Virus record (IMG/VR): IMGVR_UViG_3300042391_000877
Span: 1 to 38,479 of that record
Direction: 5' to 3' (one strand)
Length of the DNA: 38,479 nucleotides
Origin: a virus
Part shown: piece after piece, positions 1 to 38,479 of the stretch
How the letters are laid out: every line of letters begins with the position of its first letter
Position numbering within the stretch: the first letter of the stretch is position 1
Program-made: the position numbers and the translations under genes
Notes under the pieces: model-generated
Told to the model about the DNA's origin: nothing
The model's input: only the letters and a program-made list of their open reading frames with translations
The model's database searches: none

Positions 1-2
1 CT

Positions 3-3000
3 ATATTTGAATCTCCTACCGCTAGTAAATTAATTGATATTAGTTATACATTAGTTGCTACGGATTTAGTAAAAATAATTACACCATATAAAGAATTTAC
101 ACAGGCACCATCAGTAAGAGAAACATTATCATTAGATTTAAAGAGAGATTTTTTAAATAATGAAGGTTCTTTTAAAATATTATTCACACCATACTCAGTT
201 TTATATGGAGATGGTATTACACAAACATTAATTGTTAATATATCTAAAATACTGGATATTCCTGTTATTAATAAAATAGATTATCCAACAAGTGTATATA
301 TTCCATCTTATTCATTTGGTGATGTAAATTTTTCAGTATTATTTGAATCCAACTTAGCAACGCACGTATTAGTGTATCATGCAAAAGAAGATGATAGTAC
401 GGTATTGGGAAAGTTTGCAAAAAAAGATTCTATAAAATTAAATTACATAGATTTAAAAAATAGAAAAATAATTAATTCACCATTAGATTTATTATTTGTT
501 CCTTACAACGGAAATATTAAAGGTGAAATAGAAAGAATAACAATTAATTTTGAAGATGCAGGTGTATATGTTTCTAGTCAAAATTTAAAAGATGAATTAT
601 TTAAAGCAATCGCAGCACAGATACGATTAGATTTAGATAAATCAAAATATTTAAATCATTTAGCATCATTTGATATTGATGATAAAGAAATTATAATTTC
701 AAACTGGGATGTTGATAATACTACATTTACTAAATTTAAAAAAGATGAATTAGGAAATGATGTACCTGATGGTGAAATAAATAAAAGTGTAGTATTAAAA
801 TTATATGAACCATTACCAACAACGATTAATAAGAATGATACGTTATGGATTTCTGAATTAAGTGCATTACCGATATTACAATCAGTAGTATTGACTGGTG
901 TTGGTGCAGATAAATGCGTTCCATTAAGAGCACCTAATTTTGATGCAAATATAGATTTTGTTAAAGAACAATCAACTGGGTTTGAATCATATGATAATTT
1001 AATATTAAGTGGTTCTGCAACTTCACAACAAATAGTTGATAAATATTTAGCAGAAAATTTTATAGATGTTAAAGGTATTAATATTGATTATAGTGATTTT
1101 TCTAACTTTGTAAAATATAGTAGTGCAATTGAAAGATTAGCAAACTTTAAATATAAAAAAGAATTAGCCGAATGGTATGATAATACGATAACAACATTAA
1201 CAGCGGATAGTACACCAAACACAATTGCATTAAATTTAGATATAACAAACTATCAAACAAAGAAAGCAAATTTAATAACTGGTTTTGATGGTTGGGAAAC
1301 ATATTTAACACAAAGTGTATTTACAGGTTCGTTTAGTAATGCATCTACGGTATCTTTATACAATGATTATTTAGATACGGCGGAATTATATGATAGAAAC
1401 AATAACAATTCTTTAAAAAATAACATACCACTTCATATTGTAGAAGATAATGGAAATTTAGATTATCTTTTATTTTTAGATATGGTTGGTAATTATTTCG
1501 ATATTATTTGGGCTTATATCAAAGGTATGAGTGACCAAAAGAAAATAGCAGAAACTAATACTGATGGTATTGAAGATAAGTTTTTATATCAGTATTTACA
1601 ATCATTTGGTTGGAACGCAAAAAATCTTAATTCAAATAAACAACTTTGGGAATATACATTTGGATTAAATGATAATGCAGAAACTGGTTCATTTACATCT
1701 ACGGCGTATTTAGGAGATAATACAGAACAAATAACTCCTGAAAAAGCCACTACACAAATTTGGCGTAGAATTGCAAACAACTTACCTTATTTATTAAAAC
1801 ATAAAGGTAGTGTTAGAGGTATTAACGCGTTATTAACTTGTTATGGTATTGCAGCATCAAACCTTTCTATAATGGAGTTTGGTGGACCTACTTCGGATGT
1901 GGTAGAAGATTCGCCTAAATTTATATACAATAGTTTAACACATAATTTAGTTTTTGATAATGTAACTGCAAGTTTAAGTATACCATTTACCGGTACACCT
2001 AAACCACAATCTATTGAATTTAAATTAAAGCCTGATAGTTTTCAACCATACACATTTGTAACAGGTAGTGGTAGTTTTAGTATAGGAATACAACCAGATA
2101 TTTCTAATGATACTATTGCAAACAAATATGGTTATTTTACAATCAATGGTAATTGGGTAAATTCAAAATATCCTTTTTATGATGGAAATTATCATAGTAT
2201 ATTACTTAACAAAAGTGGTAGTACATATAATTTATATGCTAGAACAAATGATAAAGATAGAATTATACAAAGTGGGGAATGGATAACAACTATTACGGGT
2301 AGTAATTACGAAGATACAACTACATTAAAGTTTATAGGATTTAAAGGTCATTTAGAAGAATTTAGATTATGGGAAACTAATTTAAGTGAAAGTGTATTTA
2401 ATAGCCACGTTGTAATGCCGGAAGCGGTTAATGGTAATCATTTATATAGTTCTACTCAAGATTTATTATTGAGATTAGATTTTGAAAGACCACAAAATGT
2501 AAATACTAATACTACAATTAATAACGTAGCACCTAAAATAGAATATGTTGCAGCCGTTAGTGCAAGTGGGTTTGCAACGGCAAGTTCATATCCATACAAT
2601 TATGATGTATTAGAAAGAGAAGTGGCGTTAACAATTCCAAATAGTGGAGCAAGTAGATATTATACAAATAAAGTAAGATTAGAATCACAAGAATTAACAT
2701 CTAACTTATCACCATTATATCGTTCAACTATTAAAGCATTTGAAAACGCTCCTATGGATTCAAATAGAGTAGGATTGTTTTTCTCACCTAATAAAGATTT
2801 AGATTTAGATATTGCAAAATCATTCGGTGGAGAATCTTTTGATGAATATATAGGTAATCCAAAATATGAATATGGGTATATTAATTATCCTGAATTGGAT
2901 GCTGTAAGAAATTATTATTTTGAAAGAGTAGGTGAAAGAAACTTATATGAGTTTATACGTTTAATTAAATTTTACGATAAATCATTATTTGTTAATCTAA

Positions 3001-4070
3001 GAGAAATGTTGCCAGCAAGAGTTATAGCAACAACAGGACTTTTAATTGCACCACATTTATTAGAAAGAAATAGAATTAAAGTAAATAGACCAGAAGCAAC
3101 TGCTGAAAGTTTAGAAGGTGTTGTAACCGAAACTCAGATTACTGAATTAACTTCTACGTTTGATTATAAAGAAGCAAATTTAAATTTAACTGCTTCTGTT
3201 GAAAATATAAGTGGTGTAAACCAAACCATAAATGGAACATTGGTTGCATCGGATATATACAATTTTAGTGCAGAAGCTGATTCATTTGCAGGAACAATTA
3301 ATACTGATTTGGTAAATGTTGCTAAAGGTTCTTATATAACATATACCGGTTCAATTGATTATAGAAGGGATGATGGGACAATAACAACCGAACTTGATTT
3401 AATGAATGCTGGGCAAATTGTTGGAATGGATAATGCTTATATTGATTATGGGTATGGTACGGTTTTTAATAATGGATATGGAAAATATATTTATGAAGAG
3501 AATGGTGTATTTAAATCAAAGGCAATTAGAGCATTTTTAGTAACAAAAAAATCTACAACACTTACATATGTAAATACATTATATAAAATAGATGCAACAA
3601 CTAATTTTGGTGGATTTGTAAGATATAATAATTTAGATGGCAATGAAGAAACTTTAGCACCGGATGCAAATATTATATTTACTTTCTATGCTAGTCAGAT
3701 TTTGGAAAACGCATTAATTGATTGTTCATTAGAACAGGTGCTTGGTAGTGGTACAAATGTAGCAACATCATCGTATTCTCAAAAATTAATAGTACAAGAT
3801 GGTGCACAATTATTGAATTCAGCATCTTTATATAATGACCCTAATTTAAGTAATACAGCACCTGTGGATGGGTATTTACTATCTCATTATATTTATAAAG
3901 GAGATAAACATACGAGTATTGAAAATTTGTTCTATAAAGGATGTAAACAAACAACTGCTACAACGATAGATGGTAAAGCCGCAGTAGAAACATTTACAAC
4001 TAACCCAACTACATTAAGAGTAACCGCACAAGGTAGAAGTAGTAATGAACCAATATTAGAAGTAGATTAA
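3..4070 (+). CDS. Large tail/baseplate structural protein with LamG domain (5' end outside window)
   Basis: The reading frame is open from base 3 without a stop, so the GTG at 372 is an internal valine codon and the true start lies upstream of the window; at least 1355 residues are present. Counting from base 3, residues about 593-630 contain a motif (NLPYLLKHKGSVRGINALL, CYGI) that I associate with baseplate/tail proteins of T4-like phages. Residues about 645-800 form a LamG/concanavalin-like beta-sandwich, ending with the typical GHLEEFRLW and a following LDFERP stretch. A module at about nt 3560-3740 (TYVN, KIDAT, GGFVRY, LIDCSLEQ) recurs in the protein encoded at 6097-7428. It is followed by two other tail genes in the same direction. 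A virion tail or baseplate role is inferred from motif and neighbourhood; the exact T4 equivalent is not identified. Confidence 0.75.
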   Translation: MFESPTASKLIDISYTLVATDLVKIITPYKEFTQAPSVRETLSLDLKRDFLNNEGSFKILFTPYSVLYGDGITQTLIVNISKILDIPVINKIDYPTSVYIPSYSFGDVNFSVLFESNLATHVLVYHAKEDDSTVLGKFAKKDSIKLNYIDLKNRKIINSPLDLLFVPYNGNIKGEIERITINFEDAGVYVSSQNLKDELFKAIAAQIRLDLDKSKYLNHLASFDIDDKEIIISNWDVDNTTFTKFKKDELGNDVPDGEINKSVVLKLYEPLPTTINKNDTLWISELSALPILQSVVLTGVGADKCVPLRAPNFDANIDFVKEQSTGFESYDNLILSGSATSQQIVDKYLAENFIDVKGINIDYSDFSNFVKYSSAIERLANFKYKKELAEWYDNTITTLTADSTPNTIALNLDITNYQTKKANLITGFDGWETYLTQSVFTGSFSNASTVSLYNDYLDTAELYDRNNNNSLKNNIPLHIVEDNGNLDYLLFLDMVGNYFDIIWAYIKGMSDQKKIAETNTDGIEDKFLYQYLQSFGWNAKNLNSNKQLWEYTFGLNDNAETGSFTSTAYLGDNTEQITPEKATTQIWRRIANNLPYLLKHKGSVRGINALLTCYGIAASNLSIMEFGGPTSDVVEDSPKFIYNSLTHNLVFDNVTASLSIPFTGTPKPQSIEFKLKPDSFQPYTFVTGSGSFSIGIQPDISNDTIANKYGYFTINGNWVNSKYPFYDGNYHSILLNKSGSTYNLYARTNDKDRIIQSGEWITTITGSNYEDTTTLKFIGFKGHLEEFRLWETNLSESVFNSHVVMPEAVNGNHLYSSTQDLLLRLDFERPQNVNTNTTINNVAPKIEYVAAVSASGFATASSYPYNYDVLEREVALTIPNSGASRYYTNKVRLESQELTSNLSPLYRSTIKAFENAPMDSNRVGLFFSPNKDLDLDIAKSFGGESFDEYIGNPKYEYGYINYPELDAVRNYYFERVGERNLYEFIRLIKFYDKSLFVNLREMLPARVIATTGLLIAPHLLERNRIKVNRPEATAESLEGVVTETQITELTSTFDYKEANLNLTASVENISGVNQTINGTLVASDIYNFSAEADSFAGTINTDLVNVAKGSYITYTGSIDYRRDDGTITTELDLMNAGQIVGMDNAYIDYGYGTVFNNGYGKYIYEENGVFKSKAIRAFLVTKKSTTLTYVNTLYKIDATTNFGGFVRYNNLDGNEETLAPDANIIFTFYASQILENALIDCSLEQVLGSGTNVATSSYSQKLIVQDGAQLLNSASLYNDPNLSNTAPVDGYLLSHYIYKGDKHTSIENLFYKGCKQTTATTIDGKAAVETFTTNPTTLRVTAQGRSSNEPILEVD

Positions 4071-4097
4071 AAATAATGTAACAAAAAAATATTTTAT

Positions 4098-4106
4098 ATA
4101 TTTATA
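4098..4106 (+). promoter_or_regulatory. ATATTTATA motif upstream of 4126 gene (possible phage promoter element)
   Basis: The 9-mer ATATTTATA lies 19 nt before the start codon in a 55-nt gap. The same word, or one differing at a single base, occurs 3-20 nt before the starts at 6097, 7455, 12359 and 13032. The version here, TATATTTA, differs from the Bacteroidota -7 box TAnnTTTG only in the last base. The promoter role is inference; AT-rich sequence yields chance matches. Confidence 0.3.
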
Positions 4107-4125
4107 AAAGAATAATAAACAAACT

Positions 4126-4746
4126 ATGGCATACTTAGATAACACAACAATTACAGTAGACGCTATTCTTACTAAAAAAGGTAGAGAAAAATTAGCAGCT
4201 GGACAACCATTAAACATTTCGCAATTTGCATTAGGTGATGATGAAATTGATTACGATTTATATGATGCAGGACATCCAAAAGGGTCTGCGTTTTATGATA
4301 ATTCAATTTTGAGAACTCCTATTTTAGAAGCATCTCCTGATGAAACTCAGGCATTAAAATATAAATTAGTAACTTTACCAAAAGGTACAACAAGAATACC
4401 GGTAGTTTCTATTAATGCAGCTTCTATTGCAGCTAAAACAACAGGTGGTCAATTTCCAATTACACCTTCTACATCGCCAGCTGGAAATAGAAATGGTGGA
4501 TATACTGCAATATTAGGTAATAAAAATGCAGGTACTATCGTTGGTGAAGGTATGGCAAATATAACAACAACTTCAACTACATTTACAAATAGTGTAACTG
4601 CAACTGCAGAAGTAGTAAAAGGTATGACATTTACTTTCATTCCTAATAGTTCTTTAACTTCAACATTAACAACAACTTTAACTATATTTGGTAACGAAAC
4701 TGGTGGTAGTATTACTATTCCGGTAACTGTTACTTATGTAGCTTAA
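4126..4746 (+). CDS. Tail structural protein, conserved 'YLDNTTITVDAILTKKGRE' N-terminus
   Basis: This 206-residue protein begins with a conserved-looking N-terminal segment (residues 3-20, DAILTKKGREKL, followed by FALGDDEIDYDLYD and PILEA at about 65). I recognise this style of sequence from uncharacterised tail-associated proteins of large phages. The C-terminal half (about 110-206) is rich in Thr, Ser and Gly with alternating hydrophobics (TTTLTIFGNETGGS), consistent with a beta-sandwich or Ig-like domain. It sits between two tail genes, 20 nt before the next, and is preceded by an ATATTTATA motif and an A-rich leader without a Shine-Dalgarno sequence. A structural role is inferred from context; no enzymatic motif is visible. 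Confidence 0.6.
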   Translation: MAYLDNTTITVDAILTKKGREKLAAGQPLNISQFALGDDEIDYDLYDAGHPKGSAFYDNSILRTPILEASPDETQALKYKLVTLPKGTTRIPVVSINAASIAAKTTGGQFPITPSTSPAGNRNGGYTAILGNKNAGTIVGEGMANITTTSTTFTNSVTATAEVVKGMTFTFIPNSSLTSTLTTTLTIFGNETGGSITIPVTVTYVA

Positions 4747-4766
4747 TAAAATAATAAACAACGAAT

Positions 4767-5987
4767 ATGGCAACTTTAGGTTCAAATACCGGTACACAAT
4801 TAACAAACGACTTAGCATCGTATCTTAACTTACAAAAGCAAAATGCTAATGGAACAATAGATACAACACAATTAGCAGCTATTATTAACAATTACCTTAC
4901 AACGGGTGAAAAATTAATAATGGAAGCTGGAACTACTACAAACTCAGTATATAAGCAATTTAATACAACAGATGTAGTTCCTGCTAAAAATGAAGTAGTA
5001 ACAACTGGATTATGGAGTAATGGTAGTGGTTCTTTAAGTTCTGATATCGTTACTGGTTCAATAACAAATATGGCGGGCAATAGTGGTTCGGCAACTGATG
5101 AATACTATTATAATGTATATGCAACCCATAGTTCAGAAATTCCTGAATTTGCAGTAGCATATGGGCATATTAGTGGTGCAGGTGCGAGAACATTAGCAAA
5201 CTATGATGAAGCAACGTTACCAACAAAAGCAACTTATTTTCAATATAGAGCTTTATTAACAGATACGGCTGAAATAAAATTCCGTTTTTGGGGTGCAAGT
5301 GGTGAAGATAGTTATGAATCCGATGATTTCTACGCAGTTAATATTAGTAGAGCAAATTATAGAGAAAGAGTAGATCCAGGGAATTGGGAATTAACATTAA
5401 GTGGTTCAAGTGGTTCATTTACTTTTATAGATAATAGTGGTGAAAAATTCAATATAACTAATGCAGGTACTAATGAATACAATATTGTTAGTGGTACATT
5501 AAATTTAGGTACTAACAATTCAGCTACATTGGTAACACCAACTGCATCTAATGGACAAGGGTTTGGTAAATTCTATCCTGATTATGGTATTTTTATATTT
5601 AATCCAACGGCTTTATCAACTACACTTGGTGCACAATCTATTTTACCATCTGGTTCTTATATTTCAGATGAATTTAATCACAAAAAAATGTTCAATGTAA
5701 TTAAATTGGGTGGTGATTTCCAAGCTCGTAGAATTGAAAATATATCTACCGCACATTACTTTGTAAGAGTTAACAATAGAGAGTTTAACTTTTCTAATAA
5801 CCCTACTTATACTGATGCTACTGGTTCAATGAAACAACCTACATTTACAACAGACCCTTTAACTTATATTACAACAATTGGTTTATTTAACGATGCGAAC
5901 GAAATGATTGCAGTAGCTAAAACATCACAACCTATTGCTAAATCTTTCAGTAAAGAATTGTTATTGAAAGTTAAATTAGATTTCTAA
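4767..5987 (+). CDS. Tail/baseplate structural protein (EFNxSxNPT / YITTIGLxxD module)
   Basis: The protein is 406 residues, with a Gly/Ser/Thr-rich beta-type composition throughout and no catalytic motif. The C-terminus carries REFNFSNNPT (about 334-343), followed closely by YITTIGLFNDANEMIAVAK (about 367-385) and a terminal beta-strand-like tail LLLKVKLDF. The same C-terminal module occurs in the next gene (6097-7428), where it is interrupted by an inserted segment. At DNA level an identical 21-base stretch is shared at 5865-5885 and 7306-7326. The start at 4767 follows the previous stop by 20 nt and an A-rich leader (AATAAACAACGAAT). It ends just before a transcription terminator, so it probably closes a tail transcription unit. 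A structural role is inferred from neighbours and shared modules. Confidence 0.6.
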   Translation: MATLGSNTGTQLTNDLASYLNLQKQNANGTIDTTQLAAIINNYLTTGEKLIMEAGTTTNSVYKQFNTTDVVPAKNEVVTTGLWSNGSGSLSSDIVTGSITNMAGNSGSATDEYYYNVYATHSSEIPEFAVAYGHISGAGARTLANYDEATLPTKATYFQYRALLTDTAEIKFRFWGASGEDSYESDDFYAVNISRANYRERVDPGNWELTLSGSSGSFTFIDNSGEKFNITNAGTNEYNIVSGTLNLGTNNSATLVTPTASNGQGFGKFYPDYGIFIFNPTALSTTLGAQSILPSGSYISDEFNHKKMFNVIKLGGDFQARRIENISTAHYFVRVNNREFNFSNNPTYTDATGSMKQPTFTTDPLTYITTIGLFNDANEMIAVAKTSQPIAKSFSKELLLKVKLDF

Positions 5988-5998
5988 TAAAAAAGATT

Positions 5999-6031
5999 TG
6001 TTTGGGAGTATCGTAGGACAAAAACCAAACA
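5999..6031 (+). other. Inverted repeat (hairpin) upstream of the terminator
   Basis: TGTTTGG (5999-6005) can pair with CCAAACA (6025-6031) around a 19-nt loop. It lies in the largest intergenic gap of the window (5988-6096), directly before a stronger terminator hairpin. It may be part of an extended 3' end structure of the 4767-5987 transcript, or unrelated. Confidence 0.35.
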
Positions 6032-6042
6032 CGTAACTAAAG

Positions 6043-6074
6043 AACCCAACCTTAAAAAAGTTGGGTTTTTGTTT
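6043..6074 (+). terminator. Rho-independent terminator
   Basis: AACCCAAC (6043-6050) pairs with GTTGGGTT (6060-6067) across a 9-nt A-rich loop and runs into TTTGTTT. The GC-rich core in an otherwise very AT-rich sequence, plus the T-run, make it the only convincing intrinsic terminator in the window. It separates the tail genes before 5987 from the gene starting at 6097. Confidence 0.85.
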
Positions 6075-6080
6075 AATAAG

Positions 6081-6089
6081 ATATTTATA
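6081..6089 (+). promoter_or_regulatory. ATATTTATA motif between terminator and 6097 gene
   Basis: The word ATATTTATA lies 7 nt after the terminator T-run and 7 nt before the ATG. A promoter is needed between a terminator and the next gene, which makes this copy the best-placed of the set. If it is a -7/-10 element, the transcript would be nearly leaderless. The function is inferred. Confidence 0.35.
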
Positions 6090-6096
6090 TTAGATT

Positions 6097-7428
6097 ATGT
6101 TAAAACAAATACCTAAATCCGATATTAGTTTTAGACCATTTAAGGTTTATAAAACATTTACACCAACCGAACAATCGATTCCAGCGGATTTGGCAGTAAA
6201 CCACACAGGTAGTACAGACCAATTAACGGATTCAGAATTACATCAGCAAGGGTTATGGCATCAATTGCGTACTATGTATTATAATGGTGATAATGCATTA
6301 AATCCGTTTATGTCTTATGGTACATTTAAACCAAACTATACGAATGTTGAAACCGGGTTACAAAGAAGTTTAAAAGATAGAGCGTTTGTATTAAGTATAC
6401 CACAAATAGAATTTGGCGAACAAATAAAACCAAATTCGGTTTATTTACAAAATTCAATAAGTATAGGAAACGAAGAAATATATGATGATGGTTATGGTAA
6501 TTTAATATCAACTTATAGTTCATATTTTTTTAATAAAATAGATATTGAAACAAATGAATTTTGGTTTACTGATGCAAATAATACTGTTATTAAAACAAAT
6601 ATACTAACATTGGATATAGAAAATAATTTATTATTAGTACAAAATGAAGATACTTTTTATTTAATAAAAATTGATGTAGAAGAAGGTAGTGTTAGTTTTT
6701 TAGGCATATTTAAAGAAACAAATGTAAATGCATCAATTATAGGTAATGTATTTTATTCACATGGTATTATTACAATTACAAGAGAAACACAACTAAATGG
6801 TATAAGAGAAACCGCATTAACAAATTATAATTTAGAATATAAATCTACAAATACTATTTATGAAAATGAATACCTATTAGTAGTTGGTGAAGATGAATTT
6901 AATGTTTCTACAAACCCTACATCATATACTGAAAATAATGTTGATACTGGAACAATATATGTAAATGCATTAACTAAATACCAAATAGATGCAACGCGTA
7001 TTTTATTGCCGGCAAATGGTGGGTTTGTACTTTATATAGATGATAGTGGTAATGAAGTAACATTAGCAATAGATGAAAATATAATTTATAATTTTTATGC
7101 TAGAGAAATATTAGAAAATAATTTGATTGGATGTTCATTACAAAACTTTAAACAAGAAACTGTAAAGTGGAGAAATAGTGATAAATATCAAAGAACTACA
7201 TTAAATAACCCATACATTTCAGCAGTTAATGGTGTTAGTGCAAGTGGGTTTGATGTATACGAATATAGTTCATCGGTTGACCCAACTGGTTCTTATTTAG
7301 CACCATATATTACAACAATTGGTTTATATGATGATAATATGGATATGGTGGCAGTAGCTAAGTTAGCAAAGCCTGTAAAATCAACTCCTGACCTTCCTGT
7401 AAATTTTTTAGTTCGATTTGACAGTTAA
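6097..7428 (+). CDS. Tail/baseplate structural protein with an inserted module
   Basis: This 443-residue protein has an N-terminal region with HQQGLWHQLRTMYY (about 49-62) and VLSIPQIEFGEQIKPNSV (about 107-124). A mid-part has GNVFYSHGIITIT (about 214-226), then EYLLVVGEDEFNVSTNPT (about 258-275). I recognise this arrangement from conserved tail proteins of large marine-type phages. The last element normally continues directly into YITTIGLYDD, as it does in the 4767-5987 protein. Here about 125 residues intervene (about 278-403), containing a module (about 287-350: YVNALTKYQIDAT, GGFVLY, LIGCSLQ) also found near the C-terminus of the first protein in the window. It is therefore a mosaic protein. 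It probably forms part of the tail or baseplate; no enzymatic motif is visible. Confidence 0.65.
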   Translation: MLKQIPKSDISFRPFKVYKTFTPTEQSIPADLAVNHTGSTDQLTDSELHQQGLWHQLRTMYYNGDNALNPFMSYGTFKPNYTNVETGLQRSLKDRAFVLSIPQIEFGEQIKPNSVYLQNSISIGNEEIYDDGYGNLISTYSSYFFNKIDIETNEFWFTDANNTVIKTNILTLDIENNLLLVQNEDTFYLIKIDVEEGSVSFLGIFKETNVNASIIGNVFYSHGIITITRETQLNGIRETALTNYNLEYKSTNTIYENEYLLVVGEDEFNVSTNPTSYTENNVDTGTIYVNALTKYQIDATRILLPANGGFVLYIDDSGNEVTLAIDENIIYNFYAREILENNLIGCSLQNFKQETVKWRNSDKYQRTTLNNPYISAVNGVSASGFDVYEYSSSVDPTGSYLAPYITTIGLYDDNMDMVAVAKLAKPVKSTPDLPVNFLVRFDS

Positions 7429-7431
7429 CGT

Positions 7432-7440
7432 ATATTTATA
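7432..7440 (+). promoter_or_regulatory. ATATTTATA motif upstream of 7455 gene
   Basis: This is another exact ATATTTATA (preceded by T, giving TATATTTA) in a 26-nt gap, 14 nt before the ATG and followed by an A-rich leader. It is a possible phage promoter element; see the copies at 4098, 6081, 12347 and 13006. Confidence 0.3.
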
Positions 7441-7454
7441 TAAAACAAAACACT

Positions 7455-7733
7455 ATGGCACTACTAGATTTATACAACAATAGCAAATTAAAAGAAAAAG
7501 ATGCTGATAAACAACGTACTGATGTTATCACAAATAAAATATATGGAACTGAGGCAGTCAACGGTTTTACACCAAAATTAAAAGTAGGTGATAAGAATAA
7601 AACAGATTTCAATATGGTTGATGTTAACACAAATAGTACGGTTAAGGCATTTGAACCATTAAATTTAAATGGGTCTAAAACCGCACCATATGTGCCAGGA
7701 AAGACGTATTTGGATGTTACGCCTAGAAAATAA
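7455..7733 (+). CDS. Small hypothetical phage protein
   Basis: This is a 92-residue, highly polar and Lys/Asp/Asn-rich protein with no signal peptide, membrane segment or motif I recognise. It ends in a basic tail (YLDVTPRK). It begins after an A-rich leader and ends 2 nt before the endonuclease I-like gene, so the two are likely co-transcribed. The composition would suit a small structural or neck protein, but nothing in the sequence shows it; the function is unknown. Confidence 0.55.
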   Translation: MALLDLYNNSKLKEKDADKQRTDVITNKIYGTEAVNGFTPKLKVGDKNKTDFNMVDVNTNSTVKAFEPLNLNGSKTAPYVPGKTYLDVTPRK

Positions 7734-7735
7734 TA

Positions 7736-8140
7736 ATGACAAAAAAAGTTACAAAAACAGGTTGGGTAGCAAAGAAGAATGGTTATAAGAGTGGATTAGA
7801 AGATACCGTTTCCCAACAAATAGAGAGTAAAGGAATTAAAGTAGAATATGAAACGGAAAAGGTGAATTATATTATACCGTCATCTCCTCACACATATAGT
7901 CCAGATTTTAAATTACCCAATAACATTAGGGTAGAAACGAAAGGTAGGTTTGTATTAGCTGATAGGAAAAAACATCTATTAGTTAAAGAACAAAACCCTA
8001 CATTAGATATTCGTTTTGTGTTTACCAATTCAAAGAACAAAATCAATAAAAAATCCAAAACAACTTACGCCGATTGGTGTGATAAGTATGGATTTAAGTA
8101 TGCCGATAAGGTAATACCAGATGAATGGTTCTCCGAATAA
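7736..8140 (+). CDS. T7 endonuclease I-type Holliday-junction resolvase
   Basis: The 134 residues align along their whole length with phage T7 gp3 (endonuclease I), which cleaves branched DNA such as Holliday junctions and resolves recombination intermediates before packaging. All four active-site positions are visible: E22 in SGLEDTVS, D57 in YSPDF, and E67 and K69 in VETKG. These correspond to E20, D55, E65 and K67 of T7 endonuclease I, a constant offset of two. Family-typical stretches DRKKHLLVKEQ and FADKL/KYADKVIP-EW near the C-terminus are also present. It is followed by primase and Mre11-Rad50 genes, forming a small recombination/replication block. T4 itself uses the unrelated gp49 for this task, so the T7-type enzyme is a substitution in an otherwise T4-like set. 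Confidence 0.92.
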   Translation: MTKKVTKTGWVAKKNGYKSGLEDTVSQQIESKGIKVEYETEKVNYIIPSSPHTYSPDFKLPNNIRVETKGRFVLADRKKHLLVKEQNPTLDIRFVFTNSKNKINKKSKTTYADWCDKYGFKYADKVIPDEWFSE

Positions 8141-8141
8141 T

Positions 8142-8172
8142 TTGGTAATTTGAACTATTTTCCGTATATTTG
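8142..8172 (+). promoter_or_regulatory. Bacteroidota-type promoter candidate (TTG - N20 - TATATTTG)
   Basis: TTG (8142-8144) and TATATTTG (8165-8172) are separated by 20 nt, matching the Bacteroidota housekeeping pattern TTG...TAnnTTTG with a normal spacer. The box ends only 4 nt before the ATG at 8177, so a transcript from here would be leaderless or nearly so, which is a caveat. This 36-nt gap is one of the few long enough to hold a promoter. Confidence 0.4.
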
Positions 8173-8176
8173 ATAT

Positions 8177-9178
8177 ATGGAGATAATACAACTATTTGAT
8201 AAGTACATCGGACCAAGCAAAACGCTTAAGAAAAATGAGCATGCATATCATTGTCCTTTCTGTCATCACCACAAACCAAAATTACAAATAAACGATAAAA
8301 CTTTTAAGTTTCATTGTTGGACTTGCAATGCAGGTGGTAATCTTATGTACTTAGGTAAGAGAATTGGAATGAGTGATTTTGACCTAAGTGATTTGATTGG
8401 TAGATGTGGGATGAGTGAAGAAATTAGAAAAAAATTAAAAGATGATTGGGGTGGTTCTATTAAAGAATTGTTAGATAACATAACAGCAGAAATTGCAGAA
8501 GATGATGATGAAAACACATCACAATTGTTTTTACCATCTGAATTTAAATCTGCATTAGAATTATCAAATAGTATTACAAATCCATTAGAAAGAAATGCAA
8601 TATCATATCTTAAACAAAGAGGTATTACTAAAAAACATATCATTAAATATAACATAGGATTTTGTCCAAAAGGATTATATGGTGGTAGAATTATCGTTCC
8701 TTCATATGATAGTAGAAATCAATTAAATTATTTTATAGCAAGAAGTATCTTTGCAGAAGAGAAACAAAAATATAAAAATCCACCTGTATCTAAGGATGTT
8801 ATAGTATTTTCTAATCAAATTGATTGGAAACAACCTATTACTTTATGTGAAGGTGTATTTGATGCGATTGCTTTAAAAAGAAATTCTATCCCGTTATTAG
8901 GTAAATTTGTACAAAAAACATTAATGGGGGCTATTAAAAATACCAATCCTGATATCTACATTTGTTTGGATAGTGATGCACAAGAGGATGCAATGGTATT
9001 ATATAATAAAATAAAACCATATGTAAAGTCGGTGAAAAACATTAAGTTAGATAATAAAGATGCCGGTGAAAATACCTTCCAAAATATTTTGAAATATCAG
9101 AAAAATTCCGTAACTTTAAGTTGGGAAACAGTATTAAGAGAAAAACTATCTAATTTCAGTAGTAGTATATTAAAATAG
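8177..9178 (+). CDS. DNA primase (CHC2-type zinc finger + TOPRIM)
   Basis: This 333-residue primase would synthesise RNA primers for lagging-strand replication together with a phage helicase. The N-terminus carries a zinc finger: C26-P-F-C29 and C47-W-T-C50, with H46 beside it, in the typical frame HCPFCHHHKPKL...FHCWTC. The TOPRIM catalytic core shows E225 in LCEGVFDAIAL and the DxD pair D265/D267 in CLDSDAQ. No helicase domain is fused, so it resembles a T4 gp61-style stand-alone primase more than the T7 gp4 primase-helicase, though the zinc-finger type is bacterial DnaG/T7-like. The start at 8177 puts the finger at the usual distance from the N-terminus. It is followed after 21 nt by the Mre11-Rad50 fusion. 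Confidence 0.9.
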   Translation: MEIIQLFDKYIGPSKTLKKNEHAYHCPFCHHHKPKLQINDKTFKFHCWTCNAGGNLMYLGKRIGMSDFDLSDLIGRCGMSEEIRKKLKDDWGGSIKELLDNITAEIAEDDDENTSQLFLPSEFKSALELSNSITNPLERNAISYLKQRGITKKHIIKYNIGFCPKGLYGGRIIVPSYDSRNQLNYFIARSIFAEEKQKYKNPPVSKDVIVFSNQIDWKQPITLCEGVFDAIALKRNSIPLLGKFVQKTLMGAIKNTNPDIYICLDSDAQEDAMVLYNKIKPYVKSVKNIKLDNKDAGENTFQNILKYQKNSVTLSWETVLREKLSNFSSSILK

Positions 9179-9199
9179 AATTTATCAAATAAAATATAA

Positions 9200-12100
9200 A
9201 TGAATAAATTAAAAAGGATTTATCACATTGCAGACATTCACATTAGAAATCTAAAAAGACACCAGGAATATAGAGAGGTATTTGACAGATTATTTAATGA
9301 TATTAAACAAAAGGGAACGGAAGATTCCCTTATTTATTTAGCTGGGGACTTAGCCCACGCTAAATTAGAAATGTCACCGGAACTTCTTAACGAAATTAAT
9401 TACTTTATTAAGAAGTGTTGTGAACTATGTCCTACCATATTAATCGCTGGAAATCACGATTGTAACTTAAACAATGCCGGCAGATTGGATGTATTAACTC
9501 CAATTGTAGAAGCATTAGACTTACCTAATTTAACTTATTTAAGAAATACTCAAAGTTATACCTATGGGGGTGTAAGATTTGATACGTTCTCTATTTTTGA
9601 TGACAAAGAGAATTGGATATTTGAACCATTAACATCAGATACTAAAAATATTGCATTGTTTCATGGACCTGTATTAGATGCAACTACGGATGTTGGTTAT
9701 ACAATTTCATCTCGTCATTTTACATCAGAAATGTTTGATGGATATGATTTAGCTTTATTAGGTGATATACATAAAAGACAAACTATGATTTCTCCGAAAG
9801 GATGTAAAGTAGTTTATCCAGGTTCTTTAATACAACAGAATCATGGTGAGGCATTAGATAAACATGGTTATGCTATTTGGAATATGGATGATTTATCAGT
9901 TGAGTATGTTGATGTACCGAATGATTATGGTTATTATACTTTACATGTAGAGAATGGTATTGTACCTGATGTAACCGATATGCCTGTTAAACCTCGTCTT
10001 AGAGTGTTCGTATCTAAAACCGATGCAGCAGATATTAAGAGAGTTACTACGGAGATTAAAAAGAAATATAAAGTAGATGAGTTCACTATTACTCGTACCG
10101 ACACTTTAGCTCGTTTAAGGACGGGTAATAAAGATGGTAAGTTGAATGTAGGTAATGTGAACGACCCTCAATACCAAGCCGGCCTTATTAAAGATTACTT
10201 AGGTAGAAACTATATGTTGGATAATGAAACATTAGGTAAGATTGAGGATTTGAACAATAAACTAAACAAACGATTAAACGATGATGATTTAGTTAAGAAC
10301 ATAGCTTGGAAACCAATTAAGTTTGAGTTTGATAATATGTTCAGTTATGGTGAGAATAATATCGTTAACTTTGAGAATATGAAAGGGTTAATGGGTGTGT
10401 TCGCCCCAAACGCTAGTGGTAAGTCCTCTTTGTTTGATGCTTTATCTTTTTGTATTTTTGATAAAAGTAGTAGAGCATTTAAAGCAGCCAACATTCTAAA
10501 CAATCGTAAAACATCATTTAGTTGTAAGTTAGAGTTTGATATTAATGATGAAAGATTTTTTATTGAGAGAACTGCTAAAACTACAAAGAAAGGTGATGCG
10601 GTTAAATGTGATGTAAACTTTTGGAAAATAGAGGGTGGTGAAATTGTAAACTTAAATGGTGATGAACGTAGAGGAACGGATAAAGTAATTGAAAGTTATT
10701 TAGGAAAGTATGAAGATTTTGTATTAACTGCATTATCGTTACAGGGAAACAATTCTTTATTCATTGATAAATCACAATCAGAAAGAAAGGATTTATTAGC
10801 TCAGTTTATGGGTATTAATGTATTCGATAAGTTATATGATTTAGCAAGTGAAGATATTAAAGAAGTTCAGGTCTTATTAAGAAACTTTAAGAGAACCGAT
10901 TTTACATCTGAATTAGCAACAGCAGAAAATAAATTAGAAACCTTAAAGGATGAATATGAGGAATTTGAAATTGAGAAAGAAGGTTACGAAGATAGACAAG
11001 ATGATTTAAATGATGAGATAACTAATCTATCAGCACAATTAGTTCCTATTGATGGCAATTTAGATATTGATGAATTAGAAAATAAACAATCAACTTTACA
11101 ATCTCAAATCACAGGCTCAGATGCAACCATACAAACCAAATCCGTAAGTATTGGTAAGATTGTAGATGTAATGGCTGAATTAACAATTGCAATTGATAGT
11201 AAAAAACAATTCAATGATATTGATATTGAAGTTGTATATTCTAACTATCAACAACAACAAAAGGAGTTAATTGAAGCTACAAAAATTTATGATATTGCAA
11301 AAGGACATTTATCTGCAGCTGAAGAAAAAATTTCACATTTAGATAAACATAAATACGACCCTAATTGTAAATTTTGTTGTGATAATGTATTCGTTAAAAA
11401 TGCGATGGATGCAAAAGGTACATTACCTGAATTAAAAGAAGCAGTTAAACAAGCAACAATTAATGCAACCGGTATTCAACAAACATTAGATTCATGGGAA
11501 GGTATTGAAGAACAATATTTACAATATACTGATTATAAAACTAAGTTAGAGAAAGGTAAAGCACTTCATAAAACTACATATTTAGAATTGAGTGGATTAA
11601 TTACTCAAAAAGAATTATATGAAGCACAATTAGCAGCAGTAGAATTAGATATTGAAAGATACCACGCCAACGAAACTACTATTCAAAACAATGATTCATT
11701 AGAGGAACAAATTGATATTAAGAAACAAGAGTTAGCGGGAGTTAGTAAAGACCTAAGAGAGATAGCTGCACGATTATTAGATATGAATGGACAGATAGTT
11801 CAAACACAATCTTATATTACATCAGTTACCGATAAGATGACAGAAGCAAAAGATTTAGAAGAAAAATTCCAAATCTACGAATACTACTTAGATGCAGTAA
11901 AGAGAGATGGTGTTTCATATGAATTAATTGCAAAGGCTCTACCGGTGATAGAAGGTGAGGTTAACAACATCTTACAGCAAATTGTAGAGTTTGGTATCGT
12001 CTTTGATATGAGTGGCAAGAATGTGAACGCTAGGATTGTTTATGAGGACCAACATTGGCCATTAGAAATGTGTAGTGGTATGGAGAAATTCGTAAGTGGA

Positions 12101-12346
12101 TTAGCTATTAGAGTAGCACTTATTAATGTATGTAATTTACCTCGTCCAAACTTCTTAGTAATCGATGAAGGATTTGGTACATTAGATAGTGATAATTTAC
12201 AATCTATCTTTATGATGTTTGATTACCTTAAAACACAATTTGATTTTATTAATATTATTTCTCACTTGGATGCAATGCGAGATATTGTTGATACATTAGT
12301 TGAAATTAAAAAAGTAGATGGATTTTCTCAAATTCAATATAAATAG
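9200..12346 (+). CDS. Fused Mre11-Rad50 (SbcD-SbcC; T4 gp47-gp46-type) recombination nuclease
   Basis: This single 1048-residue chain contains both subunits of a complex that is usually two proteins. Residues 1 to about 340 are an Mre11/SbcD phosphoesterase with D12-x-H14 (IADIHI), D50 (LAGDLAH), N85-H86-D87 (AGNHD), H in FHGP and GDIHKRQ. From about 370 a Rad50/SbcC ABC-ATPase follows: Walker A APNASGKS (402-409), long coiled coils, zinc hook C723-K-F-C726 at the apex, signature CSGMEKFVSG (from 958), and Walker B FLVIDEG with D989/E990. In T4 the gp46/gp47 complex processes DNA ends for recombination-dependent replication and degrades host DNA. The frame is continuous with no sign of a sequencing join, and the linker is about 30 residues of polar helix. 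It belongs with the primase and resolvase upstream. Confidence 0.93.
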   Translation: MNKLKRIYHIADIHIRNLKRHQEYREVFDRLFNDIKQKGTEDSLIYLAGDLAHAKLEMSPELLNEINYFIKKCCELCPTILIAGNHDCNLNNAGRLDVLTPIVEALDLPNLTYLRNTQSYTYGGVRFDTFSIFDDKENWIFEPLTSDTKNIALFHGPVLDATTDVGYTISSRHFTSEMFDGYDLALLGDIHKRQTMISPKGCKVVYPGSLIQQNHGEALDKHGYAIWNMDDLSVEYVDVPNDYGYYTLHVENGIVPDVTDMPVKPRLRVFVSKTDAADIKRVTTEIKKKYKVDEFTITRTDTLARLRTGNKDGKLNVGNVNDPQYQAGLIKDYLGRNYMLDNETLGKIEDLNNKLNKRLNDDDLVKNIAWKPIKFEFDNMFSYGENNIVNFENMKGLMGVFAPNASGKSSLFDALSFCIFDKSSRAFKAANILNNRKTSFSCKLEFDINDERFFIERTAKTTKKGDAVKCDVNFWKIEGGEIVNLNGDERRGTDKVIESYLGKYEDFVLTALSLQGNNSLFIDKSQSERKDLLAQFMGINVFDKLYDLASEDIKEVQVLLRNFKRTDFTSELATAENKLETLKDEYEEFEIEKEGYEDRQDDLNDEITNLSAQLVPIDGNLDIDELENKQSTLQSQITGSDATIQTKSVSIGKIVDVMAELTIAIDSKKQFNDIDIEVVYSNYQQQQKELIEATKIYDIAKGHLSAAEEKISHLDKHKYDPNCKFCCDNVFVKNAMDAKGTLPELKEAVKQATINATGIQQTLDSWEGIEEQYLQYTDYKTKLEKGKALHKTTYLELSGLITQKELYEAQLAAVELDIERYHANETTIQNNDSLEEQIDIKKQELAGVSKDLREIAARLLDMNGQIVQTQSYITSVTDKMTEAKDLEEKFQIYEYYLDAVKRDGVSYELIAKALPVIEGEVNNILQQIVEFGIVFDMSGKNVNARIVYEDQHWPLEMCSGMEKFVSGLAIRVALINVCNLPRPNFLVIDEGFGTLDSDNLQSIFMMFDYLKTQFDFINIISHLDAMRDIVDTLVEIKKVDGFSQIQYK

Positions 12347-12355
12347 ATATTTATT
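12347..12355 (+). promoter_or_regulatory. ATATTTATT motif upstream of 12359 oxygenase gene
   Basis: A one-mismatch version of the recurrent ATATTTATA word, 3 nt before the ATG in a 12-nt gap. A TATAAATA stretch overlaps the preceding stop region at 12338-12345. The closeness to the start codon weakens the promoter reading. Confidence 0.2.
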
Positions 12356-12358
12356 TCT

Positions 12359-13000
12359 ATGAATGAAAAAATACACAATCAATTAACAAGTAAAGGATAT
12401 TATACAACAACGATAAATCCTACTATAACTGAAAAACTAAAACAAATTTTTAGTAAAATAAAAGATATAGAGTTTAGAGATGCAACACATACATCTTGTG
12501 GTGAAACGGGATACACACATGATACCGATTTTGAAGTATTAGAGGAATTAAAAAAAGAATATGCACCATTAAAAAAATGGCAATTTTGGTATTCTAATCA
12601 TAATTTATATAAATTTTTAGATAGAAATGAGGTAGAATTTATTAAAGATGAAGTTTTTAGAAGTTTAATACAAGAATGTTATCCTGCTGATTTATACGAT
12701 TTAGAAAATTGTAATTTATCTTATACTATGTATAATAAACAATGTTATATAAATCAACACCAAGATGGTATTAGTAAAAATAAAATATGTAATATTTTAC
12801 TTTATTTAAATGAAGATTATAAGGATGGATATGGTGGTGAATTAGTTATAAATGGTAATGTTGTAGTAAAACCAGAGTTTGGTACATTGACAGTATTAGA
12901 TTTTACAACCGCAAATCCAAAACACGAAGTAACCGAAGTGTTAGATGATAACTTTAAGCGATTTGCTATTTTAACTTCATTTATATATAATAATAAATAA
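12359..13000 (+). CDS. 2OG-Fe(II) dioxygenase (prolyl-4-hydroxylase-like)
   Basis: This 213-residue enzyme is of the 2-oxoglutarate/Fe(II) oxygenase superfamily, which hydroxylates or otherwise oxidises proteins, sugars, nucleobases or small molecules. The metal triad is H134-x-D136 (NQHQDG) and H189 (PKHEV), with R201 (KRFA), 12 residues on, as the 2OG-binding basic residue. Between them is the family-typical ILLYLNEDY...GGELVI...LDF strand pattern. The N-terminal 100 residues are unassigned. It is most similar within the window to the oxygenase at 37418-38074 (same KRFA/ERKA end, same PEFG-x-LxxLDFT block). It lies directly upstream of the large tail fibre gene, so fibre hydroxylation is a possibility; the substrate is unknown. 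Confidence 0.85.
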   Translation: MNEKIHNQLTSKGYYTTTINPTITEKLKQIFSKIKDIEFRDATHTSCGETGYTHDTDFEVLEELKKEYAPLKKWQFWYSNHNLYKFLDRNEVEFIKDEVFRSLIQECYPADLYDLENCNLSYTMYNKQCYINQHQDGISKNKICNILLYLNEDYKDGYGGELVINGNVVVKPEFGTLTVLDFTTANPKHEVTEVLDDNFKRFAILTSFIYNNK

Positions 13001-13005
13001 ATGGA

Positions 13006-13014
13006 ATATTTATA
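13006..13014 (+). promoter_or_regulatory. ATATTTATA motif upstream of tail-fibre gene
   Basis: An exact ATATTTATA, 17 nt before the ATG of the tail fibre in a 31-nt gap. The spacing is similar to the copies before 4126 and 7455. A late-gene promoter element is inferred. Confidence 0.3.
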
Positions 13015-13031
13015 AGAAATACATTCTATAA

Positions 13032-16000
13032 ATGGCCGTTGATATAAAAGTTGCACCCGATGAGAAACTAGAATTAGTACAAACGTACATTACAGATACT
13101 AATTCAAATTCAGATTATTTTAATATAAGTGAACTACCTGAGACATTTTCGGGTGGTAAAAACGCGTTTCTATTAGCAGGTTCTGATAAATTAGTAGCTA
13201 ATACTGAAATTAAAATTCAAATAAAAGATGCAGAAGGTAATTTATGTTATATAGAATACTCAAATGGTTCACCTGAATATTATGAAGGAAACTCTAAGGT
13301 AGTAGCTGTTTATGTATATCCAAACGTAACCGCCTTTGGACCGGCAACAATTACAATATTAGGTCAATTAAAAGATGTTCCACAAGAATGGAATGGATTA
13401 TATAGTGTTAAATGGACTAAGCAGATTAATATAAATCCGGCATTAGCTAACACTACAAGAGTAAGATTTTATAAAAGACCACAAGTTTCTATTACAGAAA
13501 TAGTAGAACCATTATACACAATCGTAAGTGGTAGTAAAACACCATCATTAATTCAAGGTTCATTTGCATCAATTAAAGTAAATCAATTAGAAACATTTGC
13601 GGGAGATGTAAAACGAATAAAAGTATATAGAACTGCACAAGGTGATATATCTGATTATGATTTAATACAAGATATATTAGTAGAATCAAAAAATCTTTTA
13701 ACTACATATGAATTAAGTGGAAGTGTGGTTGGTGATGGTGGATTATTTACAAACGATTCTCTTTCTAAATTATGGTTAACTGGTTCATTGTATGGAGCAT
13801 TAAATTCTACATATATCAATGATGGGTTACAATTAACAGGTAGTGGTGCACTTACTTATTCATCATCACTAAATTTACTTAGTTCAAATACATATGAATT
13901 ACAATTAGATAGTTTCTTTACTGGTTCTACTGCAAATAAATTAGGAATATATGTAAGTTATCCTACACAATCTACATTAGGACAACCGTATACATCAACT
14001 ACACCAATTGCAATATTAAATGGTATAACACCAACTAAAAATTTTGGAACACAAACATTTCCATTTAATGTACCATTTGATTATCCAACGGCAAGTTTAT
14101 ACCTATCACAATCATCTGGAACAACACAATGGCACATTGGTAATGTAAGTTTAAATGTTTCACAAGATACTGCATTTTCTCCAAATGAAATAAGTTTTGT
14201 TACATCAATGCCAACAGTATTGACAAATGAAACATTCAATTTTAAGTTTGAATTTTATGATGTAAACAATAACTATGTACCTGTTGCAGTAACACATAGT
14301 GCCGTTTTTGTTGGTGGTACAAACTTTAACACATTACAATCCGGTTCACTATATGCATCTGCATCAGTATCGGCATCACTAGCGGCATTATCACAATCAG
14401 TTAGTGGTACAATTTCATTAACATCGCAATCGGTTAGCAGTAGTATATCAGCTACAAGTGCATCTTTAAGTAGTAGTATTTCCAAATCAGCAAGTGACAC
14501 TAGTGCATCATCTGCAAACTTTATTATATTAGTAAGTGGTTCATTAAGTAGTTCTATTAATGTAGTGAGTGGGAGTGTATATGTATTAAGTGCATCGGTA
14601 AGTAGTTCACTTGGAAATTTAAGTAGTTCAATATTTAACGCATCATCAACTTCAAAATTTGAAGTTTATTCTGCATCTGCATTTTTAGATAAATTTATTT
14701 ATACGGATGAAACTGGAAAAATTAATACCCCACCAACCGCAAGTGGAAATGGATTATATTTAGGTTCTACTTATTTGGGATATTATTCACAATCGGCTTG
14801 GCGAACTTATATGGATGACCAGGGTGATTTTGCATTAGCAGGTGCAAATCCAAATGCAGGATTTTTAGCATGGAGTTCTAAATTACAGAGATTACAAGTT
14901 CAAGGTGATATTAATATACAAGGTGGAAACGCAGCAACAACCTCATCGGTAACAACAGCGGTAAATTCTGCAACTTCATCATTATCACAATCATTAGCAC
15001 CAAATATATTTACATCAACAAGTGGTTTAATAAATAGACCACCAACAGTTTTAGTTGGTTCTACGGCAGGATTATATTTAGGTTCATCTTATTTGGGATA
15101 TTATAATGGTACTGATTGGAAAACCTACATGGCTAACAATGGTAATTTTTATTTAAGTGGTACTGGTACTAATGCATTAAGTTGGGATGGTACTACTTTA
15201 ACTATAAGTGGCGTTATTAATGTAACAGGTGGAAATGCAGCAACTGATGCAAATGCATTATTATATTCACAGAGAGCGGTAACATCCGGTTCTAATGCAG
15301 CAGCTACTGCACAATCAAACGCAATTTCAACCGCATCTGATGATGCTACATCAAAGGCAAACGCAGCTTACAACAACTCAACCGCCCAATTACAGATTTT
15401 AGCAAATGGTGGATATAGTGGTTCATTTATTGGTAGTACAACGATTTATTCACCAAACATAGGTGGACAAAACGGATATATTTCAAACATATTTAAAGTA
15501 GGTCAAAATGGTATTACATTAGATGGTACAAATAAAAAAATTTATATAGGTACTGGTACTTTTAATAATGCCAATACTGCATTTTATGTAGATAATAGTA
15601 GTAATTTTTCATTAGGAAATAAATTAACTTGGGATGGTACTACATTAACAATTGATGGTGCAGCTAACATAGGTGGTTCAACTGCAACCGTAGTAGCCAA
15701 TGGAGCAGCTGCGGGTGCATTGGCACTCCAATCAGGAGCAAACATTAGTTTACTAAATAACAATTCCGGATTTCAAGATGCATCAAGTGTAAACAATGCA
15801 GCAAAAACTGCAGGTAGTGTTGGTGGGTGGACAATTAATTCTACAAATTTAACATCCAATAATAACCGAACAATTTTATATAATACTGGATATATTGAAT
15901 TAAAAGATTCAGCCGGTCAAAATAAAATAACAATAGATTCGAGTGCAACATTACCTGACCCAACCGCAGGTAGTGATAGTGGAAACATTGTAGTACCGGC

Positions 16001-17180
16001 ACAAGCTGCACAAACAGTATATGTAAGTGGTGGAACGGTATCGGGTGGCACTTCACCATTGGTTGGGCCAGATGCAAATGGGAATTACGGAATTGGATGG
16101 TCACAACAAGTTTGGTTTACACCAACTATTACAGGATACTATGAATTTACAACTTGGTTTCCAAAAAATGATGGAATGGGTGCAACTGGAACGAGTGGTA
16201 CTGCAATAATGGGATTAAGAGCATACATCTATGATGCGGCTGGTAATTCATTAATAAACGAAGAGGGTAAAGAATATATAGAAGGACCTGTTGAAGGTGC
16301 GGCGGTGGGTGCAACTCAGTCTGGATTCGCAGCGGGAACATATGGTAACCAATATAATAGAGATGGAACAGGTGCATATTTCTCTAACCAATTATTAACC
16401 GCAGGTGTTGCAGTTAGATTTTTAATACAATGGATAGTTTTTAATATACGAAATACCGATGATTTAACAATAAAAGCATATTGGCCGGCAACAAATGTGC
16501 AATATATTTCCAATGTGCCTAAAACAAATATAAACCAACAAGGATTTCAGGTTGTACAAGATACAAATAGATACTTAACAATCAGGCCATCAGGTTGGTA
16601 TATGTATAATGACCCGGCAGTATATGGTAGTTCACCTCCTGCAAATTTGGGTGACCAGGGAATTACGGAAGTTACCGGTATAATGGGTGGTACTTTGGTT
16701 GTATTAAATGCAACTGATAAAAATGATTGGCATAGTTCTAAACAAAAACAATATATCCGAAGTGCACAATTTTCATTTTCAAATAGAGCAGCGGGTGGTA
16801 ATTTTATTAGTTCATTTTTCTATGGTGGATATGCACGTTCATTTAATTTAACAAGAGCATATGGGTGGTTTCAACCAAACACAAACACCGGATTTACTGA
16901 TTTTGGTGGTTCTTGGTGGCCTTACGCTTATAATATAGAAAGTGTAACTAGAATTAGTTATGGTAAATTTCAGGTAACATTTGCAGAAGCAATAATGGAT
17001 TCATATGGTGCCTATTACGGTGGTGGTATATATAGTGTATTTATAGGAAGTAGAGATATGGATGGGCCGACACAATTCCAACAGGCGGGACTAAGTAACG
17101 TATATCATACCGGATTTATTATTGATTTGGGTAATGAAACTTTAGATAATAGATTTATTTCAATATTAGTAATCGCTTAA
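13032..17180 (+). CDS. Large serine-rich tail fibre / receptor-binding protein with internal repeats
   Basis: A 1382-residue fibre-like protein. Residues 1 to about 180 form a compact N-terminal part, probably the tail-attachment end. About 437-553 is extremely Ser/Ala-rich with regular hydrophobic spacing (SASVSASLAALSQSVSG, SSSISATSASLSSSIS), suggesting a trimeric coiled or stalk region. Two related blocks follow at about 565-640 and 670-735 (GLYLGSTYLGYY..W.TYM and GLYLGSSYLGYY..W.TYM, each leading to a GGNAAT end), and a partial third at about 835-885 (TWDGTTLTIDG). Residues about 1000-1382 are aromatic- and Gly-rich, likely the distal receptor-binding part. It is followed by two small genes, one chaperone-like, as expected for a fibre locus. 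Assignment rests on size, repeats, composition and neighbours; no peptidase motif was seen. Confidence 0.75.
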   Translation: MAVDIKVAPDEKLELVQTYITDTNSNSDYFNISELPETFSGGKNAFLLAGSDKLVANTEIKIQIKDAEGNLCYIEYSNGSPEYYEGNSKVVAVYVYPNVTAFGPATITILGQLKDVPQEWNGLYSVKWTKQININPALANTTRVRFYKRPQVSITEIVEPLYTIVSGSKTPSLIQGSFASIKVNQLETFAGDVKRIKVYRTAQGDISDYDLIQDILVESKNLLTTYELSGSVVGDGGLFTNDSLSKLWLTGSLYGALNSTYINDGLQLTGSGALTYSSSLNLLSSNTYELQLDSFFTGSTANKLGIYVSYPTQSTLGQPYTSTTPIAILNGITPTKNFGTQTFPFNVPFDYPTASLYLSQSSGTTQWHIGNVSLNVSQDTAFSPNEISFVTSMPTVLTNETFNFKFEFYDVNNNYVPVAVTHSAVFVGGTNFNTLQSGSLYASASVSASLAALSQSVSGTISLTSQSVSSSISATSASLSSSISKSASDTSASSANFIILVSGSLSSSINVVSGSVYVLSASVSSSLGNLSSSIFNASSTSKFEVYSASAFLDKFIYTDETGKINTPPTASGNGLYLGSTYLGYYSQSAWRTYMDDQGDFALAGANPNAGFLAWSSKLQRLQVQGDINIQGGNAATTSSVTTAVNSATSSLSQSLAPNIFTSTSGLINRPPTVLVGSTAGLYLGSSYLGYYNGTDWKTYMANNGNFYLSGTGTNALSWDGTTLTISGVINVTGGNAATDANALLYSQRAVTSGSNAAATAQSNAISTASDDATSKANAAYNNSTAQLQILANGGYSGSFIGSTTIYSPNIGGQNGYISNIFKVGQNGITLDGTNKKIYIGTGTFNNANTAFYVDNSSNFSLGNKLTWDGTTLTIDGAANIGGSTATVVANGAAAGALALQSGANISLLNNNSGFQDASSVNNAAKTAGSVGGWTINSTNLTSNNNRTILYNTGYIELKDSAGQNKITIDSSATLPDPTAGSDSGNIVVPAQAAQTVYVSGGTVSGGTSPLVGPDANGNYGIGWSQQVWFTPTITGYYEFTTWFPKNDGMGATGTSGTAIMGLRAYIYDAAGNSLINEEGKEYIEGPVEGAAVGATQSGFAAGTYGNQYNRDGTGAYFSNQLLTAGVAVRFLIQWIVFNIRNTDDLTIKAYWPATNVQYISNVPKTNINQQGFQVVQDTNRYLTIRPSGWYMYNDPAVYGSSPPANLGDQGITEVTGIMGGTLVVLNATDKNDWHSSKQKQYIRSAQFSFSNRAAGGNFISSFFYGGYARSFNLTRAYGWFQPNTNTGFTDFGGSWWPYAYNIESVTRISYGKFQVTFAEAIMDSYGAYYGGGIYSVFIGSRDMDGPTQFQQAGLSNVYHTGFIIDLGNETLDNRFISILVIA
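14750..15240 (+). repeat. Tandem in-gene repeats in tail fibre
   Basis: Two related units begin near 14750 and 15068. Each encodes GLYLG-S-(T/S)-YLGYY followed by W-(R/K)-TYM, a WSS/WDG strand and GGNAAT. DNA identity is high in short blocks (for example TTATTTGGGATATTAT in both). A partial third copy near 15620-15680 keeps only the WDGTTLTI portion. Probably repeated beta-units of the fibre shaft that arose by duplication. Confidence 0.7.
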
Positions 17181-17191
17181 AATAAATAAAA

Positions 17192-17482
17192 ATGAAAAAT
17201 TATATAATAATATATCCCAATACTAATCCAGACTATATATCCGAATTATGTACAAGTCTTATAACTGTTAAAGGTGATAATAAATTAGATGGAATCGAAG
17301 ATGCAATAAACGATACACCCGATGGATATCCGTTTCTAATAATAGAAAGTACAGAATATGATAACATGTTTCATGATGCATATACTCCGGATTTTTCTAA
17401 TCCAGACGGGTATGGTACTAATCAAAAAATTTTAAAATCACTTAAAGCTTCCGGATTTATTGACTGGGGTACAAATAATTAA
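17192..17482 (+). CDS. Hypothetical protein downstream of tail fibre
   Basis: A 96-residue acidic protein starting 11 nt after the fibre stop. It shows a beta-strand-like start (NYIIIYPNTNPDY) and a middle element (YPFLIIESTEYDN) but no recognised catalytic motif, signal peptide or membrane helix. Placed between the fibre and the chaperone-like gene with only a 2-nt gap to the latter, it may be a fibre-associated protein or second assembly factor. This is a guess from position; the function is unknown. Confidence 0.55.
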   Translation: MKNYIIIYPNTNPDYISELCTSLITVKGDNKLDGIEDAINDTPDGYPFLIIESTEYDNMFHDAYTPDFSNPDGYGTNQKILKSLKASGFIDWGTNN

Positions 17483-17484
17483 TT

Positions 17485-17745
17485 ATGCTAAATATAGATG
17501 TAAATAGAGCATTAGATGTACATAAAAAACAAATTAGAACAAAAAGAGAAATTCTTTTTAAAGATTTAGATGTACAATTTATGAGAGCGTTAGAAGTAGG
17601 TAATACGGAATTAGCAGCAGAAATTGGTGCAAAAAAACAAGCATTAAGAGATGCAACCAATATTGATTCAGGTTCAATTACTAATTTAAGTGATGTAAAA
17701 GCATTATGGGATACTGATATATTAGGTGAAACACCCTATAAATAA
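17485..17745 (+). CDS. Probable tail-fibre assembly chaperone
   Basis: An 86-residue, mostly helical protein. The pattern RTKREILFKDLDVQFMRAL (about 19-37) ... AAEIGAKKQALRDAT (about 44-58) resembles the R..LL..LD...-K..LRD signature of small phage tail-fibre assembly chaperones encoded just behind fibre genes. Position two genes after the 1382-residue fibre supports this. It is shorter than many such chaperones and has an unusual C-terminus (LWDTDILGETPYK). It would act transiently in fibre trimer folding; this is family-based inference. Confidence 0.55.
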   Translation: MLNIDVNRALDVHKKQIRTKREILFKDLDVQFMRALEVGNTELAAEIGAKKQALRDATNIDSGSITNLSDVKALWDTDILGETPYK

Positions 17746-17752
17746 ATAAGTT

Positions 17753-18766
17753 ATGTTTGATTTATTAGTTACGACTGGAGCAGGTAATGTTCCTATGGGT
17801 GGTAGTGATATATGGGTAAACAATTTTTTAGAAAATGTAGTTCCATATTTAAATTATCCAATTGTATTATTAATTGATGGTAGAAAACCCAATGGATTTA
17901 ATCCTGATTCAATTCCGTGTCAATTTGCATTTTCAAAAGAAACACCACTATTAATACCACCACTTTTAAGAAATTGTAGAAGAATACATTTTTTACACAA
18001 CAACTATTATCGTAGAGATGAATTGTGGGAATACAAACATAAATTCCATACAATATTTTGTCACGCTTATATCAAAGAAATTATAAACACCAATATAGAT
18101 TTAGGATTAGACAGAGTTTATTTACCCACTACAATGGATTTACAATGGGAACAGGATGTATTAGAAAAATGTAAACAAATAGTTTGGATTGGTTGTAACG
18201 ATGGATTAGTACAAAAAGATTTTAAAAAGAAAACAATTCAGATACCAAATTATTATGAGTTTAATCAAAATATAGAATATAAATGGAATACGGATAAGAT
18301 AGGATATGCAGCTCGTAGTGAGACAAGAAAGTGTTTTCATTTCTTAGATAAACACAAAGGATATGCTATTACCGATTGGATGGGATATGAAAATTTAAAA
18401 GAAGGATTAAACTTAAATTTAAAAAAAGTAAGATTCTACCCATATAATTTGGAAAACCACAGAAATTTCTTTAACTTAGACTTTACGATATTTCACGGAT
18501 GTTATGTAAATGAACCATTTGGGTATTCTATATTTAACGCAATTGATTATGGTAAACTTCCAATTCTAAATAAGTTTTGGTTACCTAAAATAGATTACAA
18601 ATATAGAGCAAATACAAAAGAGGAATTTAATAAGATGTATGAAATAATGTGTAATGATTTTGAATTAGAAAGACAATATAACTTTTTTAAATTAAAAGAA
18701 GCATTGCAACAATATAGTAGTAAAGAGGAATGGGTATATGAAATCACAAATATTTTAAATAAATGA
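17753..18766 (+). CDS. GT-B fold glycosyltransferase (GT4-like)
   Basis: A 337-residue protein with a two-domain GT-B look. The N-terminal nucleotide-sugar-independent half starts MFDLLVTTGAGNVPMGGSD, with the GGS loop at about residues 16-18 typical of GT4-type enzymes. The C-terminal half carries EPFGYSIFNAIDYGKLPIL, matching the EGFG...EA..-G.P donor-site block, except that the second Glu position is Asn (FNA). It would transfer a sugar from a nucleotide donor in the cytoplasm. It is the first gene of the long glycan-modification run and overlaps the next gene by 4 nt (ATGA), implying translational coupling. Sugar and acceptor are unknown. Confidence 0.7.
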   Translation: MFDLLVTTGAGNVPMGGSDIWVNNFLENVVPYLNYPIVLLIDGRKPNGFNPDSIPCQFAFSKETPLLIPPLLRNCRRIHFLHNNYYRRDELWEYKHKFHTIFCHAYIKEIINTNIDLGLDRVYLPTTMDLQWEQDVLEKCKQIVWIGCNDGLVQKDFKKKTIQIPNYYEFNQNIEYKWNTDKIGYAARSETRKCFHFLDKHKGYAITDWMGYENLKEGLNLNLKKVRFYPYNLENHRNFFNLDFTIFHGCYVNEPFGYSIFNAIDYGKLPILNKFWLPKIDYKYRANTKEEFNKMYEIMCNDFELERQYNFFKLKEALQQYSSKEEWVYEITNILNK

Positions 18767-19551
18767 AACACATAATAGTAGCGGGGGATTCATTTAGTTA
18801 TTATACAAATGAACTAAAAAAAATTAAAACACCAGAACAAATTATTAATATTGATAATGGTAATTGGTTTCATTTTTTAGAAGATGAATATAGAGAAAAT
18901 AATATAGAATATAAATTTTATTATTTAGGAAGACCATCTGCAGGAAATCATTATATAATAGACAGAACAAAAAATAAAATTGAAGAATTATTAGAAAAAG
19001 GAATTGATGCAGATTCAATATATTGTGGAATTCAATTTACTTATTTTTTTAGAAATATTTTATCAATGGATAAAACTAAAATGATAACAAAAGAATTACA
19101 AAATGATTATTTTGATTTAACCAATCGAATTCCAAATAAAGTAGAATATATTAAAAAAACATTGAATCATATAAACAATTTAGCAGATTTTATAAAAGAA
19201 AAAAAAATACAATTTCACTTCTTTTTTCAACAGGATATATTTAAACATTTTGGATTAAAAGAAATAAATTTTGAATCAGAAATAAATAAAATAAAACAAT
19301 ATTTTTTAACTAATAATGATTCTAAATTAGATGGAATGTTAGAAAACTATCTAAACAAAGATTTAGATAATTTATATTCGGCATATGTCTCAAAATACGA
19401 TTTACATTTTAATTCAATTGTATATTATCATTGGTATATTGATAAAATAAAACCAATATTAATGCCAAATACATTTTATAAAATAAACGAAAATACGTTA
19501 CAAAATGTACATTTATATCATAAAAATAAATTATTAAATGATAACAAATAA
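18763..19551 (+). CDS. Possible SGNH-hydrolase-like protein
   Basis: This 262-residue protein begins MKHIIVAGDSFSYY, which resembles block I (GDS) of SGNH hydrolases, a family that includes sugar O-acetyl esterases and acetyltransferase-like domains. A GNHY at about residue 64 could mimic the family Asn region. The C-terminal D-x-x-H block is not obvious (only NVHLYH near the end), so activity is uncertain. Many Phe/Tyr/Ile residues are present but no clear membrane helix. It overlaps the GT gene before (4 nt) and the methyltransferase gene after (14 nt), so it belongs to the same operon. An esterase or sugar-modifying role is only suggested. Confidence 0.45.
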   Translation: MKHIIVAGDSFSYYTNELKKIKTPEQIINIDNGNWFHFLEDEYRENNIEYKFYYLGRPSAGNHYIIDRTKNKIEELLEKGIDADSIYCGIQFTYFFRNILSMDKTKMITKELQNDYFDLTNRIPNKVEYIKKTLNHINNLADFIKEKKIQFHFFFQQDIFKHFGLKEINFESEINKIKQYFLTNNDSKLDGMLENYLNKDLDNLYSAYVSKYDLHFNSIVYYHWYIDKIKPILMPNTFYKINENTLQNVHLYHKNKLLNDNK

Positions 19552-20293
19552 AGATTACATAAAAGAATTTATTTCTAATAATCAAGAAATAGATGAGTAT
19601 GGAGACCAGGTGTTAATTAATGTTCCATATCGTTGGTCTCATGGTGCAACCGATGACCACTTAGGGGATGGGTTAATTATATATTCCCTAATTCAATATA
19701 TGAGAGCAAAAATATGTGTATGTTTAGGTAGTGGTGGTGGATTTATACCTAGAATTATGACACAGGCTAAAATGGATTTGCATTCTCAAAATATATTTGA
19801 AGGTAATAATGATAAAAGTTGGGGTGATATTGGTACTACATATATTGTAGATGCAGCAAATGGTATTGGTGGTAATGTAAATTGGTTAAAAGAAGAATCA
19901 TTTTTTAGAAGATTATTTTCACCAAGAATTATAAATGATACAACTGCAAATGCATTTCATAATTTTTTTGTACTAAATGATATTAAGATTGATTATTTGC
20001 ATATTGATGCAGGGCATAGTTATGAAAATGTAAAAGAAGATTTTGAATTATATTCTCAATTAATGAGTGAGAATGGTATTATATCAATTCACGATACTGA
20101 CCCTAATTACGCAGATAAATACATAGTGACAAATGAGGTTAAAGATAGAGGTGATTTTGATGATTGGAAAGGACCGATACAATTAGCAAAAGAAATAGAT
20201 ACCGATAAATGGCAAGTGTTTGATTTATTTAACTTTGGTATTCAAAAAAACAAACCGGCATCAACGGGATTAACATTAGTAAGAAAAAAATAA
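19538..20293 (+). CDS. SAM-dependent class I methyltransferase
   Basis: This 251-residue protein has a glycine-rich SAM-binding start VCLGSGGGFIPRIM (from about residue 60), a downstream YLHIDAGHSYENVKEDFELY block (about 152-171) and GIISIHDTD (about 180-188). These are typical of the Methyltransf_24/cephalosporin hydroxylase-like group, often found in glycan and natural-product clusters, where they O-methylate sugars. The start overlaps the previous gene by 14 nt, and the stop overlaps the next start (TAATG). Sugar methylation within the cassette is the likely role; the substrate is not indicated by sequence. Confidence 0.75.
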   Translation: MITNKDYIKEFISNNQEIDEYGDQVLINVPYRWSHGATDDHLGDGLIIYSLIQYMRAKICVCLGSGGGFIPRIMTQAKMDLHSQNIFEGNNDKSWGDIGTTYIVDAANGIGGNVNWLKEESFFRRLFSPRIINDTTANAFHNFFVLNDIKIDYLHIDAGHSYENVKEDFELYSQLMSENGIISIHDTDPNYADKYIVTNEVKDRGDFDDWKGPIQLAKEIDTDKWQVFDLFNFGIQKNKPASTGLTLVRKK

Positions 20294-21132
20294 TGAAAAG
20301 ATTAGTTACAGTCACAGGTAGTAGAACATCAACATTAAAACATATGCTAAATCACTATAAAGATTTAGTAGATGAAATGTATGTGGTGGTATATGAATGG
20401 GAAGGAAAAAGTTTATATGAATCAGTAAATGATATTGTTTCTCAATTTCCAACAGCAAAAATAATAAAAAGAGTTTATAAAGAAAAATTCAATTGGGAAT
20501 ATGTAACTAAATTGTATAATGAAATAAAAATGATGTATCCGGATGATTGGTGGATAGTATCGGATGATGATGAATTTCATGTCTATTCAAGAAATTTAAA
20601 TACAATTATAGAAGAATGTGAATCGAATGGGTGGGTAATGGTTAGAGGTGGATTTGTAGATAGAATTGGTAGAGATGGTGAATTTTCGGAACTAAAAGAA
20701 GATGTAAATATATTTGAACAATTTCCATTAGCAGGTTGTTTTCGTTATCCATTAAGTAACGCATGCCCAAATAAAATGTGTATAATGAAAGGTTGGGTAG
20801 AACTTACACCAGGACAACATTATGCAAAAATAGATGGACAAACAACTTGGAAATGGCAAGGTTGGAATCATCCACTAATTGCACCAACAAATGAATATAA
20901 TGTACAGGTTCATCATTTTAAATGGGATTCAACGTGTATAGAAAGAATTAAAGCAGTTGCAGATATTAACAAAGATTATGCTTATTCAAAAGAATATCAA
21001 ATAATGTACGATGCATTAAAACTAAATAATTTTAAAATTGATATTTATGATGAGAGATTTATGTTTGAAGATGTTGGTGTATTGGGTTATAGTTTATGGC
21101 GAATACTCTTCAAAATAATTCAGTCAGTTTAA
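20293..21132 (+). CDS. GT-A-like glycosyltransferase
   Basis: A 279-residue protein. The N-terminus (RLVTVTGSRTSTLKHML) and the acidic metal-binding motif WWIVSDDDEFH (DxD within residues about 92-102) indicate a GT-A fold. A C-terminal VHHFKWD at about 213-219 fits a family of bacterial and phage GT2/GT92-like transferases that end in a conserved HH-KW element. It is translationally coupled to the methyltransferase (1-nt overlap) and followed by a 35-nt gap, one of the few gaps in this run. Donor and acceptor are unknown. Confidence 0.65.
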   Translation: MKRLVTVTGSRTSTLKHMLNHYKDLVDEMYVVVYEWEGKSLYESVNDIVSQFPTAKIIKRVYKEKFNWEYVTKLYNEIKMMYPDDWWIVSDDDEFHVYSRNLNTIIEECESNGWVMVRGGFVDRIGRDGEFSELKEDVNIFEQFPLAGCFRYPLSNACPNKMCIMKGWVELTPGQHYAKIDGQTTWKWQGWNHPLIAPTNEYNVQVHHFKWDSTCIERIKAVADINKDYAYSKEYQIMYDALKLNNFKIDIYDERFMFEDVGVLGYSLWRILFKIIQSV

Positions 21133-21167
21133 TTTGGTTATATAAATAAAATTCGTTACATTTAGAT

Positions 21168-22649
21168 ATGAGTAATCATAAATTAGCTATTGTAGTTCCA
21201 TATAGAGATAGGAGAGAACATCTCGATATTTTCTTGCCACACATACAATCGTTTTTAAAAGGTAAAGATATTGATTATAAAATATTTGTAATTGAACAAT
21301 CCGATAATAAACCTTTTAATTATGGTAAGTTATGTAATTCCGCATTTCATTTATTAAAAAATGAATATGATTATTTTTGTTTCCACGATGTAGATATGTT
21401 ACCTGCATCGGATAAAGCAGATTATTCTTACAAAGAACATCCTACCCATTTAGCAACGCGAGTACAAGTACATGAAAACACTTTACCTTATTTACAATAT
21501 TTGGGTGGTGTATTAATAATTTCAAAAGAAGATTTTGAAAAAGTTAATGGGTATTCTAATGAATATTATGGATGGGGATACGCAGATTTAGATTTATTAT
21601 TTAGAATGGATAATGCAGGAATTAAATTAGACTCAGAATATATTTACCCAAGAGTAGATACCGAATATGAAATAGATAGATTAAGAATTACGGATTCAAT
21701 TAAAAAAGAAAAAGTATCTTATTTAAAATTTGATGGCGAAACTCAAATGGAAATATTACCAAATAAATTTTTAAAAGGAATTACAACCGATTCATTTACA
21801 ATATCAGCTTGGATTAACTTTGATGATTTTGTTAAAGAAGAACAATATGTAGTTTCATTTCCTGGATTCAATAGTGGTATTTCAATTCAACCAGATAACA
21901 CATTAAGATTTAATTTTTGGGGAAAAGATAATAAGTATTACTTTAATTATAGAAAATTAAAACCAAATCAATGGCATCATATCATATGTAATATTGATTT
22001 TGATTCAAATAAATTACGAGTATTTGTAGATACATTTGAAGAAAATAAAAAAATAGATACATTAACACAATTTGAATTACCATTACGAGATTATACCAAC
22101 GATAAAATTTATATTGGATGTGGTTCACATGGTAAAAATATGTTTAGAGGTAAATTAGCAAATCTTTATATGTTTGATTATACATTAAGTGATTCGGAAA
22201 TCAAAAATTTGTATTTAAATGGATTGATTAATAATAAAAAATTACAAACACAATTTGAACCAATATTAAAATATCAATTTAATAATTTTTATAAAAACTT
22301 TGTAATGGATGGTAGTAAACATCACAACCACGCTACGTTGTATAACACACATGGCAGTAATTATTCAGAATATCTTTTAAAGGATGAAATAATAAAAACA
22401 TCTAAAATAAAACTACCAAAAAGAATTGAAGCAAATTTTCAATCACTACCACATGATAATGATACGGATATTGTTAATAGATTTAAATCATTTGATCCAG
22501 ATATTATTGAGAATGGATTGATATTTTTTAATGATATATTAACTAAAAAGTTTTCAACATCTAAGATAGGATTAAATAATTTAAAATTCAAATTGGTAAA
22601 AGAAGAAACCTTTGATAAAAATACAGAATGGTATAAAATAATTTTATGA
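21168..22649 (+). CDS. GT7-type galactosyltransferase-like protein with inserted LamG domain, catalytic motif altered
   Basis: 493 residues. Residues 1-145 follow the beta-4-galactosyltransferase (GT7) order: VPYRDR (10-15), FNYGKL (50-55), HDVDMLP with D74/D76, YLGGV (111-115), NGYSNEYYGWG (127-137). Residues about 184-390 form a LamG/concanavalin-like domain (YLKFDG, FTISAWINF, WHHIICNID, KIYIGCG, GKLANLYMFD). After it the GT7 C-terminus resumes: QSLPH429, equivalent to the metal-ligand His, and GLNNLKFKL (468-476). Where GT7 enzymes have GEDDD this protein has YADLD (138-142), so the conserved Glu and the next-but-one Asp are Ala and Leu. Acceptor binding or catalysis is probably altered. 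The next two genes but two (23275, 24684) are intact paralogs. Confidence 0.8.
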   Translation: MSNHKLAIVVPYRDRREHLDIFLPHIQSFLKGKDIDYKIFVIEQSDNKPFNYGKLCNSAFHLLKNEYDYFCFHDVDMLPASDKADYSYKEHPTHLATRVQVHENTLPYLQYLGGVLIISKEDFEKVNGYSNEYYGWGYADLDLLFRMDNAGIKLDSEYIYPRVDTEYEIDRLRITDSIKKEKVSYLKFDGETQMEILPNKFLKGITTDSFTISAWINFDDFVKEEQYVVSFPGFNSGISIQPDNTLRFNFWGKDNKYYFNYRKLKPNQWHHIICNIDFDSNKLRVFVDTFEENKKIDTLTQFELPLRDYTNDKIYIGCGSHGKNMFRGKLANLYMFDYTLSDSEIKNLYLNGLINNKKLQTQFEPILKYQFNNFYKNFVMDGSKHHNHATLYNTHGSNYSEYLLKDEIIKTSKIKLPKRIEANFQSLPHDNDTDIVNRFKSFDPDIIENGLIFFNDILTKKFSTSKIGLNNLKFKLVKEETFDKNTEWYKIIL

Positions 22650-23041
22650 TAAAACAATTATTAAACAACGAATTAGTTGTAAAACAATTAGAAAAAATTG
22701 CACAAGAATTAGAAGTAATGAAAGAAAGTAAAGGAGATTTTTCTTTTTTCTTACCTAAACTTATTATTAATATAGAAGCATTATTAAAAATGTATCATTT
22801 TAATGGTTCTAATACATTTGATTACGCAGTTAATTTTTTAGATACAAAAGACGAAAAAATTTCTTTACAACAAGAAAGAGAAAATGTTGGTAAAGGATTA
22901 GAACAATTATATACAAGACTAGGTGAAGTTGATGCAAGATTATTAGAAATAGAAACACATATAACAACTCCAGAATGGAAAGTGTGGAAAGAAGGACATG
23001 AAGCAATTGCATTTGAAACAGTAAAAAAATTCTTAAAATAA
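22646..23041 (+). CDS. Hypothetical helical protein between GT7-LamG genes
   Basis: A 131-residue protein, largely helical and charged, with heptad-like stretches (LVVKQLEKIAQELEVMKES near the N-terminus and LEQLYTRLGEVDARLLEIE near 88-106). It has no signal peptide, membrane helix or motif I recognise. It overlaps the first GT7-LamG gene by 4 nt (ATGA) and is followed 12 nt later by another small gene. Its placement between two GT7-LamG paralogs suggests an accessory or scaffold for those enzymes, but this is only positional. Confidence 0.55.
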   Translation: MIKQLLNNELVVKQLEKIAQELEVMKESKGDFSFFLPKLIINIEALLKMYHFNGSNTFDYAVNFLDTKDEKISLQQERENVGKGLEQLYTRLGEVDARLLEIETHITTPEWKVWKEGHEAIAFETVKKFLK

Positions 23042-23053
23042 AAACAAAATAAA

Positions 23054-23275
23054 ATGGCAGAAAAAAAAGAACTAACAACCGAAGAAAGAGGTGTAAAAGC
23101 ATTAGAAAGTATTGCACACTCAACACAAGACATTAGTGATTGGTTATACGATTTAGATACCAAAGGATGGTCTACAAGATTAGAATGGTATTTGAATGAG
23201 TTTTACAATATTGCTAAAACCAAAGCAGTTGGAACATCAACAAGACCCGATAAAGAGTCCGAAAGAGAAGCTTAA
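23054..23275 (+). CDS. Small hypothetical protein
   Basis: A 73-residue charged protein: an acidic/basic N-terminus (MAEKKELTTEERGVKALE), then an aromatic amphipathic stretch (ISDWLYDLDTKGWSTRLEWYLNEFYNI, about 27-53), and a polar tail. It is coupled to the second GT7-LamG gene by a TAATG overlap. A typical A-rich leader (AAAACAAAATAAA) precedes its ATG. The function is unknown. Confidence 0.5.
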   Translation: MAEKKELTTEERGVKALESIAHSTQDISDWLYDLDTKGWSTRLEWYLNEFYNIAKTKAVGTSTRPDKESEREA

Positions 23276-24687
23276 TGCAAAAATTAGCAATAATAGTTCC
23301 ATATAGAGATAGAACCTCTCATTTAGAAGTATTCGTTCCTTATATGCAAGAGTATTTAGAGGATTACGATTATAAAATCTTTGTCATAGAACAGAGTGAT
23401 GATAAGCCTTTTAATAGAGGTAAACTTTTAAACGTAGGAGCTAGGATTGCAATTAAAGAAGGGTTTGATTATTTTGCATTACATGATGTAGATATGTTAC
23501 CTTTAAAGGGAGTAGATTATTCTTATCCTGATACACCAATTCATTTAGTATCTAAAATTAATAAAGATATACCATTCATCGATTATTTTGGTGGAGTTAC
23601 TTTATTTAATGTACATGATTACAAATTAGTAAATGGATATTCTAATGAGTATTGGGGGTGGGGATTTGAAGATGATGATTTATTATATAGATGTATTCAG
23701 AGAAATATACCATTGGATAAAATTTCAGTTGGTATACCCGATAAAAACTATCTAATAAATTATTTTAAATTTGATGGTAAAACATCTTATATTAAAATAC
23801 CTTACAAAAATTTAGCATCTATTTTTAATGGTGATTTTACAATATCAATTAAAGTAAAACCAGAAGATAGTAAAACTTCATTAAAAGAGCAGTTTGATGA
23901 ATATCAGATTACTTCAATACCAGGTAGAAACACAGGTATATCATACACATCATTCAAACGATACAAAGGTGAGATTTGGACTAAAGATGATATTTCAACA
24001 TCTATTCAAAGTGATATCATTGGTGAAGTATGGTCACATTTAGTAATTACAAAAGAAGATGATATATTTTCTTTTTATATGAATGGTGAACTAATCGATA
24101 CCAAAGAATTAAAAGAACAAATATATGAATATGATAATGATTATTTTTATATTGGGGTAGGTAATCCAACATTAGATGCTAAACAATTTTATTTTAAAGG
24201 ATTAATTGCTGAGTTTGCTATTTGGAATATTGTATTAGAATTAGATAACATAAAAGAAGTATATGAAAATTCATTATACAAATCTATAATTAATGATTAT
24301 AGAAAATATGATAAATCAAAATACTTAAAATGTTATTATGATTTTAAAAATTTTAAAGGTGATATTATACAAGATTTAAGTGGCAATAAAAATAATGGAT
24401 TTATTTACAATTGTGAAGATAACATATTGGTAGATAAATTTGAAACAGAAATTATAGTTCCAATTAGACGAGAAGGAAAATTTAAAACATTAAAACATAG
24501 TTCAAATTCAACAATTGGGAATAATTGGGTACATTCAGAAACAAGAAAAAATCAAGAAAGATTTTACAACGAAATGAAAGGTAATATAGTAGATTTATCA
24601 ATAGATGGATTAAACACTTGCATATATAAAGAAATAGAAAGTAACAAACTTTCAGAAAAAGCAATAAAAATTTCAGTTAAACTATGA
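23275..24687 (+). CDS. GT7-type galactosyltransferase with inserted LamG domain, catalytic motif intact
   Basis: 470 residues. It follows eukaryotic beta-4-galactosyltransferase motif order closely: VPYRDR (8-13), FNRGKLLNVG (46-55), HDVDMLP with D71/D73, DYFGGV (103-108), NGYSNEYWGWG (120-130) and E132-D133-D134-D135. Residues about 160-390 are a LamG-type beta-sandwich (YFKFDGKTSYI, FTISIKV, WSHLVITK, FYIGVG, LIAEFAIWN, DLSGNKNNG). The GT7 fold then resumes with KTLKH408 (matching the metal-binding His of RMIRH in beta4GalT1, with Thr where that enzyme has Met) and D444-G-L-N (matching DGLNSL). It should transfer a sugar, possibly galactose or N-acetylgalactosamine, from UDP donor to a terminal sugar. 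The role of the LamG insertion, perhaps acceptor polysaccharide binding, is inferred. It overlaps both neighbours. Confidence 0.85.
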   Translation: MQKLAIIVPYRDRTSHLEVFVPYMQEYLEDYDYKIFVIEQSDDKPFNRGKLLNVGARIAIKEGFDYFALHDVDMLPLKGVDYSYPDTPIHLVSKINKDIPFIDYFGGVTLFNVHDYKLVNGYSNEYWGWGFEDDDLLYRCIQRNIPLDKISVGIPDKNYLINYFKFDGKTSYIKIPYKNLASIFNGDFTISIKVKPEDSKTSLKEQFDEYQITSIPGRNTGISYTSFKRYKGEIWTKDDISTSIQSDIIGEVWSHLVITKEDDIFSFYMNGELIDTKELKEQIYEYDNDYFYIGVGNPTLDAKQFYFKGLIAEFAIWNIVLELDNIKEVYENSLYKSIINDYRKYDKSKYLKCYYDFKNFKGDIIQDLSGNKNNGFIYNCEDNILVDKFETEIIVPIRREGKFKTLKHSSNSTIGNNWVHSETRKNQERFYNEMKGNIVDLSIDGLNTCIYKEIESNKLSEKAIKISVKL

Positions 24688-26126
24688 AGTTAGGAGTATG
24701 TGTACCATATAGAAATAGAGAAACTCATTTAAAAGAGTTTTCACCTAGAGTTCATAAATTCTTAGAAGAACAAGGTATTGAACATAAAATATATTTTGCG
24801 CATCAATGTGATGATAAGTTATTCAATAGAGGTAAGATGAAAAACATTGCAGCGAAACACGCATTTGATGATGGATGTGATTATATTGTATGGCATGATA
24901 TAGATATGGTACCAGAGGATAGTTCTTGTGATTATACGTTCAATCCTGAGAACCCTAAGCATTTAGCAGTAAGAATATCTCAAACAGATTATAACCTTAA
25001 ATATGAGGAGTATTTTGGTGGTGCAGTATTGTTTACAAAAGAACAAGTTGAAGCAACAAATGGTTACTCAAACGATTATTGGGATTGGGGTATGGAAGAT
25101 GATGACCTTTTTTGGAGATGTGTATTGACCGGTAATGCAGAACAACATTATTTACCGGATATAACCAACCAAAAGTATGGATATTTTGATGGATTAAAAT
25201 CATATGTTAAAATAGAACCATCTCGTTCAATTAGAAATTTATGCTCACGTTCACATACGGTTTCAATATTAGTAAGAGCACATCAACAAGAGGAGAAAGT
25301 TCCTATTTATTTAATTGGAGATGCAGATAGAAGATTTTGTGAATATCCAATCCTTCGCAGACCGGGACATGATTGGGGTATATCGTATAATAATAGTAGA
25401 GCATTTACTTCTATGTTATGGAATAATGAAAGAGAATTTTTATACCTATGGGCAAAGAGATACGAACAACAATGGAGTTGGGTAACATTGACAGTTGATG
25501 ATGATAATAAATTAATTTCACTTCACATCAATGGTAAAAAAAGTGATGCAAGATTTGGAACAGGTGCAACATCACCATTAGAATATAGTGGATATTTAAA
25601 AAGATATGGAACAGAACCATACTATATTGGAACAACACCATCGGTAGGAGTAGATGAGGTTAATAGATGGTTTAAAGGTGATATTGCAAAAGTTATGATG
25701 TGGGATAGATGTTTATCAGAAAATGAAATAATGGAATTTCCGAATGATATGGTGGCACATTATGATTTTAATTCAATAAATGGAAATGTATTAAACGATT
25801 TAAGTGATAACGGAAATCATGGCGAAATAAATGATGTTGAAATAAAAGAAGAAAATACTTTGAAAGTTAATAATACTATCTTACCTTTCCGTAGAGATGG
25901 TAAGTTTGAATGTTTACCACACCAAACCGAAGGTCTAATAACAGTTGGTGGTGTAGATAAATGGGCAAAGGGTGAAACAACTGCAAGAAATGAAAGAAGA
26001 TATATATTAGAAATGCAACAAGGTAAGTATAATTGGAAAAACGATGGTATGAATAGTTTAGAATACGAACTCATATCAGTAGATGAAATAGGTAATAATT
26101 CTGTAATAATAAATTGTAAAGCATAA
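24684..26126 (+). CDS. GT7-type galactosyltransferase with inserted LamG domain (third paralog)
   Basis: 480 residues with the same composite architecture. GT7 N-part: VPYRNR, FNRGKMKNI, HDIDMVP with D72/D74, EYFGG, NGYSNDYWDWG and E138-D139-D140-D141; the first Gly of WGWG is Asp here. The LamG part spans about residues 165-395 (YFDGLKSYVKI, VSILVRAH, WSWVTLTVDD, YYIGTT, DIAKVMMWDR, DLSDNGNHG). The GT7 C-part has ECLPH413, Cys in place of the Met ligand, then D454-G-M-N-S-L, very close to the DGLNSL of vertebrate enzymes, and the strand end SVIINCKA. It overlaps the preceding gene (ATGA) and the following radical SAM gene (TAATG). It is probably an active transferase with an acceptor different from its sisters. 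Confidence 0.85.
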   Translation: MKLGVCVPYRNRETHLKEFSPRVHKFLEEQGIEHKIYFAHQCDDKLFNRGKMKNIAAKHAFDDGCDYIVWHDIDMVPEDSSCDYTFNPENPKHLAVRISQTDYNLKYEEYFGGAVLFTKEQVEATNGYSNDYWDWGMEDDDLFWRCVLTGNAEQHYLPDITNQKYGYFDGLKSYVKIEPSRSIRNLCSRSHTVSILVRAHQQEEKVPIYLIGDADRRFCEYPILRRPGHDWGISYNNSRAFTSMLWNNEREFLYLWAKRYEQQWSWVTLTVDDDNKLISLHINGKKSDARFGTGATSPLEYSGYLKRYGTEPYYIGTTPSVGVDEVNRWFKGDIAKVMMWDRCLSENEIMEFPNDMVAHYDFNSINGNVLNDLSDNGNHGEINDVEIKEENTLKVNNTILPFRRDGKFECLPHQTEGLITVGGVDKWAKGETTARNERRYILEMQQGKYNWKNDGMNSLEYELISVDEIGNNSVIINCKA

Positions 26127-27517
26127 TGGCTAGTTACGAAAAATTTGAAAGTGTAAGAGAACAATTAAATGCGGTAGGAGTAGGATTCTGTTTAGCAAAA
26201 TGGATGCAAGTAACAATGCATTTACATATTGGACATAATCATAGTTGTCACCATCCGATGACACATCAGGTATCAACAACTGAATTAAATAGAGACCCTT
26301 CCGCACTTCATAATACACGCTTCAAAAAACAAAAAAGAAGAGAAATGTTAGAAGGTGGGAAGCCGGCAGAATGTGATTATTGTTGGGGTGTAGAGGATAG
26401 TTCAAATCAATTTAGTGATAGAACATTTAAATCGTCTGAACCATGGGCATTTCCACATTTAGAAAAGATTAAACAAAGTAATTGGAGAGATAATATAAAT
26501 CCTTCGTATGTAGAAGTTTCATTCAGTAATGCTTGTAATTTTAAATGTTCATATTGTGCACCACCATTCTCAACAAAATGGATGGAAGAAATTGAACAAC
26601 ATGGTGGATACCCAACATCTGATAATTTTAATGGATTAGAACATTTTGTAAGTAGTGGTAGAATACCAATCCCACAAAGTGAATTTAATCCATATGTAGA
26701 AGCATTTTGGAAATGGTGGCCGGAGTTGTATCAAGATTTATATACATTTAGAATCACAGGTGGTGAACCTATGATGCATAAAGATACTATGAAAGTATTA
26801 GATTATATCATTGATTCTCCAAATCCAAATAAGAATTTATGTTTAAGTATCAATTCAAATTTAGGTGTACCCGATTCGTTATATAAAAAATTCAGAGAAA
26901 AATTTAAAATTATATCCGATCGAGGATTAGTTAAAGAATTAATTATTTACACAAGTTGTGATGGATATGGTACACAGGCTGAGTACGTTAGAAATGGTTT
27001 AGTATATAATCAATTGATGGATAGAATAGATGATTTATGCCAGTATATCCCAAGACTGACAGTAGATATAATGAGTACATACAACGCATTATCAGTACCA
27101 TCGTATCGTAAATTAATTGATGATGTATATTCACTAAAAGCAAAACACACAAACGCATTAAGATATTATAAACAACCATTATTATTAGATAGTTCATATT
27201 TAAGATATCCAAACCATCAATCTATTAGAATATTAGATAAAGAATGGTCGGACGAAATATTTAAACAAGCACAATTAGTTGAATTTTATGAATTATTAAG
27301 GGATGATGTAAATTGTTATGGGTTTAGTGATGTTGAAATCGTTAAGATTAGACGAATTTATGATTATTTTATATCAATCGATGATGAAGATAGAATGGCA
27401 CATAGAAAAGATTTTTATAAATTTTTTAGTGAGCATGATAAAAGAAGGGGAACTAATTTTGAAAAAACATTCCCTGAATTGGCTGATTTTTATAACAAAT
27501 GTAAAGAAATGAAATAA
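26126..27517 (+). CDS. Radical SAM / twitch-type protein (copy 1)
   Basis: 463 residues. The canonical radical SAM cluster motif is C137-NFK-C141-SY-C144, followed by the GGEP loop (RITGGEPMM, about 211-219) that contacts SAM. Upstream lie a conserved C41-H-H-P and a C83-DY-C86-W...ED element, both repeated in the copy at 29197. They may bind an additional metal or cluster, or be structural. Family members are known from bacteria and phages as twitch-domain radical SAM proteins of unknown substrate. Here it sits between GT7-LamG and LamG genes, all translationally coupled, so a role in modifying a sugar or a glycan-carrying peptide is plausible. Full-length and intact. Confidence 0.85.
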   Translation: MASYEKFESVREQLNAVGVGFCLAKWMQVTMHLHIGHNHSCHHPMTHQVSTTELNRDPSALHNTRFKKQKRREMLEGGKPAECDYCWGVEDSSNQFSDRTFKSSEPWAFPHLEKIKQSNWRDNINPSYVEVSFSNACNFKCSYCAPPFSTKWMEEIEQHGGYPTSDNFNGLEHFVSSGRIPIPQSEFNPYVEAFWKWWPELYQDLYTFRITGGEPMMHKDTMKVLDYIIDSPNPNKNLCLSINSNLGVPDSLYKKFREKFKIISDRGLVKELIIYTSCDGYGTQAEYVRNGLVYNQLMDRIDDLCQYIPRLTVDIMSTYNALSVPSYRKLIDDVYSLKAKHTNALRYYKQPLLLDSSYLRYPNHQSIRILDKEWSDEIFKQAQLVEFYELLRDDVNCYGFSDVEIVKIRRIYDYFISIDDEDRMAHRKDFYKFFSEHDKRRGTNFEKTFPELADFYNKCKEMK

Positions 27518-28227
27518 TGGAACTATTTGAATTTAAAGATACTTTTTGTTGCAGTGTATGGAACGAATCTAAACACAATACATCCAAACGACCTAATTTA
27601 TTGGGAACGGTGTTTAACGATTCTGTAATTATAAATTGTACATTTATTGCACAAAATAATGGAAAAAAACAATATATTTTTGCAAAACCTGGAATAGTAA
27701 ATAGTGGGGTTTATATTGATAATAATAAATTAAAATGTGTATTATTTACTGCAAATCCTGAAAGTGGTAATTTTTCGGATGATATGCATATTGAAGAATT
27801 TGATTTTGAATATGATAAAGAATATAAAGTTATTTATCAAATTCAAAATGTAGAAGGAATCAGTATGTTTTTGGTTTCAGTAAATGGTGAAAAACGAATG
27901 GTTAAATGTAAATATAAAACTTGCGATTATGCACATGTACCACTATGGATTGGTGTAATGAATCCATTTTTAAAAGATACTAATGAAAGATATTATTTTA
28001 ATGGTATAATATCTGAATTTATAGTTTCAAACAATGAAGGTATAGTTACTAATTTAGATTTTACAAAAGTAAATAGATTTAAAGTGTGGGATAAAAGTGG
28101 TAATGGTAATTTTGCATATATTGAAGAATTTATGAATAAAACAATTCAAATTAAATTAAATAAATTATTAGCAGGAAACTCATTAGAAACGGCAGATATT
28201 ACAAATATAAAACAAACTCTAATATAA
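27517..28227 (+). CDS. Stand-alone LamG-like domain protein
   Basis: This 236-residue protein consists almost entirely of one LamG/concanavalin-like beta-sandwich: SVIINCTFIAQ, KCVLFTANP, EYKVIYQIQN, PLWIGVMNP, YFNGIISEFIVSN and DKSGNGNFAYIEEF follow the same strand order as the LamG insert of the GT7 proteins. There is no signal peptide. The C-terminal 40 residues are polar and helical (KLNKLLAGNSLETADI). It is joined by TAATG overlaps to the radical SAM gene before and the epimerase gene after. It may bind the same glycan as the GT7-LamG enzymes. The domain assignment is by pattern and needs profile confirmation. Confidence 0.6.
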   Translation: MELFEFKDTFCCSVWNESKHNTSKRPNLLGTVFNDSVIINCTFIAQNNGKKQYIFAKPGIVNSGVYIDNNKLKCVLFTANPESGNFSDDMHIEEFDFEYDKEYKVIYQIQNVEGISMFLVSVNGEKRMVKCKYKTCDYAHVPLWIGVMNPFLKDTNERYYFNGIISEFIVSNNEGIVTNLDFTKVNRFKVWDKSGNGNFAYIEEFMNKTIQIKLNKLLAGNSLETADITNIKQTLI

Positions 28228-29195
28228 TGAAAATATTAATTACAGGTGGTGCAGGTTATTTAGGTTCAGTAATTACCGAAAAGATGTTAAACGCAGGACA
28301 TAGTGTTACTGTCATAGATAACTTATCATTCAATCAAATTTCTCCATTACAATTTACAACAAATAAAAAATATAATTTTATATATGGTGATGTTCGTAAT
28401 GAAAGATTATTAAGACATGAAGTAGGAATACATGATGTTATTATTCCATTAGCCGCAATTGTAGGTTTTCCTGCTTGTGCTAAAGACCCTAAGTTAGCAT
28501 GGGAAGTAAACTTTACTCAAATAGAAACTATATTAGATACAATTACTGATGAACAAATTATATTATATCCAAATACAAATAGTGGATATGGTATCGGTGA
28601 AGGACAAACAGAATGTACCGAAGAATCACCTTTAAAACCAATTTCAGTTTATGGTGAAAGTAAATGTGCAGCAGAAAAATTACTATTAGAATGTAGTTCA
28701 GCAATAATTTTTAGATTAGCAACTGTGTTTGGTACATCACCAAGAATGAGAACTGATTTATTAGTTAATGAATTTGTATACAAAGCAATGACAGATAAAT
28801 ACATAACCGTATTTGAAAAACATTTTAAGAGAAACTTTATTCATATTCAAGATGTGGCAAATGTATTCTTATGGGCATTAAATAATTATGATAAAATGAG
28901 ACATAATGTTTATAATGTTGGATTAAGTAACGCAAATTTAACTAAACAAGAATTATTAGAAACTATTCAAAAATATATTCCAGACTTTGCAATATCATAT
29001 AATGATTACTACGAAGACCCGGATAAAAGAGATTATATTGTATCTAATGCAAAAATAGAAGCAACCGGTTGGAAACCAAAATACACATTAGATGATGGTA
29101 TTATAGAATTAATGAAAACCTATCAGGTATTGATTCCTAGAATGGCATCTGAATTTAGAAATGGATTTCCGTTAGGATACGCACAAACATTTTAA
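28227..29195 (+). CDS. NAD(P)-dependent nucleotide-sugar epimerase/dehydratase (extended SDR)
   Basis: A 322-residue extended short-chain dehydrogenase. The Rossmann motif GGAGYLG is at 7-13, D31 (VIDN) selects NAD, and the active-site pair Y142-GES-K146 is intact, preceded by an N-T-N-S segment near 118 for the catalytic Ser/Thr. C-terminal elements RNFIHIQDVA (about 208-217) and YNVGL are those of UDP-glucose-4-epimerase/dTDP-sugar dehydratase relatives. The expected reaction is oxidation-reduction at C4 of an NDP-sugar with bound NAD. It is coupled to the LamG gene upstream, and only one base separates it from the second radical SAM gene. The exact sugar is not deducible. Confidence 0.85.
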   Translation: MKILITGGAGYLGSVITEKMLNAGHSVTVIDNLSFNQISPLQFTTNKKYNFIYGDVRNERLLRHEVGIHDVIIPLAAIVGFPACAKDPKLAWEVNFTQIETILDTITDEQIILYPNTNSGYGIGEGQTECTEESPLKPISVYGESKCAAEKLLLECSSAIIFRLATVFGTSPRMRTDLLVNEFVYKAMTDKYITVFEKHFKRNFIHIQDVANVFLWALNNYDKMRHNVYNVGLSNANLTKQELLETIQKYIPDFAISYNDYYEDPDKRDYIVSNAKIEATGWKPKYTLDDGIIELMKTYQVLIPRMASEFRNGFPLGYAQTF

Positions 29196-29196
29196 T

Positions 29197-30747
29197 ATGG
29201 CAGAATTTGTATATGCAAAAAAAGGTGATGAAACATTTCAAGAATATAGAGATAGGGCAATAAACTCACTCTCTAATTCTTTTTGTGGAGCAAAGTGGTA
29301 CAATGCTACTATATGGTTAAATATGGGACAAACCACATCATGTCACCATCCACCGGCACATAAAATACCATTAGAAGAATTATCTAAATCTTACAAAGCA
29401 TTACATAATACACATTATAAGAAATTAGTTCGTAAAGAAATGATGGAAGGTATTAGACCAAATGAATGTGAGTATTGTTGGAAGATTGAAGATTTAGGAC
29501 CGGATAAAGTAAGTGATAGAGTTTACAAATCAGTAATCTATACGGATGAAGAATTAATAGAAGCAAAAGAACAATTTGGATATAAGAAAGATGTTGATTT
29601 AAAAACATTAGAAATTAGTTTTGATGCAAATTGTAACTTTGCTTGTTCATATTGTAATGCATCGTTTAGTACAACATGGCAAACTGATATCAAAACAAAT
29701 GGTGCATATCAAAATCTTAACACCGATGGTGCAGGTGCATTTCACCACGCTGGAGATGATGCAATGATATATGGTAAAGATAATAAAGATAATCCATACG
29801 TTGAAGCATTTTGGAAATGGTGGGAAGGTGAGTTACAACATTCATTAAGAGAATTAAGAGTGACCGGTGGTGAACCTACAATGAGTAAAGATTTTTGGAA
29901 GTTAATGGATTGGTGGGAAAAAAATCCTAATTGTGATGTTCACTTCGCAGTTAACTCAAACTTAGGTCAAAAGAAAGAGTTGGTAGATAAATTAATTAAA
30001 GCAACTCATAACTTTAAATCAATTGACATTTATACATCAAACGAAAGTGTTGGTAAGCATGCTGAATATATTAGAGATGGTTTGAAGTGGGAAGTATGGC
30101 GAGAAAATGCAGAGAGAATGATTAGAGATGGTAATTTAAGAACATTTAATGTAATGATGACAATTAATGCATTATGTATTTTTAGTATAACAGATTTCTT
30201 AGATGAAATGAATAAGTTAAGAGAAAAATATATTGATAAAACATCAGTATTAATGACTCTTAATATTTTACGTTTCCCATCATTTCAATCAGTTAGTACA
30301 TTACCCGAAGAAATACGTTTAGAAAGAGCAGAACATATCCAAAATTGGGTTGAAAACTTTATTAAGAGTAAACCTTCATATTACAATGACACTGACCTAT
30401 GGGGGTTAGCAAATCAAATATATAGACTATGTGAATATTTAAGAGAAGTATCACAAGGACATAGATTTGCATCAGATTTAAGAAGTAGACAAAGAGATTT
30501 CAAATCGTTCTATCAACAATATGATGTTAGACGTAATAAAAACTTTGTAGAAACTTTTCCTGAATTAGAAGATTGGTTTGAAAGAGTTAGAGCAACCAAA
30601 ATGGATTATGAAATTGAAATCAAAAAAGTAAGGGGTGATGAAAATAATTTATATAAAAAAGATTATGAAAAAAGAGCGTTAGAAGAAGGAGTTGTTACCG
30701 ATGAATTGGAAAATGAAATTATTCAATATTTAAATGTAGAAAAATAA
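29197..30747 (+). CDS. Radical SAM / twitch-type protein (copy 2)
   Basis: 516 residues, a paralog of the protein at 26126-27517. The radical SAM motif is C146-NFA-C150-SY-C153, with LRVTGGEPTMSKDFW (about 222-236). The upstream C49-H-H-P and C91-EY-C94-W..ED elements are conserved. Both copies also share YVEAFWKWW just before the GGEP region and a C-terminal DVRRNKNF-ETFPEL / DKRRGTNF-KTFPEL block. This copy carries about 50 extra acidic/basic residues at the C-terminus (KVRGDENNLYKKDYEKR). Two copies imply two substrates or two positions. The chemistry (epimerisation, methylthiolation, C-C formation) is not evident from sequence. Confidence 0.85.
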   Translation: MAEFVYAKKGDETFQEYRDRAINSLSNSFCGAKWYNATIWLNMGQTTSCHHPPAHKIPLEELSKSYKALHNTHYKKLVRKEMMEGIRPNECEYCWKIEDLGPDKVSDRVYKSVIYTDEELIEAKEQFGYKKDVDLKTLEISFDANCNFACSYCNASFSTTWQTDIKTNGAYQNLNTDGAGAFHHAGDDAMIYGKDNKDNPYVEAFWKWWEGELQHSLRELRVTGGEPTMSKDFWKLMDWWEKNPNCDVHFAVNSNLGQKKELVDKLIKATHNFKSIDIYTSNESVGKHAEYIRDGLKWEVWRENAERMIRDGNLRTFNVMMTINALCIFSITDFLDEMNKLREKYIDKTSVLMTLNILRFPSFQSVSTLPEEIRLERAEHIQNWVENFIKSKPSYYNDTDLWGLANQIYRLCEYLREVSQGHRFASDLRSRQRDFKSFYQQYDVRRNKNFVETFPELEDWFERVRATKMDYEIEIKKVRGDENNLYKKDYEKRALEEGVVTDELENEIIQYLNVEK

Positions 30748-30753
30748 AGTTAT

Positions 30754-31299
30754 ATGAGTAATAAGTGGGATGATTTTAAAATAACTCCATCAAAAAAATT
30801 TGGTTATGAAGTACCGACCTATACTCCATCAATTTATAGAGAATATAGAGGCGAAATATTTACAACCTTTCATTCAGAAGAACATCCTGTAATGACACAA
30901 ATACACTATGATAAAAGTGAGATTAGTATTCATGGTAGGTTCTCAAAATCATATAAAGGTATATTGAGGGGATTACATTATGATAATAAGACTTGGAAAT
31001 TAGTACAAGCTGCAGTTGGAGATATTTACTTAATTGTTTTGGATATGCGAAAAAATAGTCCTACCTTTGGAGAGTGGGAATCTTTTATGATAACTGAGAA
31101 AGATAGAAATCAAGTATTAGTTCCACCTGGTTTTGCAAACGGACACTATGCATTAACTGATTGTATGTTTCACTATAACTTATTCTATAAAGATGGTTAT
31201 GTGGATGCAGATGAGCAAGGTGTAGTTAAATGGAATGACCCGGAATATCAAATGGAATGGCCAACAACAAACCCTATATTACAAAAAAGAGACAGATGA
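30754..31299 (+). CDS. RmlC-like dTDP-4-keto-sugar 3,5-epimerase family protein
   Basis: A 181-residue cupin close to the standard RmlC length. Family hallmarks are the block SYKGILRGLHYD with catalytic-type H75, DIYLIVLDMRKNSPTFGEW (about 91-109), VLVPPGFANGH (about 128-138), FHYNLFY for the aromatic active-site face, and VVKWNDPEYQMEWP at the end. RmlC epimerises C3 and/or C5 of dTDP-4-keto-6-deoxyhexoses on the way to rhamnose-type sugars. No RmlA, RmlB or RmlD set is in the window, so it may use a host-made or downstream intermediate. It is followed by an ATGA-overlapping TPP enzyme gene. Confidence 0.85.
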   Translation: MSNKWDDFKITPSKKFGYEVPTYTPSIYREYRGEIFTTFHSEEHPVMTQIHYDKSEISIHGRFSKSYKGILRGLHYDNKTWKLVQAAVGDIYLIVLDMRKNSPTFGEWESFMITEKDRNQVLVPPGFANGHYALTDCMFHYNLFYKDGYVDADEQGVVKWNDPEYQMEWPTTNPILQKRDR

Positions 31300-31931
31300 T
31301 AGAAAATTTAGAAAAATACCCTATTGTATCAGATGCAAGATTTACAAAGGATGAATTAATTACATACGAAAGAATGATTGCAGACCATTGGGAAGCAGGT
31401 AAAATAAAAGGGCCGGTGCATTTAAGTGGTGGTAACGAAGAACAATTAATTGAAATTGGTAAAAGAATAAAAGATACAGATTGGGTATTCTCAACCTGGC
31501 GTTCACATTACCACGCACTAATCAAAGGTGTGTGTCCTGTTTGGTTAGAAAACGAAATATTAGATGGTAGAAGTATTACTATCGTTAGTGAAGAACAAAG
31601 ATTCTATGCAAGTGCAATTGTTGGTGCAATCATACCGATAGCAACGGGTGTAGCAATGGCAAATAAAAGAGATGGTAAAGATGATAAAGTATTTTGTTTC
31701 ATAGGTGATATGGCATTTGAGACCGGTGGGTTTTATGAAATGCACAAATACGCAGTTAGATATGATTTACCAATTATATTTGTAGTTGAAGATAATGGAG
31801 TATCAACAAACACACCAACCGAAGCAACTTGGAATGGTAAAAAAAGAGAAGTACCATCGGAAAAAGTTATTTGGTATTCATACGAAAAACAATGGCCACA
31901 TTATGGTACAGGTAAATGGGTAATATTTTAA
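31296..31931 (+). CDS. TPP-dependent enzyme, E1-alpha/transketolase N-half, short form
   Basis: 211 residues from the ATG at 31296, which overlaps the previous stop as ATGA. A longer start at 31257 would overlap RmlC by 43 nt and is less likely. E1-alpha hallmarks are FSTWRSHYHAL with H71, GAIIPIATGVAMA (about 109-121), and the TPP-binding GD(x)28N motif: G137-D138 ... E-D-N167. The chain stops soon after (KREVP...GKWVIF), lacking roughly 150 C-terminal residues of a standard E1-alpha, and no beta subunit is present in the window. It might pair with a phage or host partner to transfer a two-carbon unit. Branched-sugar formation is one possibility in this setting (inference). Confidence 0.75.
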   Translation: MIENLEKYPIVSDARFTKDELITYERMIADHWEAGKIKGPVHLSGGNEEQLIEIGKRIKDTDWVFSTWRSHYHALIKGVCPVWLENEILDGRSITIVSEEQRFYASAIVGAIIPIATGVAMANKRDGKDDKVFCFIGDMAFETGGFYEMHKYAVRYDLPIIFVVEDNGVSTNTPTEATWNGKKREVPSEKVIWYSYEKQWPHYGTGKWVIF

Positions 31932-33421
31932 TGGAAAAAATCAACTTTATATACGAATATGAAAAAGATGGTGTTATATTTCCAAACGGGTTAACCGAAG
32001 CCGCTTATCATAGTACATTACAACAAATAGAATTACGAGGTATATCTACATCAGAATTTTTTGGTAGAGGATTTACTGACCATCATAACGTAATCAATCT
32101 ATCATCAGAACATAAAGATATTCTTTTTAATATTTTTTATACAAGAACTATTAGAGAAAATATTTTAGAAAGTTTTACTAAATTAGATGAAAATACATAT
32201 ACATTTGAATATGAAAATAATGCATATGAATTAAATGTATTACCATTCAATAGAATAAAAAGTGGGGAACGAAATTATTATCCAATTAATTTATTTGGAA
32301 ACGAAGATTTTTTATTTCAATCACCATCTATAACAGTTAAAGATATTGTTGAATACAAAGCATCCGGTAAACATTTATTAAATTTAAATCCTGAAATATT
32401 AAGGGCAATTCAATTAGGTGATTTAAAATTAATAATTTCTACATTTCACGAAGGTGGTGTTCACTACGAATCTTTTTTTGAAAAATTATATAACTCATGT
32501 AAAGAATTTGGTATAAGTCCAGATAATATTCATTACTCAAATGCAGATTCAAATGTAAATTTACAACATGAATTGTATTGTATGAAAAATAACATTACAA
32601 TAAAAATGAATTGTTATTTTGTTGATTATTTATTTTCAACGGCGTGTAGTGCATATTCAAATAATCCGTATGATGGTGATGTATTGAATTTTGAAGGTGA
32701 GAGAGAAAAGAATTTTTTAATGTTTAATCGTTCAGTATTTAAAGACCATAGATTTTGGTATTTATCACAATTAGAAAAAAATGATGTATTAAAAGATTGT
32801 TTATATTCTATGATATTTCCATACGATAGAGAAATAGATTGGGGAACAGATGGATATAGAGGATTTCCAGCATTCACTAAATTAAAAGAATTTAATGATA
32901 ATATGGAATGGATGCAAAAAATAAAAGATATTGGTGTTGTTAAGATTGATAACATAGATACGTTTGAAGATAGTACATATTATGCAAATGGACGTAGAGT
33001 TCACTATGGTTGGATTGATTGGGTAAACCCTTCATTTGACCCTTCGTTTTTAAGAACATATATGACGTTATTAACGGAATCATCTTTCACAGCATGTCAA
33101 GTTTCAGAGAAAGGAGTAAAGGCATTAAGATATTTTCATCCATTTATTGCGTTAGCAGGACCATTGTATTTAGAAATGTTAAAAGAAAAAGGATTCAAAA
33201 CATTTGATAAATATTTTGATGAAAGTTATGATAAGATTTTTGATCATGGTGATAGAATGAAAGCAGTGGTTAAACTAACTACGGAACTAAACGATAAGAA
33301 AAAATTACACAAGATATTTATGGATTCAAAAGAAGAAGTTATACATAATTCAAATCTATGTAAAACTTATTCGGGTGAACAATCGGTAAAAAAATTATAT
33401 TCATCTATTTTTAGCAAATGA
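31931..33421 (+). CDS. Conserved hypothetical protein, paralog of 33418-34689 (unknown family, possible glycosyltransferase)
   Basis: 496 residues from ATG 31931 (TAATG overlap). This start gives MEKINF, matching MKLINF of the paralog, and is preferred over the upstream ATG at 31916. The hallmarks FNRSVFKDHRFWYL (about 265-278) and a C-terminal block SEKGVKAL...HPFIALAGPLYLEML...GFKTFDKYFDESYDKIFDHGDR (about 390-440) are shared with the next protein. I have seen similar 'EK...HPFI..G....L...GF.TF...-DESYD' endings in uncharacterised proteins of large phages. The arrangement resembles the donor-site end of GT-B enzymes, but no catalytic residues can be assigned. It is part of the cassette operon. 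Confidence 0.7.
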   Translation: MEKINFIYEYEKDGVIFPNGLTEAAYHSTLQQIELRGISTSEFFGRGFTDHHNVINLSSEHKDILFNIFYTRTIRENILESFTKLDENTYTFEYENNAYELNVLPFNRIKSGERNYYPINLFGNEDFLFQSPSITVKDIVEYKASGKHLLNLNPEILRAIQLGDLKLIISTFHEGGVHYESFFEKLYNSCKEFGISPDNIHYSNADSNVNLQHELYCMKNNITIKMNCYFVDYLFSTACSAYSNNPYDGDVLNFEGEREKNFLMFNRSVFKDHRFWYLSQLEKNDVLKDCLYSMIFPYDREIDWGTDGYRGFPAFTKLKEFNDNMEWMQKIKDIGVVKIDNIDTFEDSTYYANGRRVHYGWIDWVNPSFDPSFLRTYMTLLTESSFTACQVSEKGVKALRYFHPFIALAGPLYLEMLKEKGFKTFDKYFDESYDKIFDHGDRMKAVVKLTTELNDKKKLHKIFMDSKEEVIHNSNLCKTYSGEQSVKKLYSSIFSK

Positions 33422-34689
33422 AATTGATAAATTTTTATATGGAAAATTGGACGGGTGATGATTATCTCCCGTTACCGAATGGTGTATTTAATTACAAAAT
33501 ACCAGAAGATAGAACTGTTACAAACAATTATATTGGTATTTTAGATATTCTTAGGGATAGTGAAATACAATCTAGTTATAATGAAATATTTTTAAGAAGT
33601 CATTGGGGAACTAAAAAATATGCAAAAACATTTGAACATAAAGATTTAAAAATAGTATTTTCTGACCAACCAATATTAGATGGGGCAGATGAAAATTTTT
33701 ATTTAGTTACTCCAAAAGTACATATGGAAGATTTGGAAGAATATTTACCACATTATACTACTATTTTAGAAAAGGGTATTAAAATATTATTTATCAGTTT
33801 TCACGAATCAGGTCATTATAAAAAATTCTATAATTGGATTAATACATCCAAACATTCTGAAAACATTTACACAATAACACCCTGTTATAATATAAATGAT
33901 TTTGCAAAAGGTAATCATATTTTCTTTCCATTCTTAACATATGATTTGGATAATAATTTTAAAATGAATGATAGTATTTTTAGTGTATGTAAACGAGAAC
34001 AATACGAAACTACTCCTAAATTAAAAACAATATTATCGTTTAATAGAAATGCAAAAAGAGACCATAGATTTTGGTTTTATAATTTTTGTAAAAAAGAAAA
34101 TATAATAGATAATAATTATATTTCATTTTTAGAATTTCCAGATGAACATGTATTGGGATATAATACAATGGGAATAAACGAATTACAAGAATATAGAGAT
34201 GATTATATAAACAACCCAAAGCCAAACGAAATTTCGGTAGATATTAAAAAAACGGATCCTGGATATGTAGAAAATCTTTTACATAATTGGAACAATGATT
34301 CATTTTTATATGCAGAATCTTTATTATCTATTGTTACCGAAACTAAGTTCTTTGAAAGAGATATAATGATTTCAGAAAAAGTAATTAGACCTATTGCAAA
34401 TTGTCATCCATTTATAGTAATTGGTCCGAGATATACTAATACAATATTAGAAGATATGGGATTCTATGTTCCACCATTTATAAATTATGAGTATTTAAAT
34501 AATGAAGAATTTCCATGGCTACGATTAGTAAAAACATTTGAGGAAATTAGAAAACTATTAAAGTATATAGATGATAATGGTGAATTACCACCGTTTGATA
34601 TGGATAAAATAGAAGCAAATCAAAAACTATTATTATCATTTCAAAAAGATGAGGAATTATATAACGTATATTCAAAATTAATAAAATAA
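33418..34689 (+). CDS. Conserved hypothetical protein, paralog of 31931-33421
   Basis: 423 residues. It shares with its neighbour FNRNAKRDHRFWFY (about 206-219), ISFHESGHY at about 127-135 (compare STFHEGGVHY upstream), and the C-terminal ISEKVIRPIANCHPFIVIGPRYTNTILEDMGF (about 318-350). It lacks the DESYD segment, having PPFINYEYLNNE instead. It overlaps the previous gene (ATGA). The two genes look like an ancient tandem duplication that diverged strongly. The function is unknown; possibly sugar transfer, given the context. Confidence 0.65.
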   Translation: MKLINFYMENWTGDDYLPLPNGVFNYKIPEDRTVTNNYIGILDILRDSEIQSSYNEIFLRSHWGTKKYAKTFEHKDLKIVFSDQPILDGADENFYLVTPKVHMEDLEEYLPHYTTILEKGIKILFISFHESGHYKKFYNWINTSKHSENIYTITPCYNINDFAKGNHIFFPFLTYDLDNNFKMNDSIFSVCKREQYETTPKLKTILSFNRNAKRDHRFWFYNFCKKENIIDNNYISFLEFPDEHVLGYNTMGINELQEYRDDYINNPKPNEISVDIKKTDPGYVENLLHNWNNDSFLYAESLLSIVTETKFFERDIMISEKVIRPIANCHPFIVIGPRYTNTILEDMGFYVPPFINYEYLNNEEFPWLRLVKTFEEIRKLLKYIDDNGELPPFDMDKIEANQKLLLSFQKDEELYNVYSKLIK

Positions 34690-34693
34690 AAAT

Positions 34694-35632
34694 ATGAAAA
34701 AAGTTTTAGTAACAGGTTGTAGTGGATTAGTTGGAATACATTTAGTAAAAAAATGTTTAACAGCAGGATATGAAGTAATTGGTGTTGATATGAGACAATC
34801 ACCAAATTTACCAATATCTGAAAAATTTACATTTTATGAAATGGATTTAACAATAGAAGATAATGTTAAGAATCTTTTCTTTTATGAAACTCCGGATGCA
34901 GTATTCAATTGTTTTGGTGTTAAGGGTTCTCCATTAAGAGCAAAGAATAGTCCGGTAGATTTCTTATATCCATCATTTAAAATTAATACTGAAATTATTA
35001 ATCAATGTTCAAAAAATAATATTTGGTTAGTATTTGTTAGTTCAGTTGGTGTATATGCACCAGCAGAAACATTTGTAGAAGATAGTGTATGGAAAACATT
35101 ACCATCAGAAGCAGATTGGTTTCCAAGTTGGAGTAAGAGAATGGGTGAGGTTTTATTAGAAGCATACAAAGTTCAATACAATTATACAAATTGGGCAATC
35201 ATAAGACCAGCAAACATTTTTGGTGAGTATGATAACTTTGATGGAACGGGAACAGTAATTGCAACTCAATGTAAAAAAGTATTTGAAGCAGAAAATGAAA
35301 TTGAAGCATGGGGTGATGGAACACCAATTAGAGATTTTGTTTATGCAGGTGATGTAGCAAATGCAATTTTATCTTTATATGAAAAACAAATACATACTAC
35401 AATTAACTTTGGTGCAGGTGAGGAAATTACAATCAAATCAATGATTGAACAACTTATTAAAATTAGTGGTAAAAATATAGATATAAAATGGGACACTACA
35501 AAACCAAATGGTGACCGTCGTAGACAAATGGACACAACACTACAAAAAGAAATAGGATTATTGCCAGTATTGGGATTCAATGAAGCTTTAAAATTGACAT
35601 ATGAAAGTTATATCTCAAACAGAACTAGATAA
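34694..35632 (+). CDS. NAD-dependent epimerase/dehydratase-like SDR lacking the catalytic Tyr
   Basis: A 312-residue extended SDR. It has the Rossmann motif GCSGLVG (about 8-14), DMR for the cofactor ribose, SSVGVYAP for the catalytic Ser region, and a C-terminal IRDFVYAGDVANAI (about 214-227) and INFGAGEEITI typical of sugar epimerases. The YxxxK site reads W142-F143-P144-S145-W146-S147-K148. The Lys is present but the Tyr position is Pro, which should disable or alter redox catalysis. It may be a regulatory or binding partner, or use another base. The next gene begins inside it, 32 nt before its stop. Confidence 0.8.
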   Translation: MKKVLVTGCSGLVGIHLVKKCLTAGYEVIGVDMRQSPNLPISEKFTFYEMDLTIEDNVKNLFFYETPDAVFNCFGVKGSPLRAKNSPVDFLYPSFKINTEIINQCSKNNIWLVFVSSVGVYAPAETFVEDSVWKTLPSEADWFPSWSKRMGEVLLEAYKVQYNYTNWAIIRPANIFGEYDNFDGTGTVIATQCKKVFEAENEIEAWGDGTPIRDFVYAGDVANAILSLYEKQIHTTINFGAGEEITIKSMIEQLIKISGKNIDIKWDTTKPNGDRRRQMDTTLQKEIGLLPVLGFNEALKLTYESYISNRTR

Positions 35633-36284
35633 AGAACAATTATATTTAGAAAAACAAAAGCAAATAATTTCAGAAGAACGTGAGAAATTAATAATTGAAC
35701 GTAGTAGGTTATACTATGAATGGCGAGATTTACAGGAATTGGATGAAGAATATAAAAAAATAAGAGAAAATCTAAATGAATCTAATGCTATTTTAATTGA
35801 TGAAATGAATAAAAGACATGAATTAAATAAAAAAGCAAAAGAAGATTTTTGGGCAAATGAAATTGGTGAACAAAGAAAAAAACAAGAAAAAGAATTTGAC
35901 ATACAATTAGCAAATGATAGAAAACTATTTGAAACGATAACAAAAAAATTAGAAAAAGAAATTACAGATAAACATAAAAAAATTATAAAAGAACAAGAAT
36001 CAGAATTAGAAAAACAATTAGTAAAAGATAGAAAACGATTAGATACAATTCGAAATGAAATATACAATGATATTAATACTGCACATTCTATAATAAAAAC
36101 AGAATTGGAACTGGAATTAGAAAATCATATAATTTTTATTAGAAAACAAAAGGAAAATGAATTGGAATCACAACTAACTGAGGATAGAAATCGATTAGAT
36201 AAAATTAGAGCCGAAATAGCTGAGGAGATTGCAATAGAAACTGCTAAATTAAATATTTATAAAAAATCAAAACAAATTATATAA
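35601..36284 (+). CDS. Coiled-coil protein, copy 1
   Basis: A 227-residue protein that is almost entirely charged coiled coil (Glu/Lys/Arg/Ile/Leu heptads, many EKQKQII, EREKL, EKQLVKDRKRLD repeats), with no other domain. The N-terminus MKVISQTELDKE aligns with MKVISKKELNKE of the next gene, which supports this start even though it overlaps the upstream epimerase-like gene by 32 nt. Internal near-repeats (ANDRKLFETI, VKDRKRLDTIRNEI, TEDRNRLDKIRAEI) recur about every 60 residues. The function is unknown; scaffold or length-measuring roles are guesses. Confidence 0.65.
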   Translation: MKVISQTELDKEQLYLEKQKQIISEEREKLIIERSRLYYEWRDLQELDEEYKKIRENLNESNAILIDEMNKRHELNKKAKEDFWANEIGEQRKKQEKEFDIQLANDRKLFETITKKLEKEITDKHKKIIKEQESELEKQLVKDRKRLDTIRNEIYNDINTAHSIIKTELELELENHIIFIRKQKENELESQLTEDRNRLDKIRAEIAEEIAIETAKLNIYKKSKQII

Positions 36285-36299
36285 ATTAATAATTATAGC

Positions 36300-36698
36300 A
36301 TGAAAGTGATATCTAAAAAAGAATTAAATAAAGAAATGGAATATTTAGAAAAGCAAAAACAAATAATCGCAGATGAAAGAGAAAAGATTATGTTAGAGCG
36401 TAGTAAAATATACTATGAATGGAAAGATATTGAACATGAAAAAGAAAATATAGCAATAGAAAGAAATAGGATAAATGAAGCAAGAGCAAATGTGGGAAAG
36501 GAATTAGCAAAATTAAATAAAGAAATAAAAGATGCTAAAAATTTAGAAATTGAAAGATTAAAAAACGAATTTATTTCAATTGAAAAACAATTAGATATTG
36601 ATAGAACAAGATTAGATAAAATAAGATTTGATTTGGCAGAAGAAATGGCAATAGAGGAATCAAATTTATTAAATAAAAAACCAAAAAACCTAATATAA
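36300..36698 (+). CDS. Coiled-coil protein, copy 2
   Basis: A 132-residue shortened paralog of the preceding protein. The shared N-terminus is MKVIS-KEL-KE, then YLEKQKQII, EREK, YYEW-D (about 15-44). The C-terminal IDRTRLDKIRFDLAEEMAIE aligns with the end of copy 1 (DRNRLDKIRAEIAEEIAIE). It therefore looks like copy 1 with the middle repeats missing. It is 15 nt downstream of copy 1, and its stop overlaps the next start (TAATG). The function is unknown. Confidence 0.6.
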   Translation: MKVISKKELNKEMEYLEKQKQIIADEREKIMLERSKIYYEWKDIEHEKENIAIERNRINEARANVGKELAKLNKEIKDAKNLEIERLKNEFISIEKQLDIDRTRLDKIRFDLAEEMAIEESNLLNKKPKNLI

Positions 36699-37417
36699 TG
36701 TTACAGATTCAGAATACCGAATACGCAATTGGAACTATATGGGATTTCTTAAATAAAAGTGAAACTGAAACAATTAAATCTTTTTATGATGTATTAATAC
36801 AATATAAAAATAATAAAGATTTGGTTACTTATTTATATTCTTCTATGAACCCACATCCTAAGTACATAGATAGTGGATATTATGATGAAGAAACTTTTAA
36901 AGAAATAAAACAATTTGTTGATAGTAGTAATGATATAAGATATCAACCGCATCAACAAAATAAAATGTTACACCAACGTTGTTATGAATTAGCAGAAAGA
37001 ATTGGATTAGGTAGTACTTATTTTAATAAAGTATTCTATCCTATAATGGACAAAGTATGTGCCGGTATTATAAATAAACATTATGAACTAAATATTTCAG
37101 CAAACGATATTAAAAGTGTAGCACAAATAACTTGGTATACCGATGGTGATTTTATTACAATGCATGATGATGGTTATGTTAACGATAGATTATGTGCGGT
37201 ATTAATTTATTTAACGCCACCCGAACATTATAATATGAATGGTGGGGAATTAGTATTAAAAAATAGACAAAATCATATTGATATTGTATATCCGGTATTA
37301 GGAAATTATAGTGTATTAGATTTTACAAAAAGTATGCCAGTACATTCGGTACATAAAGTAATGAATGATTTTAATAGGTTTGCATATTTAAACTTTGTTG
37401 TATTAAAAAATAAATAA
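36698..37417 (+). CDS. 2OG-Fe(II) oxygenase
   Basis: A 239-residue prolyl-4-hydroxylase-like enzyme: H156-D-D158 (TMHDDG), distal H216 (PVHSV), and R227 (NRFA) for 2OG binding, with AVLIYLTPP...GGELVLK...YSVLDF in between. H219 next to the distal His could be an alternative ligand. The N-terminal 150 residues are longer than the catalytic fold needs and are unassigned. It is coupled to the coiled-coil gene and followed with no gap by a second oxygenase. The substrate is unknown; protein, sugar or lipid hydroxylation are all possible. Confidence 0.85.
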   Translation: MLQIQNTEYAIGTIWDFLNKSETETIKSFYDVLIQYKNNKDLVTYLYSSMNPHPKYIDSGYYDEETFKEIKQFVDSSNDIRYQPHQQNKMLHQRCYELAERIGLGSTYFNKVFYPIMDKVCAGIINKHYELNISANDIKSVAQITWYTDGDFITMHDDGYVNDRLCAVLIYLTPPEHYNMNGGELVLKNRQNHIDIVYPVLGNYSVLDFTKSMPVHSVHKVMNDFNRFAYLNFVVLKNK

Positions 37418-38074
37418 ATGTTATATACGGGTAAAGGATATTATGCTGGGTCTGGTTTAGAATTTTTTGGTAAATCATACGAATTACTACTTAATCAGTA
37501 TTTAACTAAAATTATAGATTATAAAGAATTTGAATACCAAATAGTATATTCTTTAAAAGAAGTATATAATGTAAGATTAGTACCATCTAATGATTTTGAA
37601 AGTCAAAACAAACACAAAGAATCAGTTATTGAAAACCATAAAGATTTAGCACAAATTTGGTTTGAACATTTATATAATGGACATGTAGATTGTGAATTAA
37701 TTTCTAAATATTGTTATTCAAAATTACAAGAATTATATCCTAGAAATTATTATGTATTTGGAAACCCATCTTTTAATTTAACTTTATATAATAAAGATTG
37801 TTTTATTAAAAAGCATAAAGATGGCGAGGATGATGATAAAATTAGAATATGTGTAGTATTACTATATTTAAATAAAGATTGGAAAAAAGGAGATGGTGGA
37901 GAATTAATAATTACAGATTTAGATGGAAATAAATTGGAAATTACACCAGAATTTGGTAACTTTGCTATATTAGATTTTACAAATGCAAATTTAGAACATG
38001 AAGTAAAACCAATAACAAATCCAAATTTTGAAAGAAAAGCATTAATAAGTTTTATAATGAACACAAAAACATAA
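37418..38074 (+). CDS. 2OG-Fe(II) oxygenase (second of the pair)
   Basis: 218 residues with the triad H133-x-D135 (KKHKDG), H194 (LEHEV) and R206 (FERKA). The strand sequence VVLLYLNKDW...GGELIITD...PEFGNFAILDFT is very like the oxygenase at 12359-13000. The start codon directly follows the stop of the preceding gene. N-terminal features FELEHLYNGHVDCE-type are unassigned. Two oxygenases in tandem plus one near the fibre gene suggest several hydroxylation targets or successive steps on one target. Confidence 0.85.
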   Translation: MLYTGKGYYAGSGLEFFGKSYELLLNQYLTKIIDYKEFEYQIVYSLKEVYNVRLVPSNDFESQNKHKESVIENHKDLAQIWFEHLYNGHVDCELISKYCYSKLQELYPRNYYVFGNPSFNLTLYNKDCFIKKHKDGEDDDKIRICVVLLYLNKDWKKGDGGELIITDLDGNKLEITPEFGNFAILDFTNANLEHEVKPITNPNFERKALISFIMNTKT

Positions 38075-38075
38075 T

Positions 38076-38479
38076 ATGATAAACAAAGATTCAAAAATCC
38101 TGATAACAGGTGGTTCTGGCTTAGTAGGTCAAAATTTAACAAACCGATTACACAAAGAAGGTTACACAAATATTAGAGTAAATTTACACAAAAGAGGAGT
38201 ACGAACACCAATCGATGGTGTAGAGTATGTTCATTTTGATTTAAAAACATACGAAGGGTGTTTAGATGCAACCAAAGGAATTGATGTAGTATATCACGCG
38301 GCAGCAAGTACATCAAACGCAGTAGACACAGTAGTTGACCCATTGGCACATGTTACACCAAACGTAGCAATGAACAATTTCTTAATTGATGCCAGTTGGA
38401 GAAATAAGGTTCAACATTACATCTTCTTATCATCTAATACAGTTTATCCACCAAAAGGAGATAAGCCCGTAGTAGAGAC
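38076..38479 (+). CDS. NAD-dependent nucleotide-sugar epimerase / GDP-fucose synthase-like SDR (3' end outside window)
   Basis: The first 134 residues of an extended SDR; the frame runs off the right edge. The Rossmann motif GGSGLVG is at 12-18, VYHAAA (about 75) marks the usual fourth strand, and FLSSNTVYPP (about 118-127) resembles the GSSCIYP segment of GDP-L-fucose synthase. The active-site YxxxK lies beyond the window, so its state is unknown. The ATG follows the upstream stop by one nucleotide. It is likely part of the sugar-synthesis set; the assignment to fucose-type chemistry is tentative. Confidence 0.8.
   Translation, partial: MINKDSKILITGGSGLVGQNLTNRLHKEGYTNIRVNLHKRGVRTPIDGVEYVHFDLKTYEGCLDATKGIDVVYHAAASTSNAVDTVVDPLAHVTPNVAMNNFLIDASWRNKVQHYIFLSSNTVYPPKGDKPVVE

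Follow-up and report, generated by a model that had tools for sequence, protein, structure and literature searches.

Three GT7-LamG genes at the locus

The viral DNA analysed here (38,479 nucleotides of IMG/VR record IMGVR_UViG_3300042391_000877, hereafter the window) carries three complete open reading frames (ORFs) on the plus strand that encode paralogous GT7-LamG proteins, denoted A (21168..22649, 493 aa), B (23275..24687, 470 aa), and C (24684..26126, 480 aa). In Pfam searches, A, B, and C all matched PF13733 (8e-25, 1.7e-21, and 1.1e-18, respectively), PF02709 (8.1e-16, 1.1e-16, and 2.5e-19), and the Laminin_G_3 family PF13385 (1.1e-20, 5.4e-18, and 1.1e-10) above cut-off. Sequence searches further aligned B (E 3.3e-30, N-terminal part) and C (E 3.6e-30) with beta-1,4-galactosyltransferase 1 (beta4GalT1).

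Each gene falls into three parts, all on the plus strand. In A, a GT7 N-terminal part (21171..21629, residues 2-154; PF13733 at 2-87 and PF02709 at 94-154) is followed by an insert of LamG/pentraxin fold (21708..22409, residues ~181-414; PF13385 at 203-346) and a resumed GT7 C-terminal part with His429 (22410..22646, residues ~415-493). The corresponding parts of B lie at 23278..23724 (residues 2-150; PF13733/PF02709), 23749..24450 (residues ~159-392; PF13385 at 167-326), and 24451..24684 (residues ~393-470), and the codon of His408, the predicted metal-ligand His 3' of the insert, is at 24496..24498. In C, the GT7 N-terminal part (24687..25148, residues 2-155; PF13733/PF02709) precedes a LamG match (25197..25730, residues 172-349, PF13385), the actual insert being longer than this match, and a C-terminal part with His413 and DGMNSL (25872..26123, residues ~397-480).

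The motif positions given for the three proteins in an earlier, sequence-only reading were all borne out when the residues were re-measured. VPYRxR starts at residues 10, 8, and 7 of A, B, and C, FNxGK at 50, 46, and 47, and HDxDM at 73, 70, and 71; after the EDDD motif come His429, His408, and His413, and then IGLN467, DGLN444, and DGMN454. That reading also ascribed a GWGxEDDD-type motif to all three, but the canonical form is restricted to B (GWGFEDDD). The sequence of C reads DWGMEDDD at this point and that of A GWGYADLD, with other residues in place of the E and the second D of EDDD.

The LamG-type domain interrupts the catalytic domain

In all three paralogs the LamG-type domain interrupts the GT7 catalytic domain, as had been proposed from the sequence: GT7 profiles match the N- and C-terminal flanks of all three proteins, and the structural models of A and B align with beta4GalT1. 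A tail profile made from 26 insert-free bacterial GT7 proteins matched the post-LamG tails of B (E 1.9e-11), C (2.5e-9), and A (9.3e-5). Among 101 representatives of the family (43 B, 35 C, and 23 A), 90 matched it at E<0.01, those falling short being 6/23 A and 5/35 C. In a decoy set of 527 ORFs, the best true decoy reached E 0.64, which rules out a chance or mis-annotated tail; the two top-scoring "decoys" proved to be GT7 pieces, one cut by a contig end (L011) and the other the end fragment of a gene with an interrupted frame (L053). An assembly artefact was likewise rejected because 165 full-length ORFs, among them the window's three, show the complete layout.

The spacing from the Arg that follows EDDD to the His has a median of 19 residues (range 19-25) in the 26 insert-free bacterial proteins. 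In the phage proteins it is 245-310 residues, with medians of 282, 268, and 267 in A, B, and C (measured in 100 of the 101 representatives, the remaining one being without the region). The AlphaFold2 models had a pLDDT of 93.9 and pTM of 0.88 for A, and 94.2 and 0.90 for B. Against beta4GalT1, A gave Z 28.0 (214 residues aligned, rmsd 1.9, 30% identity) and B gave Z 26.6 (210 residues, rmsd 2.1, 34% identity). Judged from the first and last aligned residues as printed by the aligner, the alignment extends to the final residue of each model (493 in A and 470 in B), as expected if the tail packs onto the GT7 core. The tail profile and the model alignment together therefore show that ~250 residues break into the catalytic domain a short distance ahead of the His metal ligand.

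The interrupting segment has its own fold. The modelled insert of B matched pentraxin/LamG folds at Z 17-23 (pentraxins at Z 17-20), including the putative carbohydrate-binding protein 4dqa of Bacteroides (Z 22.4, model range 159-392), and that of A matched them at Z 17-21, including PAPP-A 8d8o_B (Z 21.1, model range 181-414). A simpler layout, in which a GT7 N-terminal domain is followed by LamG and then by an unrelated tail, would fit the significant alignment of the N-terminal part alone in single-sequence searches, as well as the weak result for the tail of the family profile against PDB chains (i-Evalue 6.5). However, the tail-profile matches, set against true decoys at 0.64 or above, and the structural alignments through the last residue contradict an unrelated tail, and we consider this layout extremely unlikely.

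Catalytic residues differ among the paralog groups

PF13733 and PF02709 were found at E<=0.01 in 95/95 members of an alignment from which six of the 101 representatives (five divergent members of A and a frame-cut member of C) were omitted, and PF13385 in 89/95. The DxD metal motif (D71 and D73) is present in 43/43 B and 35/35 C. W129, E132, and D133 of the WGxEDD motif are equally invariant in both groups, and its second D is kept in 40/43 B (three have Asn) and 35/35 C. The post-insert His occurs in 43/43 B and 34/35 C, the 35th C being a frame-cut protein without the region. The Tyr by which beta4GalT1 favours UDP-Gal is retained in 42/43 B, 35/35 C, and 19/23 A. The position mapped to the Met metal ligand is Cys in 32/35 C, Ser in 15/23 A, and mixed in B.

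Group A departs from this pattern. The first Asp of DxD is found in 19/23 and the second in 20/23 (both in the window's A), and the WGxEDD motif is missing as such, with W in 9/23, E in 13/23, the first D in 21/23, and the second D in 0/23. The post-insert His is present in 16/23, the window's A among them, and absent in 7/23. Without the WGxEDD motif, members of group A are therefore GT7 relatives by fold and sequence and at most putative GT7 enzymes, and since the second Asp is missing in 23/23 and the His in 7/23, part of the family may be inactive. Paralog A has lost acceptor-site residues and may be without ordinary GT7 activity.

Mean pairwise identity within A, B, and C was 0.28, 0.31, and 0.41 for the insert versus 0.54, 0.60, and 0.65 for the N-terminal part. 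Faster divergence of the insert than of the N-terminal part is as expected for a putative specificity module. It should be noted that the GT7 C-terminal part also diverges fast (0.37, 0.39, and 0.50), and rapid change of the insert therefore need not signal specificity.

Distribution and origin of the insert

Across 73 viral loci with the GT7-LamG layout, the proteins form three paralog groups, with supports of 98 (A), 94 (B), and 100 (C) in a midpoint-rooted whole-protein tree. In a tree of LamG domains (the inserts of 63 representatives out of 101, together with 12 free LamG ORFs and seven virion-type LamG domains), the inserts cluster largely by A, B, and C, like the whole proteins, which is consistent with a single insertion preceding the duplications; one B row strays, however, and a number of A rows have no settled place. 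Long, unstarred branches carry the virion-type domains, which are scattered between the inserts. We suggest that the pentraxin/LamG-type domain was inserted between the EDDD helix and the strand preceding the metal-ligand His, probably once and before the duplications, with a source that the LamG tree leaves ambiguous. A motif-order count for circular permutation of LamG, made on phage inserts only, placed the motif on the C side in 33/101 and the N side in none, and it was absent in 68.

No complete insert-free GT7 was found in the phage loci, where the five GT7 ORFs shorter than 390 aa all run off the locus end; one of them (L049) is a split gene in a longer stretch (L130). PF02709 was matched 41 times in 15 related records, 39 times in a frame of 455-546 aa; the exceptions are the L130 split gene and an ORF of a different type that matched weakly. 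Among isolated phages, neither B (at E<=1e-5) nor C (at E<=0.01) drew a tblastn match from 50,697 phage records, and an insert-free bacterial GT7 (L083) used as query against viral contigs found no relative. Among 35 loci on genome contigs, the insert is present in seven (by ORF length) and absent from 26, and two are fragments. Three of the seven insert-bearing bacterial-genome contigs (L077, L078, and L079) carry a run of methyltransferase, GT2, GT7B, and GT7C genes, and a fourth (L080) carries GT7C, radical SAM, epimerase, and RmlC genes; at least these four resemble phage contigs that were assigned to bacterial bins. The other three (L081, L082, and L084) show too little for a judgement.

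Gene neighbourhood

The GT7 genes lie in an island of glycan-related genes, all of those described here on the plus strand; the sequence-only reading made no mention of this context. Upstream of the island, a 1382-aa repetitive protein that is fibre-like by appearance (13032..17180) gave no Pfam or PHROG match and has similar ORFs in related records; the fibre label denotes resemblance except in one related record (L115), where Pfam recognises Peptidase_S74. A 337-aa protein (u337, 17753..18766), also without Pfam or PHROG match, lies between the fibre-like and glycan genes and has homologs in most of 14 longer stretches. Next come a Methyltransf_24-type methyltransferase (19538..20293, Pfam 1.6e-10; homolog in 55/73 loci) and a GT2-like glycosyltransferase (20293..21132; homolog in 64/73 loci), whose PF13704 score of 18.5 bits is below the cut-off of 27.5, while its L115 homolog scores 29.1 bits, above it. 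Downstream of the GT7 genes are a twitch-domain radical SAM protein (26126..27517, NF033640 4.1e-97), with a homolog of it or of the second radical SAM gene in 66/73 loci, an adjoining free-standing LamG-like protein of 236 aa (27517..28227; insert profile E 1e-5, no Pfam match), and an NAD-dependent sugar epimerase/dehydratase (28227..29195, PF01370 1.3e-35). The nucleotide-sugar genes of the window comprise two epimerases, one RmlC-like gene, and one TPP-type enzyme, and the window also has three 2OG-Fe(II) oxygenase genes.

The same order (fibre-like, u337, methyltransferase, GT2, GT7s, radical SAM, and often a free LamG protein) recurs across related records. Of 14 such records, the island lies downstream of a fibre-like gene in 11/14, and no fibre-like ORF was seen upstream of it in 3/14, one of these records being cut near the island. 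Free ORFs matching the insert profile occur in 28/73 loci besides the window; none was detected in 45/73, some of which are too short to reveal one. As to the carrier phage, neither a T4-type large terminase nor a contractile-tail sheath was seen in the window, itself a fragment. A match to phrog_2, which we take to be the large terminase, occurs in 11/15 related records but also in 11/14 control genomes; one match that was checked is Terminase_6N (2.2e-15). A sheath gp18 domain in one related record (L116) scored 24.8 bits, below the cut-off of 27.

Proposed role of the insert and the enzymes

Because the two catalytic parts fold together around the insert, the lectin-like domain is predicted to be an outgrowth close to the active site. 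Recognition of the acceptor through the insert, which the sequence-only reading had put forward, is plausible. The insert would most likely bind the acceptor and hold it at the active site; this acceptor could be a glycan chain or else a protein, for example the fibre-like one encoded upstream. For B and C, a UDP-sugar would be the donor and the hexose transferred would probably be galactose, and A, diverged at the acceptor subsite, may serve a different acceptor or act as a helper of B and C. Together with the GT2-like, methyltransferase, radical SAM, and nucleotide-sugar genes, the GT7s would build a phage-specified glycan, for which we slightly favour a target on the virion over the host surface. 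To this reading as a whole we give a probability of roughly 55%.

A more elaborate version, which we regard as improbable, treats the proteins as a class of lectin-gated glycosyltransferases peculiar to phages, in which the insert lies near the mobile lid and senses the growing chain, and a relay of three paralogs assembles a defined glycan on the phage's own tail fibre. Chain binding by the insert would then be coupled to lid closure, and since the glycan would be built on the phage's own fibre, host range would be set jointly by fibre and glycan.

The target could instead be a surface glycan of the host (O-antigen or capsule), altered, for example, against re-adsorption or rival phages, with the insert binding host polysaccharide; the anatomy is unchanged under this alternative, and the target alone differs. 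We hold it to be tenable, if less probable. By a crude hydropathy threshold for transmembrane segments, 0/101 proteins have a membrane-like stretch, which speaks against it; however, many cytosolic glycosyltransferases of such pathways also lack a membrane segment. The collinear position of the island behind the fibre-like gene, where expression is probably late, argues against it as well. In its favour are the nucleotide-sugar genes listed above and the main text of PMC7029224, where a pelagimyophage region that combines tail fibres and radical-SAM cassettes with numerous glycosyltransferases is read as serving O-chain modification.

A different view of the insert itself is that it is no acceptor lectin and acts as a docking or oligomerising module joining the three paralogs, perhaps together with the free LamG protein. 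Domains of LamG or pentraxin fold frequently have protein or metal-ion ligands or oligomerise, which counts against the acceptor-binding reading, and pentraxins, which rank high in the fold comparison of the insert, are ring-forming oligomers. Co-encoding of A, B, and C and the free-standing insert-like ORFs point the same way, while the greater variability of the inserts relative to the core and the many loci in which no free LamG ORF was detected, short ones included, do not; on balance we find this view somewhat doubtful. Glycosylation of a modified base in the phage DNA seems very unlikely. The three 2OG-Fe(II) oxygenase genes would fit it, but no base-modification gene was recognised among the scanned window proteins, the GT7 genes adjoin fibre-like and nucleotide-sugar genes, and a small base acceptor poorly explains three lectin-bearing paralogs, even though DNA glycosylation is a known role of phage glycosyltransferases according to passages of PMC12619734.

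Comparison with known systems

Our literature search, with most subscription journals outside its scope, found no description of a GT7 or galactosyltransferase with a LamG or lectin domain, nor of a GT7 in a bacteriophage, in line with the sequence-only reading, which knew of no described example. Among glycosyltransferases, the GT7 family has been studied in great depth, and in animals the acceptor preference of beta4GalT1 is altered by a separate protein, alpha-lactalbumin. In the present family, spread over dozens of uncultured phage contigs, the catalytic domain itself contains a lectin-like domain. This layout may help the enzymes to grip the sugar chains or proteins being decorated, and the finding suggests that phages make glycans with genes that move together with a fibre-like gene. 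The host-recognition cluster of pelagimyophages likewise unites tail fibres, glycosyltransferases, and radical-SAM cassettes in one variable region; the main text of PMC7029224 names GT8 as the commonest family there and mentions concanavalin A domains for structural proteins, and the words "lectin", "laminin", and "galactosyl" are absent from it.

Animal beta4GalT1 (PDB 1tvy, 2ae7, and 6fwt) has the same fold as the models of A and B, and the same order of motifs (DxD, EDDD, His, and DGLN region) as B and C. It differs in having no LamG insert and at the Met metal-ligand position, which is mostly Cys in C, mostly Ser in A, and mixed in B. Animal beta4GalT enzymes are Golgi membrane proteins, unlike the phage proteins, which show no membrane stretch. 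Beta-1,4-galactosyltransferase 7 (PDB 4irq and 3lw6), also without an insert, aligns with B about equally well (4irq_A, Z 26.5, 204 residues). Among the insert-free bacterial GT7 proteins, whose tails match the phage tails, the Arg-His gap is short (19-25 versus 245-310 residues) and Asn stands at the His position in 9/26. One of them, the 221-aa L083 of Parachlamydiaceae, shares 53% identity with residues 1-149 of B and aligns with beta4GalT1 over nearly its full length (E 1.3e-42). These relatives are ready controls and make a clean system for the effect of an embedded domain on acceptor choice. The LamG/pentraxin-fold domains of PAPP-A, pentraxins, and Bacteroides 4dqa share their fold with the inserts of A and B, but the phage domain sits inside another domain.

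Insertion of a LamG domain within the GT7 fold

Three complete ORFs on the plus strand encode the GT7-LamG paralogs A (21168-22649), B (23275-24687) and C (24684-26126). A Pfam scan gave the same domain order in all three proteins, with two GT7 domains followed by Laminin_G_3 and a C-terminal stretch of ~80 residues, and these ends past the LamG fold were covered by no Pfam GT7 model. The GT7 motifs and residue numbers listed in the sequence-only reading were confirmed in A, B and C, apart from the EDDD motif, which reads GWGYADLD in A and DWGMEDDD in C. In insert-free proteins, 19-25 residues separate the Arg that follows EDDD from the metal-ligand His; the phage proteins have 245-310 residues there.

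The C-terminal part after the insert (the tail) was examined with a profile that is independent of the motif reading. The family alignment was scanned against bacterial and archaeal genomes, yielding 35 loci. GT7 proteins without the insert are encoded by 26 of them, and only the post-EDDD part of these 26 proteins was used to build the tail profile. It was run on the phage proteins, with 527 other ORFs from the viral loci and the window as decoys. Matches within the last 110 residues (E<0.01) were found in 17/23, 43/43 and 30/35 representatives of groups A, B and C, respectively, and the E-values for the window proteins were 9.3e-5 (A), 1.9e-11 (B) and 2.5e-9 (C). The best true decoy had an E of 0.64; two decoys that scored better were themselves GT7 fragments. 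The GT7 C-terminus thus resumes after the LamG domain, as had been proposed. Searched against PDB chains, the tail of the family profile also aligned with the end of beta4GalT1 (a vertebrate GT7 enzyme) in the correct order, at a weaker i-Evalue of 6.5.

Structure models were obtained with AlphaFold2 for B (95 family members in the alignment; mean pLDDT 94.2, pTM 0.90) and A (59 sequences; mean pLDDT 93.9, pTM 0.88). Using VIA-align 2, the B model aligned with beta4GalT1 (1tvy_A) over 210 residues with a Z of 26.6 and an rmsd of 2.1 (chain 179-398), the first and last aligned residues of the model being 1 and 470, and the A model aligned with beta4GalT1 over 214 residues (Z 28.0). Over residues 159-392, the B insert aligned with a putative carbohydrate-binding protein of Bacteroides; PAPP-A and pentraxins matched it over similar ranges, and Z was 17-23 for these lectin-like folds together. 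The A insert gave Z 17-21 with the same folds. The predicted structures of A and B therefore bear out the claim that LamG lies inside the GT7 fold, and the sequence evidence suggests that C shares this layout. In the B model, a long strand (148-167) after a helix (132-142) carries the chain into the insert, another long strand (381-395) brings it back, and a short strand (402-405) stands ahead of His408. In beta4GalT1 the mobile lid comes after the metal-ligand His, and the insert is therefore expected close to the part of the active site that moves.

All of these parts are already known; the novelty is the embedding of LamG in GT7. A full-text literature search found no paper on a GT7 enzyme or galactosyltransferase with a LamG or lectin-type domain, and no model listed in the PHROG and NCBIfam scans spans both domains. 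Among the 50 best Foldseek matches to viral models, many of them unnamed, GT7 and LamG proteins were listed apart and none was named as both.

Distribution and predicted activity of the paralogs

With B as query, 73 viral loci were found, which add 169 GT7 ORFs to the three of the window (three ORFs in 28 loci, two in 40 and one in 5). No matches to B or C were found among 50,697 phage-collection records. Full length (396-534 aa) was reached by 165 of the 172 GT7 ORFs, window included, and clustering at 90% identity left 101 representatives. A tree divided these into group A with 23 members, group B with 43 and group C with 35, supported at 98, 94 and 100, respectively. In L053 (5404-6814) and L130, two related viral stretches, a mutation or an assembly error has divided the C gene into two ORFs.

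Nearly all proteins of groups B and C retain the DxD, the W/E/D motif and the metal-ligand His. In the EDDD-type motif of group A, the first Asp is present in 21/23 and the second in 0/23. Six of the 23 A rows (L028, L030, L050, L054, L070 and L072) have lost the His plus residues of the Trp or DxD sites, and in a seventh (L051) Lys replaces the His. These seven proteins may be inactive or may have taken on another role; the six genes perhaps encode pseudo-enzymes retained in the operon. The window's A retains the DxD, Trp, first Asp and His. One Tyr determines the choice of UDP-Gal in beta4GalT1, and since its equivalent is mostly retained in the phage family, our guess for the donor sugar would be galactose.

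Gene neighborhood and carriers

Homologs of a methyltransferase (55/73 loci), a GT2-like enzyme (64/73) and radical-SAM proteins (66/73) occur together with the GT7 genes, in counts that vary with the reach of each locus. In 14 longer stretches a fibre-like ORF usually comes first, followed by the 337-aa protein, the methyltransferase, GT2 and then A, B and C; radical SAM is next, in many cases with a free LamG protein after it, and an epimerase closes the series. Several records lack A or have extra genes in between. A fibre-like ORF, defined by similarity to the window's 1382-aa protein or by an S74-like motif, was upstream of this glycan-gene island in 11/14, and one of the remaining three stretches was cut close to the island. 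This label rests on resemblance everywhere except in L115, where the upstream ORF is a Peptidase_S74 protein (2.3e-17). The window's own protein (13032-17180), which is long and repetitive and had no Pfam or PHROG match, lies upstream of the island, as similar ORFs do in related records.

Six LamG-type ORFs lie between the S74 protein gene and the island of L115 (5419-13438), and a glycosyltransferase-like ORF (Anp1, 4.8e-8) is found among them. ORFs matching the insert profile were present in 28/73 loci besides the window, where a free-standing LamG-like gene related to the inserts (27517-28227) adjoins a radical SAM gene. A 19-kb stretch of L125 has six ORFs matching the window's two radical-SAM proteins. 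The window also encodes 2OG-Fe(II) oxygenases upstream (12359-13000) and downstream (36698-37417, 37418-38074) of the island, and a fused SbcCD of 1048 aa (9200-12346; SbcD-like residues 2-300, SbcC-like 352-1047).

Phrog_2 was matched in 11/15 related records. The one match checked is a T4-type terminase, nearest to those of Flavobacterium phage immuto (54.8%) and Microcystis phage Mel-JY01 (53.2%). The carriers of the island may therefore be T4-like phages.

Possible role of the glycan genes

The reading we favour is that the phage encodes a glycan pathway whose genes follow a fibre-like gene; B and C would add sugars and the insert would hold the acceptor, and we infer both target and ligand. 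A similar region of pelagimyophages is interpreted by the authors who describe it as modifying the host O-chain (PMC7029224), and virion glycosylation has been reported for mycobacteriophages, as cited in PMC12619734. For the pathway proposed here we lean slightly towards the virion because the genes stand behind the fibre-like gene.
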